64,000 bases of DNA from positions 116,162 through 180,161 of the forward strand of contig OMZE01000017.1 of NCBI GenBank assembly GCA_900315455.1, written 5' to 3'. The notes under the pieces were generated by a model that searched no databases, was not told the DNA's origin, and saw only the letters and a list, made by a program, of their open reading frames with translations. This stretch comes from an uncultured Prevotellaceae bacterium (lineage in GTDB: Bacteria > Bacteroidota > Bacteroidia > Bacteroidales > Bacteroidaceae). Both the position numbers and the translations under genes were made by a program. Below, piece after piece: positions 1-64,000 of this stretch (positions within the stretch are counted from its first letter, which is position 1; every line of letters starts with the position of its first letter).

Positions 1-46
1 TGGCGCGCAACTTCTTGATGTCTTCCATATTTGGTTTGTAAGCCAT
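1..46 (-). CDS. tsf: Elongation factor Ts, N-terminal end only (runs off the window)
   Basis: The minus strand encodes MAYKPNMEDIKKLRA from an ATG at 44-46 and then leaves the window. This matches the start of bacterial EF-Ts, the guanine nucleotide exchange factor for EF-Tu. It lies 43 bp downstream of rpsB on the same strand, the usual rpsB-tsf order. Only 15 residues are visible, so the call rests on that N-terminus and the gene order. Confidence 0.85.
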   Translation of the reverse strand, partial: MAYKPNMEDIKKLRA

Positions 47-89
47 AATTCTATGAAGATTAAATATTAAAGATTAAAAATGAAATTCT

Positions 90-965
90 TTACTCAGCGG
101 CGGGAGCCTCTTCCTCAGCAGCGGGGGCCTCTTCCTCAGCAGCAGGAGCCTCTTCGGCAACGGGAGCCTCGGCTTCCTCAGCGGGAGCCTCCTTGCGAGC
201 CTTACGGGCACGCTTTGGACGGGCGTCGGCAGCCTCTTCGCTCTGCTCGGCAGCAGCCTTCTCGTCGGCCTTCTCAGCCTTGCGCTCCTCAAGACCCTCT
301 GCGATAGCGGCGCAGCAAGCGGTGAGGATCACGTCGATGCTGTCCTTTGCATCGTCGTTGGCGGGGATAACGAAGTCGATGTCGGCGGGATCGGAGTTGG
401 TGTCCACGATACCGAAGACGGGGATGCCCAGGCGCACAGCCTCTTTCACTGCGATGTTCTCTTTCATCACGTCGACGACGAAGAGAGCGGAGGGCAGACG
501 GGTGAGGTCGGCGATGGAACCGAGGTTCTTCTCAAGTTTGGCGCGCTGGCGGGTAACCTGAAGAAGTTCACGCTTCGAGAGGTTGGCGAAAGTACCGTCT
601 TGCATCAGTTTGTCGATGTTGGCCATTTTCTTCACAGCCTTGCGGATGGTGGGGAAGTTGGTGAGCATACCGCCCGGCCAACGCTCGATCACGTAAGGCA
701 TGTTGATGCTTGTAGCCTTCTCGGCCACAATGCTCTTTGCTTGTTTTTTAGTAGCGACGAAGAGTACTTTCTTGCCCGACTTGGCAATTTGCTTGAGAGC
801 CTCTGCAGCCTCGTCGATCTTGGCGACGGTCTTGTGCAGGTCGATAATGTGGATACCATTGCGCTCCATGAAGATATAAGGAGCCATTGCCGGATTCCAT
901 TTGCGGCGAAGGTGGCCAAAGTGGCAACCAGCCTCCAGCAACATGTCAAAATTTGTTCTTGCCAT
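90..965 (-). CDS. rpsB: 30S ribosomal protein S2 with acidic Ala/Glu-rich C-terminal tail
   Basis: A 291-residue S2 protein. The first ~225 residues are the conserved core, starting MARTNFDMLLEAGCHFGHL and containing RWPGGMLTNF and GIVDTNSDP. Residues ~226-291 form a low-complexity tail rich in Ala, Glu, Pro and Lys that ends in repeats of the type EEAPAAE, so the protein is longer than the ~240 residues of E. coli S2. S2 binds the small-subunit head through S1 and the 16S rRNA. The gene is followed by tsf and preceded by a 225-bp gap with no clear promoter, so it may be co-transcribed with rplM-rpsI. Confidence 0.97.
   Translation of the reverse strand: MARTNFDMLLEAGCHFGHLRRKWNPAMAPYIFMERNGIHIIDLHKTVAKIDEAAEALKQIAKSGKKVLFVATKKQAKSIVAEKATSINMPYVIERWPGGMLTNFPTIRKAVKKMANIDKLMQDGTFANLSKRELLQVTRQRAKLEKNLGSIADLTRLPSALFVVDVMKENIAVKEAVRLGIPVFGIVDTNSDPADIDFVIPANDDAKDSIDVILTACCAAIAEGLEERKAEKADEKAAAEQSEEAADARPKRARKARKEAPAEEAEAPVAEEAPAAEEEAPAAEEEAPAAE
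99..163. repeat. Short tandem repeat coding the rpsB acidic tail
   Basis: About three copies of a ~21-bp unit built around gcctcttcctcagca. They encode the EEAPAAE-type repeats at the end of S2. The repeat may vary in number between strains by slippage; that is inference. Confidence 0.7.
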
Positions 966-1190
966 TTTTAAATGATTGATTGTGTTTACGTTCCTTTTAG
1001 TTGTATACTGCTCCTCACCTCTGCCTCAGGCCATGGCCAAAGGTTCCTGCATGGCGTGGACGAGGCGAACCCCACCCCACACACATGGATAAAAGATGAA
1101 AAGCGATTGGTAACCAGCCGGTGAGTAATCACAAGCCAAAAGCCCGGAGTCTCACCAGTTTGGATGCTAAACTCAGCCAGACAACGCGTA
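966..1190 (-). promoter_or_regulatory. Structured 225-nt leader or intercistronic region upstream of rpsB
   Basis: No credible gene and no TAnnTTTG-type box on the minus strand. Read on that strand it can form several helices: GGTGAG (1151-1156 complement) can pair with CTCACC (1120-1125 complement) around a G/C-rich inner helix, and GGCCATGGCC at 1029-1038 is a perfect palindrome. E. coli S2 is known to repress its own rpsB-tsf mRNA through the leader. A similar cis-regulatory leader is inferred here, not shown. Confidence 0.35.
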
Positions 1191-1583
1191 TTAACGCTTG
1201 CTGAACTGGAAGCGGCGACGTGCCTTGGGCTGACCCGGCTTCTTGCGCTCCACAGACCTGGAGTCGCGGGTGAGGAAACCTTGGCTCTTGAGTGCCTTCT
1301 TGTCTTCGGCATTGATCTTCACCAGTGCGCGGGCAATAGCCAGACGAAGCGCTTGGCTCTGGCCGGTGAAGCCACCACCGTCGAGGTTTACTTTCACATC
1401 GTACTTGTCGGCCACGTTGAGCAGGTTGAGCGGCTGTTTCACCACATACTGCAGGATGGCTGAGGGGAAATACTCGGTGAGGTCTTTCTTGTTGATGGTA
1501 ATCTTGCCGCTACCCTCTGAGAGGTAAACGCGTGCTACGGCACTCTTGCGACGACCTATTGCGTTAGTATATTGTACTTCCAT
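1191..1583 (-). CDS. rpsI: 30S ribosomal protein S9
   Basis: A 130-residue protein, the usual S9 length. It carries the motifs NAIGRRKSAVARVYL near the N-terminus and VERKKPGQPKARRRFQFSKR at the C-terminus. The basic tail ending KR is the segment that reaches the P-site tRNA in known ribosomes. It lies 9 bp downstream of rplM, the standard L13-S9 operon. Confidence 0.98.
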   Translation of the reverse strand: MEVQYTNAIGRRKSAVARVYLSEGSGKITINKKDLTEYFPSAILQYVVKQPLNLLNVADKYDVKVNLDGGGFTGQSQALRLAIARALVKINAEDKKALKSQGFLTRDSRSVERKKPGQPKARRRFQFSKR

Positions 1584-1592
1584 TCTTTCTGA

Positions 1593-2054
1593 TTATTTAT
1601 ACTGGTTAATATCAATTGCTTTGGGCTTCTGGGCCTCGTGAGGATGCTCTGTGCCTTCATACACATAGAGGTTGTAGAGCAGGCTGCGGCCAAGAGGACC
1701 TTTGGGAAGCATGCCCTTCACGGCATGACGGATAATGCGCTCGGCACCGTCTTTCTTCTGACGGAGTTTGGCAGGGGTGTCAAAACGCTGACCACCGGGA
1801 TAACCAGTATAGCGGGTGTAGAGTTTGTCGGTCTCCTTCTTACCAGTGAAGACCACTTTCTGTGCGTTGATGATAATCACATTGTCACCACAGTCTACAT
1901 GCGGGGTGAATGTGGGCTTGTACTTTCCGCGGAGCAACTTGGCTACCTTAGAGCAGAGACGGCCAACCACCTGTCCGGAGGCATCGATGACCACCCACTC
2001 TTTCTTGGCTGTTTCCTTGTTCACGGAAATAGTCTTGTAACTTAAAGTGTTCAT
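1593..2054 (-). CDS. rplM: 50S ribosomal protein L13
   Basis: A 153-residue L13 protein. The motifs WVVIDASGQVVGRLCSKVA, HVDCGDNVIIINA and RHAVKGMLPKGPLGR are family hallmarks. It is first in the rplM-rpsI pair. L13 is an early-assembling 23S-binding protein. The start is the ATG at 2054, and the ~140-nt leader upstream is discussed separately. Confidence 0.98.
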   Translation of the reverse strand: MNTLSYKTISVNKETAKKEWVVIDASGQVVGRLCSKVAKLLRGKYKPTFTPHVDCGDNVIIINAQKVVFTGKKETDKLYTRYTGYPGGQRFDTPAKLRQKKDGAERIIRHAVKGMLPKGPLGRSLLYNLYVYEGTEHPHEAQKPKAIDINQYK

Positions 2055-2209
2055 TGCAAATTTTAAATTTTACTACTAAAAAACAATTGTTAAATAAATA
2101 AGGTGGAATGACGATTCACTAACCATCGCGCCTGGCCAAAAGCACAACTATTAACACGCCGTTCCTGGGGTTCTAAGTGTATCCCCGTAATAATCGGACT
2201 GCAAAGGTA
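2055..2209 (-). promoter_or_regulatory. Promoter -7 box and ~140-nt leader of rplM-rpsI
   Basis: A Bacteroidota -7 box TACCTTTG lies at 2209-2202 on the minus strand, with no clear -33 TTTG. Transcription would start near 2197 and leave a leader of about 140 nt before rplM. The leader contains GGGG...ACCCC arms able to form a hairpin just after the start site. A long structured leader ahead of a ribosomal operon suggests autoregulation, but no known leader family could be assigned by eye. The stretch from 2210 to 2336 holds no gene; a U-run at ~2318-2324 may end transcription of the next gene upstream. Confidence 0.5.
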
Positions 2210-2336
2210 CAACTTTATATTGGGTTCATCGTATGTGCCGGACGGTGAATTAAGGATATTTAGCGGATTTAAATATTTTTAACGTGAATTTTGACTGGGT
2301 ATCTATTTAGCGGGATAAAAAAACGGAAACTTCACG

Positions 2337-2834
2337 TCAGTAGTTCTCGATGATTTCGCGAGCCTTTTGCTTGCGCTTGGCACTCTTGCTCTTGGGCAGC
2401 AGTTTGCCAATGGCATGTCCGATAAGCCCGAGCAAGTTGCCTCCCGAGGGGTTGGCACCGAGCAGTTGGGCATCGGTCTTGTCGAGGACCAGCATCTTGT
2501 TCATGCGCTCAGCCACCTCGTCGTTCTTCCCCTTTCCGAAGACCACCACCTCGCGTATGCTCATGTATTTCGACACGAGGAAAACGGTGTCGCGCACCTC
2601 GGAGAGGTTGAGGAGCCGGCTTTCGTAATTGACATGGGTGAAGACCAGACTCTTACAGGTGTCGGGTACGGAGAAATAGCCCAATGAGTCGGTGATATCG
2701 ACACCGGCGCTGCTCCGCACACTCACCTGGCTGATGGGCTGGAGCGACTCCACGTCGCATACCACCAGTCGCCGCTGAGCCAAAGCCGGGAGCGACAGGA
2801 AAACCAATGCCAATATGACCAAAAGTCTGTTCAT
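2337..2834 (-). CDS. Small secreted protein with carboxypeptidase-like regulatory domain
   Basis: From the ATG at 2834 the protein has 165 residues and begins with a signal peptide (MNRLLVILALVFLSLPALAQ). Residues ~22-95 resemble the CarboxypepD_reg-like beta-sandwich, with phrases such as ITDSLGYFSV and LVFTHVNYESRLL. A basic C-terminal end (KSKSAKRKQKAREI) follows. An upstream in-frame ATG at 2852 would spoil the signal peptide and lies on the other side of a promoter-like box, so the inner start is preferred. The function is unknown; an envelope protein is inferred. Confidence 0.7.
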   Translation of the reverse strand: MNRLLVILALVFLSLPALAQRRLVVCDVESLQPISQVSVRSSAGVDITDSLGYFSVPDTCKSLVFTHVNYESRLLNLSEVRDTVFLVSKYMSIREVVVFGKGKNDEVAERMNKMLVLDKTDAQLLGANPSGGNLLGLIGHAIGKLLPKSKSAKRKQKAREIIENY

Positions 2835-2839
2835 AGGAG

Positions 2840-2868
2840 CAAAAGTAGACATTATTTTCCAATCACAT
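2840..2868 (-). promoter_or_regulatory. Promoter-like box immediately upstream of the secreted protein start
   Basis: TACTTTTG at 2847-2840 (minus strand) matches the -7 consensus TAnnTTTG. A GTTG sequence lies about 21 bp further upstream. The ATG at 2834 begins only 5 bases after the box, so the mRNA would be leaderless or nearly so. Confidence 0.4.
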
Positions 2869-2911
2869 CAACCAATATACACATATTAAATAGAATTAGC
2901 AGAAGTTAAAT

Positions 2912-2967
2912 GATTGAAGATTGAAGATTGAAGATTGAAAATTGAAAATTGAAAATTGAAAATTGAG
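2912..2967. repeat. Heptamer tandem repeat (GATTGAA/AATTGAA)
   Basis: Eight consecutive 7-bp units of the type gattgaa or aattgaa lie in the gap between the small secreted protein gene and susD, followed by a G-rich run. The same heptamer recurs at 52653-52684. No coding potential. Confidence 0.85.
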
Positions 2968-2994
2968 AAGGGGGGGCCGAGGGGGTAATAGAAA

Positions 2995-3018
2995 GGGGGC
3001 AACTTCACAGTTGCCCCC
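2995..3018 (-). terminator. Hairpin terminator of the susCD operon
   Basis: A perfect 10-bp inverted repeat, GGGGGCAACT / AGTTGCCCCC, with a 4-nt loop lies 37 bp past the susD stop. On the minus strand it is followed by the U-rich TTTCTATTA, which is a modest U-tract. Confidence 0.7.
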
Positions 3019-3055
3019 AAACCTAAAACCTAAATAAAATTATCCTAATGAGTAA

Positions 3056-5005
3056 CTAATCTCTGTATGCAGGATTCTGGTATGCTTTCTTCTCTTCGTT
3101 CGACATGATCATGCCGTCGAGTTGTCCCTGTGGGATTGGACGGAGGTAGTAACCGTCGGGGATGTCACGAGTGAAGGTCTCGAGGTCCTTGTCGGTGTAA
3201 CCACTGCCGGCAATGCGATACTTGGAAGCACGCTCTTTCCAAGTCTGGGTACGCACGAGGTCGAACCAGCGGTATCCCTCGCCCCAGAACTCACGGCTAC
3301 GCTCGTCGAGGATGTAGTCGATGGTGATGATGGCAGGAGTAGCGGCAACCATCTCGGCGCTGTGGTCAACAGAAACAGCCACCTTGTCGTTCTGGCTGAA
3401 GGTCTGCTTACCGGCACGCTCGCGGAGCACATTGACAAGGCGATAGGCCTCGGCGTTGTTGTTGAGTTTCACAGCAGCCTCAGCAGCGATGAGGTAGAGT
3501 TCAGAGAACTTGGCGATGTTCCAAGGACGCGGACTACCACCGTTGACCTTTGAGCCAAGACCACCGGCGTTGTCGGTGCGGTAGATACCGATCTTCCAGT
3601 TGATGGGGTACTTCTTGCGGCTGATGTGGTTGACAGCGACGACGAAGTCGGGACGGCCTGCCATCTCGCCAAAGCCGAGTTTGCCATCAGCACCGGTATA
3701 GTTGATTTTGCTGTCCTCGCTCTCAGGCACCCAACTGAAATACACCTCGTTGGGACCCACCTGCATGCCATTGGCACCGAAGACATAAGGCTCGTTGTTG
3801 CCAGCCTTCTGCCAGTTGGTGTGGTAGCGCAGGGTGAAAGTAGCATCGTAGCGCGAGTCGATGGCCTTGACGGCATCTTCCCACACACCACCTTCCATGA
3901 AGTTGTCGGCGATAGGAGCCATACGGGTCCAAGGACGGCCAAGGCCCTGCACAGCCTCACGCTGGATAGGATTGATGGTGGCACCAGAAGCAGCCTTGGC
4001 AACCATCTCGGTGTAGTTCCAGGTCTCCATCCAGTAAGCGAAGTTCTCGGGAGAACCACCACTACCCCAGCCGTAGCCGACGCCGCCGTTACCAAACTTC
4101 TCATCCTCGTCGTGATCAGCGTAGAGCATAATCTCCGAGTTGCGGTCGTTGGTAGCCACGTTCACGTCGTAGAAGGTGGGCTGCAGTTTGTATGGACCAG
4201 GCTGATTGATGGCTGCCATGGCCATATCATAAGCCTTCTTGAAATAACTCTGGGCCTCGCCGGCATTGCGCTGGCACTCGGGATAGGTAGGAATGTTCTT
4301 CGGGTTCTCGAGCCACCATGCATAGGTGAGATAAGCCTTGGAGAGATACAGGCGTGCGAGGTTCTTCGTAGCAGTACCAGTGAGACGGGGATTCTCAGGC
4401 AGGTCGGCGACAGCCTTCTCCAGGTCGGCGAAGATGGCTTCATAAACCTCGGGTACTGTATTACGTACGGAGGTACGCACGGTAGAGGTATTGAACTTCA
4501 GAGGACCGGCTCCCAGGTCGAGGGGCACACCACCGTAGGTCTGCACCAGAATGAAGTAGTCGAAGCCACGGAAGAAATAGGCCTCTGCCAACAGAGAGGC
4601 GTCCATACCTGCCTCTGCACCATTCTCGATGATACCGCTGGCGGTGTTGATATTGGCGAAGGCTGTTCCCCAGCATCCACCGGCAATACTGTTGTTCGGA
4701 GTCATGGAACCGACACCAGAGAGGTCGGCGTCCTTGAAGTTACCATCAGCCGACTGTGCGTAGGTATACTCGTCGGTACCCGTCTCCAGGCTGTTCAGAT
4801 AGTAACCGTTGCCATAGAAATAGCGCAGGTGAGCATAGAGAGAAGTCAGACCGCCCTCAATACCCGCTTTCGTGGTGAAGAATGTCGGGTCGAACTGGCT
4901 ACGAGGCTGCTCGTCGAGCACGTCACTGCAGGAAGTCAAAGTAGTGGAAAGGCCACAGCAGACAAGACCCGCAGCAAGGATATATTTGATACTTTTAGTT
5001 TTCAT
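3056..5005 (-). CDS. RagB/SusD-family surface glycan- or nutrient-binding lipoprotein
   Basis: A 649-residue protein with a lipoprotein signal: the lipobox LTSC places the lipidated Cys at residue 26. The mature start (DVLDEQPRSQFDPTFF) and the C-terminal part (FWGEGYRWFDLVRTQTW; YYLRPIPQGQLDGM) are typical of RagB/SusD proteins, which cap SusC channels at the cell surface and deliver glycans or peptides. At 649 residues it is longer than many family members. It follows susC by 24 bp in one operon. The substrate cannot be read from the sequence. Confidence 0.95.
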   Translation of the reverse strand: MKTKSIKYILAAGLVCCGLSTTLTSCSDVLDEQPRSQFDPTFFTTKAGIEGGLTSLYAHLRYFYGNGYYLNSLETGTDEYTYAQSADGNFKDADLSGVGSMTPNNSIAGGCWGTAFANINTASGIIENGAEAGMDASLLAEAYFFRGFDYFILVQTYGGVPLDLGAGPLKFNTSTVRTSVRNTVPEVYEAIFADLEKAVADLPENPRLTGTATKNLARLYLSKAYLTYAWWLENPKNIPTYPECQRNAGEAQSYFKKAYDMAMAAINQPGPYKLQPTFYDVNVATNDRNSEIMLYADHDEDEKFGNGGVGYGWGSGGSPENFAYWMETWNYTEMVAKAASGATINPIQREAVQGLGRPWTRMAPIADNFMEGGVWEDAVKAIDSRYDATFTLRYHTNWQKAGNNEPYVFGANGMQVGPNEVYFSWVPESEDSKINYTGADGKLGFGEMAGRPDFVVAVNHISRKKYPINWKIGIYRTDNAGGLGSKVNGGSPRPWNIAKFSELYLIAAEAAVKLNNNAEAYRLVNVLRERAGKQTFSQNDKVAVSVDHSAEMVAATPAIITIDYILDERSREFWGEGYRWFDLVRTQTWKERASKYRIAGSGYTDKDLETFTRDIPDGYYLRPIPQGQLDGMIMSNEEKKAYQNPAYRD

Positions 5006-5029
5006 ATCTCTTGTTTCTTAAATGATTCT

Positions 5030-8000
5030 TTAGAATGTAACGTTAATACCGAACAAGAAGTTGCGGGTAGAAGGCGTGTTGTAACCCACGATGGGCATTC
5101 TGTGCTTGCCTGTGTATCCGTCGATGCCAACAGCGGTGTTCTGAGTGGCGTAAGAGTTGGTCTCTGGGTCGAGTCCACTCTCGTTGTTGAACGGCGAGAA
5201 GAGCACGAATGGATTCTGAATCGTAGCATAGAGACGCAGGCGGCTGATGCCCAGGTCTTTCACAGCCTTCAGGTTACCGAAGTTGTAACCGAGTGTGATG
5301 GCACGCACCTTCAGGTAGCCGGCATCGAAGTAACCGAGAGTAGAACCATATTTGGGGTTGTCACCGCTCTGGATGCCACCGGGTTTCGGATACTTGGCAC
5401 CTGTGTTTTCCTCTGTCCAGTAATCGACGTCGAGTTGTCCACGACGGCCAGTCAGCAAGTTGAGGTAGCCGTTGGAGGAGTGGATGGCAGAAATCAGTTT
5501 ACCACCAATCTGGAAGGCACCAATCACAGTAAGGTCGAAGTTCTTGTAACCCACGGTTGTATTGAAACCACCAATGAGGTCGGGCTCCATGCTCATGATC
5601 TGACGGTCTTCGGCACCAATCTGGCGGGTAGGCAGACCATTTGCATCATAGTCGCCAGTATATTTCACCTTAATCATACCAATATTGCCACCTGGCTCCA
5701 GAATATTCATGGCAGCCTCTTCACCGGCCTGCCACAGACCCACATACTCATAGTCGTAAATCACGTCGATGGGATGACCGGGGAACCAACGGTTGCCCTC
5801 ATCAGGAGCAGGCTTGCCGTTCTCATCGAGGGCACCTGTGAGTTTGGTCAGTTTGTTGCGGTTGGCATAGAGGTTGATACCAGCCTCCCAGTTCCAGCCG
5901 TTCTTGTTGTCGATGATGATACCGTTGAGGGTGAACTCGAATCCCTTGTTCTCGGTATTACCGATATTACCCGTATAACTGCTTACACCAGAGGTTGAAG
6001 GCAGCGAAACGTCGAGCAGGATGTCGTTGGTCTTCTGAATGTAGTACTCGAGAGATCCATTCAGTCTGCCTTTGAACAATGAGAAGTCAATACCAAAGTT
6101 CCAAGTCTTGGAGAACTCCCAGCCCAGTTCGGGGTTAGGCAGTGCATTCACATAGTAACCGGCATTGTAGGTGCTGCCGAAGTTATAGTTGCGCACGGCG
6201 AGTCCACCGAGTGTGGAATACGGGCTGATACTCTGGTTGGAGGTCTCACCGTAGCCGATACGGAGTTTGAGGTTATCGACCCAAGTGATGGGCTCCATGA
6301 AACTCTCGCGCGAGATGTTCCAACCAGCGCTCACTGCGGGATAGGTATGCCACTGATGACCCTTGGCCAGACGTGAGGAAGCATCCGAACGGAGGGCTGC
6401 AGAAATCATATACTTATTATCATAGGAGTACATCACACGGCCCATCCATGAAATCAGACCGCTCTTCCAGTAGTTGTAACCTGTGAGGTTGGCCTGGCCT
6501 GTAGCCTTGTCGAGTGCATAGTACTGGAAATAGTCTGCCGGGATACCCTGTGCGCTGGCACCTGTTGACTCGTAGGTGGTCTGCTCGGCGGAGTACATAC
6601 CGACAATATTCAGGTTGTGCTTCTCAGCGAAGACGCGGTCGTAGGTCACGAGGTTCTCCACAGCCCAGTTGTAGGTCTGGTTCTCGGAGATGCTGCCGCC
6701 GTTGATGGCATTCTGGTCCTTGTTGTTCACACCTGTACCAGTGAAGTTGCCGCCCTTTGATGAGCGGAAGTTCAAACCGATGTTGATGCGGTAACTCAGT
6801 CCTTCTACCCACGGGCACTTCAACTCACCGAAGATGGTGTTGTAGGAACCGATACCCTTGTTCTCATTCAGCCACACATTCTTGTCGCGCTCAACGGTTT
6901 CCTTGGTGACAACGCTCTGGTCGTCGGCAGGAAGAGAGACATAACGCTTCAGGTTGCCATTCTCGTCGTAGGGACTGGCCAGAGGGCTCTTGCTCAGCAC
7001 ACCATACATATCATTGACACCCTGATTCTTGCGGTAACTGTTGTTGGTGCTCAGACCGAAGCGGAACCACTTGCCCACCATCTGGTCGAAGTTACCGCGG
7101 ATGGAGATACGGTCGTAAGCCTCAGTAGGAACAACAGACTCATCATGATAGTAGCCAGCGCCGAAACTGTAACTACCGCCATTGGTACCGCCCGACACAC
7201 CCACGTCGTGGTTGTGGCTCACACCAGTCTGGTAGTAGAGGTCCTGCCAGTCGGTATTGGTGTCGTCGCTCTCATCGAGGGAGTTCTGGTAGAGACCAGC
7301 ATACTTGCGGAACTTGGAGAATGTAGGTCCGTCCATCATAGGATACTTGTGGAAGACCTTCTTGAAACTGACATATCCGTTGTAGGTCACCTTGGCGGGT
7401 GCACCCTGATAGCCCTTGGCTGTTGTGATGATGATCACACCGTTGGCACCACGGGAACCGTAGATGGCAGTGGCGGAAGCATCCTTCAAGATATCCATCG
7501 ACTTGATGTCGGTGGGGTTGATATCCGAAAGTTGTCCCATGAAGGGGATACCATCGAGCACTATCAGCGGGTCGTTGCTGGCACTCAGTGAGCGCTGGCC
7601 ACGGATGCGGATCTGCATTTCCTCGCCTGGTTTGGAGGAGGTCTGTGTCATGAGCACACCTGCCACACGTCCCTGGAGGGCCTGAGCAGCATTGGTGGCA
7701 GCAATCTGGTTGAGTTTCTCGCCATTGACATTGGCCACAGAACCTGTCACTGCCTCGCGGCGCTGTGTACCGTAACCGATGACCACCACTTCGTTGAGGT
7801 TGCCTCCCTCAGCATCGAGTGTGATGTTGAAGTTAGACTGGCTGCCCACCTTGATTTCCTGTGAGATGTATCCCACATACGACACGACGATAGTCGCACC
7901 GGGATTCACATCGAGGGAGAAGTTACCGTCGATGTCGGTCACCGTACCATTGCTGGTACCTTTTTCCAACACCGTGGCACCGATGAGAGGTCCTTCGGAA

Positions 8001-8152
8001 TCGACAATCTTTCCCGACACTCTCTTCGACTGCTGCACCTCTGTAGTGGCCAACGACTCATTCGATGTCGCAGCCACCAGTGGCGTAGCGATGAGCCCAA
8101 ACAATGAGCACAATCCCACCACTGAGATAGTTTTTCTTGAGATTACATACAT
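5030..8152 (-). CDS. SusC/RagA-family TonB-dependent outer-membrane transporter
   Basis: From the ATG at 8152 this encodes 1040 residues: a signal peptide (MYVISRKTISVVGLCSLFG...), a carboxypeptidase-like domain at ~35-115 (VSGKIVDSEGPLIGATVLEK), a plug domain carrying NEVVVIGYGTQRREAVTGSV and the family signature GSRGANGVIIITTAKG, then a long beta-barrel ending in FLFGINVTF. An open frame reaches 35 codons further upstream, but it crosses the likely promoter and lacks a signal peptide. The protein imports ligand delivered by the downstream SusD using TonB energy. The HTCS regulator lies just upstream on the same strand. Confidence 0.96.
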   Translation of the reverse strand: MYVISRKTISVVGLCSLFGLIATPLVAATSNESLATTEVQQSKRVSGKIVDSEGPLIGATVLEKGTSNGTVTDIDGNFSLDVNPGATIVVSYVGYISQEIKVGSQSNFNITLDAEGGNLNEVVVIGYGTQRREAVTGSVANVNGEKLNQIAATNAAQALQGRVAGVLMTQTSSKPGEEMQIRIRGQRSLSASNDPLIVLDGIPFMGQLSDINPTDIKSMDILKDASATAIYGSRGANGVIIITTAKGYQGAPAKVTYNGYVSFKKVFHKYPMMDGPTFSKFRKYAGLYQNSLDESDDTNTDWQDLYYQTGVSHNHDVGVSGGTNGGSYSFGAGYYHDESVVPTEAYDRISIRGNFDQMVGKWFRFGLSTNNSYRKNQGVNDMYGVLSKSPLASPYDENGNLKRYVSLPADDQSVVTKETVERDKNVWLNENKGIGSYNTIFGELKCPWVEGLSYRINIGLNFRSSKGGNFTGTGVNNKDQNAINGGSISENQTYNWAVENLVTYDRVFAEKHNLNIVGMYSAEQTTYESTGASAQGIPADYFQYYALDKATGQANLTGYNYWKSGLISWMGRVMYSYDNKYMISAALRSDASSRLAKGHQWHTYPAVSAGWNISRESFMEPITWVDNLKLRIGYGETSNQSISPYSTLGGLAVRNYNFGSTYNAGYYVNALPNPELGWEFSKTWNFGIDFSLFKGRLNGSLEYYIQKTNDILLDVSLPSTSGVSSYTGNIGNTENKGFEFTLNGIIIDNKNGWNWEAGINLYANRNKLTKLTGALDENGKPAPDEGNRWFPGHPIDVIYDYEYVGLWQAGEEAAMNILEPGGNIGMIKVKYTGDYDANGLPTRQIGAEDRQIMSMEPDLIGGFNTTVGYKNFDLTVIGAFQIGGKLISAIHSSNGYLNLLTGRRGQLDVDYWTEENTGAKYPKPGGIQSGDNPKYGSTLGYFDAGYLKVRAITLGYNFGNLKAVKDLGISRLRLYATIQNPFVLFSPFNNESGLDPETNSYATQNTAVGIDGYTGKHRMPIVGYNTPSTRNFLFGINVTF

Positions 8153-8223
8153 AAGTTTTGATTTTTGATAATAGTTAAATAAAATTAGGTAAATTCTAAG
8201 GCAATTTTTGATTTTGTTCGCTG

Positions 8224-8231
8224 CAAAGATA
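8224..8231 (-). promoter_or_regulatory. susC promoter -7 box
   Basis: TATCTTTG on the minus strand at 8231-8224, followed by GCAG, fits the -7 consensus TAnnTTTG. It would give a ~65-nt leader before the susC ATG at 8152. No ideal -33 TTTG is seen, which would fit a promoter that needs an activator such as the adjacent HTCS. Confidence 0.6.
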
Positions 8232-8282
8232 ATTGAAAAAAGATGAGCAACGTTCAACTATTGTTCCAACACTATTTGAAAA

Positions 8283-8333
8283 CGTTTCATGCCATAAAAA
8301 GAGTGTTTTTTATCGAAAATACGGCATGAAACG
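8283..8333. promoter_or_regulatory. 11-bp inverted repeat between susC and the HTCS gene
   Basis: CGTTTCATGCC at 8283-8293 and GGCATGAAACG at 8323-8333 form perfect inverted repeats 29 bp apart, roughly 60-110 bp upstream of the inferred susC start site. They could be half-sites for the AraC-type domain of the HTCS, or the stem of a terminator for the HTCS gene that ends at 8368. Both readings are inference. Confidence 0.4.
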
Positions 8334-8367
8334 ACTGTAAGGGCTATGGAAGAAAAGGGGGTGGAAA

Positions 8368-11300
8368 CTAAGGGTTCAATCCTTTCTCCGCATATTCGGT
8401 GGGCGTCATCCCGAAGTGTTTCTTGAAAGCGGTAGAGAAATAGGTCTGGTTGTTGAAGCCCACGGCGAAGGCGGCCTGGGCGATATTGATCTTTCCCTCG
8501 CTGATGAGGCGTGCCGCCTGTTTCAGTCGCAGGTTGCGGATGAACTCACCCGTCGACACGCCCGTGATCTCCTTCATCTTGCGGTGGAGTTGGGTGCGGC
8601 TGAGCCCCACCTCGCTCGCCAACTTGTCGACACCGAAGTCGGGGTCCTGGATATTCTCGTTGATGGTGCGCATCACACGGTCCATCAACGCGTCGTTGTT
8701 GCCCTTCACCTCTACGTTCTCCATCTTGTCGGCCTGGGTCAACGCCCCCGAGAACTTACCCCTGAGACGGCGCACGTTCTCCACGAGATTGTCGATGAGC
8801 ACGTGGAGTTCCTCCATGTCGAAGGGTTTGGAGAGATAGGCATCGGCTCCTTTCTTCAGTCCCTCAAGGCGGTCGCTCACCTCGGTCTTCGACGTGAGCA
8901 CGACGACGGGGATGTCGCTGATGTTGGCATTGCCCTTGATCTCGCGGAGCAAACTGATGCCGTCCATCACAGGCATCACCACGTCGGTCACCACCAGGTC
9001 GTAGGGTTCGCCGGTGAGCAGCATCTTCAGGGCATCCTTGCCGTTGGCAGCGGTATCGACCCTATACCAGTCGGACAACTCTTCTTTCACATAACGGGTC
9101 ACCTCCATGTCATCGTCGACGATGAGCAGGTGGTAATTGCGCGAGGCTTGCCGCTTGGCAGCCTTCCTGGGCACAGGCTCTTCCTTCTCCATCTGTTCGG
9201 GACGCAGGTGCTTGTTGCCCAAGGGAATAGAGACTTCCAAGCAGGCACCTTGAAGGCCGTCGGTGCGGTTGTAGGCCTTGATTTTTCCCCCGTGCAGGAG
9301 TACGATAGAGCGGCTGAGATTCAGTCCGATGCCCGTGCCGTCGAGATGGCTCAGGCTGGTGTTGCGGCCCTGATAGAAACGCTCGAAGAGTTTGTCGGTA
9401 TTCTCGCTGCCGAAGCCGATACCGGTGTCGGCCACAAGAAGGTTGGCGTTGTTGCCATCAGAAGAGAGCGTCACCGTAATCTGTCCGCCATCCTGTGAAT
9501 ACTTGAAGGCATTGGAGAGCAGGTTGCTCACCACCTTGTCGAACTGCTTGCGGTCTATCCATGCCATCAACTTGCTGTCGGCATGCTCGAAATTGAAATT
9601 GATGTTGCGCTGGCGGGCATTATACTGGTAGAGCGAACAGATGCCGGCAATGAACCCCACGAGGTCGGTAGGCGAACAATGGAGCCGCATCTGGTTCTTG
9701 TCGATTTTACGCTCGTCGAGAATCTGGTTCACCAGCAGCAGCAGCCGCTGAGCGTTGCGGTCGATGGTGTTGATGTCGTCGAGGCTCTGCGGGTCGGCAA
9801 CACGCTGCTTGAGTTTGTTGAGCGGTCCGAGGATGAGCGTGAGCGGCGAGCGGATGTCGTGGGTGGCATTGATGAGGAAGCGCATCTTCTGCTCTTCAAG
9901 ACGTGCACGCTGCCGACGGTTGACATAATAAAGGGCGAAGACGAGGAGTGCCGCTGCCAGCAGCGCATAAGCGAGATAAGCCCACAGGGTGGCATACCAT
10001 GGGGCACGCACCACTACAGTGATGGGACCCGTGGTGCCCACCTGCACACCATTGCTCATCGCCCTTATCTCTACCTCGTAACGTCCCGGTTTCATGCGGT
10101 TGAAGGTAACGCTGTTGACACCATCCTCCAAGGTTACCCACTCACCATTGTTGAGCCGGTAGCAGAAACTGGGGTTATCGGCAATGCTGAAATGGAGCAT
10201 GGAGAACTCCATGGTGAACGTGCGCTGGTCGTAGGGCACCACGAAGCGCTCTGTCAGCGTGCCCACCGGTTTGCCGTCGATGATGAAATTGGTGAGATAC
10301 ACCTTACCATCCTTGTTTTCCTTGCTGCTCGTCACATCCGAGGGATAGTATGCCACGATACCTTCATTGCCACCGAGGAAGATACGGCCGTCGGCATCCA
10401 TGATGGCAGCCCTCGCATTGAACTCACGCATCTCCAGACCATTTCCAGAGGCATGGCCCACAAACTGCTTGTGCATGGCATCGTACTGCCAGATGCCGTT
10501 GGCAGAACTCATCCAGAAGTTGCCGTCGCTGGAAAAAATGATGGCATTGATTGACTTATTCGCCATCATCTCGGAATGGGGGAAGGCCGCCAGTTGGTTT
10601 TTCTCGCGGTCGTAACTGTAGAGTCCCTGGTCGGTGCCCACGAGCATCGTGCCGTCGGGCATCTCGCAGAAAGAAAACACCTTGGCATTCTCCAACTGAG
10701 TGTTCCACCCGAAGATACGGAAGTTGAAGTCGGCAGGATTCATCACACAGAAGCCGCGGGTGGTGCCTATCCACAGCAATCCACTGTGGTCGACAAACAA
10801 CGAGATAATCCAGTCGTTACAGAGATGGCCTTTCTTGGGGTCGTCGTGTGCCATGTCCAGGTGTTTGGCCTGTCGGGTAGCCGTGTTGTAGACGCACAAG
10901 CCCTTGCCGAAGTCGCAGATAAAGAAATTGCCTTCCCCGTCGTCGGTGATGCTGTTGATGCCCCAGCCATCTACGGTGAGTTGGGGAGTGCTTGCCCCAG
11001 TGAGGGGGTTGTAACTGTAAAGCGTGTTCTCGCTTCCCACCCAGTAGTTGCCACGCTTGTCGCGGTAGATGGTATTGGCTCCAGGAGGTGAAGCCGGCGC
11101 GGGGGTGATATGGCCGTCGGCATCGAAATGGTAGATGCCGCTCTTCTGCACGGTACACCACACGCCACCATTGTTGTCGGCAGCCAGTGACGACACGCCA
11201 CTTCCCAGAATGATGTTCTGGGCGGCAAAGGTCCATGTATGAAAGGCCTCCATGTCCTGATTGAACTCCATCAGGCCCTTCTTATAGCAACTCACCCAAA

Positions 11301-12249
11301 GGTTATGGTCCTTGTCTTCCATGATGTAGTTGACATTGGCCGACGAGAGACCATAGCGCCCGCCATTATCCACCTGTCGCAAGGTATTGCTGCCCTTGTC
11401 GATGCAGAACAGCCCCTTGCCCGAGGTGCCCAGGTAGAGATTGCCGTCGTGGGTCTGATTCGCCCACCTGATGGAAACCTTACTGTCGAGGGCTTTCATG
11501 TCGTAACCCGCATCCACGAACTCGCCAGTGGCATAGTCGTATCTCAGGATGCCATACATGCAGACGGCGAGCAAGACACCCTTGTCGGTCTTCAGGAATC
11601 TCACCACCGGACCGTATGGCGACTTTACATCCTTGATAGAGGTGGGATGCAGTTTGCTCATCTTCATGCGGGTGATGGTAGAGGTCTGATGCCCCACCCA
11701 CAGCGTGTGGTTGTCGTCGTTCCAAATCACGGAGATATGCCCATGCGGGTTGCTCTGCCACAACTGCGGCTCACGGGTCACCATATCGCCCCCCGCCTTG
11801 ATGACATAGATGCCGAAGCCTGCCGTGCCGATGATGATATTGCCATGCTCATCTTCATCCAGGCAGAGAACGCGAGTAATCAACTTGTTGGGAAAGGGAT
11901 AGCGCACGAAACAGTTTCGTTGGTCGTCATAGCGGCACAATCCCTGCATGCAGCCCACCCACAGGCGGTGCTTGCTGTCCTCAAGAAGACAAGCCACATC
12001 GTTGTTGATAAGTGTAGTGGTGTCGTTCTTGTCGAAGAAATACTGTGTGAAACGATAACCGTCGAAGCGGTTGAGGCCATATTGGGTGGCCACCCAAATA
12101 TAGCCGCGATGGTCTTGCAGGATGTACCCGATAGACGTGCTCGACAACTTGTCGGACGTGAACAGCCTACTGCTCATCGCCTGTGCTCCCAACAGGAAGG
12201 ACAGCGCCAAGCAGAGTATGAAATAACGATTCAAAAGGTTTGATTTCAT
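8368..12249 (-). CDS. Hybrid two-component system (HTCS) sensor kinase/response regulator
   Basis: A 1293-residue one-protein phosphorelay. In order: a signal peptide; a large periplasmic sensor of two-component-propeller repeats (YIWVATQYGLNRFDGY, LWIGTTRGFCV) to ~660; a Y_Y_Y domain (~680-745); a membrane helix (~753-780); a histidine kinase with phospho-acceptor His ~794 in NATHDIRSPLTLILGPL and ATPase motifs DTGIGF and GTGIGLNLS; a receiver with phospho-acceptor Asp ~1088 (VVTDVVMP); and an AraC-type DNA-binding domain (~1183-1293). HTCS proteins sense oligosaccharides in the periplasm and activate the neighbouring susCD operon, which starts 216 bp downstream here. Confidence 0.96.
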   Translation of the reverse strand: MKSNLLNRYFILCLALSFLLGAQAMSSRLFTSDKLSSTSIGYILQDHRGYIWVATQYGLNRFDGYRFTQYFFDKNDTTTLINNDVACLLEDSKHRLWVGCMQGLCRYDDQRNCFVRYPFPNKLITRVLCLDEDEHGNIIIGTAGFGIYVIKAGGDMVTREPQLWQSNPHGHISVIWNDDNHTLWVGHQTSTITRMKMSKLHPTSIKDVKSPYGPVVRFLKTDKGVLLAVCMYGILRYDYATGEFVDAGYDMKALDSKVSIRWANQTHDGNLYLGTSGKGLFCIDKGSNTLRQVDNGGRYGLSSANVNYIMEDKDHNLWVSCYKKGLMEFNQDMEAFHTWTFAAQNIILGSGVSSLAADNNGGVWCTVQKSGIYHFDADGHITPAPASPPGANTIYRDKRGNYWVGSENTLYSYNPLTGASTPQLTVDGWGINSITDDGEGNFFICDFGKGLCVYNTATRQAKHLDMAHDDPKKGHLCNDWIISLFVDHSGLLWIGTTRGFCVMNPADFNFRIFGWNTQLENAKVFSFCEMPDGTMLVGTDQGLYSYDREKNQLAAFPHSEMMANKSINAIIFSSDGNFWMSSANGIWQYDAMHKQFVGHASGNGLEMREFNARAAIMDADGRIFLGGNEGIVAYYPSDVTSSKENKDGKVYLTNFIIDGKPVGTLTERFVVPYDQRTFTMEFSMLHFSIADNPSFCYRLNNGEWVTLEDGVNSVTFNRMKPGRYEVEIRAMSNGVQVGTTGPITVVVRAPWYATLWAYLAYALLAAALLVFALYYVNRRQRARLEEQKMRFLINATHDIRSPLTLILGPLNKLKQRVADPQSLDDINTIDRNAQRLLLLVNQILDERKIDKNQMRLHCSPTDLVGFIAGICSLYQYNARQRNINFNFEHADSKLMAWIDRKQFDKVVSNLLSNAFKYSQDGGQITVTLSSDGNNANLLVADTGIGFGSENTDKLFERFYQGRNTSLSHLDGTGIGLNLSRSIVLLHGGKIKAYNRTDGLQGACLEVSIPLGNKHLRPEQMEKEEPVPRKAAKRQASRNYHLLIVDDDMEVTRYVKEELSDWYRVDTAANGKDALKMLLTGEPYDLVVTDVVMPVMDGISLLREIKGNANISDIPVVVLTSKTEVSDRLEGLKKGADAYLSKPFDMEELHVLIDNLVENVRRLRGKFSGALTQADKMENVEVKGNNDALMDRVMRTINENIQDPDFGVDKLASEVGLSRTQLHRKMKEITGVSTGEFIRNLRLKQAARLISEGKINIAQAAFAVGFNNQTYFSTAFKKHFGMTPTEYAEKGLNP

Positions 12250-12288
12250 TTCACATCGCGTTTCGTCGAACAGATTTTAAGTATGGTG

Positions 12289-12296
12289 CAAAGATA
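12289..12296 (-). promoter_or_regulatory. HTCS gene promoter -7 box
   Basis: TATCTTTG (minus strand) 40 bp upstream of the HTCS ATG matches TAnnTTTG. No good -33 element is seen at the expected distance. Confidence 0.5.
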
Positions 12297-12455
12297 ACAT
12301 TTTTCTCCACAGTATTTGATATTATTGCACAAAAACTCTGCTTATGAAACGAAATCGAATGTCAAAGGAACATGGAACAGATTGATGACATCGACTTTTT
12401 CGGTGATGGAAAGTGAAAAGAAAGGAAAAATTCGTAACTTCGCCACAAAAAAAGA

Positions 12456-13496
12456 ATGATATCCTTCGAAAGCGACTACAACAACGGTGCCCACCCCGAC
12501 GTGCTGCGCCATCTGGTGGAAACCAACGACGAACAGACCCTCACCTATGGCTTCGACCGCTTCAGCGACAGTGCCAGGAAGAAGATAGCGGCAGAATGTG
12601 GAGTCAGCGACGCCGACGTGCACTTGCTCACGGGCGGCACACAAACCAACGCCACCGTCATCGATGCCATGCTGCGCTCGTATGAAGCAGTGATTTGTCC
12701 CAACACCGGACACATCAATGTGCACGAGGCAGGAGCCATCGAGGCCAGCGGGCACAAGGTCATCGGACTGCCGCACCAAGGTGGGAAACTCGAGGCTCAG
12801 ACGCTCGACCACTTCATGAATGTGTTTGAAAACGACGAGAGCCGCGACCATGTGGCACAACCCGGAATGGTATACATCAGCCACCCCACGGAAATGGGCA
12901 CGCTTTACGCTGCCGACGAACTCGCAGCATTATATGAGACCTGCCACAAACACCATCTGCAACTGTTTGTAGACGGGGCACGTCTGGGCTATGCCCTGGC
13001 AGCCAAGGGCAGCACCATCACCCTACCCTTCCTCTCCCAGCACACCGATGCCTTCTATATCGGAGGCACCAAAGTGGGGGCGCTCTGCGGCGAGGCCGTG
13101 GTGTTCACCCATGGCAACACCCCCCGCTGCTTCTTCACCATCATCAAGCGCCATGGCGCATTGCTCGCCAAAGGCCGCCTCACCGGCGTGCAGTTCGACG
13201 CCCTCTTCACCGACCGGCTCTACCACCGTATCTCTCGTCATGCCATCGACATGGCAGAGCGGCTGAAAAAGATATTGGTGGGGGCGCGACTGCAGATGTT
13301 CGTCGACTCCCCCACCAACCAGCAGTTTGTGGTGTTGCCCAATGCACTGATGCACCGGCTGGAACAACAAGTTCTATTCATCCATTGGGAACCCTTCGAT
13401 GATGACCACACTGTATGCCGTTTCGTAACCAGTTGGGCAACCACCGCCGAAGAGTTGGATACACTACAGGAAATCCTCAGCGAGGTTAATCCTTGA
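12456..13496 (+). CDS. ltaE: Low-specificity L-threonine aldolase (PLP-dependent)
   Basis: A 346-residue fold-type I PLP enzyme. Visible motifs are HLLTGGTQTNATVIDAML, FVDGARLGYAL (the Asp that pairs with the PLP nitrogen) and GGTKVGALCGE, with the Schiff-base Lys at ~206. It splits L-threonine or allo-threonine to glycine and acetaldehyde. A TAACTTCG box at 12435-12442, close to the -7 consensus, gives a very short leader. The 3' end overlaps the convergent kbl gene by 11 bp. With kbl and tdh nearby it completes a threonine-to-glycine module. Confidence 0.92.
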   Translation: MISFESDYNNGAHPDVLRHLVETNDEQTLTYGFDRFSDSARKKIAAECGVSDADVHLLTGGTQTNATVIDAMLRSYEAVICPNTGHINVHEAGAIEASGHKVIGLPHQGGKLEAQTLDHFMNVFENDESRDHVAQPGMVYISHPTEMGTLYAADELAALYETCHKHHLQLFVDGARLGYALAAKGSTITLPFLSQHTDAFYIGGTKVGALCGEAVVFTHGNTPRCFFTIIKRHGALLAKGRLTGVQFDALFTDRLYHRISRHAIDMAERLKKILVGARLQMFVDSPTNQQFVVLPNALMHRLEQQVLFIHWEPFDDDHTVCRFVTSWATTAEELDTLQEILSEVNP

Positions 13497-14676
13497 GCAC
13501 GCCGAGTTCGCGGCCTACCTTGATAAACGCCTCGATGCAACGGTCGAGTTGCTCACGGTTGTGCCCTGCCGAAATCTGCACGCGGATGCGGGCCTGACCC
13601 TTCGGCACCACAGGATAATAGAATCCCGTGACGTAGATACCCTCTTCGAGCATGCGGTTGGCATAGACCTGTGAGAGCGGGGCATCGTAGAGCATCACCG
13701 CACAGATGGCACTCTGCGTGGGTTTGATATCAAAGCCTGCTGCCATCATCTTGCCGCGGAAATACTCCACATTCTCTACCAAGCGGTCGTGAATTTCATT
13801 GCTTTCCTTCAACATCTTGAACACCTCGAGGCTCGCGCCGATGATACAGGGTGCCAGGGAGTTGGAGAACAGGTAGGGACGGCTGCGCTGACGCAGCATC
13901 TCGATAATCTCCTTCCTACCGGTGGTAAACCCGCCGAGGGCACCGCCAAACGACTTGCCCAACGTGCCGGTATAGATGTCTACACGGCCATAGGTGCCGC
14001 ATAGTTCGCTCACACCATGGCCAGTGGCACCCACCACACCGGCAGAGTGCGACTCGTCGACCATCACCAAGGCATCGTATTTCTCTGCCAGGTCGCAGAT
14101 TTTGTCCATCGGCGCCACATTGCCGTCCATGGAGAACACGCCGTCGGTGACGATGATGCGGAACCGCTGAGCCTGTGCCTCCTGGAGGCAACGCTCCAAG
14201 TCAATCATGTCGGCATTGGCATAACGATAGCGCTTGGCCTTGCACAGACGCACGCCATCAATAATCGAAGCATGGTTGAGGGCATCGGAGATGATGGCAT
14301 CCTCTTCGGTGAACAGCGGCTCAAACACACCACCATTGGCATCGAAGCAAGCAGCATAGAGGATGGTGTCTTCGGTCTTGAAATACTCGGAGATGGCGGC
14401 CTCGAGTTGTTTGTGGATGTCCTGCGTGCCGCAGATGAAACGCACCGACGACATGCCGAAGCCACGCTCGCCCATCATCCGCGAAGCCCCTTCGATGAGA
14501 CGGGGATGGTCGGACAAACCAAGGTAGTTGTTAGCGCAGAAGTTGAGCACTTCCTTGCCTTTCACACTGATAGCGGCTTTCTGCGGGCTCTCTATGATAC
14601 GTTCTTCCTTGTAAAGCCCGGCTTCACGAATCTCAGCAATCTCTCGTCTGAGATGTTCTTGCATTTTTCCAAACAT
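13486..14676 (-). CDS. kbl: Glycine C-acetyltransferase (2-amino-3-ketobutyrate CoA ligase)
   Basis: From the ATG at 14676 this encodes 396 residues, close to the 398 of E. coli Kbl. It belongs to the alpha-oxoamine synthase family: LNFCANNYLGLSDHPRL near residue 50, VDESHSAGVVG, and TGTLGKSFGGALGG with the PLP Lys near 243. It cleaves 2-amino-3-ketobutyrate with CoA to glycine and acetyl-CoA, following threonine dehydrogenase. Thirty-five further in-frame codons upstream lie across the promoter and are not counted. It overlaps ltaE tail-to-tail. Confidence 0.95.
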   Translation of the reverse strand: MFGKMQEHLRREIAEIREAGLYKEERIIESPQKAAISVKGKEVLNFCANNYLGLSDHPRLIEGASRMMGERGFGMSSVRFICGTQDIHKQLEAAISEYFKTEDTILYAACFDANGGVFEPLFTEEDAIISDALNHASIIDGVRLCKAKRYRYANADMIDLERCLQEAQAQRFRIIVTDGVFSMDGNVAPMDKICDLAEKYDALVMVDESHSAGVVGATGHGVSELCGTYGRVDIYTGTLGKSFGGALGGFTTGRKEIIEMLRQRSRPYLFSNSLAPCIIGASLEVFKMLKESNEIHDRLVENVEYFRGKMMAAGFDIKPTQSAICAVMLYDAPLSQVYANRMLEEGIYVTGFYYPVVPKGQARIRVQISAGHNREQLDRCIEAFIKVGRELGVLKD

Positions 14677-14720
14677 AACATTAGATTTAGATGTAACTAT
14701 TGAAGTATTTTTCTGAAAGA

Positions 14721-14751
14721 CAAAGGTAGTGCAAAACGAGCGTAAAGCAAA
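14721..14751 (-). promoter_or_regulatory. kbl promoter (full -33/-7 match)
   Basis: On the minus strand TTTG (14751-14748), 19 bp, then TACCTTTG (14728-14721). This is a textbook Bacteroidota sigma-ABfr promoter and gives a leader of about 40 nt. Confidence 0.8.
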
Positions 14752-14842
14752 GAAAAAAGGGAAGTTTTTTATCAGATTCACATGAGTTTTTTATCATATC
14801 CACATGAAAATCACCCTATTACGAGGGAAAATGACGCAATTA

Positions 14843-14874
14843 TTTGGAAAGTAAGGAAAAAAACTGTATTTTTG
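14843..14874 (+). promoter_or_regulatory. Promoter of the dockerin-like secreted protein
   Basis: TTTG (14843-14846), 20 bp, TATTTTTG (14867-14874), followed by a ~98-nt leader to the ATG at 14979. It is divergent from the kbl promoter. The two promoters and leaders account for the ~300-bp gene-free stretch 14677-14978. Confidence 0.75.
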
Positions 14875-14978
14875 CAGAACAAACGACAAAATGCGGGATT
14901 CGTATGGATGAACGCACCATCTACTTAGAAAACAATCATTAAACATCTTTATTAATCCGAAGAACCAACTATTAACTT

Positions 14979-15767
14979 ATGAAAAAGATTCTTACCTTGC
15001 TTGCCATGGCCGTATTGGCCATCAGCGCAACCGCACAAGACCAAGAGAAAGTTTTGTTCGACCCCGAGGGTACCTATGGCAATGGCGCTACCCTGACCTC
15101 TGAAAACACCACATTGGTGCTGGGCAACAACCATCCCACCAAAAACTACGACAAGAAACTCCAAACCGGCAAGGCATATTGCTATGACCTGTTCGGCCAG
15201 ACCGTGCTGATTGAGAACACTGAAACTGAAGAGATGGAGGAGAAGACACGCATCGTTATCGTGACAGGACAAAACAACCCCATGGACGGTGCAGAGTTTG
15301 ACGACAGCGGAAAATCCACAGGATCTTCTTATAATCCGGAAACCAAGAACCTGCCCCAATCAGGAACCTATTACACGATTACTCCGAAGAAAGCCGGACA
15401 CATCACCGCCTATATCGTACTCAATGCCGATAAGAAATTCTACGTGACCAAGTCAGACGGCACGGCCCTTGCCGTGAGCGACCTGACCCTCAAGGCCGAT
15501 GGCGAAGAGGCATCTGAAGTCACCCTTAGCGATAATTACACCACTTCGGTAAAGGTAAACGGCACAGTGGAGTTCGACGTTGAGGCCAACGAGACCTATT
15601 ATGTATTCTGCAATGGCTCGAAACTGAGTTTGGGTGGCTATGTTTTCACTCCAAAGGGTGGCGGCAGCGAACCTTCAGGCATCTTCGGTGACCTGAACAA
15701 CGACGGATACGTGAACATCAGCGACGTGTCTTTCCTCATCAACATCATCCTCGGAAAAGGAAACTAA
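14979..15767 (+). CDS. Secreted protein with C-terminal dockerin-like repeat
   Basis: A 262-residue protein with a clear signal peptide (MKKILTLLAMAVLAISATAQ). The body is a beta-rich region of unknown family. The last ~30 residues, IFGDLNNDGYVNISDVSFLI and on, form a dockerin type I half: a calcium-binding DxNxDG loop plus the following helix. Such tails are common on Prevotella secreted proteins; a cohesin partner is not evident here. It has its own promoter and terminator and sits between kbl and tdh without an obvious link to threonine metabolism. Confidence 0.75.
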   Translation: MKKILTLLAMAVLAISATAQDQEKVLFDPEGTYGNGATLTSENTTLVLGNNHPTKNYDKKLQTGKAYCYDLFGQTVLIENTETEEMEEKTRIVIVTGQNNPMDGAEFDDSGKSTGSSYNPETKNLPQSGTYYTITPKKAGHITAYIVLNADKKFYVTKSDGTALAVSDLTLKADGEEASEVTLSDNYTTSVKVNGTVEFDVEANETYYVFCNGSKLSLGGYVFTPKGGGSEPSGIFGDLNNDGYVNISDVSFLINIILGKGN

Positions 15768-15788
15768 CAAACACCTTATTTTATAATA

Positions 15789-15820
15789 ATGGGCATGGCG
15801 CGAGTCGTGCCCATTTTTTT
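15789..15820 (+). terminator. Rho-independent terminator after the dockerin-like gene
   Basis: ATGGGCA / TGCCCAT stem (15789-15795 with 15808-15814), extended by a few wobble pairs, followed by a run of seven T. It lies 22 bp past the stop codon. Confidence 0.85.
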
Positions 15821-15951
15821 GCCAGAATAATTGAATCTTATTCCCAATGAGAAGACTGCAGGAAAAAATATTCAATTTTTATCCACGAAAAGTGGGATAA
15901 TTGAAAAAAAAGTGTTTAATTTGCGGCACGAAACTCACTTAACTCATATAT

Positions 15952-16920
15952 ATGAAAAACATATTGATTATCGGTTCTACCGGCCAGATAGGGTCGGAAC
16001 TGACAATGGAGTTGCGCCGACGCTATGGCAACGACCATGTGGTGGCTGGCTATATCACCGGAGCAGAACCTAAGGGCGAACTACGTGAGACTGGTCCCAT
16101 GGCACTTGCCGACGTCACCAATGGTGAACAGATAGCAGAGGTGGTGAAGAAATACGACATCGATGCCATCTACAATCTCGCGGCACTGCTCTCCGTCGTG
16201 GCAGAGAGCAAGCCCCTACTGGCATGGCGTATCGGCATCGACGGACTGTGGAACATACTTGAGGTGGCCCGCGAGAATCACTGTTCGGTGTTCACCCCCA
16301 GCAGCATCGGGTCGTTCGGCTTGAGCACGCCACACGTGCGCACCCCACAAGACACCATCCAGCGCCCCCGCACCATCTACGGTGTGTCGAAAGTCACCAC
16401 CGAACTGCTCAGCGACTACTATTTCTATAAATACGGTGTCGACACCCGTTCGGTGCGTTTCCCCGGCATCATCTCCTACATCACTCCTCCCGGAGGAGGC
16501 ACCACCGACTATGCCGTCGACATCTTCTACTCTGCCGTGAGGGGAGAGAAATTCATCTGTCCGCTGCGCAAGGGCACATTGCTCGACATGATGTATATGC
16601 CCGACGCGCTGAAAGCCGCCATCACCCTGATGGAAGCCAACCCCGACCGTCTGGTGCACCACAACGGCTTCAACGTGGCATCGATGAGTTTCGCCCCAGA
16701 GACCATCTATGCGGAAATCAAGAAGCACCGTCCGGAGTTCGAGATGGATTACGATGTTGACCCGCTGAAGCAGAGCATCGCCGAGAGTTGGCCCGACAGG
16801 ATGAACGACATCTGCGCCCGCCGCGAATGGGGATGGGCACCCAACTACGATATCCGCTCGATGACTGCCGACATGCTCGAAAAACTGACGGAAAGACTGA
16901 AGCTGGGCTCGACCGACTGA
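15952..16920 (+). CDS. SDR-type L-threonine 3-dehydrogenase
   Basis: A 322-residue protein of the extended short-chain dehydrogenase (epimerase-like) family. It has a Rossmann GSTGQIG motif at residues 8-14 and the catalytic Tyr143-x3-Lys147 in IYGVSK. The phrases SSIGSFGLSTP, FPGIISYITPPGGGTTDYAV and LLDMMYMPDALKA match bacterial GalE-like threonine dehydrogenases rather than the zinc-dependent Tdh of E. coli. It oxidises L-threonine with NAD+ to 2-amino-3-ketobutyrate, the substrate of Kbl encoded 1.3 kb upstream. Substrate assignment rests on family resemblance plus this context. Confidence 0.88.
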   Translation: MKNILIIGSTGQIGSELTMELRRRYGNDHVVAGYITGAEPKGELRETGPMALADVTNGEQIAEVVKKYDIDAIYNLAALLSVVAESKPLLAWRIGIDGLWNILEVARENHCSVFTPSSIGSFGLSTPHVRTPQDTIQRPRTIYGVSKVTTELLSDYYFYKYGVDTRSVRFPGIISYITPPGGGTTDYAVDIFYSAVRGEKFICPLRKGTLLDMMYMPDALKAAITLMEANPDRLVHHNGFNVASMSFAPETIYAEIKKHRPEFEMDYDVDPLKQSIAESWPDRMNDICARREWGWAPNYDIRSMTADMLEKLTERLKLGSTD

Positions 16921-16980
16921 AAAATGGCCATTGAAGACCAGCCTTCGACCGAATGCAGGCTGCGCCTTCTAAATATATAA

Positions 16981-17027
16981 AACACAGAGACACAGAGGAT
17001 AATAAAACGACTCTGTGTCTCTGTGTT
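16981..17027. terminator. Bidirectional hairpin between convergent genes
   Basis: A perfect 17-bp inverted repeat (AACACAGAGACACAGAG at 16981-16997 and its complement at 17011-17027) with a 13-nt A-rich loop. It lies between tdh (plus) and the NigD-like gene (minus), where it can end transcription from both sides. Confidence 0.7.
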
Positions 17028-17033
17028 GTTAGT

Positions 17034-17714
17034 TTATTTCATAAACGAGCGGCTTACCAACCCGTTGTAGGTATGCACGTCGAGGTGAACGACATCGCCT
17101 TTGCGCAAATGCGATATGGGGATGCTGGCATACACACAACTCGAATAATATTCGGGCACGCCAGCCTGGTCATGATACAGCACAAGATGCAACTCCCTGC
17201 TGCCATCGTCATGAACAACGGTGGTGTCGCAGTTGACACCCAGCAACTGGTGCTTTGCCACCACGCTGTCACCCTCCACGCCCGTCTTCACATACAGGCC
17301 GAGATTCAGGTAGCGCCCATTGGCACTCATCCACGCACTCTCCATCGTCAAGGGGTCGACGCACACCTTCTCACGCTTCTTTTGCGGAATCGGCAGCACC
17401 AGCACCTGCGACATGGAGACGAAGCGCGTATATGGAGCCGCCTCGCCATCGCGGGCACTATAGAGCAAGGCACGATACACGGAGTCGGGCGTAGTGGTCC
17501 ACTCGCAGGAGGCACCGCCACGGAACACCAGCGAGTCGCCCTCGTCGGTAATGGCATAATTCACCCTTTTCGCCTCGCCACTCCTTGCCTCCACGAAGTC
17601 GGCGCGCAAGAAGGAATTATCTCCGTTGCCCGATTCGTAGTCTTCGGTGGTGCATGCTGCGGAGAACAGGAGCACGCTCCCCAGAGCCAGTAGCGAAAAG
17701 AGGTGTCGTTTCAT
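17034..17714 (-). CDS. NigD-like lipoprotein
   Basis: A 226-residue protein with a lipobox SAAC placing the lipid Cys at residue 21. Its two-domain beta-rich layout and the C-terminal phrases KGDVVHLDVHTYNG suit the NigD-like family of Bacteroidales lipoproteins, named after a gene in the Prevotella nigrescin locus; their function is unclear. The start codon overlaps the stop of the upstream acyltransferase (ATGA), so translation is probably coupled. The family call is from recollection of pattern, not alignment. Confidence 0.55.
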   Translation of the reverse strand: MKRHLFSLLALGSVLLFSAACTTEDYESGNGDNSFLRADFVEARSGEAKRVNYAITDEGDSLVFRGGASCEWTTTPDSVYRALLYSARDGEAAPYTRFVSMSQVLVLPIPQKKREKVCVDPLTMESAWMSANGRYLNLGLYVKTGVEGDSVVAKHQLLGVNCDTTVVHDDGSRELHLVLYHDQAGVPEYYSSCVYASIPISHLRKGDVVHLDVHTYNGLVSRSFMK

Positions 17715-18859
17715 TGTGCTGCGATGAAATTACGTGCCGGCATAGCATACATGGTAAGCATCCGCTCACGCAGGAAAGGAAGGTCGGGATGGGGAAGGTC
17801 GATTTTCGCCAACTGGTGTTCGATGTACCCCGCAAACGAAATTTTGTCGGCCTCAGTGTATTGGTCGTTGTGCGCATCGGTCTGCTCCAGCATGTCGAGC
17901 GCCACGTAGTTGACGGGATAGAGCCGGTAATGGCGGTGAATCTCCGTATCGATATGGGCGGCCACCAGGTCGAAGAACTCGCCCTTGCCGATGGCGGGGT
18001 CGAGCGACATCAGGTAGTCGTCGACACACGGCGCACAATGGTAGTGGATACGTCCCTTATACCCCACTATACCCGTGCGCATGCTCACCACATCGTCTTG
18101 TGCCGACTTGCGGAAGGCAGCATCGTCGCGTTTCTGCTGAAACTCCTTGGCTTTGAGGAAATCGCAGGGGTCGTATTCATAGGAGATGGCCAGGGGCACG
18201 ATATGCAGGTCGACGAGTCGGTCGCGTACGCTCCCCTCCCCTCCCATCGCCATCATTTTAAGGATGGCGGGCTGGGTGCGGTCGTTGGAGTCCTTCGCAC
18301 GTCCTTCACGCTGTGCTATCCACAGGTTCTCGTTCTTCTGACCAATTGCAAAGTGCATGTAGTCTGCCAGCCGTCGGCTGGCAAGGAGCATCTGCCGTGG
18401 TGGCAGGCTGCGCTCCACGATGAATGACTTGTTCACCCTCACCAAGTCGCGCACCCACGGCAACGAGAGCAGGTTGTCGCCGATGGCAATCTCACAGGTG
18501 GTGTCGAACCCTGCATCTATGAGCAACTTGTCGAGCAAAGCCGAGTCGAGCACGATATCGCGGTGGTTGCTCACGAAAGTGTAGCGGCGTCTGTTGTCGA
18601 TAGCGTGGCAATCGATGTCACAGCCTTTCGAGGCCTTGTCGAGCAAGTCGACAAGGAAACCATAGCAGAAGGCTTTCTGAAACTCGAGGCTGCTCTTGCA
18701 CTGCCTCATCTTCGCTCCCACGGCCTCCAAAGGCACATTGGGATAGAGGTATGCAAGCACCGATTGGAACTGTTTATCTGCCAGCAAGCGTTCGAATGCT
18801 TCGGGCAGTTCCTCGGGCTCGTAGGGCCGTATGCTGTCGTATTCACTGGGTATTTTCAT
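17711..18859 (-). CDS. PlsC/GPAT-like acyltransferase
   Basis: A 382-residue protein. FVSNHRDIVLDSALLD (~96-111) resembles the acyltransferase His/Asp motif and LWIAQREGRAKDSND resembles the EGR motif that binds glycerol phosphate. Bacteroidota encode such proteins annotated as 1-acyl-glycerol-3-phosphate acyltransferases. The His-to-Asp spacing is slightly different from the classical HX4D (Asp at +2 and +6), so the exact acceptor is uncertain. It lies 23 bp downstream of ddl and overlaps the NigD-like gene by 4 bp. A role in membrane or envelope lipid synthesis is likely. Confidence 0.75.
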   Translation of the reverse strand: MKIPSEYDSIRPYEPEELPEAFERLLADKQFQSVLAYLYPNVPLEAVGAKMRQCKSSLEFQKAFCYGFLVDLLDKASKGCDIDCHAIDNRRRYTFVSNHRDIVLDSALLDKLLIDAGFDTTCEIAIGDNLLSLPWVRDLVRVNKSFIVERSLPPRQMLLASRRLADYMHFAIGQKNENLWIAQREGRAKDSNDRTQPAILKMMAMGGEGSVRDRLVDLHIVPLAISYEYDPCDFLKAKEFQQKRDDAAFRKSAQDDVVSMRTGIVGYKGRIHYHCAPCVDDYLMSLDPAIGKGEFFDLVAAHIDTEIHRHYRLYPVNYVALDMLEQTDAHNDQYTEADKISFAGYIEHQLAKIDLPHPDLPFLRERMLTMYAMPARNFIAAQ

Positions 18860-18882
18860 GGTGGGGTATATATTAAGGTGTT

Positions 18883-19884
18883 TTAGAACTGGTTTTCCAC
18901 TATATCGGTGAGCACGTCCTTGATGTCGAGACCGGCGGCTTTCACTTGCTGAGGAATGAAACTGGTAGGTGTCATGCCCGGCGTGGTGTTGATTTCGAGC
19001 ATATTGATCTTGTCGCCACCATCCTTGTTCTTGGTGATGATATAGTCGATGCGGATGATGCCGTTGCAGTGGAGAATGTCGTAGATGGCACTGGTAATCT
19101 CCTTGGCACGACGCGCCGTCTCCTCGGGGATACGGGCAGGCGTGATTTCCTCCACTTGGCCATTGTACTTGGCATCGTAGTCGAAGAACTCGTTGTGTGT
19201 CACGACCTCGGTGACGGGAAACACCACCGACTTCTCACGGGTCTTGTAGCACCCCACGGTAATCTCCACTCCGTCGAGGAACGCCTCCACCATCACCTCG
19301 TCGCTCTCCATCATCGCCTTGCGGAGAGCAGGAGCCATTTGGTCGATGTTCTTCACCTTCGACACGCCGAAACTGCTGCCGTCGTTGGCAGGTTTCACGA
19401 AACACGGCATGCCCACGCGAGAGAGGATATCCTCATCGCTCACCAGATGCTCGTAGCCCCGGCGGATGAGCAGGCTCTCTGCCACGCTCACGCCATAACC
19501 CCTGAGATACTGGTTGAGCACGAACTTATCGAAAGTCATGGCCTCTACGAGCACGCCACTGGTGCTGTAGGGGATATGAACGAGTTCGAAATAGCCCTGC
19601 AGGATGCCGTTCTCACCCGGTGTGCCATGGATGGTGATATAGGCATAATCGAAGAGCACGGCCTTGCCGTTCTCCACAAACGAGAAGTCGTTGCGGTCGA
19701 TTTTCGCAGTGGTGCCGTCGCTCAGTTCCACGTGCCAGTCCTGTCCCTTGATGTCGACGATGTAGACGTTGTAGCGTTCCTTGTCGAAGAAAGAGTACAG
19801 TCCCTGGGCAGAACGCAGTGAGACATCGTGCTCCGACGAGTCGCCACCACATACGATGGCTATGTTTCTCTTAAGATTTTTCAT
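18883..19884 (-). CDS. ddl: D-alanine--D-alanine ligase
   Basis: A 333-residue ATP-grasp ligase. Visible motifs are IAIVCGGDSSEHDVSLRSA at the N-terminus, HGTPGENGILQGYFE, PCFVKPANDGSSFGVSKV and LEINTTPGMTPTSF. It makes D-Ala-D-Ala for peptidoglycan in the cytoplasm. It overlaps rluD by 4 bp (ATGA) and is part of the PASTA-rluD-ddl-acyltransferase operon. Confidence 0.97.
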   Translation of the reverse strand: MKNLKRNIAIVCGGDSSEHDVSLRSAQGLYSFFDKERYNVYIVDIKGQDWHVELSDGTTAKIDRNDFSFVENGKAVLFDYAYITIHGTPGENGILQGYFELVHIPYSTSGVLVEAMTFDKFVLNQYLRGYGVSVAESLLIRRGYEHLVSDEDILSRVGMPCFVKPANDGSSFGVSKVKNIDQMAPALRKAMMESDEVMVEAFLDGVEITVGCYKTREKSVVFPVTEVVTHNEFFDYDAKYNGQVEEITPARIPEETARRAKEITSAIYDILHCNGIIRIDYIITKNKDGGDKINMLEINTTPGMTPTSFIPQQVKAAGLDIKDVLTDIVENQF

Positions 19885-20957
19885 TCTGTTGTATCGTAAG
19901 TTTGTTTGTTTTCATTTCCTTTCATATAGACCCGCCATTTCGCGATGAGCGAGGCCAGGTCGTCGGGCATGGGCGACGAGAAATCCATCTGCTCGCCTGT
20001 GCGGGGGTGCCTGAAGCCAAGGGTCCTAGCATGCAACGCCTGGCGCGGACACAGTTTGAAGCAATTGTGTATGAACGCCTTGTAGGTGCTGCTGCGCTCA
20101 CCCCTGAGTATTTCGGTGCCTCCATAGCGCTCATCGGCAAACAACGGATGGCCTATCGACCTCATGTGGGCTCTGATCTGATGGGTGCGCCCTGTCTCGA
20201 GCACGCACTCCACAAGAGTGACATACCCCAGGCGCTCCACCACGCGGTAATGGGTGACGGCAGGCTTGCCCACCTCAGAGTCGGGCGAGGTGACCGTCAT
20301 GCGCAGCCGGTCTTTCGGGTCGCGCGAGATATTCCCCTCTATACGTCCCGTATCCTCGGTGAGGTTGCCCCATACCAAGGCAATATAACTGCGGTGCGTG
20401 GTCTTGTTGAAGAACTGCAGTCCGAGATTGCTCTTCGCCTCGGGGGTCTTGGCTGCCACGAGCAAGCCTGTGGTGTCTTTATCGATGCGATGCACCAGAC
20501 CCACCTCAGGGTCGTTAGGGTCGTAGAGAGGGTTATCCCTCAGGTGCCAGGCAATGGCATTCACCAGCGTACCGCTGAAGTTGCCGCAACCGGGATGCAC
20601 CACCATGCCCGCTGGCTTGTTGATGACCATCACGTCGTCGTCCTCGTATACAATGTCAAGGGGGATGTCTTCGGGATGGATAGTGGTGTCGTATTGCGGA
20701 TGGTCGAGCATCAGCGTGACGACATCGCCCGGCCGCACCTTGTAGTTGCTCTTCACCGCACGGTCGTTCACATGCACGAAACCAGCATCCGCAGCCTTCT
20801 GGATACGGTTGCGGCTGGAGTGCTGGAGTTTCTCGAACATGAACTTGTCGATGCGCACGGGCACCTGCCCTCTGTCGACGACGAAGCGATAGTGTTCATA
20901 CAACTGTTGCTCCTCGTCGTCGTCGAGTTCCTCGATGTGGATGGGTGTCTCAACCAT
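19881..20957 (-). CDS. rluD: 23S rRNA pseudouridine synthase, RluD family
   Basis: A 358-residue protein with an N-terminal S4-type RNA-binding domain (VPVRIDKFMFEKL, ~33-95) and a RluA-family catalytic domain. The catalytic Asp lies in GLVHRIDKDTTGLLVAAKT near residue 155. A later GRTHQIRAHM motif is also typical. It would modify helix 69 of 23S rRNA; RluD is preferred to RluC because of the motifs and length, without certainty. It overlaps ddl and lies 20 bp after the PASTA gene. Confidence 0.9.
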   Translation of the reverse strand: MVETPIHIEELDDDEEQQLYEHYRFVVDRGQVPVRIDKFMFEKLQHSSRNRIQKAADAGFVHVNDRAVKSNYKVRPGDVVTLMLDHPQYDTTIHPEDIPLDIVYEDDDVMVINKPAGMVVHPGCGNFSGTLVNAIAWHLRDNPLYDPNDPEVGLVHRIDKDTTGLLVAAKTPEAKSNLGLQFFNKTTHRSYIALVWGNLTEDTGRIEGNISRDPKDRLRMTVTSPDSEVGKPAVTHYRVVERLGYVTLVECVLETGRTHQIRAHMRSIGHPLFADERYGGTEILRGERSSTYKAFIHNCFKLCPRQALHARTLGFRHPRTGEQMDFSSPMPDDLASLIAKWRVYMKGNENKQTYDTTE

Positions 20958-20977
20958 ATGGGAAGGATGAAGTGTAT

Positions 20978-21757
20978 TTATTCTGTGGGGGGAGGTGGAG
21001 CCGATGGCGTCTCTGGTGCAGAAGGCACTGTGGGTACATTGGTGCTGGCGGCACCTACCGACCAGTCGGGCGCATTGGAAGAGCGCGACTCCGTCTGTCG
21101 CCTGTAATGCGGGCGCGACCTCATCTGCTGTTCATCCTCGTCCTTCTCCTCCTCGCCAAAATAGTAGTTGCCGCTGTCGACATAGGTTACCGAGTCGGAG
21201 AGGGTACGGCGACCGTCACCCACCTGCAAGATGAGCACATCCTCCACCGACACCTTGTCGCCGGAAGCGAGTTGCTTGCCACCGCACTTGATGCCATACA
21301 CCCACTCGCGTTCACCAGGGATGAACTCTGTTTCGCCAAGGCGGAATCCCATGGCAGTGAGTTTCGACTGTGCGTCGCGCATCGAAGAGTTGTCGATGAC
21401 ATCGGGCAACTCACGCCTCGGTGTGCTGGGCGAGTTGATTTTCAGGTAGACGATGCGTCCCGGCTTCACGATGTCGCCTGCCGAAGGCGACTGCTCGAGC
21501 ACGGTGTTGGGAGGCAGGGTCTTCACGTAGTCGGTATCGCTCACCACTACCGTGAGATGCAACTGGTCGAGGAGGTCTTCCGCATCGTTGAAAGTCTTCT
21601 TCACCACATTAGGCACCTCCACGGTCTGTCCGTGACGGGTATACAAGTCGAGACCGTATCTCAAGCCCAGGGCGAGAAGAACGACGATGATGACCATCGC
21701 CAGGATATTGCCCCAGAAATACAGACTCAGAAACTTCTTGAAAAAATTATTTTCCAT
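20978..21757 (-). CDS. PASTA-domain membrane protein
   Basis: A 259-residue protein with one N-terminal membrane helix (LYFWGNILAMVIIVVLLALG) and an extracytoplasmic part of about three PASTA units, for example VEVPNVVKKTFNDAEDLLDQ and LPDVIDNSSMRDAQSKLTAM. A Pro/Thr/Ser-rich tail follows. PASTA domains bind muropeptides or beta-lactam-like ligands in Ser/Thr kinases and PBPs; here there is no kinase or PBP domain. Its place upstream of rluD and ddl suggests a cell-wall role. Confidence 0.85.
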   Translation of the reverse strand: MENNFFKKFLSLYFWGNILAMVIIVVLLALGLRYGLDLYTRHGQTVEVPNVVKKTFNDAEDLLDQLHLTVVVSDTDYVKTLPPNTVLEQSPSAGDIVKPGRIVYLKINSPSTPRRELPDVIDNSSMRDAQSKLTAMGFRLGETEFIPGEREWVYGIKCGGKQLASGDKVSVEDVLILQVGDGRRTLSDSVTYVDSGNYYFGEEEKDEDEQQMRSRPHYRRQTESRSSNAPDWSVGAASTNVPTVPSAPETPSAPPPPTE

Positions 21758-21823
21758 TTTCTAACTGTTGACAAAAAGGCTGCCCCATGACCTACTTTAC
21801 GCGCAAGGCCGCCTGCATCTTTG

Positions 21824-21854
21824 CAAAGGTACGACAATTGCGCCTAAACTCAAA
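21824..21854 (-). promoter_or_regulatory. Promoter of the PASTA-rluD-ddl operon
   Basis: Minus strand TTTG (21854-21851), 19 bp, TACCTTTG (21831-21824). It is a full match to the Bacteroidota promoter and lies ~67 bp upstream of the PASTA gene. Confidence 0.8.
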
Positions 21855-21914
21855 AAAAAATCCCTTTTTTTTGGTCAAACGCCGTTTTTCAAAGGCATGG
21901 CCAATCGACGGGGA

Positions 21915-21948
21915 TAAAAAAACAGGAAAAAGCAAAGCCCCTTCCTGT
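21915..21948 (-). terminator. rpmH terminator
   Basis: ACAGGAA / TTCCTGT stem with a 13-nt loop followed on the minus strand by seven T. It lies 27 bp past the rpmH stop codon. Confidence 0.75.
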
Positions 21949-21974
21949 CCTTCTTCTTCTCCTGGGATCAGCAT

Positions 21975-22130
21975 TTACTTTCCGTGATGCTCATCCGAAA
22001 CGGTCAACTTCTTGCGGCCCTTGGCACGGCGAGAAGCGAGCACGCGACGACCATTCTTGCTGGCCATTCTCTCACGGAAACCATGCTTGTTGACCCTCCT
22101 GCGGTTGTGGGGCTGGAATGTTCTTTTCAT
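21975..22130 (-). CDS. rpmH: 50S ribosomal protein L34
   Basis: A 51-residue ORF reading [20 protein letters not shown] then [20 protein letters not shown] and a short tail [11 protein letters not shown]. The core is a perfect L34 signature; the tail is a few residues longer than the 46-residue E. coli protein. It has its own promoter and terminator and is divergent from efp. Confidence 0.97.
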
Positions 22131-22198
22131 TGTCGTAATTATTGTTTGTTTGTTGTTGTTCTTGTTGTCAGAAGGTTACGATTTCACCTTTTGGGCTG

Positions 22199-22229
22199 CA
22201 AAAGTACACATTTCTTTTCAAACAACCAA
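22199..22229 (-). promoter_or_regulatory. rpmH promoter
   Basis: Minus strand TTG about 20 bp upstream of TACTTTTG (22206-22199), followed by a ~65-nt leader. The -33 element is partial. Confidence 0.55.
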
Positions 22230-22280
22230 GAATTATCCGAATTTTAGTGAACAAATCGCTTTATTTTTGCAAAAAAATCG

Positions 22281-22288
22281 TATCTTTG
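22281..22288 (+). promoter_or_regulatory. efp promoter -7 box
   Basis: TATCTTTG followed by CACCC fits the -7 consensus and gives a ~85-nt leader. A second -7-like box, TATTTTTG, lies at 22262-22269, so two start sites are possible. Confidence 0.6.
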
Positions 22289-22317
22289 CACCCAATAACA
22301 CTCTTGTTAAACTCATT

Positions 22318-22341
22318 TGTGGGAATAAATAGAACCCACCT
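22318..22341 (+). repeat. 24-nt stem-loop element in the efp leader (copy 1)
   Basis: The element has GTGGG and CCCAC arms around an A/T-rich loop and is almost identical (22 of 24) to the reverse complement of 25782-25805. It lies in the 5' leader of efp. Confidence 0.6.
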
Positions 22342-22376
22342 ATAAAGCGTAACTTCATCAAAAACGACATAAAACA

Positions 22377-22943
22377 ATGATTAAATCACAAGACATCAAA
22401 AAAGGAACTTGCATCCGTATGGATGGCAAACTGTATTTCTGCATCGACTTCCTGCACGTGAAACCCGGCAAGGGCAACACCATCATGCGCACCACTCTGA
22501 AAGACGTGGTGAGCGGGCGCGTGCTTGAGAAGCGCTTCAACATCGGTGAGGCACTGGAAGACGTGCGCGTGGAGCGTCGCCCCTACCAGTATCTTTATCA
22601 GGAAGGTGCCGACTACATCTTCATGAACCAGGAGACCTACGACCAGATTCCCATCGGCAAGGACCTCATCACCGGCGTTGACTTCATGAAGGAGAGCGAC
22701 GTTGTGGAAGTAGTGAGCGATGCCGACACCAACACCATCCTCTTTGCAGAAATGCCCGTGAAGACCGTGCTCCGCATCACTCACTCTGAGCCGGGCATCA
22801 AGGGCGACACCGCCACCAACGCTACCAAGCCCGCCACCCTGGAGACCGGCGTGGAGGTAAGGGTGCCTCTCTTCGTCAACGAGGGCGACCTCATCCAGGT
22901 CGACACCCGCGACGGCAGTTACCTGCAGCGTGTGAAGGAATAA
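22377..22943 (+). CDS. efp: Elongation factor P
   Basis: A 188-residue protein, the standard EF-P length, with the KOW-like N-terminal domain and two OB domains (RITHSEPGIKGDTATNATKP; GDLIQVDTRDGSYLQRVKE). The tip loop reads HVKPGKGN, with Lys32 at the site that many bacteria modify. EF-P relieves ribosomes stalled on polyproline. No modification enzyme (EpmA/B or EarP) is seen in this window. Confidence 0.97.
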   Translation: MIKSQDIKKGTCIRMDGKLYFCIDFLHVKPGKGNTIMRTTLKDVVSGRVLEKRFNIGEALEDVRVERRPYQYLYQEGADYIFMNQETYDQIPIGKDLITGVDFMKESDVVEVVSDADTNTILFAEMPVKTVLRITHSEPGIKGDTATNATKPATLETGVEVRVPLFVNEGDLIQVDTRDGSYLQRVKE

Positions 22944-22984
22944 CCTTACAGCGACATCACCCAGTTTGGATAAATTGGATAAAT

Positions 22985-23038
22985 CATTGAGCCATTAGTG
23001 TTGGCGCACGCCCTGTGTGCCATGCCAATGGCTCAATG
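22985..23038 (+). terminator. Long stem-loop after efp
   Basis: An outer 12-bp perfect stem (CATTGAGCCATT / AATGGCTCAATG) encloses an inner 7-bp stem (23003-23009 with 23015-23021). It starts 42 bp past the efp stop. There is no T-run after it, so it may be an mRNA-stabilising or weak terminating structure. Confidence 0.5.
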
Positions 23039-23064
23039 CGTAACCCCCAACCCAGCACTTGCCC

Positions 23065-24108
23065 ATGAAATACTCTTTCATCATTCCCGTTTACAACCGC
23101 CCCGACGAGGTGGACGAGTTGTTGAGCAGCCTCACCACCCAGAAGACGGGCGACTTCGAGGTTATCGTGGTGGAAGATGGGTCGTCGAACCCATGCAAGG
23201 AGGTGTGCGACAAATACACCGGCCAACTCAACCTGCATTATTTCAGCAAGAAGAACTCCGGTCCCGGACAGAGCCGCAACTACGGTGCCGAGCGGGCAAA
23301 AGGAGAATACCTTATCGTGCTCGACTCCGACGTGGTGTTGCCCGAAGGTTACCTTTCTGCCGTTGAGGCGGAACTGCGCGCCAACCCTTGCGATGCCTTC
23401 GGAGGTCCCGACAGCGCGCACCCGTCGTTCACCCCTACACAAAAGGCCATCTCCTACTCTATGACGAGTTTCTTCACCACCGGAGGCATACGTGGAGGAA
23501 AGAAGAAACTCGACAAGTTCTACCCAAGGTCATACAACATGGGCATACGCCGCGACGTCTACCTGCGCCTCGGCGGTTTCTCCAAGATGCGTTTCGGCGA
23601 GGACATAGATTTCAGCATCCGCATCTTCAAGGGCGGTTACACCTGCCGGCTCTTCCCCACGGCATGGGTGTGGCACAAGCGGCGCACCGACTTCCGCAAA
23701 TTCTTCAAACAGGTTTACAACAGCGGCATCGCACGCGTGAACCTTTATAAAAAATACCCCGACTCCCTCAAACTGGTGCACCTCCTGCCCACCGTCTTCA
23801 CCGTGGGCGTATCGGCACTCGTCGTCATCTCGGCGGTGGGACGGGCACTGATGCACTACGACCCCACTCACTTCCACCGATGGTATCTGATGTGCGCCTT
23901 GCCATGGTTGCCCATCCTTGCCTTCGCCCTGCTCATCTTCATCGACTCCGCCATACGCAACCGCAGCCTGTCGATAGGACTGAAGAGTATCGGCGCCGCT
24001 TTCATCCAACTCTTCGGCTATGGCACAGGATTCATCGCTGCATGGTGGAAGCGTTGCGTGCTGAAAAAGGACGAATTTCATGCCTTCGAGAAGAATTTCT
24101 ACAAATAA
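23065..24108 (+). CDS. Family 2 glycosyltransferase with C-terminal membrane helices
   Basis: From the ATG at 23065 this encodes 347 residues. The N-terminal GT-A domain starts YSFIIPVYNRPDEVDELLSS and has the DxD-type metal motif in LIVLDSDVVLP and the acceptor-side phrase RFGEDIDFSIRIF. Two or three hydrophobic segments (LLPTVFTVGVSALVVIS; LMCALPWLPILAFALLIF) anchor it in the membrane. An upstream TTG at 23059 is possible but less likely. It transfers a sugar from a nucleotide donor to an unknown acceptor, probably an envelope glycan or lipid. It does not share an operon with clear glycan genes. Confidence 0.88.
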   Translation: MKYSFIIPVYNRPDEVDELLSSLTTQKTGDFEVIVVEDGSSNPCKEVCDKYTGQLNLHYFSKKNSGPGQSRNYGAERAKGEYLIVLDSDVVLPEGYLSAVEAELRANPCDAFGGPDSAHPSFTPTQKAISYSMTSFFTTGGIRGGKKKLDKFYPRSYNMGIRRDVYLRLGGFSKMRFGEDIDFSIRIFKGGYTCRLFPTAWVWHKRRTDFRKFFKQVYNSGIARVNLYKKYPDSLKLVHLLPTVFTVGVSALVVISAVGRALMHYDPTHFHRWYLMCALPWLPILAFALLIFIDSAIRNRSLSIGLKSIGAAFIQLFGYGTGFIAAWWKRCVLKKDEFHAFEKNFYK

Positions 24109-24225
24109 CCGCCATCTTCTCCCCTATCATGAAAGGCATTCCGACCCTGATTGACAAAGAACCCGAGACCTGCGAAATATTCACAGTTAAACATCCACGG
24201 CATTCTTCTTTTTTCATATAGATAA

Positions 24226-24327
24226 AAGCCAAGAATCATCGAATTCTATGCCGACCATCCTTTCATTTATCTGATACGTGACCGTTTCGGCAACATCTGC
24301 TACATGGGCCAGTATTGTGGGAACTAA
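24226..24327 (+). pseudogene. Serpin C-terminal remnant
   Basis: An in-frame stretch of 33 codons ending in TAA reads KPRIIEFYADHPFIYLIRDR followed by FGNICYMGQYCGN. This matches the strongly conserved serpin C-terminus (F-x-A-D-H/R-P-F-x-x-x-I-R-D ... G-x-I-x-x-M-G). A stop codon lies directly upstream in the frame, and no reactive-centre hinge or other serpin segment is found nearby. The rest of the gene appears to have been deleted. The fragment sits between the glycosyltransferase and radC. Confidence 0.75.
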
Positions 24328-24343
24328 TCATTCAAGCATCAAG

Positions 24344-25033
24344 ATGAACAACAAACTCAACATCAACCAATGGGCAGAGGAAGACCGTCCTCGCGAAAAA
24401 TTCATGCAACTGGGCGCTGAAGCACTCAGCAAAGCCGAGTTGCTCGCCATCCTCATCGGGTCGGGCTCTACCAAGGAGAGTGCCGTAGACCTGATGAAAC
24501 ACGTGCTCAAGGATTGTGGCGACAACCTCAACACCCTGGGTAAGAAAAGCCTGCAGGACCTGATGAAATACAACGGCATCGGCGAGGCCAAGGCTGTCAC
24601 CATCCTCGCTGCCTGTGCCCTGGGCAAGCGCCGCCAGGAAGAAGACGCGATGCACCGTGATAGCATCCACAGGGCAGAAGACATCTACGCCTGCCTGCAT
24701 CCGAAGATGCAAGACCTCGACGTGGAACAGGCATGGGTACTGCTGCTCAACCAGAACTTCAAACTCATCAAGGCCGAGCGCCTGTCGTCGGGCGGTTTCA
24801 CCGAGACCGCCGTCGACGTGAGGCAAATCATCAAGTTGGCCGTGCTCAACAACGCCACCGTGGTGGCACTCGCCCACAACCATCCCAGCAACAATCCCAC
24901 CCCCAGTGCTGACGACGACCGCATCACCCAACGTGTGAAAAAAGCCTGCGAAATCATGCGCCTGCATTTCCTCGACCATGTGGTGGTGGTCGACGGCAAC
25001 TACTATTCCTATCATGACAGCGGACGCCTGTAA
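24344..25033 (+). CDS. radC: RadC-family protein (JAB/MPN domain)
   Basis: A 229-residue protein, near the usual 220-230. An N-terminal helix-hairpin-helix region (LGAEALSKAELLAILIGSG; YNGIGEAKAVTILAACALG) is followed by a JAB domain with the metal motif in ALAHNHPSNNPTPSADDDR near residues 175-193. RadC was named for DNA repair, but its biochemical role is unsettled. The frame extends 22 codons further upstream through the serpin remnant; the ATG at 24344 is chosen because the family begins just before NQWAEEDRPREK. Confidence 0.93.
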   Translation: MNNKLNINQWAEEDRPREKFMQLGAEALSKAELLAILIGSGSTKESAVDLMKHVLKDCGDNLNTLGKKSLQDLMKYNGIGEAKAVTILAACALGKRRQEEDAMHRDSIHRAEDIYACLHPKMQDLDVEQAWVLLLNQNFKLIKAERLSSGGFTETAVDVRQIIKLAVLNNATVVALAHNHPSNNPTPSADDDRITQRVKKACEIMRLHFLDHVVVVDGNYYSYHDSGRL

Positions 25034-25104
25034 CCATCACTGAGATTCTTCAGCCAATTGTGTCTTTTTTATCCATCATACGTAAAAAACTGAGATTTTT
25101 TATT

Positions 25105-25112
25105 TACTTTTG
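25105..25112 (+). promoter_or_regulatory. Promoter -7 box upstream of the PRTase-like gene
   Basis: TACTTTTG followed by CAGTC, 26 bp before the ATG at 25138. No clear -33 element. Confidence 0.5.
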
Positions 25113-25137
25113 CAGTCAAACCACAAACAGCACTATC

Positions 25138-25782
25138 ATGGACGAGACCACACACACCGACACGACACTGCAGCAGCCCCTTGATGCCTGCGTAGCCTCT
25201 TGGCCCCGGCTGGAAGGAGACATCGCCTACAACCATCTCGTAGACTACCACACCTACAACACCTACGGAGCCTACAACCTGTCGGCCGAGGAGTGGGACA
25301 ACCGCGAGATGATCTACAACTTCAAGAACAACTCCGAACTCACCGACCCCATCTCGCACCAACAAGCGATGGAGAAAGCCATCGGCCTGCTCTTGCCCAT
25401 GCTCAAGACCACTTTCGGCGAACTGCTAAGCCAACTCACTCTGGTGTGCATCCCGGCATCCACCGCCGAGAAGACCGTGGCACGCTTCAAGGAGTTTGCT
25501 CGCCTCGTGACCGGCGACACCGGCATGGACAATGGGTTCACCCATGTGCAAGTGGCTGTCGACGCCGAGTCGAAACACCTCACCGACCAACCACTCTACA
25601 CCATCGACGAAGAATGGTTTAAAGACCGCGACGTGCTGCTCTTCGACGATATCATGGCCACCGGAGGCAGCATCAAATCGTTTGCCAAACAGATGACAGC
25701 GGCAGGGGCGCACGTGGTGGCCGCCGTGGTGCTCGGCAAGACCATCGGCGACAAGTTCGCCCGTGAGAAACAAGATATTTAA
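25138..25782 (+). CDS. Phosphoribosyltransferase-like protein
   Basis: A 214-residue protein whose C-terminal half has a type I PRTase core: TLVCIPASTAEKTVARF as a possible pyrophosphate loop and VLLFDDIMATGGSIKSF (~162-178) as the PRPP-binding DD-x4-GGS motif. The N-terminal half (WPRLEGDIAYNHLVDYHTYN) is unfamiliar. The substrate base is unknown and a regulatory or ComF-like role is possible. It is 35 bp upstream of the MIP18-family gene, probably in one operon with lpxH. Confidence 0.7.
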   Translation: MDETTHTDTTLQQPLDACVASWPRLEGDIAYNHLVDYHTYNTYGAYNLSAEEWDNREMIYNFKNNSELTDPISHQQAMEKAIGLLLPMLKTTFGELLSQLTLVCIPASTAEKTVARFKEFARLVTGDTGMDNGFTHVQVAVDAESKHLTDQPLYTIDEEWFKDRDVLLFDDIMATGGSIKSFAKQMTAAGAHVVAAVVLGKTIGDKFAREKQDI

Positions 25783-25805
25783 GGTGGGTTCTATCAATTC
25801 CCACA
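25782..25805 (-). repeat. 24-nt stem-loop element (inverted copy 2)
   Basis: The reverse complement matches the efp leader element at 22318-22341 in 22 of 24 positions. It begins at the last base of the PRTase stop codon and ends 12 bp before the next ATG, so it fills most of the intercistronic gap. Confidence 0.6.
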
Positions 25806-25817
25806 AAAGACCCTACA

Positions 25818-26138
25818 ATGACACAAGAAGAGAAAACAACCATAGAAGGCCGCATCGTCGACGTGCTCCGCACCGTCTTCGACCCCGAGATTCCCGTCAA
25901 CATCTACGACCTCGGGCTGATTTACCGCATAGAGTTGCATGACGACGGCACCCTAGACCTCGACATGACCTTCACTGCCCCCTCTTGTCCCGCGGCCGAC
26001 TACATCTTCGAGGACGTGAGACAGAAGGTGGAGAGCGTGGAAGGCGTGAAGTCCGCCAACGTGCAACTGGTATTTGAACCCATCTGGGACATGAGCATGA
26101 TGAGCGAGGAATCCCGGCTGGAATTAGGTTACGACTGA
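25818..26138 (+). CDS. MIP18/SufT-family metal-sulfur cluster assembly protein
   Basis: A 106-residue protein of the DUF59/MIP18 family. DPEIPVNIYDLGLIYRIE is the signature, and TFTAPSCPAAD carries the conserved Cys. Relatives include SufT, PaaD and eukaryotic CIA2, which help insert or deliver Fe-S clusters. No other suf gene is in the window. The stop overlaps the lpxH start by one base (TGATG), so the two are coupled. Confidence 0.88.
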   Translation: MTQEEKTTIEGRIVDVLRTVFDPEIPVNIYDLGLIYRIELHDDGTLDLDMTFTAPSCPAADYIFEDVRQKVESVEGVKSANVQLVFEPIWDMSMMSEESRLELGYD

Positions 26139-26905
26139 TGAACAAGAACATTTACTTCCTTTCCGACGCCCACCTGGGGTCGCTGGCCATCGAACACGGT
26201 CGCATGCAAGAGCGGCGCATCGTGCGATTCCTCGACAGCATCAAGCACAAGGCTGCCGCCATCTACCTGCTTGGCGACATGTTCGACTTCTGGAACGAGT
26301 ATCGCTACGTGGTGCCCAAAGGCTTCACGCGATTCCTCGGGAAATTATCCGAACTCACCGACATGGGCGTGGAGGTGCACTTTTTCACCGGCAACCACGA
26401 CATGTGGACCTATGGCTACCTGGAGGAGGAATGCGGGGTCATCGTGCACTACAAGCCCCTCACCACCGAAATCTACGGCAAGGTGTTCTACCTGGCCCAT
26501 GGCGACGGTCTGGGCGACCCCGACAACAAGTTCAAGTTGTTGCGCTACCTCTTCCACAACCGCACCTGCCAAAAACTCCTCAACAGCATCCATCCCCGCT
26601 GGACGATGGCGGTGGGTCTCAACTGGGCCAAGCACAGCCGCATCAAGCGCGCCGACGGCAAGGAGCCGCCCTATATGGGAGAGGATAAGGAGCATCTGGT
26701 GCTCTGGACCAAGGAATACATGAAGCAGCACAATGACATCGACTTCTTCATCTACGGTCACCGTCACATCGAACTCGACCTGATGCTCTCGCGCAAGACG
26801 CGCATGATGATTATCGGCGACTGGATATGGCAGTATACCTACGTCGTCTTCGACGGTGAGCACATCTTCCTGGAAGAATACGTGGAAGGCGAGAGCCAAC
26901 CTTAA
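26138..26905 (+). CDS. lpxH: UDP-2,3-diacylglucosamine diphosphatase (LpxH-type)
   Basis: A 255-residue calcineurin-like metallophosphoesterase. The metal motifs are visible: FLSDAHLGS, LLGDMFDFWNEY, FFTGNHDMW, LAHGDGLG and YGHRHIE. The FDFW and NHDMW spacing suits LpxH, which removes UMP from UDP-2,3-diacylglucosamine in lipid A synthesis at the inner membrane. It is last in the PRTase-MIP18-lpxH operon, with a terminator ~70 bp downstream. Confidence 0.9.
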   Translation: MNKNIYFLSDAHLGSLAIEHGRMQERRIVRFLDSIKHKAAAIYLLGDMFDFWNEYRYVVPKGFTRFLGKLSELTDMGVEVHFFTGNHDMWTYGYLEEECGVIVHYKPLTTEIYGKVFYLAHGDGLGDPDNKFKLLRYLFHNRTCQKLLNSIHPRWTMAVGLNWAKHSRIKRADGKEPPYMGEDKEHLVLWTKEYMKQHNDIDFFIYGHRHIELDLMLSRKTRMMIIGDWIWQYTYVVFDGEHIFLEEYVEGESQP

Positions 26906-26933
26906 CCCAACTACTATTTCAACATACCAAAAA

Positions 26934-26961
26934 AGCGCCTCCCGTCCGGACGGGAGGCGCT
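26934..26961 (-). terminator. ackA terminator (perfect 28-bp palindrome)
   Basis: AGCGCCTCCCGTCC followed directly by its complement, with no spacer. On the minus strand it runs into six T, so it ends ackA transcripts 52 bp past the stop codon. Confidence 0.85.
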
Positions 26962-26973
26962 GTCGTATCCATG

Positions 26974-27001
26974 AGGTGAAGATTCTCACCTGGTTTTTTT
27001 T
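26974..27001 (+). terminator. lpxH terminator
   Basis: AGGTGA / TCACCT stem (26974-26979 with 26986-26991), 6-nt loop, then GG and eight T. It ends the plus-strand operon and is adjacent to the ackA terminator on the other strand. Confidence 0.8.
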
Positions 27002-27012
27002 GCCAATTGAAA

Positions 27013-28203
27013 TCAGAGCAGGTTCATCGTGTCGGAGGCAATCATCAGTTCCTCGTCGGTGGGGATGACACACACCGTGACCTTCGACCCTTCGGCAGAG
27101 ATAACGGCTTCCTCGCCCCGGGTCTTGTTGCGCTCAGCATCAAACTGCACGCCAAGGAACTCCAGGCCCTTGCATACCTCTTCGCGCATGCCCATCTGGT
27201 TCTCGCCCACACCGGCAGTGAAGACGATGATATCGACACCACCCATGGCAGCGGCATAAGCACCGATGTATTTCTTGATGCGGTAGAAATACATATCAAG
27301 CGCCAACTGCGCACGCTCATTGCCCTCTTTGGCAGCATTCTCCACGTCGCGCATGTCGCTGCTCTCGCCAGTGATGCCCAGCACGCCACTCTGCTTGTTG
27401 AGCAGGTTCGACATGGCATCGGGGTCGAGGTCGAGTTTCTTCTCCAGATAAGTGATGGCACCTCCGTCGATATCGCCACAACGTGTGCCCATCATCAGTC
27501 CCTCAAGAGGAGTGAGGCCCATCGTAGTGTCCACACACTGACCATCTTTCACTGCAGCAATCGAACCACCATTGCCGATATGGCAGGTGATGATGCGCTT
27601 GCCTTTGGGATTGACGTCGAGGAATTCGCACACCCGCTGCGACACATAGCGGTGGCTCGTGCCATGGAAGCCATAGCGGCGCACGCCATACTGCTTGTAA
27701 AGCCCATAGGGCAATGCGTACATATAGGCCTTCTTCGGCATGGTCTGATGGAAAGCGGTGTCGAACACACCCACCTGAGGCAGGCCAGGCATCAACTCGC
27801 TCACGGCACGCACACCTTTCAGGTTGGCAGGATTATGGAGAGGAGCCAGGTCGATGCAACTCTCAAAGGCGTCGAGCACCTCGTCGTTGAGCAGCACGCT
27901 CTTGTTGAACTTCTCGCCGCCATGCACCATGCGGTGGCCCACAGCATCTATCTCCTTGAGGTCCTTGATGGCCCCTATCTCTCTGTCGGTAAGCAAGGAG
28001 AAGATGAATTTCACGCCCTCGGTATGCTCTGGGATATCATGCATGATGGTCTTCTTCTCGCCATTGGGAAGTTTCACTTTCACGAAAGCACCGTCCATAC
28101 CCACACGCTCTGCGCCACCCGAGGCCATTACCTCCTTGGTGTCCATGTCGTAGAGTGCATACTTGATAGAAGACGAGCCACAGTTTAATACTAATATTTT
28201 CAT
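27013..28203 (-). CDS. ackA: Acetate kinase
   Basis: A 396-residue ASKHA-fold kinase. The motifs MKILVLNCGSSSIKYALYD, GHRMVHGGEKF, FDTAFHQTMP, RRYGFHGTSHRYV and TAGVGENQ are all present. It transfers phosphate from acetyl phosphate to ADP. An in-frame ATG 16 codons upstream is rejected because family members start at MKILVLN. It follows pta by 37 bp. Confidence 0.98.
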   Translation of the reverse strand: MKILVLNCGSSSIKYALYDMDTKEVMASGGAERVGMDGAFVKVKLPNGEKKTIMHDIPEHTEGVKFIFSLLTDREIGAIKDLKEIDAVGHRMVHGGEKFNKSVLLNDEVLDAFESCIDLAPLHNPANLKGVRAVSELMPGLPQVGVFDTAFHQTMPKKAYMYALPYGLYKQYGVRRYGFHGTSHRYVSQRVCEFLDVNPKGKRIITCHIGNGGSIAAVKDGQCVDTTMGLTPLEGLMMGTRCGDIDGGAITYLEKKLDLDPDAMSNLLNKQSGVLGITGESSDMRDVENAAKEGNERAQLALDMYFYRIKKYIGAYAAAMGGVDIIVFTAGVGENQMGMREEVCKGLEFLGVQFDAERNKTRGEEAVISAEGSKVTVCVIPTDEELMIASDTMNLL

Positions 28204-28240
28204 TGTCTGCTTTTGTTGATTGTTGTTGTTGAGGAATAGA

Positions 28241-29248
28241 TTACTTGGCATCCATGGCCTGGCATGCGGTGATGGCTACCATCTTGTAGATATCGTCGAC
28301 AGAGCAGCCGCGACTCAGGTCGTTCACCGGACGGGCGATACCCTGGAGGATGGGGCCGAGGGCCTCGGCATCACCCAGGCGCTGCACCATCTTGTAACCG
28401 ATGTTGCCCACCTCGAGGTTGGGGAACACCAGCACATTGGCCTTGCCGGCAATCTCACTGCCTGGAGCCTTCTTCGCGCCCACCGAAGGCACGAGGGCGG
28501 CATCAGCCTGCAGTTCACCGTCAATCTTCAGGTCGGGAGCGAGTTCCTTCGCCAACCTTGTTGCCTCAATCACCTTGTCCACCACCTCATGAGTGGCACT
28601 TCCCTTCGTCGAGAAACTCAACATCGCCACGCGGGGATCGTCGAAACCTGCCACGCTCTTTGCCGTCTGTGCCGTGCACACGGCAATCTGCGAGAGTTGG
28701 GCTGCATCGGGCATGGGGGTGACTGCCACGTCGCCCACCACGAGGATACCGTTCTCTCCATACTGCGGCTGTTTGGTGATGAGCAGCATGGCTCCACTCA
28801 CACAGGTGATGCCCGGTGAGCACTTGATGATTTGCAATGCCGGACGAAGGGTGTCGCCTGTAGTGCTCAGCGCGCCCGAGATCTGGCCGTCGGCCCCCTC
28901 GGTCTTGATGATCATGCACCCCAGGTAAAGCGGGTTCTTCACCAGTTCGCGGGCTTTCTCTATGGTCATGCCCTTTTTCTTGCGCAACTCCGTGAGCAAC
29001 TCGGCATACTCCTCGCTGCGGGGATTGTTCTCCGGGTCGATGAGGGTGGCCTTGTCGATATGCTCAAGTCCCCACTCTTTGGCCAGTGTGTGGATTTCAT
29101 CGGGGTTGCCGATAAGGATAAGGTCGGCAATGTCTTCGGCAAGCACTCTGTCGGCTGCCCTCAATGTGCGCTCCTCCGTTGCTTCGGGAAGCACGATGCG
29201 CTGCTTGTTGCTCTTGGCGCGGTTGATGATTTGCTGTACTAAACTCAT
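28241..29248 (-). CDS. pta: Phosphate acetyltransferase (short form)
   Basis: A 335-residue Pta without the N-terminal regulatory domain of the long enterobacterial enzyme. It starts MSLVQQIINRAKSNKQRIVL and has PEATEERTLRAAD, GCMIIKTEGADGQISGALST and NVLVFPNLEVGNIGYKMVQR. It makes acetyl phosphate from acetyl-CoA and feeds AckA. The upstream 19 in-frame codons are not family sequence. Confidence 0.97.
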   Translation of the reverse strand: MSLVQQIINRAKSNKQRIVLPEATEERTLRAADRVLAEDIADLILIGNPDEIHTLAKEWGLEHIDKATLIDPENNPRSEEYAELLTELRKKKGMTIEKARELVKNPLYLGCMIIKTEGADGQISGALSTTGDTLRPALQIIKCSPGITCVSGAMLLITKQPQYGENGILVVGDVAVTPMPDAAQLSQIAVCTAQTAKSVAGFDDPRVAMLSFSTKGSATHEVVDKVIEATRLAKELAPDLKIDGELQADAALVPSVGAKKAPGSEIAGKANVLVFPNLEVGNIGYKMVQRLGDAEALGPILQGIARPVNDLSRGCSVDDIYKMVAITACQAMDAK

Positions 29249-29319
29249 AGTTGTTTTCTGAATTATTGTGTTTTTAATAGAATTGACGCTAACGTCGTGA
29301 AACATTCCACTTCACCCCG

Positions 29320-29327
29320 CAAAGGTA
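29320..29327 (-). promoter_or_regulatory. pta-ackA promoter -7 box
   Basis: TACCTTTG followed by CGGG on the minus strand, with a ~65-nt leader. No clear -33 TTTG. Confidence 0.5.
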
Positions 29328-29395
29328 ATGAAAAAAAACGGCATCATGGCACGCAGGCCAATGATTTATGATTTTTTTGGTTTTCCTTGTCCTGC

Positions 29396-30172
29396 CTAAT
29401 CCTGCCGCAATTCCTTCACCAAGAAACTCTCCAGGTCCTCGAAAGAGAGGCGCACGTTGATCTTGCCGTTCACCGCCACGCTCACACGTCCCGTCTCTTC
29501 GGAAACGATGATGGCCAGTGCATCGGTCTCCTCGGTGATACCTATGCCTGCACGGTGGCGCAGTCCAAGTTCCTTGGGGATATCGAGGCTATGGCTCACG
29601 GGCAGCACGCAGCCAGCCGCAAGGATGCGCTTCTTCGAGATAATCATGGCACCGTCGTGCAGCGGCGAGCCCTTGTAGAAGATGTTCTCGATGAGCCGCT
29701 GGTTGATATTGGCATCCACCATCTCTCCCCGCTCCTGCATGAACTCGTCGAGGGGGATGTTGCGCTCCACCACGATGAGCGCGCCCACCTTGTCCTTGGC
29801 CATGCTCATACATGCGCCCACCATGGGCATGATATACTTCATGTCGACGGGAGCCTTGCGGCGCCCCATGATGAACCTCAGCAGAGGCGACATGCGCTGT
29901 TGTGCGCCAAGGTTATAGAAGAACTGGCGTATCTCTTTCTGGAACAGCACGATCAAGCCAATCACACCCACACTCACCAACTTGTCGAGGATACTGCCGA
30001 GCAACTTCATCTCGAGCACCACGCTCACCACCAGCCATAGGAGGATGAAGATAAGAATGCCGATGAACACATTCATCGAGCGCGACTCTTTCATCAGCCT
30101 GTAACTGTAGTAGAGCAATATTGCGACAAGGAAAATGTCGATGAAATCTAAAAACTTAAAATCCAGAAGCAT
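29396..30172 (-). CDS. cdaA: Diadenylate cyclase CdaA (c-di-AMP synthase)
   Basis: A 258-residue protein with about three N-terminal membrane helices (IFLVAILLYYSY; VFIGILIFILLWLVVSVV; VGVIGLIVLF) and a DAC domain carrying SPLHDGAMII (DGA near 172) and LGLRHRAGIG (RHR near 205). It condenses two ATP to c-di-AMP, a second messenger for osmolyte and wall control. It follows folP by 6 bp. The CdaR regulator of Firmicutes is absent. Confidence 0.94.
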   Translation of the reverse strand: MLLDFKFLDFIDIFLVAILLYYSYRLMKESRSMNVFIGILIFILLWLVVSVVLEMKLLGSILDKLVSVGVIGLIVLFQKEIRQFFYNLGAQQRMSPLLRFIMGRRKAPVDMKYIMPMVGACMSMAKDKVGALIVVERNIPLDEFMQERGEMVDANINQRLIENIFYKGSPLHDGAMIISKKRILAAGCVLPVSHSLDIPKELGLRHRAGIGITEETDALAIIVSEETGRVSVAVNGKINVRLSFEDLESFLVKELRQD

Positions 30173-30178
30173 AGGCCT

Positions 30179-31042
30179 TTACTTTTCTTTTTCATACTTA
30201 AGCACCTCTTCCACCACCCGGCATGCCTGCACCGCGGCAGCCACATCGTGCACACGCAGCAGCGATGCCCCCTTCATCAGCGCCACGGCATGCATGGCAG
30301 TGGTGGCATGAAGGGTTTCTTCGGGCGTGCTACCAAGCAGGCGCCACAACATCGACTTACGCGACACCCCCACCAGCAAGGGCAAATCGAGCGCGAGCAG
30401 ACGGTCGAGTTGACCCATCAGGCGGTAGTTCTGCGCCATGTCTTTCCCAAAACCGAATCCCGGGTCGACAATGATGTCGCTGACACCCAGCGACCGCAAC
30501 AGTGCCACGTCTTCTGACAGGTCGAGCAACATCTCCGGGAGCGATGAGGACACGGAAGTGAGCACATAAGGCACTCTCAGACGAGCCACCATCTCGAACA
30601 TGGCAGGCATCTCCTCTCGCGATGCCTTCGGCTTGTCGGCACCCACTGCCCTGCCACCCTCCGACACGTCGTTGATGATGGCAGCGCCATACTCCTCGAC
30701 AGCCATCCGCGCCACGTCGGGGCGGAAAGTGTCGACACTCACCACGGCATCGGGATGACGGTGGCTCACCACGCCAAGGGCCATGCGCAACCGGCGCATC
30801 TCCTCGGCTTCGCTCACCTCAGCAGCGCCAGGACGGGTGGAGAAAGCCCCCACGTCGATGATGGCGCCCCCCTCGCCCACTATCTCATCGGCACGCCGCG
30901 CCACCTCATCCTCGCCGTGCTGACGGCTGGCGGCATAAAAAGAATCGGGCGTGACATTGAGGATACCCATCACCTGCGGTGAAGCCAGCGAGAGCAGACG
31001 CCCACGCACGTTGATGGTGTAAGCAGAGTCGGCAATATTCAT
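30179..31042 (-). CDS. folP: Dihydropteroate synthase
   Basis: A 287-residue TIM-barrel enzyme. Signatures are VMGILNVTPDSFYAAS near residue 25, IIDVGAFSTRPGAAEVS and IIVDPGFGFGKDMAQNYRLM near 190. It joins pABA to dihydropterin pyrophosphate for folate and is the sulfonamide target. The ATG at 31042 is chosen over one 23 codons upstream because the latter lies across the promoter box at 31058-31051; this leaves an extremely short leader. It is divergent from murF. Confidence 0.95.
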   Translation of the reverse strand: MNIADSAYTINVRGRLLSLASPQVMGILNVTPDSFYAASRQHGEDEVARRADEIVGEGGAIIDVGAFSTRPGAAEVSEAEEMRRLRMALGVVSHRHPDAVVSVDTFRPDVARMAVEEYGAAIINDVSEGGRAVGADKPKASREEMPAMFEMVARLRVPYVLTSVSSSLPEMLLDLSEDVALLRSLGVSDIIVDPGFGFGKDMAQNYRLMGQLDRLLALDLPLLVGVSRKSMLWRLLGSTPEETLHATTAMHAVALMKGASLLRVHDVAAAVQACRVVEEVLKYEKEK

Positions 31043-31050
31043 AGTAACTG

Positions 31051-31058
31051 CAAAAATA
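31051..31058 (-). promoter_or_regulatory. folP-cdaA promoter -7 box
   Basis: TATTTTTG (minus strand) ends only 8 bases before the ATG, implying a near-leaderless mRNA. Confidence 0.5.
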
Positions 31059-31155
31059 CGAAATAAATCATTAAACACCGAGCAATTTGATGAAGATTTA
31101 TGCCACGACACGCATTTTATGCCACGGCACCAAAAGCCATGTCGAAAAAAAACAC

Positions 31156-31163
31156 TATTTTTG
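31156..31163 (+). promoter_or_regulatory. murF promoter -7 box
   Basis: TATTTTTG followed by CACG, 20 bp before the murF ATG. No clear -33 element. Confidence 0.5.
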
Positions 31164-31183
31164 CACGATTAAATTCCTATACC

Positions 31184-32485
31184 ATGCAAATAGAGAAACT
31201 ATACGAGATTTTCACGCAGCATCCCACGGTGACTACCGACACACGGCAGTGCACCCCCGGCGCCATGTTCTTCGCGCTGAAAGGAGAGACATTCGACGGC
31301 AACAAGTTTGCCACCCAGGCATTGGAGAAGGGGTGTTCCCATGCCATCATCGACGAGGCAGAATACGCTGTCGCCGACGACCCCAGATACATCGTGGTAG
31401 ACAATGTGCTCACCACCCTGCAGCAGTTGGCACGCCACCACCGCCGCGCCATGGGCACCAAGGTGATCGGTGTGACCGGCACCAACGGCAAGACCACCAC
31501 GAAAGAACTCATCGCCACCGTGCTCAGCCAAAAATACAACGTGCTCTACACACAGGGCAACTTCAACAACGACATCGGCGTGCCCAAGACACTCCTGCAA
31601 CTCAACAAGGAGCACGAAATCGCCGTAGTGGAGATGGGCGCCAGCCATCCGGGCGACATCAAGACGCTCGTCGACATCGTGGAGCCCGACTATGGCATCA
31701 TCACCAACGTGGGCAAGGCCCATCTTCAGGGATTCGGCAGTCTGGAAGGTGTCATCCATACCAAGGGCGAACTCTATGACTTCCTGCGCGGAAAAGAAGG
31801 GAGCGTGGTGTTCATCGACAACGGCAACGACCTGCTGAAGGGCATCTCCGGCGGCCTGCGCCTGGTGACCTACGGCACCACTGGCGAGGAGGACCTCTGC
31901 GTGGGAGGAGAAGTGCTATCGTGCGCACCAATGCTGCAATTCAGGTGGCGTCATGGTGCTGGAGAATGGCATGAGGTAGCCACGCATCTCATCGGCACCT
32001 ACAACGTGACCAATATGCTGGCTGCTGCATGTATCGGTCTCTACTTCGGGGTAGAACCCCAGCAGATTGACGAGGCACTCTCGGCATACTGTCCCACCAA
32101 CAACCGCTCGCAACTCACCATCACCGAGCACAACCGCCTGGTGGTGGACGCCTACAATGCCAACCCCACCAGCATGAATGCCGCACTGTGCAACTTCCGC
32201 GACATGGAGGTGTCGCCGAAAATGGCCATCCTTGGAGCGATGCGCGAACTGGGAGAGAGCAGCGAGGAGGAGCACCGCAAAGTCATCAGTTTCTTGTTGG
32301 AGAACGGCTTCGGCGAGGTGTGGCTCGTTGGCGAAGAGTTCAACCTTGAGGGTTGTCCTTATCCCTGTTTCCACGATGTGGAGGAGGTGAAGAAAGCCAT
32401 TGCGGAAAAGCGGCCCGAGGGGTATTACATCCTCATCAAGGGAAGCAACAGCACACGCCTTTTCGAACTTCCCGCACTGTTGTAA
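31184..32485 (+). CDS. murF: UDP-MurNAc-tripeptide--D-alanyl-D-alanine ligase
   Basis: A 433-residue Mur ligase. It has the N-terminal MurF domain (TDTRQCTPGAMFFALKGETF), the ATP loop GVTGTNGKTTTKEL (~97-110), NFNNDIGVPKTLL, DAYNANPTSM and AILGAMRELGESSEEEH. It adds D-Ala-D-Ala, the product of Ddl, to the peptidoglycan precursor. The ATG at 31184 follows a promoter box; the frame extends upstream but across that box. Confidence 0.96.
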   Translation: MQIEKLYEIFTQHPTVTTDTRQCTPGAMFFALKGETFDGNKFATQALEKGCSHAIIDEAEYAVADDPRYIVVDNVLTTLQQLARHHRRAMGTKVIGVTGTNGKTTTKELIATVLSQKYNVLYTQGNFNNDIGVPKTLLQLNKEHEIAVVEMGASHPGDIKTLVDIVEPDYGIITNVGKAHLQGFGSLEGVIHTKGELYDFLRGKEGSVVFIDNGNDLLKGISGGLRLVTYGTTGEEDLCVGGEVLSCAPMLQFRWRHGAGEWHEVATHLIGTYNVTNMLAAACIGLYFGVEPQQIDEALSAYCPTNNRSQLTITEHNRLVVDAYNANPTSMNAALCNFRDMEVSPKMAILGAMRELGESSEEEHRKVISFLLENGFGEVWLVGEEFNLEGCPYPCFHDVEEVKKAIAEKRPEGYYILIKGSNSTRLFELPALL

Positions 32486-32527
32486 AACAGCATTAATACC
32501 ACTTGCAGAAAGAAAAAATAGGAAAAA

Positions 32528-32559
32528 TTTGTCGATATGGCAAATTTGCACTATCTTTG
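32528..32559 (+). promoter_or_regulatory. tRNA-Pro promoter
   Basis: TTTG (32528-32531), 20 bp, TATCTTTG (32552-32559), then 11 bases to the mature tRNA 5' end. It is a full consensus match. Confidence 0.8.
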
Positions 32560-32570
32560 CACCGCAAAAT

Positions 32571-32643
32571 CGGGATGTAGCGCAGTTGGTAGCGCACTAC
32601 GTTCGGGACGTAGGGGTCGGGCGTTCGAGTCGCCTCATCCCGA
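32571..32643 (+). tRNA. tRNA-Pro (anticodon CGG)
   Basis: A complete 73-nt cloverleaf: acceptor CGGGATG/CATCCCG with discriminator A, D stem GCGC/GCGC, anticodon stem CTACG/CGTAG with loop TTCGGGA (anticodon CGG, G37 as usual for proline), and T stem GGGCG/CGCCT. The first pair C1-G72 is typical of bacterial tRNA-Pro. The CCA end is not encoded. It has its own strong promoter and is followed by a tandem array of degenerate copies of its 3' half. Confidence 0.95.
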
Positions 32644-32715
32644 CTGAAACGGTTTTTTTATTATATGGCACGTAGGGTTCTGAGCCAAAGGCCGCATCAT
32701 CACGACTTTTATTTA

Positions 32716-32743
32716 AAACCGCTGAGAAATCGGTGGTTTTTTT
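32716..32743 (+). terminator. Terminator after the first tRNA-tail copy
   Basis: AACCGCTGA, a GAAA tetraloop, TCGGTGGTT (two wobble pairs), then T7. Confidence 0.7.
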
Positions 32744-32798
32744 ATTTTATGGCACGAAGGGTTCTGAGCCAAAGGTCGCCTCATCCCGACTGAAAAGA

Positions 32799-32824
32799 AG
32801 CAGGGCAAAAGTCCTGCTTTTTTT
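32799..32824 (+). terminator. Terminator after the second tRNA-tail copy
   Basis: AGCAGGGC, loop AAAA, GTCCTGCT, then a T-run. An identical copy follows the third core at about 32876-32901. Confidence 0.75.
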
Positions 32825-32956
32825 GATGGCACGAAGGGTTCTGAGCCAAAGGCCGCATCATCACGACTGAAAAGAAGCAGGGCAAAAGTCCTGCTTTTTT
32901 TGATGGCACGAAGGGTTCTGAGCCAAAGGCCGCATCATCCCGACTTTTTCAAGAGT

Positions 32957-32990
32957 CAAGTGTCTGATTAATCAGGCACTTGATTTTTTT
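32957..32990 (+). terminator. Terminator after the fourth tRNA-tail copy
   Basis: CAAGTGTCTGAT paired with ATCAGGCACTTG (one wobble), then T7. It closes the array before the pectinase gene. Confidence 0.8.
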
Positions 32991-33027
32991 ATACCGCTTT
33001 TACACTACATTTGCACAATAAAAGTAT

Positions 33028-33035
33028 TATCTTTG
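33028..33035 (+). promoter_or_regulatory. Promoter -7 box of the pectate lyase/pectinesterase gene
   Basis: TATCTTTG, ~50 bp before the ATG at 33086. A TTTG at 33010-33013 is only 14 bp upstream, shorter than usual, so activation by a regulator is possible. Confidence 0.5.
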
Positions 33036-33085
33036 CAACTGACGGAGAACAAACACTACATCAAACTACAAGAAAACAAAGTCCT

Positions 33086-35221
33086 ATGTTATCTACACGT
33101 ACATCTTCTATCCTCATGCGCATGCTCATGTTGTGCTACTTGGGATGGCTGGCGGCCTCCCCTTCATCTGCACAAATCCACAGCCAGCAATGGAAACAGA
33201 TACTGCGCCAAACCGATGAGGCATTCTTCAAGACCGAAGAAGCACAACGCATCGGCGAACAACTGATGCTCTACCAGCGCGTAACCGGCGGATGGCCCAA
33301 AAACATCAACATGGTGACTCCCCTCACCCAGGAGCAGCGGGAGAAAGTGCTTGCCGACAAGCAGCGCACCGATGATTCCACGACAGACAACGATGCCACC
33401 AATATCCAAATGCACTTCCTTGCCCGGCTCTTCCATGCCACCCATGACAAACGGGTACGTGAGTCGTTCTGCAAGGCGGTGGAATACCTTCTCTCCGGAC
33501 AGTATCAGAATGGGGGCTGGCCACAGTTCTGGCCTAACCCGCACGGATACCAGGTACACATCACCTACAACGATGATGCCATGGTCAACACGATGCTCCT
33601 CTTGCGTGAGGTGGCAGAGGCGAAAGTGCCCTTTGAGAAAGCCCTTACAACCAAGGAACTCCGAAAACGGGCAAGCGAGGCCTTTGACAAAGGGGTAGAC
33701 TGTATTCTGAAGACACAGATACGAGTAGGCGACCAACTCACCGTGTGGTGTCAGCAGCACGACCGTGAGACCTACCTGCCCGCTCCCGCAAGGGCATTTG
33801 AACTGCCCTCGTTCTGCTCTCAAGAGAGTGCCTCCATCGTTGGCCTGCTCATGTCTCTGCCACACCCCAACGACCAAGTGAAACGTGCCGTACACGCCGC
33901 CATGAAATGGTTTGACACCTACAAACTGACTGGCCTGCGCCTGCAGCGCACTTTCTCCTGGGAGTCGGGTGAGCGTGATGTCCAACTGGTGGAAGACCCC
34001 AGCGGCTCTCCTTTGTGGGCGCGTTACTACGACCTGAAACACTGCAAGCCCTTCGTTTGCGACCGTGACGGGATACCCCGTCAGCGTCTTGAGGATATCG
34101 GCTCGGAACGGCGAAACGGGTACGCCTGGTATTGCGACCGTCCCATGACACTCTATGACACCTATTCGCAGTGGGCAGACAAGTATGACCCTACGAACAA
34201 GGTGCCCATCAGTTTGTCGACCAAAGGTGCCAATGAAAACGGGCTGCTCAACCTGTTCGCCCCCGTAACGGCCGACCCGTCGCTTTTCGATGCCGTAGTC
34301 AGTCCGGGTGAATCCATCCAGGCTGCCATCGACAAAGTAGACCGAGACAACAGCAAGCCTTATACCATTCTCCTTCGTAACGGCACTTACACGGAGAAAG
34401 TCATCATCTGCCGTCCACATATCGTGCTGGTGGGCGAGAACCGCGACAGTACCATCCTCGTGATGGCGGAAACCAGAGAGACCCAAAAAGTGACCGAGTA
34501 TGACGGCAAGCCTGTCGGCAATGGCGTGGTGGTACTGCAGGAAGGTGCCGATGACTGTGTCATCAGCGGGATGACCATCTACAACAACTACGGTACGACT
34601 GTGGAGAACACCACACGGCATCAGATGGCGGTCTTCGGAAGGGCCACACGCACCATCATCGTCAACTGCAATATATGGGCTGACGGCAATGATGCCCTCT
34701 CGCTATGGGCACCAGGAGGCGATGGCATGTACTACCATGCCGACCTTTCGATTCGCTGTCCCGGTGTCGATTTCCTGTGCCCAAGGGGATGGTGCTACGC
34801 CACCAGATGCCGTTTCTTCGGCGACAGCCGCGCCATCGTATGGCATGACGGGCGTGGAGACAAGAGCAAGAAACTCGTCATCACCAACTCTCATTTCGAT
34901 GCAGCCAGCCCCACCGTCTTGGGACGTTACCACCATGACTCACAGTTCTACTTCGTCTCCTGCTCGATGTCGAAGAACATACTCGACAGCAACATCAGTT
35001 ACGCCTACACCGACAAGGTGCTCGACCCCTGTCCGTGGGGGCAGCGGGTGTATTTCTACAACTGTACCCGCGAAGGAGGCCACGGCACGTGGATGAACAA
35101 CAACCTGGCAGAGGCGGAAGGTTCGCCAGAATACCACACCGTCACCGCCCAATGGACGTTCAACAACAAATGGGACCCGGAACGGACGGTGAGAGAGTTG
35201 TGGCCCTACATCTGCTACTGA
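33086..35221 (+). CDS. Bifunctional secreted pectate lyase (PL10) and pectin methylesterase (CE8)
   Basis: From the ATG at 33086 this encodes 711 residues with a signal peptide ending near SPSSAQ. Residues ~25-375 are a PL10-type pectate lyase (YQRVTGGWPKNINM, QYQNGGWPQFWP, TYNDDAMVNTM). Residues ~410-711 are a right-handed beta-helix pectinesterase (FDAVVSPGESIQAAIDKV, DCVISGMTIYNNYG, CPGVDFLCPRGWCYATRC, IVWHDGRG). In the esterase the classic Gln-Asp pair appears as GNDALSL, so Asp is kept and Gln has become Asn. The protein should remove methyl esters and cleave homogalacturonan. An upstream in-frame ATG at 33011 would spoil the signal peptide. Confidence 0.9.
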   Translation: MLSTRTSSILMRMLMLCYLGWLAASPSSAQIHSQQWKQILRQTDEAFFKTEEAQRIGEQLMLYQRVTGGWPKNINMVTPLTQEQREKVLADKQRTDDSTTDNDATNIQMHFLARLFHATHDKRVRESFCKAVEYLLSGQYQNGGWPQFWPNPHGYQVHITYNDDAMVNTMLLLREVAEAKVPFEKALTTKELRKRASEAFDKGVDCILKTQIRVGDQLTVWCQQHDRETYLPAPARAFELPSFCSQESASIVGLLMSLPHPNDQVKRAVHAAMKWFDTYKLTGLRLQRTFSWESGERDVQLVEDPSGSPLWARYYDLKHCKPFVCDRDGIPRQRLEDIGSERRNGYAWYCDRPMTLYDTYSQWADKYDPTNKVPISLSTKGANENGLLNLFAPVTADPSLFDAVVSPGESIQAAIDKVDRDNSKPYTILLRNGTYTEKVIICRPHIVLVGENRDSTILVMAETRETQKVTEYDGKPVGNGVVVLQEGADDCVISGMTIYNNYGTTVENTTRHQMAVFGRATRTIIVNCNIWADGNDALSLWAPGGDGMYYHADLSIRCPGVDFLCPRGWCYATRCRFFGDSRAIVWHDGRGDKSKKLVITNSHFDAASPTVLGRYHHDSQFYFVSCSMSKNILDSNISYAYTDKVLDPCPWGQRVYFYNCTREGGHGTWMNNNLAEAEGSPEYHTVTAQWTFNNKWDPERTVRELWPYICY

Positions 35222-35242
35222 TAGAAAATTGTGCCAATACCA

Positions 35243-35284
35243 AAAGGGTGGTTTTCCTATACATGATGAGGAAAGCCACCCTTT
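35243..35284 (+). terminator. Hairpin after the pectinase gene
   Basis: A 16-bp stem with one wobble (AAAGGGTGGTTTTCCT at 35243-35258 with 35269-35284) and a 10-nt loop, 22 bp past the stop codon. No strong T-run follows. Confidence 0.6.
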
Positions 35285-35381
35285 GTGTAGGTAAATGGGA
35301 TATTCAGATAGATTGGAAATGACTTGCTTTATTTTCGGATGAATTCTTCAACAGAATTTATTGAACCTGGAGTTGGGTTTG

Positions 35382-35489
35382 TCAAACATTAGTCAGGCCT
35401 ATTATCACAAATGCGAGGAATAAGACGAGGACAATGACTCTCAGCCAATTGTAGATAATGACTATTCCATGTGCTTTCTGTTTTTCCAT
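35382..35489 (-). CDS. Possible 35-residue membrane peptide
   Basis: A short ORF encodes MEKQKAHGIVIIYNWLRVIV followed by LVLFLAFVIIGLTNV: a charged start and one membrane helix of ~20 residues. TACTATTG at 35524-35517 on the minus strand is one mismatch from the -7 consensus. It lies in a 443-bp gap between the pectinase and the Na/Pi cotransporter, which otherwise holds only the hairpin above. No known family is recognised; expression is unproven. Confidence 0.4.
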   Translation of the reverse strand: MEKQKAHGIVIIYNWLRVIVLVLFLAFVIIGLTNV

Positions 35490-35664
35490 ATTATACCATA
35501 TTATTGATTGCTGCTGCAATAGTACGCCATGGATATTACAAAAACATTGCAGTAATATGAAGGTAAGGTTACCACTGTGTTTGTAACAGAATTATAATTT
35601 GGGTGTAACGGCAATGCAACAAGTTTGTAAAACCTTTGCAGCGTAATTACAGCAAGACTATTTC

Positions 35665-37374
35665 ATGGAATTAATTATCAACATTTTCTCTCTTATTGGC
35701 TCACTGGCGCTGTTCCTCTTCGGAATGAAAACAATGTCGGAGGGTCTTGAGAAGTTTGCCGGCGACCGGCTGCGCAGCATCCTGGCTGCCATGACAAAGA
35801 ACCGCGTGACGGGCGTGATGACAGGTATTCTCATTACCGCACTCATACAATCGTCGAGTGCCACCACGGTGATGGTGGTGAGTTTTGTGAATGCGGGCCT
35901 GATGACGCTGACACAGTCTATCGGAGTCATCATGGGTGCCAACATCGGTACCACCGTCACGGCATGGATTATCTCTGCCGTTGGTTTCAAAGTCAACATC
36001 GCTGCCTTTTCCATTCCGTTGCTGGCCATAGGCATGCCACTGATATTCAGTGGGAAAGGCAACAGAAAGAGTATCGGTGAGTTTATCTTTGGCTTTTCGT
36101 TCCTCTTCATGGGCCTGTCGTTCCTTCAGGAGGCAGCCACCGCCATGGACATCGGCGGCATGGTGGCAGGATTGCTGGCACATGTGCCGCAAGACTCCTT
36201 CTTCACCATCATCCTTTTCGTCATCGTGGGTGCTGTGGTCACTATGATCGTGCAGGCCTCTGCTGCCACAATGGCCATCACACTGATGCTCTTCGGCATG
36301 AACATACCCGGGTTCGGATTTGAACAGGCAGCAGCCCTGGCCATGGGACAAAACATCGGTACGACCATCACGGCATTCATGGCTTCGCTCACTGCCAACA
36401 CGCAGGCCCGCCGAGCAGCCTTGGCACACATGTTCTTCAATGTATTCGGTGTGGTGGCTTTCCTCATCGTGTTCTATCCTGCTTGCCATGCCGTCAGTTG
36501 GTTTGTGGAGAGCGTGATGGGTGGTGGCAACGACCTGTTCAAACTATCAGCCTTCCACACCGCTTTCAACATCATCAACACGCTGCTGCTCATCGGTTTT
36601 GTGAAACAGATAGAGAAGTTAGTGTGCAAGATTCTGCCCATGAAGGCTCAGGATGAAGACTACCGGTTGAAGTTCATCAGTGGAGGTCTGCTCTCCACAG
36701 CCGAACTGAGCATCATGGAGGCCCAGAAAGAGATTCACAGTTTTGCCGAGCGTTGCCGTCGGATGTTCGGGTTCGTGCCGGAATTGCTGCAGATTCAAGA
36801 CGAGGAGAAGTTCAACAAACTCTTCTCACGTATTGAGAAGTACGAGAACATCACCGACTCGATGGAGATGGAAATTGCCAGTTATCTGAGCAAGGTGAGT
36901 AAAGGCCGGCTGTCTGATGCATCAAAGAGTCAGATTCAGAAAATGCTACGGCAGATTACAGAACTTGAGTCTATCGGCGACTCGGTGTACAACCTCGGCC
37001 GCACCTTGAACCGCCACCGCATGCACTGTCAGGAAGCGTTTACCGCAGACCAGAACCAGCACATGCTCACGATGATGCAACTCGTGGATGGTGCTTTGGC
37101 AGAAATGCTGAAGCAGATAGACCTGCCCACGACCAAGAAAGGCATCATGACCTCCTTCAACATAGAGCATGAGATTAACAACTACCGCACGCAACTGAAG
37201 AACCAGAACCTGCAAGACGTGAATTCGGGCCGATATGACTATCAACTCGGAGTGTTCTACGTTGACTTCATCTCAGAGTGTGAGAAACTAGGCGACTATG
37301 TGATGAATGTGGTGCAGGCAGGAAAGAAACGGAATAATGACTTTGAGGAAATGCCGAATGATGTACCGTTCTAG
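35665..37374 (+). CDS. Na/Pi cotransporter family protein with PhoU-like C-terminal domain
   Basis: A 569-residue inner-membrane protein. Two inverted NptA/PNaS repeats carry ALIQSSSATTVMVVSFVNAG (~Q62) and a second VQASAATMAITLMLFGMN (~196). Each is followed by a GANIGTTVTA or GQNIGTTITA motif. Residues ~340-569 are helical and PhoU-like. It is likely to move phosphate with sodium. The stop codon TAG at 37372-37374 shares the palindrome CTAG with the stop of the convergent sensor kinase gene, which belongs to a PhoR/PhoB-like pair. Confidence 0.92.
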   Translation: MELIINIFSLIGSLALFLFGMKTMSEGLEKFAGDRLRSILAAMTKNRVTGVMTGILITALIQSSSATTVMVVSFVNAGLMTLTQSIGVIMGANIGTTVTAWIISAVGFKVNIAAFSIPLLAIGMPLIFSGKGNRKSIGEFIFGFSFLFMGLSFLQEAATAMDIGGMVAGLLAHVPQDSFFTIILFVIVGAVVTMIVQASAATMAITLMLFGMNIPGFGFEQAAALAMGQNIGTTITAFMASLTANTQARRAALAHMFFNVFGVVAFLIVFYPACHAVSWFVESVMGGGNDLFKLSAFHTAFNIINTLLLIGFVKQIEKLVCKILPMKAQDEDYRLKFISGGLLSTAELSIMEAQKEIHSFAERCRRMFGFVPELLQIQDEEKFNKLFSRIEKYENITDSMEMEIASYLSKVSKGRLSDASKSQIQKMLRQITELESIGDSVYNLGRTLNRHRMHCQEAFTADQNQHMLTMMQLVDGALAEMLKQIDLPTTKKGIMTSFNIEHEINNYRTQLKNQNLQDVNSGRYDYQLGVFYVDFISECEKLGDYVMNVVQAGKKRNNDFEEMPNDVPF

Positions 37375-38816
37375 AACCGGGCGAGTGTAAACCTGATGGT
37401 GAGCCCTCCCCCGGGAGAAGAAAGTGCTGTTGTTGTCCCACCATGGACAGCGACAGCATTTTTCACAATGGCGAGTCCAAGACCGGTACCTCCGAGTTTG
37501 CGTGAACGGCCTTTGTCGGTCCGGTAAAAGCGCTCGAAAAGGTGCTCCAGATGCTGCGCCTCCACACCCGGCCCGTCGTCTCTCACCAGAAACTCATAGA
37601 AATGCCGGCCGTCGGTTTCAATCTCGCTACAAACAATCTCCAAATGCGATGCTCCGGTAGCATAGACTATAGCATTGTCGATAAGATTGCGGAAAATGCT
37701 GTAAATCAGGCTCTGGTCGCCCAGTACTTCCACATGCCGAGGCAGTTGGAGTGATGGTGTGATACCCTTGTCATGGAGTTGTGGAGAAGTATCATCAAGC
37801 ACATTCTGAATGACCTGCAGCACATCTACCTGGCAGAATGCCTGTCGGGTGATGGTCTTGTTGTCATCCAATTCGTCAAGTTTGGTGAGGGCACTCATAT
37901 CGAGCAGCAACTTGCTCATGCGTTCACTTTGGGCATAGCATCGCTCCAGGAAATGCCTCTTCTTATCCTCTTGCATACCGGGATTGTCGAGGATGCTCTC
38001 CAAATACCAATGGATGGTAGCGGCAGGAGTCTTCAGTTCGTGGGCGGCATTCTGCGTCAACTGGCGTTTGATGCGCAACTTGTCTTCCTCAGAATGGCGC
38101 AATTTCCAGTAGAGCATGATGATGGTATGGCTGATGTCGCCCAGTTCATCGTGGGGAAGCCGGTGTTCCAGTTCGCGGTCGAGTTCCTCACCCTCTTCGG
38201 CTTTGACGGCGAATTCGCGCAGATAGCCAATATGACGGCTGATGCGGTGGGTGATGTAGTAAAGCACGATGCCCAACAGCAGGGTCAGCACACCGGCAAA
38301 GTAGATGTAGGTGTTGTCGGCTTGCAGCGAGCGGGTCAGTTCGGCTGAATAAGGCACGGCAGCACGCACGATGACATCGCCGAAGCGTGTGGCAGAATAG
38401 AAATAGGTTTCATGGGTGGATTGTGACATACGCTTGATGTCGTAACCATTGCCATCACGCAGTGCCTGCTGTATCTCCTCGCGCTGCAGATGGTTGCCCA
38501 AGGAATCGACGTTGGTGTCGTAACTGTCGAGGATAACTCGCCCTTTCAGGTCTATCAAAGACACGCGGAGACCTTCCACCTGATGACGTTCCACATAATT
38601 CCGAAACAGTTGGCTGTTGGTCAGGCTGTCCTCGCCGAGCGTCTGCGCCATCTCGTAGTTATACATTTGCAGGCGCGAGTGCAAGATGTCGATTTTGTAT
38701 TCCTTTTCGCGTTGATACTGATAAACACTGAAGCAGACGGCAAAGAGCAAGAACACACCGCCAACACTCAGCAACAAATTGCGTTGGAAAGACTTACTTC
38801 TCAAAACAGTAGCCAT
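37371..38816 (-). CDS. PhoR-like sensor histidine kinase
   Basis: A 481-residue membrane kinase with two membrane helices (LLLSVGGVFLLFAVCFSVYQ near 15-34; IYFAGVLTLLLGIVLYYITH near 170) around a ~130-residue periplasmic sensor, then HisKA with His ~259 in NAAHELKTPAATIHWYLE, and HATPase motifs FLVRDDGPGVE and GGTGLGLAIVKNAV. It follows its response regulator with a 23-bp overlap. It ends tail-to-tail with a Na/Pi cotransporter, which suggests phosphate sensing; the ligand is not proven. Confidence 0.92.
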   Translation of the reverse strand: MATVLRSKSFQRNLLLSVGGVFLLFAVCFSVYQYQREKEYKIDILHSRLQMYNYEMAQTLGEDSLTNSQLFRNYVERHQVEGLRVSLIDLKGRVILDSYDTNVDSLGNHLQREEIQQALRDGNGYDIKRMSQSTHETYFYSATRFGDVIVRAAVPYSAELTRSLQADNTYIYFAGVLTLLLGIVLYYITHRISRHIGYLREFAVKAEEGEELDRELEHRLPHDELGDISHTIIMLYWKLRHSEEDKLRIKRQLTQNAAHELKTPAATIHWYLESILDNPGMQEDKKRHFLERCYAQSERMSKLLLDMSALTKLDELDDNKTITRQAFCQVDVLQVIQNVLDDTSPQLHDKGITPSLQLPRHVEVLGDQSLIYSIFRNLIDNAIVYATGASHLEIVCSEIETDGRHFYEFLVRDDGPGVEAQHLEHLFERFYRTDKGRSRKLGGTGLGLAIVKNAVAVHGGTTTALSSPGGGLTIRFTLARF

Positions 38817-39480
38817 AGCCTACTCGTGTCTTTATCTGTTTGCCATAACGGCCTATCTTCCTGCGCAGCCGGGTGATGTTCACGTCGACCGTGCGGTCGA
38901 GCACCATCACATCCTGTGGCCAGCAATATTTCAGCAGGTCCTCTCGTGAAAACACTTTGTTGGGATGTTGGAGAAAAAAAGAGAGCAGTTCGAACTCAAG
39001 TTTGGTAAGAACCAACTTCTGACCGTCACAAGTGACCGTTTTGGCATTGATGTCGAGTGCAATACCCTCAAAGACAATCATATTGTCATCGGGTGCAGCC
39101 ACTGTCTGCTGAAGTTGGGACGACCGCCTGAGAACAGCCCTGACCCTGGCCATCACCTCTTTCATGCTCAGTGGCTTGACAATATAGTCGTCCGCACCGA
39201 TATTCAATCCTTTCACCAGGTTATCCTCGCCATCGAGTGCTGTGATAAAAATAATGGGAATCCGAGCCGTAGAGACATCGTTTTTCAACCTGCGCACCAA
39301 CTGGAAGCCAGACATCTCACCCATCATCACGTCAAGCAGAATCAGCGAGTATTCCTGTAGGGGCAGTTCAAGTGCTTCCTCGGCCGAAAAAGCGGTCATC
39401 ACCTCATAGCCTTCTGTTTCTAGATTGTATTTAAGTATCTCACAAATATCCGACTCGTCGTCCACAACAAGTATTTTCAT
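38794..39480 (-). CDS. OmpR/PhoB-family response regulator
   Basis: A 228-residue regulator: receiver with MKILVVDDESDICEIL and phospho-acceptor Asp near 54 (LILLDVMMGEMSG), conserved Lys in YIVKPLSMKEV, then a winged-helix DNA-binding domain (LTKLEFELLSFFLQHPNKVF; VDVNITRLRRKIG). It is first in the pair with the overlapping histidine kinase. TATTTTTG at 39508-39501 (minus strand) is a likely -7 box just upstream of the ATG. Confidence 0.94.
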   Translation of the reverse strand: MKILVVDDESDICEILKYNLETEGYEVMTAFSAEEALELPLQEYSLILLDVMMGEMSGFQLVRRLKNDVSTARIPIIFITALDGEDNLVKGLNIGADDYIVKPLSMKEVMARVRAVLRRSSQLQQTVAAPDDNMIVFEGIALDINAKTVTCDGQKLVLTKLEFELLSFFLQHPNKVFSREDLLKYCWPQDVMVLDRTVDVNITRLRRKIGRYGKQIKTRVGYGYCFEK

Positions 39481-39613
39481 AAGCCACCATCATTTTCAGG
39501 CAAAAATAATGAAAATTTCCCTAAACGAATAAGGATTAGTATTACAATGTTATGATATTTTAGCCCCGTTAGTTTCGCATTCAATCAACTTATGGAATGA
39601 AAGGAAACACCGT

Positions 39614-40330
39614 TTATTTCCGATGTGACTGGAACTCGATTATTGCACAAACCTCGGTGTTGATGGAGAGTGAGATTGCAAACGTGTTGTCCGTGGTCCG
39701 GTAAACAGCAGGTATCAGCGTGTCGCCCAATTTGGCGGCCACTCTATATTCTACCCGCAGGCCATTTATCTCGAAATCGTCAGGCAACAACTCCATCGCC
39801 ATGCGGATGTAATTGGCGTTGTTCACATGGCGGTTATAGTCGATGTCGGCCCGCATCACGGGGATGGGGTCATGGGCTATGCCGCCATCTTTAGGCAAGA
39901 TGATGCGCCGGTCGCCGTAGTTCATCTCCAACTTCGGCTCCAATGTCATCGAGGCGATGGTGGGGTCATCCACACGTTTCAGTTTTCCGGTGGCTTTATC
40001 TACGAAAGCACCCATGCTCCATGTGCGGTAGCAGGGACGTCCCTCTGCATCGTAGATGAAGGTGTTGCGGAAACCGAACATTGGCTTCATGCCGTAGACC
40101 GAGGTTGTCACTGTCAGTTCCTCCTTATAACTCGGCACACGGATAATTTCCACCTGGCGCGAGGCCAGCAACTGTGTCATGTTCTGGTCGGTGAAAAACT
40201 GCCTGACACCAGGTTCTGAGTCAATCCACATTTCCGAGCAGTCCTGCATCATCTGCAGGGCAGAGTATAATTTCAAGCGTCCTTCGCTATCACAGACACT
40301 TGTGGTCACTTTGTATTTCAGACTGTACAT
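39614..40330 (-). CDS. Acyl-ACP thioesterase (FatA/FatB-like)
   Basis: From the ATG at 40330 this encodes 238 residues with two hotdog folds: an N-terminal half with YKVTTSVCDSEGRLKLYSAL and WSMGAFVDKATGK, and a second half with DIDYNRHVNNANYIRMAMEL, whose Asn-His lies at the usual catalytic place. It releases fatty acids from ACP in the cytoplasm. A longer form from 40378 adds 16 non-conserved residues and would leave almost no leader after the TATCTTTG box at 40398-40391, so the inner ATG is preferred. Confidence 0.82.
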   Translation of the reverse strand: MYSLKYKVTTSVCDSEGRLKLYSALQMMQDCSEMWIDSEPGVRQFFTDQNMTQLLASRQVEIIRVPSYKEELTVTTSVYGMKPMFGFRNTFIYDAEGRPCYRTWSMGAFVDKATGKLKRVDDPTIASMTLEPKLEMNYGDRRIILPKDGGIAHDPIPVMRADIDYNRHVNNANYIRMAMELLPDDFEINGLRVEYRVAAKLGDTLIPAVYRTTDNTFAISLSINTEVCAIIEFQSHRK

Positions 40331-40390
40331 GTAGTAGTTGTTAAATCCAGTATTTTCTCTTCCAATGGGCTTTGCCATCACAAGATGATG

Positions 40391-40398
40391 CAAAGATA
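40391..40398 (-). promoter_or_regulatory. Thioesterase promoter -7 box
   Basis: TATCTTTG followed by CATC on the minus strand, ~55 bp before the preferred start. No clear -33 element. Confidence 0.5.
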
Positions 40399-40603
40399 CA
40401 ACAATTCCGCACATTCGCATCGAGAAGGAACGGTTTAATTCACAGAATATTCATTCCACTTCTCAATTATTCATGTCTTCAGAGTGATTTGCACCCTTCA
40501 GGCCATTTCCACGACGCCCTCCCCAAACCATGTTTTCCTTGCATGCGAACGCTTGCTGATGAGTGGTGTGAATAGAGTTGAGTAAATTTATCTGTTTGAT
40601 GAT

Positions 40604-40635
40604 TTTGTGGAAATGAAGGAAAATGTGTAATTTTG
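40604..40635 (+). promoter_or_regulatory. Promoter of the propeller/DUF362-GH2-esterase cluster
   Basis: TTTG (40604-40607), 20 bp, TAATTTTG (40628-40635), ~25 bp before the ATG at 40661. Full consensus match. The stretch 40421-40600 upstream shows no gene. Confidence 0.75.
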
Positions 40636-40660
40636 CAGATGAACACAAACTACTAACAAA

Positions 40661-42802
40661 ATGATGATGAAAAGAATGGTTATGGCTGTGCTTCTGATGC
40701 TGCTGGCGATTTGCGGTGCAGAAGCACAAAGCACTGTGAACACTAATCTCAATCGGCATGATTTCTTCTATGCCGGACAAAGCAAACAACGAAGGATGTT
40801 TATCGTGAAGGATGGACAAGTGAGTTGGGTGTATCAAGATGGATTGAAACGGGGTGAAATCAGCGACGCGGTACTGATGAGCGACGGTCATATACTGGTA
40901 GCCCACCAGTATGGTGTGGCCGAGGTGACACAAGACCAGCAGACCGTATGGAGTTATTCTGCTCCTGAGGGCACCGAAATCCACACCATCCAACCCATAG
41001 GAACGTCACACGTGGTGTTTGTGCAGAACGGACGTCCGGCAAAGGCGGTGGTGATGGAAATCCCATCATGCCATATTGTCAGGGAATTTGAGTTACCCAC
41101 CAACGAAAAAGGTTCCGTTCACGGACAGTTCCGCAACGCAAGACTCAGCCAACGCGGAACATTGCTCATTGCCAACATGGCATTAGGCTGTATCCATGAG
41201 TACAACAGCCTTGGTCAGGAGGTGGACCGATGGGACGGTTTCCTTCCGTGGTCGGTGCAGGAACTCCCGAAGGGAAACCTGCTGATTACAGGACGCAAAG
41301 GCCACATCCAGGAAATCAACCGTCAAGGACAGACCGTATGGGAGATGAACACTACGGAATACGGCGTGACCCAACCCCAGAAAACCATTCGTCTGAAAGA
41401 TGGAGGGCACCTGATCAACAACTGGTACAACGAATGGAACAAGGAACCGATGGACACGGCAAACGCCCCTGTCCAGGCCATAGAAGTAGACCAAAACGGT
41501 AAGGTGGTGTGGCAACTCCGCGCATGGAAAGCCCCCGACCTCGGTCCGTCGACCACCATCCAACTGCTCAGCGACCCCGTGAAACGCGAGAACCTATTCT
41601 TTGGGGAGTTCAATGGCAGGCATCCCAGACTCTTCGTCGCCCCCAACCAACCGATAGGCATTGGGCGCGGCATCCACCCCGGCCGTGTGGCATGGATTCA
41701 CCACCCCGGCGTGGCCAAGTGGGACGGGCATACCGGTCTCTGGGTAGAAGACCGCTGGAACGACCAGTCGCGAGCCGACGCCATGATACCAGAAGCAGTG
41801 ATGCAACTGACAGGCGAGCCGACCGCGAAGAAGGCATGGCGTGCACTATTCAAGCACTTCAATCGCGAACATGGCCGAGGCAACCGAGGCTATAAAAAGG
41901 GTGAGATGATAACCGTGAAACTGAACATGAACAACGCCATCACCCACCGCGACACCGTGGAGTTGAACTCGTCACCCTTCACGACATTGGCATTGGTGCG
42001 CTCGATGGTGCACGACGGCGGTATCAGGCAACAGGACATCGTGCTCTGCGAACCCAGCCGCGCCATCACCGACAGTATTTACAACAAGATACACCGTGAG
42101 TTTCCCCTGGTACGTTTCGTTGACAACATCGGCGGCGACGGGCGTGAGAAGTGTGAGTATTATCCGGAACAGATAGTCTACTCCGTGGACAACGGGAAGA
42201 TGGCACGCGGGCTGGCGAAATGTATCGTAGATGCCGACTACCTGATCAACAGCGCCCTGTTGAAAACACATTCGGGTCCGGGTGTGACGCTGACGGCCAA
42301 AAACTGGTATGGCTCGACAGACATCAACCTGCTTTGGCGACAGAACGCGCACAACAACGTGAGTCAGGACAAGCGCAACGGCAAACCCGGCTACAAGACC
42401 TTCGTAGACTGGATGTCGCACAAGGACATGGGGCAGAAGGCACTGCTCTACCTCATTGACGGCACATACGGCTCACGTGATGTGAATGGAGCGCCGAACC
42501 CCAAATGGATGAAGGAACCCTTCAACGGCGACTGGGCATGCTCCATCATCGTCTCGCAAGACGAGGTGGCCTGCGACGCCGTAGCCATGGACATCATCAT
42601 CGGTGAGTGGCCCGAGTTTGGCAGTCTGAACTACTGCGACGAATACCTGCGCGAGGCTGCCAGCATACCCAACACCCCCAGCGGCACCACCTACATGCAG
42701 GACGGCAAGCCACTCGAAAAACCCCTTGGACTCTTCGAACACTGGAACAACCCACAGGAGCGGAAATACACGAAGATTGATTTGATATACAAGAAACTAT
42801 AA
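40661..42802 (+). CDS. Secreted fusion of a beta-propeller (arylsulfotransferase/PQQ-like) domain and a DUF362 domain
   Basis: A 713-residue protein with a signal peptide ending near CGAEAQ. Residues ~35-320 contain repeated blades (GHILVAHQYGVAEVTQDQQT; GNLLITGRKGHIQEINRQGQ; GGHLINNWYNEWN) like PQQ or arylsulfotransferase propellers. Residues ~340-713 match DUF362: MITVKLNMN, DIVLCEPSRAITDSIYNKI, ADYLINSALLKTHSGPGVTL, TAKNWYGSTD. DUF362 is better known in ferredoxin-like proteins, but no Fe-S cysteine cluster is seen here. It is followed by GH2 and esterase genes at 17-56 bp spacing, so a role in plant-glycan use is inferred. The activity is unknown. Confidence 0.7.
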   Translation: MMMKRMVMAVLLMLLAICGAEAQSTVNTNLNRHDFFYAGQSKQRRMFIVKDGQVSWVYQDGLKRGEISDAVLMSDGHILVAHQYGVAEVTQDQQTVWSYSAPEGTEIHTIQPIGTSHVVFVQNGRPAKAVVMEIPSCHIVREFELPTNEKGSVHGQFRNARLSQRGTLLIANMALGCIHEYNSLGQEVDRWDGFLPWSVQELPKGNLLITGRKGHIQEINRQGQTVWEMNTTEYGVTQPQKTIRLKDGGHLINNWYNEWNKEPMDTANAPVQAIEVDQNGKVVWQLRAWKAPDLGPSTTIQLLSDPVKRENLFFGEFNGRHPRLFVAPNQPIGIGRGIHPGRVAWIHHPGVAKWDGHTGLWVEDRWNDQSRADAMIPEAVMQLTGEPTAKKAWRALFKHFNREHGRGNRGYKKGEMITVKLNMNNAITHRDTVELNSSPFTTLALVRSMVHDGGIRQQDIVLCEPSRAITDSIYNKIHREFPLVRFVDNIGGDGREKCEYYPEQIVYSVDNGKMARGLAKCIVDADYLINSALLKTHSGPGVTLTAKNWYGSTDINLLWRQNAHNNVSQDKRNGKPGYKTFVDWMSHKDMGQKALLYLIDGTYGSRDVNGAPNPKWMKEPFNGDWACSIIVSQDEVACDAVAMDIIIGEWPEFGSLNYCDEYLREAASIPNTPSGTTYMQDGKPLEKPLGLFEHWNNPQERKYTKIDLIYKKL

Positions 42803-42819
42803 GCAAAAAAGAGAGAATC

Positions 42820-45588
42820 ATGAAGCGGATACGGCTCATTATCTTAGGTGTCATTTTTCATTTGTCATTCTGTACGGCACAAGTAACAGATGCCTTTCAA
42901 GGCATATTGCCGGTGACAGACCCGCAGATGATACAGAACCTGAACGGAGTGTGGGACGTGAAGGTGTCCGAGGAAATCGTCGTCTGCGCAGAAGGTGTTC
43001 TTCATCAACCCGTGCCAGGCATTGACTCCACTTGGACCAAGATACCCGTACCAGGCTGCTGGGAGGCCTACGGACTCTGCAAGCCGAAGTATGACAGTAC
43101 GAACCCGCTGACCGGGTTCTACCGCACCACTTTCACCATACCAGAGGAATGGAAAGGCCAGCGCATCATCCTCCGTCTCGACGGTGTGCTCTATGGTTAT
43201 GACTTATGGGTCAACGACCAATATGTAGGACAATGGAGGTCGGGCTACAACACTGCCCTTTTCGATATCACCGACTATCTCAAGCCCTCACTCTCGAAAT
43301 CCAAGGGCAAAGGATGGAGCCAGGCGCAACAAGTCGCCCTGCGCGTCATCTCACAATTCCCAGGTTCCGACTTCGACTACAACGACGACTGGGCTCCCAA
43401 CGGCATTTTTCGCGATGTAACCCTCTTCGCCGTGCCCGAGACCCACCTGAAAGACCTGACCATCCACACCCATCTGAATGGCGAAGTGGAGGTGGACACG
43501 GAGATAGCGAACGCCAAGAAAGGCACGACCGTCAGGCATGAGATTCTCGACGCCCAAAGACAGGTCGTAGGCACGATGAAAGTGGCGCATCCACATCTGT
43601 GGACGGCAGAGACACCTTACCTCTACACGCTGCGCACCACACTGACGCAGAAAGGCAAGACACTACAGGTCTTCGAGCACAAGTTCGGTTTCCGCGAACT
43701 GACCATCGACGGCAACGTACTGAAACTGAACGGCCAACCCATCAAACTGCGTGGTGTCACCAGCCATTCCACCGACCCCTCGACGGTGAAGGTCATCGAT
43801 GAGGCCAGTATCCTGCGCGATATGAAACTGATGAAGGAGGCCTCGGTCAACTACATCCGCACCTCGCACTATCCCCGCGAGCCACGCTTTTACGAACTGG
43901 CCGACTCGCTTGGTTTCTACATCATCGACGAAGTGCCCTTCGGCTATGGCGACAAGAACCTTTCAGATACCACGTTCTATCCTGTGCTGCAACAAAGGGC
44001 TCAGGCCACCATCCGCCGCGACAAGAACCATCCCTCGGTGCTCATCTGGAGCCTAGGCAACGAGAACCCACTCACCGACATCTGTATCCGATTGGGCGAA
44101 TATGTCTCCCAGGAACTTGACCCCACTCGCCCCTTCTGCTATCCCCAGGTAGGCAGTTACTTCCGCCGCTTCTTCGAGGGCGACGGGAAAGGATTCCCCT
44201 CCAACGCCCCCATTTACACGCCCCACTATCCCACCACCGGACAGATTGGCGGCTTCTACCAACATTTAGACCGCCCCGTCATCTTCACGGAGTATTGTCA
44301 CTCGTTGGGCGTTTCCTTCGAAGACCACGACCGCCAATGGGAGATCATTGAGCACACACCAGGCATCGCCGGCGGCTCCGTATGGGAATGGGTAGACCAG
44401 GGAATGCCGTTCAAGGCACCCATGAAAGACCGTTATGGTTATGAGGAGCGTGTATTCACCTCGCACGACGGCGGTTTTGAGATGTTCGGCAACAAAGGCA
44501 CCGACGGACTGCTCTATGCCGACCGCACCCCGCTACCCAATTACTACGAACTGCAACACAACTACGCCCGTGCTTTTGTGAAGGAAGTGAAGGATGGCAC
44601 GCTTGAAATCGTCAACCGCTACGACTTCCTCAATCTGAAGGACGACGTCACCTTCCACTGGACACTGACCAACGACCGTGACACCGTGCTCCGCGGAGCG
44701 CTCAGTCCTGACTGCCAACCCCACTCCTCAGTCTCCTATGCCCTGGACCTTCCCAAACAGAATGGTCTCAGCCTCCTTCAGTTTGACATCGAAGATGCCC
44801 AAGGACATACCTTCCTCCACCAGAGTTTCGTACTCCACAAACCCGTAGAGGAATGGACGGGCAACGGCGACCCGATGTCGCTGATACAGCAAGGGCCACT
44901 CATCCGTGTGGGGCGCAAGCCGACGATGGCCGAAATGCTGAAAGTGAAAGACACCCGCATAGACAAATATCTTCAACCGCTGGAGAATCCTTATGTCAAG
45001 ACCGATGTGGCCATGACCCCAGAAGAAACAGGTGTAACAGTGAGTTATCAACTCACACCCGACACCACCTCGCGTTTCCTGTCCGAACTGGGTGTCGCCT
45101 TCCTGCTCGACAGCCGTCTCGACCGTGTGCAGTGGATAGGACAAGGGCCGTTCCCATCGTATCCGGGCCGTCGTCAGGCCAACCGCTATGGTTTCTGGGC
45201 CAAGCACAAGGACGACCTGTATTTTGAGGGCAACCGCATGGACGTGGATGCCGCCTACGTCAGCGACAGTCACGGCAATGGCCTGCTCTTCGTGGGCGAC
45301 AGTCTGAACCTGAACTTCGAACAGACCGACCGCGGCATCGTCCTTACCATCAATGCCGCCGTCTCGGGTCAAGGCCCGAAGTTTTCCCGCACTGCTTTCC
45401 CCGTGATATCAAAAGACGTGGGCACCCTTACAGGCCACTTCCGCATCTACCGCATCAATGGCCATGACGGCGCTTCAAGCCTCCACAACCTGTTGATGAG
45501 TCCTTCAGACATCCCGTCACCATTCCATCCGTTTGAGAAGCAGTATGACACTTATCTGATGCGGTTTGATGACGTCTTTGGCCAGTGA
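42820..45588 (+). CDS. Secreted GH2 family glycosidase (beta-galactosidase-like)
   Basis: A 922-residue protein with a signal peptide (MKRIRLIILGVIFHLSFCTA). It has the GH2 jelly-roll N-terminal domain (WTKIPVPGCWEAYGL), Ig-like domain, TIM barrel with the acid/base Glu ~414 in VLIWSLGNENPL and nucleophile Glu ~491 in VIFTEYCHSLG, and a C-terminal beta-galactosidase small-chain-like region (RVQWIGQGPFPSYPGRRQAN). The substrate is probably a beta-galactoside or related side chain of pectin, given the neighbours. It lies 17 bp after the DUF362 fusion gene. Confidence 0.93.
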   Translation: MKRIRLIILGVIFHLSFCTAQVTDAFQGILPVTDPQMIQNLNGVWDVKVSEEIVVCAEGVLHQPVPGIDSTWTKIPVPGCWEAYGLCKPKYDSTNPLTGFYRTTFTIPEEWKGQRIILRLDGVLYGYDLWVNDQYVGQWRSGYNTALFDITDYLKPSLSKSKGKGWSQAQQVALRVISQFPGSDFDYNDDWAPNGIFRDVTLFAVPETHLKDLTIHTHLNGEVEVDTEIANAKKGTTVRHEILDAQRQVVGTMKVAHPHLWTAETPYLYTLRTTLTQKGKTLQVFEHKFGFRELTIDGNVLKLNGQPIKLRGVTSHSTDPSTVKVIDEASILRDMKLMKEASVNYIRTSHYPREPRFYELADSLGFYIIDEVPFGYGDKNLSDTTFYPVLQQRAQATIRRDKNHPSVLIWSLGNENPLTDICIRLGEYVSQELDPTRPFCYPQVGSYFRRFFEGDGKGFPSNAPIYTPHYPTTGQIGGFYQHLDRPVIFTEYCHSLGVSFEDHDRQWEIIEHTPGIAGGSVWEWVDQGMPFKAPMKDRYGYEERVFTSHDGGFEMFGNKGTDGLLYADRTPLPNYYELQHNYARAFVKEVKDGTLEIVNRYDFLNLKDDVTFHWTLTNDRDTVLRGALSPDCQPHSSVSYALDLPKQNGLSLLQFDIEDAQGHTFLHQSFVLHKPVEEWTGNGDPMSLIQQGPLIRVGRKPTMAEMLKVKDTRIDKYLQPLENPYVKTDVAMTPEETGVTVSYQLTPDTTSRFLSELGVAFLLDSRLDRVQWIGQGPFPSYPGRRQANRYGFWAKHKDDLYFEGNRMDVDAAYVSDSHGNGLLFVGDSLNLNFEQTDRGIVLTINAAVSGQGPKFSRTAFPVISKDVGTLTGHFRIYRINGHDGASSLHNLLMSPSDIPSPFHPFEKQYDTYLMRFDDVFGQ

Positions 45589-45644
45589 ACATCCGTCTGC
45601 TCCCCATCAAAATGCCTTTTGTAAGAATCACTATCACCACAACT

Positions 45645-46940
45645 ATGACAAAGAATAAAGTATTACTCCTATTATTTTTGGCCATCATGGCTATCTCGTC
45701 GAAAGGCAAAAATTATCCTTACCGCAGCGACTGCCTGTGGGTAACCGTTCCCGACCACACCGACTGGCTGTATAAGACCGGAGAGGAGGCAAAGGTAGAA
45801 ATACAGTTCTACAAATACGGCATCCCCCGCGATGTGGAAGTGGAATACAGCATCGGAACGGATTTGCTCAAAAGCGACAAGAACGGAAAGGTGAAACTCA
45901 GAAACGGCAGAGCCGTCATCAACATGGGAACGAGCCAGACACCTGGCTTCCGCGACCTGAGGCTGACAGCCAAAGTCGATGACACCACATACACCCACCA
46001 TGTGAAAGTTGGCTTCTCGCCCGAAAAAATCAAGCCATTCACCCAGGAGCCAAAGGATTTCCTCTCTTATTGGAAGGAAGCATTGGCTGAGAACCAAAAG
46101 ATTCCCATGGAGTATACCTCGGAGAAAGTGGAGGAGATGTGCGACAACAATCAGGATGTCTTCCTCATTAAACTGCGTGTAGACCGTCGCCATTGGCTCT
46201 ATGGCTATTTGCTGACACCCAAGAACATGAAAGAGGGTGCGCACCCTATTGTGCTTACTCCTCCCGGTGCGGGGGTGAAGACCATCAAGGAGGTGACTTC
46301 TCGCCCATATTACCAGCAGGAGGGCATGATACGTTTCGTGACAGAGATTCACGGCCTACGTCCCACGCTCGATGAGAAAGATTTCGAGGATGTACGTTCT
46401 GCATTCAGCGAATACTTGGAGATGGGACTCGACAATCCAGACCATTACTATATGCGGCATGTCTATCTGGGATTGGTGAGATGCATCGATTTCCTGTGCT
46501 CCCTTCCTCAGTGGGATGGCAAGAATGTCGCCGTGATGGGTGGAAGTCAAGGAGGTGCACTCTCGCTCATCACCGCTGCTCTTGATGACCGTGTGACACT
46601 GTGTGTGGCCAACCATCCGGCACTGAGCGACATGGCGGCAGGAAGCACGGGGCAGACCAGTGGTTACCCGCATTTCAAAAAGGAAGAAGGGATGTATACC
46701 GAAGCCAACATGCGCACGATGGCTTACTATGACGTGGTAAACTTCGCACGCCACATCACGTGTCCTTCTTTCCTTACTTGGGGATTCAATGACAACACTT
46801 GCCCTCCCACCACATCCTATGCGGTATGGAACACGCTGAAGTGCGAAAAGGAGTGCCTGATCACTCCCATCAACGAGCATTGGACTTCGGATGCCACCAA
46901 CCGCAAACAGATGGAATGGATAAAGTCGCGGTTAAAATAA
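45645..46940 (+). CDS. Secreted acetyl esterase of the CE7/AXE1 type
   Basis: From the ATG at 45645 this encodes 431 residues with a signal peptide (MTKNKVLLLLFLAIMAISSK). An N-terminal beta-sandwich (~25-120) precedes an alpha/beta hydrolase with VAVMGGSQGGALSL (Ser ~301), WGFNDNTCPP (Asp ~381) and PINEHW (His ~411), the AXE1/cephalosporin-C deacetylase triad. A GTG at 45585 overlapping the GH2 stop gives a longer form without a good signal peptide. It likely removes acetyl groups from plant polysaccharides or oligosaccharides. Confidence 0.87.
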   Translation: MTKNKVLLLLFLAIMAISSKGKNYPYRSDCLWVTVPDHTDWLYKTGEEAKVEIQFYKYGIPRDVEVEYSIGTDLLKSDKNGKVKLRNGRAVINMGTSQTPGFRDLRLTAKVDDTTYTHHVKVGFSPEKIKPFTQEPKDFLSYWKEALAENQKIPMEYTSEKVEEMCDNNQDVFLIKLRVDRRHWLYGYLLTPKNMKEGAHPIVLTPPGAGVKTIKEVTSRPYYQQEGMIRFVTEIHGLRPTLDEKDFEDVRSAFSEYLEMGLDNPDHYYMRHVYLGLVRCIDFLCSLPQWDGKNVAVMGGSQGGALSLITAALDDRVTLCVANHPALSDMAAGSTGQTSGYPHFKKEEGMYTEANMRTMAYYDVVNFARHITCPSFLTWGFNDNTCPPTTSYAVWNTLKCEKECLITPINEHWTSDATNRKQMEWIKSRLK

Positions 46941-47012
46941 GACCCATGAAGTGTTATCCTCCATTTGCGGGACAGTAGTATTTCCACTACCACAAATAGG
47001 CTTGAGGGTTTA

Positions 47013-49457
47013 TTATCGTCTGCGAAACGTCAAGAAGACGGATTCGCAAGGTTGTAGCGTAAGAGAAAAAGTTCCATCGCGATGGTTTTTCAATTTGTCA
47101 TGACGGCCATTGAGGTTGTGCCATACCATGACTTTTCGTGGATAGGCCAGTAAACGGAAGCGAACGGTAATGGTGCTGTCTTCGAGGTTGGCCAAGTAGA
47201 ACAACTCACTATCCTCCGTCCTCCTGTGGGTGTGGACGACTGATTCCCGTTTCGTCAGGATTTCCAAGGGACGGACGATTCCCTCTCCTGAACGGAGTAT
47301 CGGTACACCGGCTGAACGGAATGCGTCAATCGTCCTTTGCGACTCCTCATTGACATGCGCCTTGTCGGCTATCAGCAACGCACCGTATTCCACGCCATCG
47401 GGCGTATAGAGTTTCCCGTCGATGGCTTGAAGACGGTGCTGCAGGGCATCGCCTGTGCAGACATCCCAGTCAAGGCCGTCGATACCGTCGGGCAACCTGC
47501 TGGTGATGGTCTTGATGGGCACATCATCACCGAGGAAGACCAAAGCATCGGGAGCAGCCTTGCCCTGACGAAGCATCACCATGGAACGAGCGGCCTGCAG
47601 CCATACAGGCTTCATCTCCAGCCATCGGGGATTGCTGCGGTTGATGGCATACTCCCGTCCTGCCACATATGGTTGGGTGACCTCTGCCGAGGGGATGTGA
47701 GGCGTGGCACAGACCACGAACTCCTGTGCACCCATCGAGAAAGCGATGCTGGCCACACGGTGAAGGTCGGCGGGAGAATGCTTGTATTCGCAGTCGGTCA
47801 TGGCTTCTGCCGAGGCGATAGGTTTGTCGTAAAGGTGTGCAGCACTTGAACAATCTTTTATGTCGTAGGCACCTTGCCGCTGGTAAGTCCAGAACTCACC
47901 CTGCGGCTTGTCCACCACCTGCTTCACGCTGATGGCATCGCCGGTGATGCAGAGTGCGTTGCCGATGGCTTGAGCCGTGAAGGTAAGTCCCTGTGCTGTG
48001 GCACGCCGTTGGAAGGTACCGAAATAATTGTCACGGATGAGAGCACCTATGGTCTGCCGGTAATCATAGAGCACTTGCGCCGTCTTTTCTTTTGACTCTA
48101 CGATATAACCTGCAAGCACTGGCAGATATGGCGTGAAGTCGTAACCTTGACGCTGGCGGAACTCCTCCAGCATCATCGGTGTCCAGTTTTGCGAACCGCC
48201 CTCATGCGAATCCATGGCGATGCCACTGACAGCATCGCGGGGCAGGGAGTCGAGCAGCACCTGCAGGTAACTGTCCCAATGCAGGTTGGCAGCCTCCTCT
48301 GATAGTTTGTCGCATTCATAGCCCAACAGATTCTGCCGTCCATGCTTCGACTTCGCCCCCGTCAGCACTGCTGCCAGTCTCAGGATACGCCATCTACATA
48401 TTCCTGTTTGTGGTGGCAGGATAGAGGAGGGCGTGCGTAGTTCATCCTGTGATGGAGAAAGGCAGACGATGTTTTCATGGATATGGGCAATCTCCTGTGC
48501 CGAGTAGTTGGGCGTGGCATCTTCTTCGGCAAAGTCGCTTTGCAATGCGGCACGCTCTTCCCAACGGTCGAGCATGGCTCCACTTCCCACATGCCATTCT
48601 CTCAGCCTTGTCTCACCAGTGTAGTGGATGCGCCAATACCGTCCCTCTGTAGCGGGAAAGGCATTGGTGCGCACGAAGTAGCCTCCCTGGCTGCGGTACA
48701 TGGGTTGGAGTGCCACCACGTCGCGCCACGTCGCACTGTCGTCGCTCACCTGCAACGTGCCGATATCTGGCAGGGGCTCGAATCCATAGCCCGAGAACCC
48801 GTCTTTCTTTTTTAGCCTTTCATTGCCCTCTGGCGGTCCTTGCATGGCTCCGTTGCGCCCCTTTCCCTCGGCATTGTAACGGGCAGTGATGTGCCGCATC
48901 CTGCCATCATCGCTGCAGGGTATGGCGATAAGTGCGATATCCTTGACATACCCTTCAGGTCCGTTGATGACGAGGTCGCCCTCTTCTGTATGCCATGCCC
49001 CGTCATCACCCCTGCTCACCACTATCTCAGCAGCGGCCACCCGTTGCATGGCATGCTCTGGGTCTATCCATCGCCCGCCGGCGCAATAGCCGTTGGAGAT
49101 GTTCAATTCAAACGACAGTCCCGCCCTTCTTGCTTCGTTAGCAGCCAGGCGCAGATGCCTCCACCACTCCCGGCTGAAGGCATCCTCCGCCCCATTTGCC
49201 TTTGCATCCTTGGCATGGTTTTGGTCGTAATACACCACGCCGCCAAAACCGGCATCCCTGAGAGCCTCCACATCGGCGGTAATACCCTCATCGGTGGTCT
49301 GCTCATAACCGAAAAACCACCACGTCTTCATGCGGTATTCCGCTGTTGGCTTGCGCCACAGGCCTTCAACATCCTTGAAAGACTGTGCATCGGCAGACAC
49401 CAGGCAAAAGGTGGCAAGCGATAAAAAGATTGTCCTCAAAATCATAAGCCGGGTCAT
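47013..49457 (-). CDS. GH106-like alpha-L-rhamnosidase
   Basis: An 814-residue secreted protein with a signal peptide (ILRTIFLSLATFCLVSADAQ). MKTWWFFGYEQTTDEGITAD and VEALRDAGFGGVVYYDQNH match the GH106 N-terminus. GYECDKLSEEA, AMDSHEGGSQNWTPMMLEEF and IASAEAMTD supply the glutamates expected in the active site. It is shorter than the ~1000-1100 residues of characterised GH106 enzymes, so accessory domains may be missing. The expected target is rhamnose in rhamnogalacturonan. It is 22 bp after the acyltransferase gene. Confidence 0.82.
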   Translation of the reverse strand: MTRLMILRTIFLSLATFCLVSADAQSFKDVEGLWRKPTAEYRMKTWWFFGYEQTTDEGITADVEALRDAGFGGVVYYDQNHAKDAKANGAEDAFSREWWRHLRLAANEARRAGLSFELNISNGYCAGGRWIDPEHAMQRVAAAEIVVSRGDDGAWHTEEGDLVINGPEGYVKDIALIAIPCSDDGRMRHITARYNAEGKGRNGAMQGPPEGNERLKKKDGFSGYGFEPLPDIGTLQVSDDSATWRDVVALQPMYRSQGGYFVRTNAFPATEGRYWRIHYTGETRLREWHVGSGAMLDRWEERAALQSDFAEEDATPNYSAQEIAHIHENIVCLSPSQDELRTPSSILPPQTGICRWRILRLAAVLTGAKSKHGRQNLLGYECDKLSEEAANLHWDSYLQVLLDSLPRDAVSGIAMDSHEGGSQNWTPMMLEEFRQRQGYDFTPYLPVLAGYIVESKEKTAQVLYDYRQTIGALIRDNYFGTFQRRATAQGLTFTAQAIGNALCITGDAISVKQVVDKPQGEFWTYQRQGAYDIKDCSSAAHLYDKPIASAEAMTDCEYKHSPADLHRVASIAFSMGAQEFVVCATPHIPSAEVTQPYVAGREYAINRSNPRWLEMKPVWLQAARSMVMLRQGKAAPDALVFLGDDVPIKTITSRLPDGIDGLDWDVCTGDALQHRLQAIDGKLYTPDGVEYGALLIADKAHVNEESQRTIDAFRSAGVPILRSGEGIVRPLEILTKRESVVHTHRRTEDSELFYLANLEDSTITVRFRLLAYPRKVMVWHNLNGRHDKLKNHRDGTFSLTLQPCESVFLTFRRR

Positions 49458-49479
49458 AACTGTCGTGAATAATGTTGAG

Positions 49480-50565
49480 TTACCCGATGATATATTTACT
49501 GCCCGGAATCAAAGAAAGCAGTTTTGTAGTGATGGCAGCGCTGACAAACGTGAGCAGGCCGATGACAGGGATGGCTATCCATACCGGCAACAATGGGTTG
49601 GCCACCTCATCGCCGATGAGCCAACCGGCTATTGGGACGAGGAAGAAAATATGCATCAGGTACATGCCGAAAGTGAGTTTGGCCAGACCAGTGACAAACG
49701 ATGGTGCACGGCGAATGCACGAGAAGAGCAAGAATACTCCAAACGTAGCGAGCAACACATTGGGGGTGCAGAATTGCCAAGACCATTCAGCCACGGGAGT
49801 CGGCATCTGCAATCCCGGTTGGACTTTCCACCAAAAACTCCATGCCGTGAATGCGCCACCGATGATAAAGCACAACAGGCCGACGGTGACACGTTTTTGC
49901 CTCGACCACTTCAGATGCACACGGATGAAATGCGCCAGCACCAAATAGCCCAGATAGCCAGAACAATACCATAGGGCAGAGAATTGATTCCAGTGGCATT
50001 CGCCGAAAATATATGGCGAAACGAAATGATGCAGCCAAGGCATCAGTGTGGAGCATGCGAAGAGAAAGAGGAAGATGAGTTCATCGCGGCTGCTCGACCG
50101 CTCCAGCCATGGTGAGACAACGGGGATGATGAGATAAATACTGATAAGCGGATACATGAACCATAGGTGACCAGCCATTGGCGGGAAGTTGAACGGCAGC
50201 ATACGCAAGTCGCTCATGGCCTGTTCCCAGGTAGTGCCTCCCCAAGCCAGTGGCAGCAGTGCATAAAGCAGCAGGAAAGACACCATCGGGGGCAGGATAC
50301 GCATGAAGCGGCGTTTATAGAACTGTGTCATCGTCATCCCCTCGCGCATGGGCACCAGCAGGAAAGCCGACACAATCATGAACAGCGGCACCGACACACG
50401 TCCGAAGAAGCCATCGTAAAGGCTTACCCAGAAACGATTGGAAGAAGTGGCGACCATCGTCTCGTCGAAGGTAACACAATAGAAATTCTCTGCTGAATGG
50501 ACTACCATCACCAAAAAACAGGCTACCACACGAATGTAGTCGACAAACGCTATTCGTTCTTTCAT
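49480..50565 (-). CDS. Acyltransferase family 3 membrane protein
   Basis: A 361-residue protein with about ten membrane helices. The start MKERIAFVDYIRVVACFLVM and VVHSAENF, with the conserved Arg12 and His23, together with PLFMIVSAFLLV, are typical of acyltransferase-3 (OafA-like) enzymes that O-acylate surface glycans. It lies between an M50 protease gene and GH106 on the same strand, 148 bp after the former. The substrate is unknown. Confidence 0.85.
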   Translation of the reverse strand: MKERIAFVDYIRVVACFLVMVVHSAENFYCVTFDETMVATSSNRFWVSLYDGFFGRVSVPLFMIVSAFLLVPMREGMTMTQFYKRRFMRILPPMVSFLLLYALLPLAWGGTTWEQAMSDLRMLPFNFPPMAGHLWFMYPLISIYLIIPVVSPWLERSSSRDELIFLFLFACSTLMPWLHHFVSPYIFGECHWNQFSALWYCSGYLGYLVLAHFIRVHLKWSRQKRVTVGLLCFIIGGAFTAWSFWWKVQPGLQMPTPVAEWSWQFCTPNVLLATFGVFLLFSCIRRAPSFVTGLAKLTFGMYLMHIFFLVPIAGWLIGDEVANPLLPVWIAIPVIGLLTFVSAAITTKLLSLIPGSKYIIG

Positions 50566-50713
50566 CTTCGGTCTTTTACTTCTATGTCTATTATGTTAAA
50601 ATCGGGGATTTGATTGATGCTTGCCAGCAGAGGTATTGACACGCGACAGCACTGATTGGTGTTTTGACACGCTGGACGGCAGCAATGATGATAGTCATGA
50701 CCATTCGATACAA

Positions 50714-51628
50714 TCAGAAGAACAGTCCGAACACATTGTGCAAAATGCCGTTCAACCAATCCGGGAACACCCAGAAGAACAGGACAATAAAGATAAAGCC
50801 TATCCAGCCGCAAGCAGTGGTGAAGCCAGGCGACGGCTTCTTGCCTGTTATCATCTCGTAAATCGCAAACACAATGGCCCCACCATCGAGAGGATAAACG
50901 GGCAGGATGTTCAGTACGGCTAAAATAAGAGACAACGCCGCCAAAGGCCGGCAAATGTCATAACATCCATCCGACATGTACGGCAAAGCGATGTACAGGA
51001 TGAGAAATGTGGCGATGTTGAACAACACCCCCGCTGCAGAGATAAGCAGACGTTGCCATGCAGGTTTATCTTCGATATAGGGAGAAGCGGCAGGTTCCTG
51101 CCCTATTCCCATCTTTCCCATTTCCCAACTATCCGTGAGATCCGCGATGTCTGATGCGCGTGATTTGAACACGGTGACACCACCGAGAGGAAGCACACCC
51201 AGACTCCATTTGATATCCCGCCATGAGTTGGTTACTGAATCTTGTTTGGGTCTATAACTGACAAATGGCAGGAAGAACACCTGCATCTCCTTGATAAAGC
51301 ACCCAAAAGACTTGCCGGCAATCACATGTCCTAGTTCGTGAATGACCACGACGATGGCCAGATAGATATAGAAGGAATAATCGTCGGTAAACACATTGCC
51401 TCCCTGAGACAGCCAGAGAAAGATGGCCACTCCCAGAAAGAGGTTAATCCATTTGAAGGTAAACCCTTCCCGGGGCTCTTTGTCATCATTAAGGTCAGGG
51501 AATGACGGTTCCGTATGGTTGTCTGACATTTGATTATTCCATTCCTCTGACATAGGATTGTTATCTGACGGAGGATTGTTCATGTTATTCTCGTTCATAC
51601 TGTTAGGAGGATAATTGGTTTGTCTCAT
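50714..51628 (-). CDS. Site-2-protease-like M50 family metallopeptidase
   Basis: From the ATG at 51628 this encodes 304 residues. A polar Asn/Pro-rich N-terminal segment (~1-60) precedes membrane helices with the zinc motif HELGH (~98-102) in YLAIVVVIHELGHVIAGKSF, and a second motif LNILPVYPLDGG, the LDG equivalent. It may cleave membrane-bound regulators or clear signal peptides. No anti-sigma partner is adjacent. A longer start eight codons upstream lies across the promoter box. Confidence 0.85.
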   Translation of the reverse strand: MRQTNYPPNSMNENNMNNPPSDNNPMSEEWNNQMSDNHTEPSFPDLNDDKEPREGFTFKWINLFLGVAIFLWLSQGGNVFTDDYSFYIYLAIVVVIHELGHVIAGKSFGCFIKEMQVFFLPFVSYRPKQDSVTNSWRDIKWSLGVLPLGGVTVFKSRASDIADLTDSWEMGKMGIGQEPAASPYIEDKPAWQRLLISAAGVLFNIATFLILYIALPYMSDGCYDICRPLAALSLILAVLNILPVYPLDGGAIVFAIYEMITGKKPSPGFTTACGWIGFIFIVLFFWVFPDWLNGILHNVFGLFF

Positions 51629-51640
51629 GTTTCGCTTTCG

Positions 51641-51671
51641 CAAATATAGCAAATATGATTGTCATGGCAAA
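51641..51671 (-). promoter_or_regulatory. M50 protease promoter
   Basis: Minus strand TTTG (51671-51668), 19 bp, TATATTTG (51648-51641). It is a full consensus match with a leader of under ~10 nt. It may drive the protease, acyltransferase and GH106 genes. Confidence 0.75.
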
Positions 51672-51742
51672 AAGTATGAGTGAAATAAAAGAAAATAATG
51701 ATGCTTATAGTGGTTTTCCCTTTCCATTTTCATTTTATTTGT

Positions 51743-51750
51743 TATTTTTG
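51743..51750 (+). promoter_or_regulatory. MBL-fold gene promoter -7 box
   Basis: TATTTTTG followed by CACAAAAG, ~50 bp before the ATG at 51799. Confidence 0.5.
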
Positions 51751-51798
51751 CACAAAAGATTACGAAAGAGAATAATCACACCAACAATCTCTATAAAT

Positions 51799-52644
51799 AT
51801 GAAAACCTACATCTATTTTATTGCAGCAATGCTGCTTGGCCTGATACCGTATACGGTGGAGGCACAGGGAACAGATATCAATAGCCGTGACCTACGCGGC
51901 CAGGTGGTATACCAGGATGACGAAGTGGTGTTCCGCCAACTTGATGAGCATACATGGATAGGCAACGGACATAGAGTCTATAATGAATCTCTCTACATCG
52001 TCGAGGGTAATGAGCGCGCCCTTCTGATAGACGCGGGGACATACATACCTGAGTTGGACAAGATTGTGGCAAAGATTACCTCCAAGCCTGTCACGATGAT
52101 GGCTACCCATGCCCATGGCGACCATGTGGGTGGTGTGGGGCCATTCCCTGTGGTCTACCTGAATGCAGGTGACATGCCTATCGTTCCGAATAACATGCGC
52201 AACTACAAGGGGCAGATCAAGTATCTCCACGATGGTGAAGTGATAGACCTTGGTGGCAGAGAGATAGAGGTTATCTTTACTCCCGGTCATACTGCCGGAA
52301 GCACTACTTTCTTCGACAAGGCCAATCATTATGGATTCAGCGGCGATGCTTTCGGCTCGACCAACCTATTGGTATTCACCAACCTCTCTACCGTCATGTA
52401 CACCGCCGAGAGGATAGAGAACTATATGAAGAAGTATGACATCCATTTTCTCTTCCCCGGTCATTACAGTGGCGACAACCTGGAGACCCTCCAACGTGTT
52501 TCTGATATCAAGAACATGTGTCGTGAGATATTAGACGGTGAGCGCAAGCCGACTGCCAGCAACGGTAACAACGGAGGCAACGACATGATGGTTGATGACA
52601 AGGGAGTACGCATCAACTTCAGCAGTCGAACCGGCATGAAATGA
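51799..52644 (+). CDS. Secreted metallo-beta-lactamase-fold hydrolase
   Basis: From the ATG at 51799 this encodes 281 residues with a signal peptide (MKTYIYFIAAMLLGLIPYTV). The MBL metal motifs are present: ATHAHGDHVGG, TPGHTAGST, FSGDAFGS and LFPGHYSG. It is probably a di-zinc hydrolase in the periplasm. The substrate is unclear and a true beta-lactamase is not indicated. The upstream 48 in-frame codons cross the promoter. Confidence 0.85.
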   Translation: MKTYIYFIAAMLLGLIPYTVEAQGTDINSRDLRGQVVYQDDEVVFRQLDEHTWIGNGHRVYNESLYIVEGNERALLIDAGTYIPELDKIVAKITSKPVTMMATHAHGDHVGGVGPFPVVYLNAGDMPIVPNNMRNYKGQIKYLHDGEVIDLGGREIEVIFTPGHTAGSTTFFDKANHYGFSGDAFGSTNLLVFTNLSTVMYTAERIENYMKKYDIHFLFPGHYSGDNLETLQRVSDIKNMCREILDGERKPTASNGNNGGNDMMVDDKGVRINFSSRTGMK

Positions 52645-52652
52645 CTTTTATT

Positions 52653-52684
52653 TATTGAAAATTGAAGATTGAAAATTGAAGATT
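52653..52684. repeat. Heptamer tandem repeat, second locus
   Basis: About four units of attgaaa or attgaag follow the MBL-fold gene. The unit is the same as in the array at 2912-2967. Confidence 0.75.
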
Positions 52685-52742
52685 ATGCCATATACACCAT
52701 ACCTTTTGCATATAGCATACGCTTCTGACTTTGGCTATGCTT

Positions 52743-54986
52743 TCAAGTCTCTAGTTGTTTGATATTGGCCTCTTCACCTACTACCCAGATGATGTCGCCA
52801 GTTTGCAACTGTCGCATGGGATGAGGCTGAAGTAATTCGTTTTCACCTTCCGACTCCACTCCGACGACAAGACACTGGTACTGGTCACGGATGCCACTCT
52901 CCTTGATGGTCTTGCCAACGAAAGGCGAATTGTCGAGGAGCACCACTCGGCGCAGAGTCATCTCCTCTGGCGACTGCTGCTGTGCCGACTCGTCACTCAT
53001 GGCTGCCATGACATGTCCGAAGTCAGCCAACTGCTTGTCGGAGCCAATGACCTGCAGACGGTCACCAGGGAGGATAAGGGTTTTGCCGGAAGGGATGTTG
53101 ATGCGCTGCTGACCACGCTGTATGCCCGCCACCTGAATGCCATAGCGTTTTCCAAAAGCCAGTTCGGCAAGCGTTTTCCCACCCCACTCTATACCTATGG
53201 GCACGTTGAAGGTAGAGAGATGTATGTCGCGCTCCACCAGGCTGTTCATGAACTTCGGCTTGCCAGCCTGTTGGGCATTATGGCGCTCACGCTGCGTAAG
53301 GTTCTCGGTAAAGGTCTGTTCCAAAATGTCGCTCTCTTTCTTCAACCGCCGTGAGAAGATAATCATGAAGACAACGGCTATGACAACAAATATGCCCAAC
53401 GTGCTGCTCCAATGCACTGTATGTCCAAGGATATAACTCACAAAGGCTGCGCCCAAGATGAAGCGCAACAACTGCACTGCCACCAGCGGGGCACGGTTGA
53501 AATAATTGTCATTCCATAGAGCACGGAATTCCGTCCCCCGGTGTTTCAGCATCAAGGGGCGCAGGAAAGGTGCAATGACCATGATGGCCAAGGCTGCCGT
53601 GACAATTTCACACCAAGGATGAGCCAGCAGACGGGTAAGGAGCGGTTCGCCGAAATAGAGTATCACGGCAACGATAGCCATGCAAAGCACACTATATATC
53701 AATATAATGACCCCCACTTGCTTGAGGTAGGCATGCCAGTGGTTTGTCTGTCCCACGACATCAGGCTCCTGCGAAGCGTAACGCTCCAACCTTGAGAGGA
53801 GCGAAGCAGGCAGAATGCGTTTCAAGAATCCGTAGGCCGGTTCTGCCAGACGAATCATGTAGGGAGTGGTGAATGTGGTGAACACCGACACCGCCACGAC
53901 GATGGGATAGAGAAAGTCGCTGGTGACACCCAGCGAGGTGCCCAGTGTGGCAAGGATGAAGGCGAACTCTCCGATTTGTGTCAGTGAGAACGAGCATTGC
54001 ATGGCTGTCTTCAACGGTTGTCCTGCAAGCAGGAATCCCCCGGTGCTCAGCAAGGTCTGCCCGAGCATGATGGCAGCGATGATGCAGAGGATAGGCACGA
54101 TATGCTGTGCGATGAGTGCCACATCCACCATCATGCCTACCGAGACGAAGAAGATGGCGCCGAAGAGGTCTTTCACTGGGTTGACGAGCCGTTCTATCTT
54201 CTCTGCTTCCACCGTCTCTGCCATGATACTGCCCATGATGAACGCGCCGAAGGCGGCAGAGAAGCCCACTGCCGACGCCACGACCACCATGCCGAAGCAG
54301 AGAGCCAGAGCCGTGATAAGCAGCGTCTCCTCACTCATCAGCGACTTCGTCTTCTTCAGCAACAACGGGATGAGGTAAATGCCAACGACGAACCAGAGGA
54401 TGAGGAAGAATACGAGTTTGAGGATACTCATCAACATCTGTGTGCCCTCAAACTCCTTGCTGACTGCCAATGTGGAAAGCATCACCATGAGCACGATGGC
54501 CAGGATGTCCTCAATGATGAGCACGCTGAGCACCAAACTGGCAAAACGCTGTTGGCGAAGGCCCATGTCGTCGAAGGCCTTGAAAATGATGGTCGTCGAC
54601 GACATGGCCAGCATTCCCCCCAGATAGATGCAGTCCATCTGTTTCCACCCAAAGGCATGTCCGGTGAATGCACCTACGAGCATCATTGCGAGGATGATGG
54701 TACAAGCCGCAATGATGGGTGCAGTGCCCATCTTCAGGATTTTCTTGAACGAGAACTCCAGACCGAGAGCGAAAAGCAAGAAGATAACGCCTATTTCACT
54801 CCAGAGATGTATGCCCTCCATATCGCTGACGCTGGGCATATAGGGCATATTCGGGGAGGCGATAAAGCCCGCCACGATATATCCTAACACCACTGGCTGC
54901 TTCAATCGCTTGAAGAGCAACGTCATGGCCCCCGCGCAGATGAGGATAAGCGCCAGGTCGGCTATCAGCGGTTCGAGTTCCGACAT
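52743..54986 (-). CDS. KefB-like cation:proton antiporter (CPA2) with two RCK_C domains
   Basis: A 747-residue membrane protein. About 12 helices form the CPA2 core (LKQPVVLGYIVAGFIASPN, GGMLAMSSTTIIFKAFDD, GFSAAFGAFIMGSIMAETVE). The cytoplasmic tail has two RCK_C/TrkA-C modules (~575-660 and ~675-747) but no RCK_N Rossmann domain. It would exchange K+ or Na+ for H+. It is 22 bp downstream of the outer-membrane efflux gene on the same strand, so it may be co-expressed with the pump. Confidence 0.92.
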   Translation of the reverse strand: MSELEPLIADLALILICAGAMTLLFKRLKQPVVLGYIVAGFIASPNMPYMPSVSDMEGIHLWSEIGVIFLLFALGLEFSFKKILKMGTAPIIAACTIILAMMLVGAFTGHAFGWKQMDCIYLGGMLAMSSTTIIFKAFDDMGLRQQRFASLVLSVLIIEDILAIVLMVMLSTLAVSKEFEGTQMLMSILKLVFFLILWFVVGIYLIPLLLKKTKSLMSEETLLITALALCFGMVVVASAVGFSAAFGAFIMGSIMAETVEAEKIERLVNPVKDLFGAIFFVSVGMMVDVALIAQHIVPILCIIAAIMLGQTLLSTGGFLLAGQPLKTAMQCSFSLTQIGEFAFILATLGTSLGVTSDFLYPIVVAVSVFTTFTTPYMIRLAEPAYGFLKRILPASLLSRLERYASQEPDVVGQTNHWHAYLKQVGVIILIYSVLCMAIVAVILYFGEPLLTRLLAHPWCEIVTAALAIMVIAPFLRPLMLKHRGTEFRALWNDNYFNRAPLVAVQLLRFILGAAFVSYILGHTVHWSSTLGIFVVIAVVFMIIFSRRLKKESDILEQTFTENLTQRERHNAQQAGKPKFMNSLVERDIHLSTFNVPIGIEWGGKTLAELAFGKRYGIQVAGIQRGQQRINIPSGKTLILPGDRLQVIGSDKQLADFGHVMAAMSDESAQQQSPEEMTLRRVVLLDNSPFVGKTIKESGIRDQYQCLVVGVESEGENELLQPHPMRQLQTGDIIWVVGEEANIKQLET

Positions 54987-55008
54987 CGTTCAATAAACGT
55001 GCTGGGGG

Positions 55009-56439
55009 TTAATTCGTGGCTCCGCCGAGAGCGATATACAATGCGATGACCGCCTGAGCCCCGTTATACATGTTCATGGCCTCATTGAGTTGGGCGCTGA
55101 GGAGAGACTCCTGGGCGGTAAGCACCTCGAGGTAGTTGGCCTTGCCGTTGTCCATCAGTTCGTGTGTTCCGTAATAGGCTTCTTCCAGCACTTCCACCTG
55201 CCGATGGTAGAAGGCATGTTTCTCACGCGCTGCCTGACAATCTGCCAAAGCCTCATTCACCTGGTTGCCGGCGTCAATGACTATCTGCACATACTTGTGT
55301 TGCAAGTCTTCCTCGGTGAGTTGGGCAATTCTATGGTTGGCCTTAATGGTGCCTCGGGCAAAGATGGGCTGAGTGAGTTGGGCGACGGCGTTGAGCAATA
55401 TCTTGCCGGGGTTCACTGCCCCTTCCCTGTTGGTCCATCCGGCAACACCCTGCAATGTGATATTGGGGAAGAATGCCGCGCGGGCTGTCTGGGTGTTGTA
55501 GAAGGCTTCCTCCATGGCGAAATTGGCCATACGGATGTCGGGACGCCTTTGAAGCGCTTCGGCAGGAACACCTATTTTGATGAACTTCATGTCGAACATC
55601 CTTTGACCAGTGGAGGAGTCTGTACTTTCAGACAGGGCTGCGCTGCCCCATTTGCTGCGCTCGATATGCTGAGGCGTTTCTGCCATCAGACGGCAAAGGG
55701 CGTTCTCCACGCTACGTATGTTGCGGCGGATATCAACAATCTGGGTCTTCACACTAAGATAAGACGACTCCATCTGGTTGACAGCGGTGGAATATACCTT
55801 TCCATTTTCCCATAATATCTTCTCTGTCTCCAAAGAAGCATTCCATAGACTGTCGGTAGCAGTAAGGATTTCCAACTGCCGGTCGAGGAGTTGCAGCATG
55901 TAATACTGCTGGGCAACGGCAGATACAAGATTGGAGCGCATGGATTCCACCCGCATCTGTGACTGCAGAAGCACGGCATTGGCAGCACGTTTCTTGTTGG
56001 TGATGGAACCGAACAAATCGGCGTCCCAACTGACTTGAAGCGGCAAATTATAGGCTTTGGTGACAGGACTGAAATCAAAACTTGACAGAGAACCCGACGG
56101 TGAGAAATAGAGTGATGGCAGGTATCCCATCTTGGCGGCCTTCAGCGATTCCATACTCTTTTCTACGGCAATGCAAGCGGAGTTCAGATCGGTGTTGTTG
56201 GCCAGAACCTGGTCAATGAGTTTTTGCAACAGAGGGTCGGTAAAAAACTCGCGCCATGAGATGTCTCCCAGAGAGCCGTCGGTTGGATAATCTTTCAGGT
56301 CTTGACTTTTGCCATAGGCATCACCAATAATCTGAGCCTGCGACTCATACGTGCCGTGCATCTCTTTATACAAACTGCAGCCCGTGAGCGAGATGCTCAC
56401 GGCTGCTGCAATCATTATTTTTGAAGCATTCTTCATCAT
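55009..56439 (-). CDS. RND efflux outer-membrane lipoprotein (TolC/OprM-like)
   Basis: A 476-residue protein with a lipobox LTGC (Cys21). It has two outer-membrane efflux protein domains, with FFTDPLLQKLIDQVLANNTD early, RRPDIRMANFAMEEAFYNTQ mid-protein and GKANYLEVLTAQESLLSAQL near the end. It should form the exit duct for the RND pump encoded 4 kb upstream. A giant secreted protein gene and a small peptide gene separate it from the pump, which is unusual. It follows the 60-residue gene by 93 bp. Confidence 0.93.
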   Translation of the reverse strand: MMKNASKIMIAAAVSISLTGCSLYKEMHGTYESQAQIIGDAYGKSQDLKDYPTDGSLGDISWREFFTDPLLQKLIDQVLANNTDLNSACIAVEKSMESLKAAKMGYLPSLYFSPSGSLSSFDFSPVTKAYNLPLQVSWDADLFGSITNKKRAANAVLLQSQMRVESMRSNLVSAVAQQYYMLQLLDRQLEILTATDSLWNASLETEKILWENGKVYSTAVNQMESSYLSVKTQIVDIRRNIRSVENALCRLMAETPQHIERSKWGSAALSESTDSSTGQRMFDMKFIKIGVPAEALQRRPDIRMANFAMEEAFYNTQTARAAFFPNITLQGVAGWTNREGAVNPGKILLNAVAQLTQPIFARGTIKANHRIAQLTEEDLQHKYVQIVIDAGNQVNEALADCQAAREKHAFYHRQVEVLEEAYYGTHELMDNGKANYLEVLTAQESLLSAQLNEAMNMYNGAQAVIALYIALGGATN

Positions 56440-56532
56440 TCGTTATGATTTAAGAAGTGTCTTTGCTTTTTGTTGTGTTGGAATGAGAACACCCTCCTCA
56501 ACAAATATCTATCTCAACTCTTCTATAGACAA

Positions 56533-56715
56533 TTATTCTTCCCAAAGACGGCTGCCGTGATTCGACAAAAGGTCATCGATATCGCCCACCTCGTCCTCAT
56601 CAGTTTCATCATTTGGGTCACCCGTGAAGGCGTCCAATGTGCTGTTTTGCATCAGTGCTTGATTACCGATAAGTGCTAGCAAGATTATCTCGGGTTCTAT
56701 ATATTTTTTCTTCAT
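56533..56715 (-). CDS. 60-residue acidic peptide of unknown function
   Basis: A small ORF starting MKKKYIEPEIILLALIGNQA with an acidic C-terminal half (DPNDETDEDEVGDIDDLL) ending in RLWEE. It is preceded by a strong Shine-Dalgarno AAGGAG 8 bases before the ATG, rare in this phylum. The beginning (Met-Lys-Lys-x-Tyr-x-x-Pro) is shared, from memory, with short hypothetical proteins of Prevotella. It could be a secreted peptide, a precursor of a modified peptide, or a regulator; none is shown. It lies between the giant secreted gene and the efflux channel gene. Confidence 0.65.
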   Translation of the reverse strand: MKKKYIEPEIILLALIGNQALMQNSTLDAFTGDPNDETDEDEVGDIDDLLSNHGSRLWEE

Positions 56716-56765
56716 AGTGTTTCTCCTTAATTATTCAATAATCATATTGCTATGTTGAAAGTTCT

Positions 56766-56805
56766 CAAGTCCGGCAGAACGAGTATGCTCATTCTGCCGA
56801 ACTTG
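56766..56805 (-). terminator. Stem-loop between the giant secreted gene and the small peptide gene
   Basis: CAAGTCCGGCAGAA at 56766-56779 pairs with TTCTGCCGAACTTG at 56792-56805 (one mismatch), with further pairs GAG/CTC inside. No T-run follows, so it may be a partial terminator or an mRNA stability element separating the two genes. Confidence 0.55.
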
Positions 56806-56814
56806 CTCGAACAT

Positions 56815-59322
56815 TTACTTGATGATTACCTTTTGTCCGTTCACGATATACACACCTCTCTTCAATGTCTTCACGCGGCGGCCTTGCAGGTCGTAACACG
56901 GAACATCCTTCAACTCAGAAAGGTCGATTTCCTGGATGGCATTGGGCTGGTTGTCATCATCGGTGAATGCGCAGAACTCACCGGCACCTCCCACGCTGGC
57001 TCCTATGGGCAGGTATACACGTCCCTTACCGAGTTTTCCACCTGTCCACTTGTAGAACCCTACACCCTTGGCCTTGTTGGCCAGCACATAGACCGAAGTG
57101 TTGCCTTTTTCGCCAGAAGTCTTCCTGTCACTTATCTCAAGCATGTTCTTCTCGGGAGCCGAAAGATTTTCAGAATCCTCATCACTCAGCAGGGTCATGG
57201 TGTAGCCATCTGCTATGACCTCGGTGTAGAGCAGGTAGGGTTCACCGCCCTTCAGTCGTTTCTCTTTGATTTCTTTCAGATGTGCCTTGCTGTCGTCATT
57301 CTCGTCTGGAGTTACTTTGGTCACCACGTATGCCTTGACGTTTTCGGGAATCTCCACGTCTTTGTAAGTAACGATGGTTTTCCATCCTGTTGAGCCAATT
57401 GACACGTCGAATTTCGAATCAGGTACGAAGCGGTAGATACGTGGCATGAAACTCTTCTCATCGCCAGGTTTCTTGGTGTTGAAAGCAGCCATGAACATAT
57501 CGAAGGAGCCCATGTCGAAGGTACTGCCACTTTCTTCTTGGCCTTCCTGGCCTTCCTGGCCTTCGCCTTCACCTTCACCCGTGCTGCTGAACATATTCAT
57601 CATCTCCTCCATGTCGAACGAACTGGAAAGCATGATGGTGTTGCTCTTGTCTACCGTCTCGCCTGCTTTGTTTTTACCAACCACATTGATAAACTTGATG
57701 GTGGCAATGTCGCCATCGAAGGTGATGGTAGCCATACAACTATCCACTCCTTCTTCACTGATTGCCTCAGCCTTTGTACCCACTTTCAAGCCAGAACTTG
57801 AGGAGAACATTTCCATTATCTTGCTGAAGTCGAACTGGTTGCCTTCTTCTTCATCTCCTTCACTTTCTTCTTCTACTTCTGAAGAGTCGGATGCATAGAG
57901 GTAGAGCGGTGTGCCATTCTCGTCCTCACCTACGTTGAGATACCATTTGCCGGTTTCATTTTCAACTTGTTCAAGAACAATCTCCAAGGTGCCTTTTGGA
58001 CGCTTTTCACACGGAATTTTTTCCTTTGTAACGTCATCATCATCAAATACATATTTGCTGCCGTTCTTGCCGCCACCCATCATGGCGTTGTTTTCAACCA
58101 TGATGTAGTCGGTATAAGTCTTTTCGGAAGTTTCCTTGTCTTCCTTCACTCTCGTGCCAGCAAGTATCAGACGGGTTCCGTTTTCCAGGTCGTCGGTGCT
58201 CGTTGTCAATACATAATCACCATCGTAATAACCAGCGGGGTCGAGGTCTCTCGTCTTCACGATCACCTTGAACTTGCGCTTCATGGTGTAGGATTTCTCC
58301 TCGACTTTAGGATCCGCGTTGTCGTCCTTTTCCTGCAGCACCACCTTTACCTTGACGGTGATTTTGGCCTTACCTTCCTTAACACCGATGATTTGCTTCT
58401 TTTCTTCATCCCACTTGGCAATCTCTTCGTCGGATGACTTGAAAGTGGCTTCTTTTATCATGCTGAGGTCAGAAATTTTTACCTCATCATTGTATCCATC
58501 AAATTTATTAAATAGATTATCTATAGAATAGATGCCTTTGCTCAATGTATAGTCGGTATAACCTCCATCTTCAACAGCCAATGTCTCGTCGACATATATC
58601 TCTTGATCTTCAACAAGCAATGTCGGGTCATATACAGCCAGGTAATTCATCTCATCAACCTTTCCGGACATTTTTGGCTCGTCGCTGCTATTATTGCTCA
58701 TCATGCCAGAGAACATGCTTGTATCCTCTGTATAAACAAGTGGTCCGCAAACTACCACGCAGTCGCCAGCACTCAGTTTGGGAATTGGATTAAAGACCAT
58801 TGTGCCGCCGGTACTTTCTTCCGATAATGTGCCACAACCATTAATCACCTTCATCTGACCGTCTTTCGTGCCATCGTCAGAGATATAATAGGTCACTTTG
58901 TCGGAGGTGCCGAACATGGCAGACATGTCGAAGCCCATGGAAGACATATCGAAGCCCATGGAAGACATGTCGAAGCCCGATTCTTCCATATCTTCCGGAT
59001 CGAAGTCCATATCATCCATCGAATCTTCAAAATTCATGCCGCTACCACTGTCGCCCATCATCTCGCCAAAATCCATGTCGCCGAACATGGCCATCATGCC
59101 GGAGTTCACCTTGCTCACCTTGCCCTTGATGTAGTAGTGGACACCTTCTTCCAATTTAAGTACTTCAATGTCTTCAATTATAAGTTTTCCTGTCTCTGCT
59201 AATTCTTTGGCTTCAGCAACAGTTAAAGGATGATTCTTAGTACCCAGATCTGGTGTTTCACTATCATCGACTATCACCGTACATTTGGCAGAAGCCTTGT
59301 CGTGATAATCGTTAAAATTCAC
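56815..59322 (-). CDS. Giant secreted protein, C-terminal fragment (separated from its N-terminus by a frameshift)
   Basis: A GTG-initiated frame of 835 residues, but the same frame is open back to about 59473 and continues the N-terminal fragment. Across the join it encodes a Big_2-like Ig domain (EINWTSSNPDVAEINPQGVI; LKKRGSTVITASVNF). A second Big_2-like unit (KSSDEEIAKWDEEKKQIIGV) lies near residues 295-350. Met/Asp-rich repeats (GFDMSSMGFDMSSMGFDMSA) lie near 115-136 and Gly-Glu repeats near 610. The last ~30 residues (CYDLQGRRVKTLKRGVYIVN) resemble a type IX secretion C-terminal signal. No function is known. Confidence 0.75.
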   Translation of the reverse strand: MNFNDYHDKASAKCTVIVDDSETPDLGTKNHPLTVAEAKELAETGKLIIEDIEVLKLEEGVHYYIKGKVSKVNSGMMAMFGDMDFGEMMGDSGSGMNFEDSMDDMDFDPEDMEESGFDMSSMGFDMSSMGFDMSAMFGTSDKVTYYISDDGTKDGQMKVINGCGTLSEESTGGTMVFNPIPKLSAGDCVVVCGPLVYTEDTSMFSGMMSNNSSDEPKMSGKVDEMNYLAVYDPTLLVEDQEIYVDETLAVEDGGYTDYTLSKGIYSIDNLFNKFDGYNDEVKISDLSMIKEATFKSSDEEIAKWDEEKKQIIGVKEGKAKITVKVKVVLQEKDDNADPKVEEKSYTMKRKFKVIVKTRDLDPAGYYDGDYVLTTSTDDLENGTRLILAGTRVKEDKETSEKTYTDYIMVENNAMMGGGKNGSKYVFDDDDVTKEKIPCEKRPKGTLEIVLEQVENETGKWYLNVGEDENGTPLYLYASDSSEVEEESEGDEEEGNQFDFSKIMEMFSSSSGLKVGTKAEAISEEGVDSCMATITFDGDIATIKFINVVGKNKAGETVDKSNTIMLSSSFDMEEMMNMFSSTGEGEGEGQEGQEGQEESGSTFDMGSFDMFMAAFNTKKPGDEKSFMPRIYRFVPDSKFDVSIGSTGWKTIVTYKDVEIPENVKAYVVTKVTPDENDDSKAHLKEIKEKRLKGGEPYLLYTEVIADGYTMTLLSDEDSENLSAPEKNMLEISDRKTSGEKGNTSVYVLANKAKGVGFYKWTGGKLGKGRVYLPIGASVGGAGEFCAFTDDDNQPNAIQEIDLSELKDVPCYDLQGRRVKTLKRGVYIVNGQKVIIK
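58923..58980. repeat. 21-bp tandem repeat inside the giant secreted gene
   Basis: About 2.7 copies of a 21-bp unit (gacatgtcgaagcccatgga and one further base) encode the Met/Asp repeat SMGFDMS. Confidence 0.75.
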
Positions 59323-59414
59323 GGAAGCAGTGATTACCGTAGAGCCACGCTTTTTCAGTGTTATGACGCCTTGTGGGTTGATCTCTGCTACATCCGGATT
59401 ACTGCTCGTCCAAT

Positions 59415-60608
59415 TTATTTCCGATTTTTCTGCTCCTGTGATTGTGACTTTTTCATTGAAATCCAGGTATATTGGTCTTTATTCTTCAAATCATAGTTGT
59501 AGTATTCGGGTAACTCTATTTTTACAATTCTCTGGGTATCCTCAAATTTCTTGAAGTATGCAAAGCGGGTATCCTTTACAGCGTCGTCGACCTTTCCATT
59601 CTCATACTTTTTCAATTTCCATGTGTTACCCATACCCATAAAGCCCTCTTCTACACCGGCGAAATAACGATCGTCTCCGATTCTGAAGCACAAGTATGGT
59701 ATTATTTGATATTCACCGTTGTCATCATAATGGGTCCAAGTAAAAGGGTAAAAAAGATTGTTCTCGCTTTCGCCAACTTTCAGTTGCTCGCCGTCGGCAT
59801 AGAGATACTTATTGTCACCGGTAGCAAACCTTCTTTTATTAGAGTTAGCGTCTTCTTGAGCATCTCTTTCTACTTTCCATTTTAATTTTGCTGCCACTTC
59901 ATCAAGGATGCGGTCCTTGTCGTCATTCAGTGTCACGGTCACAGCATCGGGGTCTTTGTCTGCCTTGTCGTTCGACATGGCTGTCGCTGTAGTCAAATCA
60001 ACAATCGCGACAGTATCGCCCTCTTCAATCTCAACAATGCCAACCTTTTTCCATTTTACATAATTCTTTTTTGATATTTTGTAAAGAGTGAAGAGGTCTG
60101 TGGTATTATCAACAATAGAAATCAAATTATCTTCATTTTGGCTCCAACTGAAATAAGCGGGGCCATTATCACCAACATAATACAACTTGCCACCATCGTC
60201 ACCATAATCTCCCAGCAAAAACTCATAAACAACATTAGTAGTAGGATTCGACACGCCGACGCTGGGAGTTGTCATACTGCCCCAAAGATAATTGTCATTA
60301 TTTTTAAAATAGAACGAATTATCGCCATATTTTTCTAATGTCCAAATAATATTGGCAGGCATATTTCTTATAACATTATCTTCACCGATGGCTATTTCTA
60401 CACCTTTTAAACCATAGGTTGCATCACTGGGTGATAGAGCGAGATTTTTACTCTGATCTACCAAAAGCACAGTTTCGCCATCACCTACCTGCGAAAGGTC
60501 GGTAATCTTCTCACAATCATAATCAAAGCCATCTGCATGTGCGCTGACAGCCCCTGCTAATAATAGGCATAGCAGGAAGATTGATTTCAAATAAAATGTT
60601 CTTTTCAT
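59415..60608 (-). CDS. Giant secreted protein, N-terminal fragment (frameshifted)
   Basis: A 397-residue frame with a signal peptide (KSIFLLCLLLAGAVSAHA) and at least two internal modules of similar layout (GETVLLVDQSKNLALS...; GDTVAIVDLTTATAMS...) each followed by a Trp-containing strand and YLW or YLY. A third such module occurs in the C-terminal fragment. The last ~18 residues (from QYTWISMKKS) are out-of-frame translation after a two-base change near 59468-59473. The start overlaps the stop of the RND pump gene (ATGA), so translation is coupled to it. Confidence 0.8.
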   Translation of the reverse strand: MKRTFYLKSIFLLCLLLAGAVSAHADGFDYDCEKITDLSQVGDGETVLLVDQSKNLALSPSDATYGLKGVEIAIGEDNVIRNMPANIIWTLEKYGDNSFYFKNNDNYLWGSMTTPSVGVSNPTTNVVYEFLLGDYGDDGGKLYYVGDNGPAYFSWSQNEDNLISIVDNTTDLFTLYKISKKNYVKWKKVGIVEIEEGDTVAIVDLTTATAMSNDKADKDPDAVTVTLNDDKDRILDEVAAKLKWKVERDAQEDANSNKRRFATGDNKYLYADGEQLKVGESENNLFYPFTWTHYDDNGEYQIIPYLCFRIGDDRYFAGVEEGFMGMGNTWKLKKYENGKVDDAVKDTRFAYFKKFEDTQRIVKIELPEYYNYDLKNKDQYTWISMKKSQSQEQKNRK

Positions 60609-63600
60609 TTGTTTTCAGATATTATGTTAATATTTTCTTTTGCTATTTCTTCAGTAACTACTGCTGCTTCCACGCTGCCACCCTGAAACTTCTCGTGTAG
60701 TTTCTGGAACACGATGAAGAAGGCGGGAACCACGAAGAGCAGGGCGATGGTGCCCACTGTCATGCCGCCCACGACACCGAAGGCGAGGGCGCGGTTGCCG
60801 TTGGCACCGGCACCACCCTCGATGATGAGTGGAATCATACCTGCTATCATGGTGACGACAGTCATCAGGATGGGGCGCAGGCGCTCCTTGCAAGCCTCGA
60901 AGGCGGCATCGCGGATGCTCATGCCCTGTGCACGTCGCTCTGAAGCGAACTCCGTAATCAGGATGGCGGTCTTGGAGAGCAGACCGATGAGCATGATGAC
61001 ACCCGTCTGTAAGTATATATTGTTGTCCATGCCCGGGAGATGGAGCAGCGAGCCGAGGTAGGCACAAACAAAGGCTCCCATCAGTCCGAACGGAACGCTG
61101 AGCAGCACTGCCAATGGCGTGAACCATGAGTTGTAGAGCGAGGCGAGGATGAGGTAGATGAGGATGACACAGATGACATAGATGAGGGCTGTGGCATTCG
61201 ATCCGGAGGCCTCTTCCAATTCACGTGACATGCCGCTGTACTCATAACTGTAGCCCTTGGGCATGGTTTCCTTGAACACCTCGGCGATGACCTTGTGGGC
61301 ATCGCCCTCGGTATAGCCGCCTGCTGCCTGCACGAAGCAGGTGATGCTTTGGAACAAGTTGAAGTGCTCAACGCTCGATGTTCCTACAATCTCCTTCAAT
61401 GATACAAACTCGGAGATAGGTGCCATCTTCCCGCCACGCACCCTAACGAATATGTTGTTCAGCGACGAAGGGTCGAGACGATAGTCTGGAGCAGCACTGG
61501 CCATGATGCGGTACACCTTGCCAAACTGGTTGTAGTTGCCGACATACGAGCCGCCGCAGTAGGCCCCAAGAGTCCTCAGCACCGAAGCGGGCGACACCCC
61601 GGCGCGGTCGCACTGGGTAGCATCTACATTGACCTGGTATTTCGGGAAACGCTCCGAATAAGACGTCATTGCCATGCTGATTTCCGGCCGCTCGCCCAAC
61701 TTGGTGAGGAAGTTGTTGGTCAGTTTGGCAAACTCCGAGAGGTCGCCGTCGTTCAGGTCCTGCAGCACCAGGTTCACGCTGTTGTTCGAACCGTATCCCG
61801 GCACCTGTGGCAACTGGAAGGGCATCACCTGCACATTCTTGATACTCTTGCTGGCAAAATACAAGCGGCCGATGACCAAGTCGATATAGTGATTGAAGCC
61901 CTCGCGGTCCTCCCATGGTTTCAGTCGGATAATCATCGTGGCATAGTTGGGCCCCGAGCCCGACATCATGCCATAGCCGCAGGCCGTAGCGAAACTCTCC
62001 ATTTCGGGGATATCTTTCACCATCTCCTCTACCTTCTTCACTATCTCCCGTGTCTCATGGAGTGTCGTTCCCTCTGGAGCACGCACTTCGGCAAGAATCA
62101 CGCCCTGGTCTTCCTGGGGCACAAGGCCTGAGGGGAGGTTTTTCATGAAGAAGACGAGCAGCACGGCGGCAACGGCCAACAGACTCCATGCCAAGAAGGG
62201 TCGCTTGATGAACTTCTGCACACTTCTCGAGTATTTCTTATAAATGGCATTGTAACTGGCCGTATATGCTTTTTTCGTGTAGTAGGTCAGGCTCTTGCGC
62301 TCTCCCTTTTCCGATATTTTCAGCATGATGGCACAGAGGGCGGGGCAGAGTGTCAGCGCCGACACACACGACAGACCCACCGCCGAGGCGATGGTGACAC
62401 CAAACTGCGTGAAGAATGAGCCCGATGTGCCTGGCATGAACGCCACGGGAATGAACACTGCCATGAACACCAGCGTACATGAGATGACCGCCACCGACAC
62501 CTCGCTCATGGCTTCACGAGTGGCTTGTCTGGCATCGCTGATGCCACCTTCCATCTTGGCCATGACAGCCTCGACCACCACGATGGCATCGTCGACCACC
62601 GTACCGATGGCGAGCACCAAGGCGAACAGCGTCAGAATGTTGAGCGAGAACCCCGCCAGCGTGACGATAGCGAACGTGCCGAGCAGCGACACGATGATAG
62701 AGATGGACGGAATGATGGTGGCCTTGAAGTTTTGCAGGAAGAAGAACACCACGAGGACGACGAGGATGATGGCGATGATGAGCGTCTCGACCACATTGCC
62801 GATGGCTGCATACAGGAAGTCGTCGGAGGTTTCGAGTTTCACGAACTCCAGGCCTGCCGGCATGGTTGCCTTCAGTTCATCGTAGAGTTTGTCGATACGG
62901 GCGTTCACCTCCGTGGCATTGGCACCCGGAGCCTGGAACACCATGAAGATGGTGCCCGGTTTGCCGTTGATGTTCGACAGGAAGTTGTAACTCATGGCAC
63001 CGATTTCCACATCGGCCACGTCGCTCAGGTGGAGCAGGTGTCCGCTGTCGCTGGTTCGCAGCACGATGTCGTTGAACTCTTCGATAGACTTCAGCGTGCC
63101 CTTGTATTCCATCGTGTACTGGTAGTTGTTCTCCGACTGGGCACCGAGAGAACCTGTGGCAGCGACGAAACTCTGTCCGCTGATAGCAGCGAACACGTCG
63201 TTGGGTTCCAGTCCGTACTGTGCCATCACGTCGGGCTTCATCCAGATACGCAGGGCGTAGGTATTGCCCAAAGACATCACGTCGCCCACGCCGGTGATAC
63301 GCATCAGTCGGGGCTTCACGTTGATGTCGATATAGTTGGCCACGAAGTCGTCGTCATATTTGCCGTCGACACTTCTCAAGGCGCCAATCTGCAGGATGTT
63401 GCTCTGCATCTTGAACACCTGCACGCCCACTTTCGTCACTTCTGCCGGCAACAGCGCCGAAGCCCTCGTCACACGGTTCTGCACGTTGACGGCGGCGATG
63501 TCGGGGTCGGTGCCTTGCTTGAAATAAACCACAATAGACACATCACCTGAAGAACTGGCCGTAGAGGTCATGTAGGTCATGTCGGGCACACCGTTGATGT

Positions 63601-63805
63601 TTTCCTCCAGGGGCTGCACCACCGATTTCATGATGGTGTTTGCATCGGCGCCGGTATACATGGTCGATACACGCACAGTGGGCGGTGCGATATTCGGATA
63701 TTGCTCGATGGGCAGGCTGTTCATGCAGATATAGCCTACCAAAGCAATGACGATACTGATGGCGCACGCCATCACATATCTGTTGATGAAAATGTTGTTC
63801 TTCAT
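60605..63805 (-). CDS. RND multidrug efflux pump, HAE1 (AcrB-like) family
   Basis: A 1066-residue inner-membrane pump: N-terminal MKNNIFINRYVMACAISIVI, two large periplasmic loops and 12 helices. The proton-relay Asp pair is visible in TVVDDAIVVVEAVMAKMEGG near residues 404-405, and ALTLCPALCAIML is typical. Motifs indicate the hydrophobic/amphiphilic HAE1 type rather than the metal-exporting CusA type. The adaptor gene lies 3 bp upstream and a secreted giant protein gene overlaps its stop by 4 bp. The drug or metabolite exported is unknown. Confidence 0.95.
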   Translation of the reverse strand: MKNNIFINRYVMACAISIVIALVGYICMNSLPIEQYPNIAPPTVRVSTMYTGADANTIMKSVVQPLEENINGVPDMTYMTSTASSSGDVSIVVYFKQGTDPDIAAVNVQNRVTRASALLPAEVTKVGVQVFKMQSNILQIGALRSVDGKYDDDFVANYIDINVKPRLMRITGVGDVMSLGNTYALRIWMKPDVMAQYGLEPNDVFAAISGQSFVAATGSLGAQSENNYQYTMEYKGTLKSIEEFNDIVLRTSDSGHLLHLSDVADVEIGAMSYNFLSNINGKPGTIFMVFQAPGANATEVNARIDKLYDELKATMPAGLEFVKLETSDDFLYAAIGNVVETLIIAIILVVLVVFFFLQNFKATIIPSISIIVSLLGTFAIVTLAGFSLNILTLFALVLAIGTVVDDAIVVVEAVMAKMEGGISDARQATREAMSEVSVAVISCTLVFMAVFIPVAFMPGTSGSFFTQFGVTIASAVGLSCVSALTLCPALCAIMLKISEKGERKSLTYYTKKAYTASYNAIYKKYSRSVQKFIKRPFLAWSLLAVAAVLLVFFMKNLPSGLVPQEDQGVILAEVRAPEGTTLHETREIVKKVEEMVKDIPEMESFATACGYGMMSGSGPNYATMIIRLKPWEDREGFNHYIDLVIGRLYFASKSIKNVQVMPFQLPQVPGYGSNNSVNLVLQDLNDGDLSEFAKLTNNFLTKLGERPEISMAMTSYSERFPKYQVNVDATQCDRAGVSPASVLRTLGAYCGGSYVGNYNQFGKVYRIMASAAPDYRLDPSSLNNIFVRVRGGKMAPISEFVSLKEIVGTSSVEHFNLFQSITCFVQAAGGYTEGDAHKVIAEVFKETMPKGYSYEYSGMSRELEEASGSNATALIYVICVILIYLILASLYNSWFTPLAVLLSVPFGLMGAFVCAYLGSLLHLPGMDNNIYLQTGVIMLIGLLSKTAILITEFASERRAQGMSIRDAAFEACKERLRPILMTVVTMIAGMIPLIIEGGAGANGNRALAFGVVGGMTVGTIALLFVVPAFFIVFQKLHEKFQGGSVEAAVVTEEIAKENINIISENK

Positions 63806-63808
63806 AGT

Positions 63809-64000
63809 TTATTCCTTGATTTCCTCTCCAGCACGGAACACCACCTTCTGACCTTCCTGCACGTTATTGGCTCCAACAGCCACGATACAGTCGCCTTCTC
63901 CGAGTCCGGTATTGATGATGACATCCTTGCCGTTGCCCGCATCCGTAGTCGTCACTGTGATAGCCTTGGCTGTACTGTCAGGCATCACCTTGTAGACCAA
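63809..64000 (-). CDS. RND periplasmic adaptor (membrane fusion protein), C-terminal end only
   Basis: The last ~63 residues of a protein whose start lies outside the window. VYKVMPDSTAKAITVTTTDA and the end GEGDCIVAVGANNVQEGQKV match the C-terminal beta domain of HlyD/AcrA-type adaptors. The gene is 3 bp upstream of the pump gene. Confidence 0.85.
   Translation of the reverse strand: MVYKVMPDSTAKAITVTTTDAGNGKDVIINTGLGEGDCIVAVGANNVQEGQKVVFRAGEEIKE

Follow-up and report, generated by a model that had tools for sequence, protein, structure and literature searches.

In bacteria, mobile DNA commonly docks at the 3′ ends of tRNA genes, and a displaced tRNA 3′ fragment is a standard mark of a genomic island, as described in the accessible part of PMC4383910. 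An Islander-type attR is a 3′ tRNA fragment located behind the intact tRNA gene and oriented like it. CIMEs are stretches bounded by att-like sites and devoid of recombination genes, which stack at one tRNA gene. Tandem repeats directly behind a tRNA gene are known from rtT of E. coli tyrT, where each repeat of about 178 bp contains the 3′ end of its tRNA and a small protein is associated with the repeats. For Salmonella, the accessible part of PMC2658671 lists a VNTR at rtT, so that copy number seems to be variable. Displaced tRNA fragments and rtT-type repeats are thus already known; the Prevotella repeat family described here is without an Rfam match, and no report naming such tRNA-tail repeats was found in a literature search that left subscription journals mostly outside its coverage.

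The repeats were found in the window, the whole stretch of 64,000 nucleotides that was analysed, whose end coincides with the end of its contig. The assembly (G000) comprises 4.76 Mb in 93 contigs with an estimated contamination of 8%, and its other contigs may belong to another strain. Behind an intact tRNA-Pro(CGG) gene the following features were located:

32571..32644, + strand: intact tRNA-Pro(CGG) (ARAGORN; Rfam RF00005, 63.7 bits)
32645..32664, + strand: spacer between tRNA and unit 1, T-run retained, without terminator hairpin (fold −1.2 kcal/mol)
32665..32706, + strand: unit 1, left arm of about 26 nt plus copy of the tRNA 3′ end (sequence model R1, 51.3 bits)
32715..32740, + strand: terminator hairpin and T-run behind unit 1 (fold −13.6 kcal/mol)
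32749..32790, + strand: unit 2, with the exact tRNA 3′ end as its tail (R1, 54.6 bits)
32793..32824, + strand: terminator hairpin behind unit 2 (−19.1 kcal/mol)
32826..32867, + strand: unit 3 (R1, 49.3 bits)
32870..32901, + strand: terminator hairpin behind unit 3, identical in sequence to that behind unit 2 (−19.1 kcal/mol)
32903..32944, + strand: unit 4 (R1, 52.2 bits)
32951..32988, + strand: last terminator, of a different sequence type, behind unit 4 (−21.8 kcal/mol)
33000..33018, + strand: direct repeat of the TTGCACAAC type, in degenerate form (sequence comparison with G103 and G417)

The four units are 42-43 bp long, with start-to-start spacings of 84, 77 and 77, and the initial annotation of four tRNA-Pro(CGG) 3′-half repeats at 77-84 bp is confirmed by the units starting at 32665, 32749, 32826 and 32903. 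The right end of each unit copies the tRNA 3′ end and is followed by a hairpin/T-run terminator. The terminators had been described as interleaved, which is correct behind all four units and not for the spacer between tRNA and unit 1, where the hairpin is missing. As claimed before, the T-arm is altered in the same way in all four copies; the same alteration recurs in units of other genomes, and common ancestry of the copies is supported. The prediction that the units are not working tRNAs also held, since neither ARAGORN nor RF00005 found a cloverleaf in them and the sole call of both in the window was 32571-32644. No further core copy was found in the window beyond the array, and no integrase was present among eight window proteins scanned (31100-46937; a subset of the ORFs).

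The closest known analogue of the array is rtT, with which it shares tandem repeats behind a tRNA that contain its 3′ end. It differs in repeat length (77-88 bp), in the tRNA and phylum concerned and in carrying an intrinsic terminator in each repeat. In addition, the RtT model (RF00391), for which E. coli gave the only match among 14 genomes in a control, does not match the genome of the window at its gathering score, and the Prevotella units are known from sequence alone. The arrangement of the array is also that of an Islander-type attR. In contrast to an island attR, however, the fragments occur as several tandem copies at spacings of tens of bases, and neither island nor integrase lies between tRNA and fragment: instead of an integrase and at least 2 kb, spacers of 21-128 bp were found between tRNA and unit 1 at 25 loci, and longer distances only where other DNA intervenes (G357, with an integrase, and G240). 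Nor did any known element end in this left arm when 396 genomes and the IMG/VR contigs were searched at limited mismatch. Like CIMEs, the repeats are bounded by att-like sequence, lack recombination genes and are stacked at one tRNA; unlike CIMEs, they are only 77-88 bp long, their cargo is a terminator only, and their mobility is putative. A core copy bounds every repeat, and an integrase-bearing stretch begins at a unit in locus L106; these cores may be att sites on which an integrase would act in trans. The earlier statement that no standard feature class covers the array was therefore too strong, as rtT repeats are similar and displaced tRNA 3′ fragments mark islands (PMC4383910, accessible part).

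To what extent the units descend from the tRNA was assessed by gapless in-phase alignment with its last 42 nt. Units 1 to 4 matched at 26, 28, 25 and 26 of 42 positions, as compared to best matches of 26, 24, 23 and 23 among 5000 dinucleotide shuffles per copy at any offset. Copies 2 to 4 thus scored above shuffled sequence, as the tRNA-derived origin put forward initially demands, whereas copy 1 merely equalled its best shuffle. The match is concentrated in the last 16 nt of the units. In unit 1 the last 14 nt differ from the tRNA 3′ end by two changes, and unit 2 with the bases that follow it has 21 consecutive bases in common with the tRNA end plus trailer, not 17 as first reported. The left 26 nt of units 1 to 4 are identical to the tRNA at 13, 12, 12 and 12 positions (in-phase shuffle P 0.002-0.007), so that the previously described gapless alignment to the last tRNA half holds for the right ends and is weak for the left arms (12-13/26). 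When compared with the tRNAs from 30 loci of this genome, the left-arm consensus fitted tRNA-Pro(CGG) at 15 of 27 positions, tRNA-Lys at 16 and tRNA-Thr at 15, the latter two at other offsets; derivation of the arm from another tRNA of this genome was rejected, a clear source being absent among these 30 loci. Because the match lies mostly in the last 16 nt and the left-arm consensus also fits tRNA-Lys and tRNA-Thr, sequence comparison makes descent from the tRNA secure for the right end and only suggests it for the left arm. The repeated 3′ end derives from tRNA-Pro(CGG) 32571-32644, and the same tRNA is an integration target in relatives. Strong tRNA identity of the units sets in at the 3′ side of the T-arm, close to two of the crossover subsites described in the accessible part of PMC4383910, those in the T loop and at the T-acceptor junction.

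The distribution of the units was determined in genomes of the genus. Units were first collected by a pattern search allowing up to three mismatches, which is biased towards conserved units and gave matches in 46 of 398 genomes, some of them by chance. A sequence model built from 39 of the units so collected and run with stricter filters, at which weak matches are lost, detected 49 units in 29 of 396 genomes, in arrays of one to five. A cultured species is represented by the record of Prevotella brunnea A2672 (L065, L192), where the tRNA is followed by four units. Scores were bimodal, with unit genomes at 25 bits or more and the background below 23 bits. Relative to the pattern search, the model gained one more unit genome (G240) and one arm-only match. 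The latter (G269) is the best score under the gap and consists of the left arm alone without the tRNA tail; no tRNA was found within the 10.5 kb examined on its contig, and the tRNA-Pro(CGG) of this genome is truncated by the end of another contig. At this arm-only match (L390, G269:C54, near 1473 on the reverse strand) the first bases of the left arm also occur as a direct copy ahead of it, and a gene that by eye resembles one for an Abi-type protein lies close by.

tRNA-Pro(CGG) immediately precedes the array in 24 of the 29 unit genomes, which bears out the link to this tRNA that had been set as a test. In the other five it lies behind integrated DNA, behind an att-like core or at a contig start. 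Specifically, units were located 15.7 kb (G357) and about 7 kb (G240) behind tRNA-Pro(CGG) on the same contig with other DNA in between, and in G103, G365 and G371 an att-like core precedes the array, tRNA-Pro not being seen in the stretch examined. An exact-pattern scan of 84,980 species returned 35 stretches. Of these, 22 are real units, every one from a record named Prevotella or Prevotellaceae; the 13 others are unrelated sequence with no tRNA in the stretch examined. Of 60 tRNA loci inspected (L005-L034, L112-L141), 56 had a tRNA match and four of these a core copy in the up to 230 bases read downstream; all four were clear units, and half-decayed cores were not found. On a Pta tree of 49 rows, sampled with bias (26 unit genomes and the 23 nearest others), unit presence requires at least nine changes, below every one of 500 shuffles.

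Terminators are part of the repeat. Of 25 arrays, 22 have a terminator-like hairpin with T-run in the spacer that precedes unit 1, and 22 have one behind unit 1. The window's array is among the three without the former and is the only one of the 25 without any hairpin between tRNA and unit 1; its value in the comparison of terminators rests on a 21-nt spacer. At 11 of 25 loci the terminator of the tRNA and that of unit 1 show a likeness of 85% or more, as compared to 10 of 600 between-genome pairs, which means that the repeat includes the terminator and has been homogenised inside many genomes. The terminator type of 32951-32988 also flanks tRNA-Pro(CGG) in G103 and a tRNA-Pro(GGG) 3′ half in the genome of the window. 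The TTGCACAAC-type direct repeat stands behind similar terminators in G103 and G417, and in G103 this terminator type and the TTGCACAAC repeat lie directly behind tRNA-Pro(CGG). From this comparison we infer that the terminator type and degenerate TTGCACAAC repeat behind unit 4 may represent the left end of an integrative element.

The left arm of the unit is conserved. Five of the eight columns of the middle block GRGCCAAA are invariant and two nearly so among 39 units, and the block is retained in hosts whose Pta identity is as low as 78%. Among 25 hosts for which both a unit and a Pta row were available, the middle of the unit differs by 18% on average, a figure made optimistic by the preference of the pattern search for conserved units. 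Terminators are near the shuffled level between hosts (gapped identity 0.52 vs 0.46 shuffled). Unit divergence is weakly linked to host distance (Mantel r 0.32, p 0.009). To the anticodon arm of the tRNA, with which it is in phase, the left arm bears a weak resemblance. A source of the arm was searched for as follows. With at most one mismatch it occurred in 26 of 396 genomes, 22 being unit genomes and four having the arm in unrelated sequence without core, and in 11 viral contigs, namely one unit array (L266) and ten near-identical unrelated sequences. A complete element with this arm was not found in the 396 genomes and the IMG/VR contigs at these mismatch limits, and the far ends of known islands bear other arms (by eye). 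Phage origin was rejected as well: an exact motif scan of IMG/VR gave two matches of unrelated sequence with no tRNA in the stretch examined, and a broader scan gave only L266, an array behind an att core. Fifteen phage records matched solely the tRNA part of the query.

The 3′ end of tRNA-Pro(CGG) is an integration hotspot. Four islands behind this tRNA carry a perfect copy of its last 14 nt at their far side; they measure 6.9 kb (G485), 15.7 kb (G357, with a Phage_integrase gene), 21.7 kb (G434) and 45 kb (G386). G115 has a tRNA-Pro(GGG) with the same tail and an exact copy of the tail 47 kb away. In the complete genome G391, 11.6 kb separate unit 1 from units 2 and 3 (L106, about 1300-12700). 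This stretch encodes a Phage_integrase (E 3.8e-20); its first base comes right after the 3′ end of unit 1, and it ends in a partial core. As judged from its sequence, it is perhaps an island inserted in a unit rather than in the tRNA. The sequence behind unit 1 in G391 resembles that directly behind the tRNA in G101 and G309; it may therefore be normal flanking DNA, and events at this locus may have taken place in the opposite order. For ten downstream genes of the window, a search at E 1e-15 of the 4.5-12 kb read behind the tRNA in seven close relatives gave no match, and upstream murF was present at both loci checked.

In IMG/VR, 46 stretches contain the 15-nt core; the tRNA end itself is present in L284, L292, L298 and L310, L317 is the opposite end of the contig of L310, and in L266 the core directly precedes a two-unit array. 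Separately, eight IMG/VR contigs (L281, L288, L298, L305, L310, L317, L284 and L292) carry the tRNA-Pro(CGG) 3′ end or the 15-nt core in an att-like context, which suggests that they are probably temperate phages or prophages using this tRNA.

Taken together, the array is tentatively read as a set of attR-like repeats at a tRNA integration hotspot and not as a gene, its copies still being possible integration targets; we assign this reading a probability of roughly 0.43. Each repeat would then consist of two parts, an arm not derived from the tRNA T-arm and a displaced 14-16 nt tRNA 3′ end (att core), followed by a terminator. The arm would be the sequence that remains from the far end of an integrated element. 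After an old integration at tRNA-Pro(CGG), the cargo would have been lost, leaving [terminator][arm][tRNA tail], and recombination between tail copies, site-specific or homologous, would have multiplied and homogenised the repeat, with unit copies remaining usable as targets. Directly supported are the anatomy, location and distribution of the units, the hotspot, the homogenisation of terminators and one integrase-bearing stretch starting at a unit end. Beyond these, we infer that the left arm may be of element origin, that cargo loss may have come first, that copying may have occurred by core recombination and that the G391 stretch may have entered at a unit. Several observations count against the attR-like reading. 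No complete element with the left arm was found in the 396 genomes and the IMG/VR contigs, the far ends of the known islands bear other arms (by eye), and the window has neither a further core nor an integrase among the proteins scanned. The likeness of the G391 sequence behind unit 1 to the flank of the tRNA in G101 and G309 counts against it as well. The arm is in phase with the anticodon arm and weakly like it, which a foreign arm need not be, and its conservation across hosts with near-random terminators exceeds that expected of a passive scar; this cross-species conservation is not fully explained. Of the two explanations originally offered, scars of integration and excision nevertheless fit better, given the hotspot and the integrase stretch at a unit end in G391.

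Simple tandem duplication is the strongest competitor, and an unlikely one on balance. Slippage or recombination at GGNACG would have copied the tRNA 3′ half together with the terminator, the T-arm would have decayed once, and the array would since have undergone expansion, contraction and decay at its end, with no recombinase or function needed. GGNACG is common to the anticodon arm of the tRNA and the sequence that follows several last terminators, ATGGNACG is found behind the last terminator of several arrays before unrelated flank begins, and the last units are decayed in L006 and G240. Duplication would also agree with the terminators being homogenised within genomes and would account for the weak in-phase likeness from the anticodon loop onward. 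It does not account for the conserved non-tRNA middle, since a neutral relic should not retain GRGCCAAA, and it is at odds with a bimodal distribution in which 29 genomes with clear units are followed by background and with the finding that all four core copies at the 56 tRNA loci are clear units.

Less probable still is a proposal in which the 77-88 bp of tRNA-tail core, terminator and conserved arm form a smallest, cargo-less mobile cassette. Phage or island integrases would add and remove it in trans at the tRNA-Pro end, and the result would be an integron-like att stack that would insulate the tRNA and keep spare landing sites available next to an essential gene.

Slightly lower in rank, and doubtful, is an rtT-like small RNA, which would arise by read-through from the tRNA promoter, be released at tRNA maturation and act via the linear motif CUGRGCCAAAKG. 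Conservation of the primary sequence and the precedent of RtT RNAs (PMC4986893, accessible part) speak for it, and in the window a terminator behind every unit and the lack of a hairpin before unit 1 make read-through plausible. However, no conserved fold was detected (0 consensus pairs among 39 of the 40 distinct units, the truncated G277 unit being left out), two window units folded no better than shuffles (z +0.80 and +0.74), a terminator-like hairpin and T-run precede unit 1 in most arrays, and the units occur in only 29 of 396 genomes. At gathering score, Rfam matches in the window were restricted to the tRNA and an L13 leader; in a scan of 32500-33050 all matches except the tRNA were weak and under the gathering score, and RF00391 did not appear. 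A small RNA or terminator decoy, the second explanation offered at first, is thus unsupported by fold, by Rfam and by the hairpin before unit 1 in 22 of 25 arrays.

Two further RNA readings were tried and rejected: (i) a T-box, suggested by eye from UGGN, had no row in the Rfam scan of 32500-33050; (ii) base-pairing between CUGRGCCA and the 16S rRNA 5′ end (by eye) is broken in units of L077, L098 and L106. That each unit encodes a short basic peptide (MARRVLSQRxxHxD) is highly improbable. In its favour, 29 of 46 units have an in-frame ATG at the consensus place and 33 have some in-frame ATG; against it, the consensus ATG is missing in 17, a one-base shift is seen in units of L077, L087 and L102, and variable positions are not codon-patterned in an alignment of 39 units (by eye).

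The repeats copy, genus-wide, a dock together with its terminator, keep an arm that is not tRNA and may be invaded, and thereby provide a natural test of dock duplication, wear and reuse. For annotation they imply that a tRNA-tail fragment found at a distance of up to a few hundred bases from the tRNA can be a repeat and not an island end.

A number of further observations were made. Position 9 of the unit (ATGGNACG) is free within a conserved stretch, with C in 15, G in 13, T in 10 and A in 4 of 42 distinct units, a set from which poor-tail units (the G311 unit) were dropped, and it varies between units of one array in L082, L090 and L106. On another contig of the assembly (G000:C50, 119313 to 166782; L062, L002 and L004), a tRNA-Pro(GGG) 3′ half of at least 45 nt lies 47 kb downstream of the tRNA. 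It is followed by the last terminator type of the window, and a second such terminator stands 3.6 kb further on (170404); judged by this layout, the region probably consists of stacked islands. In L059 (G000:C89:56619-56812), an exact 16-nt copy of the 3′ end of tRNA-Arg(CCG) is located about 100 bp downstream of that tRNA; this 16-mer was absent from all seven related genomes tried. The copy sits between two terminator-like hairpins (by eye) and has a different left arm, which seemingly pairs with it. The L13-Bacteroidia ribosomal leader of the window lies at 2113-2186 (RF03127, 72.5 bits).
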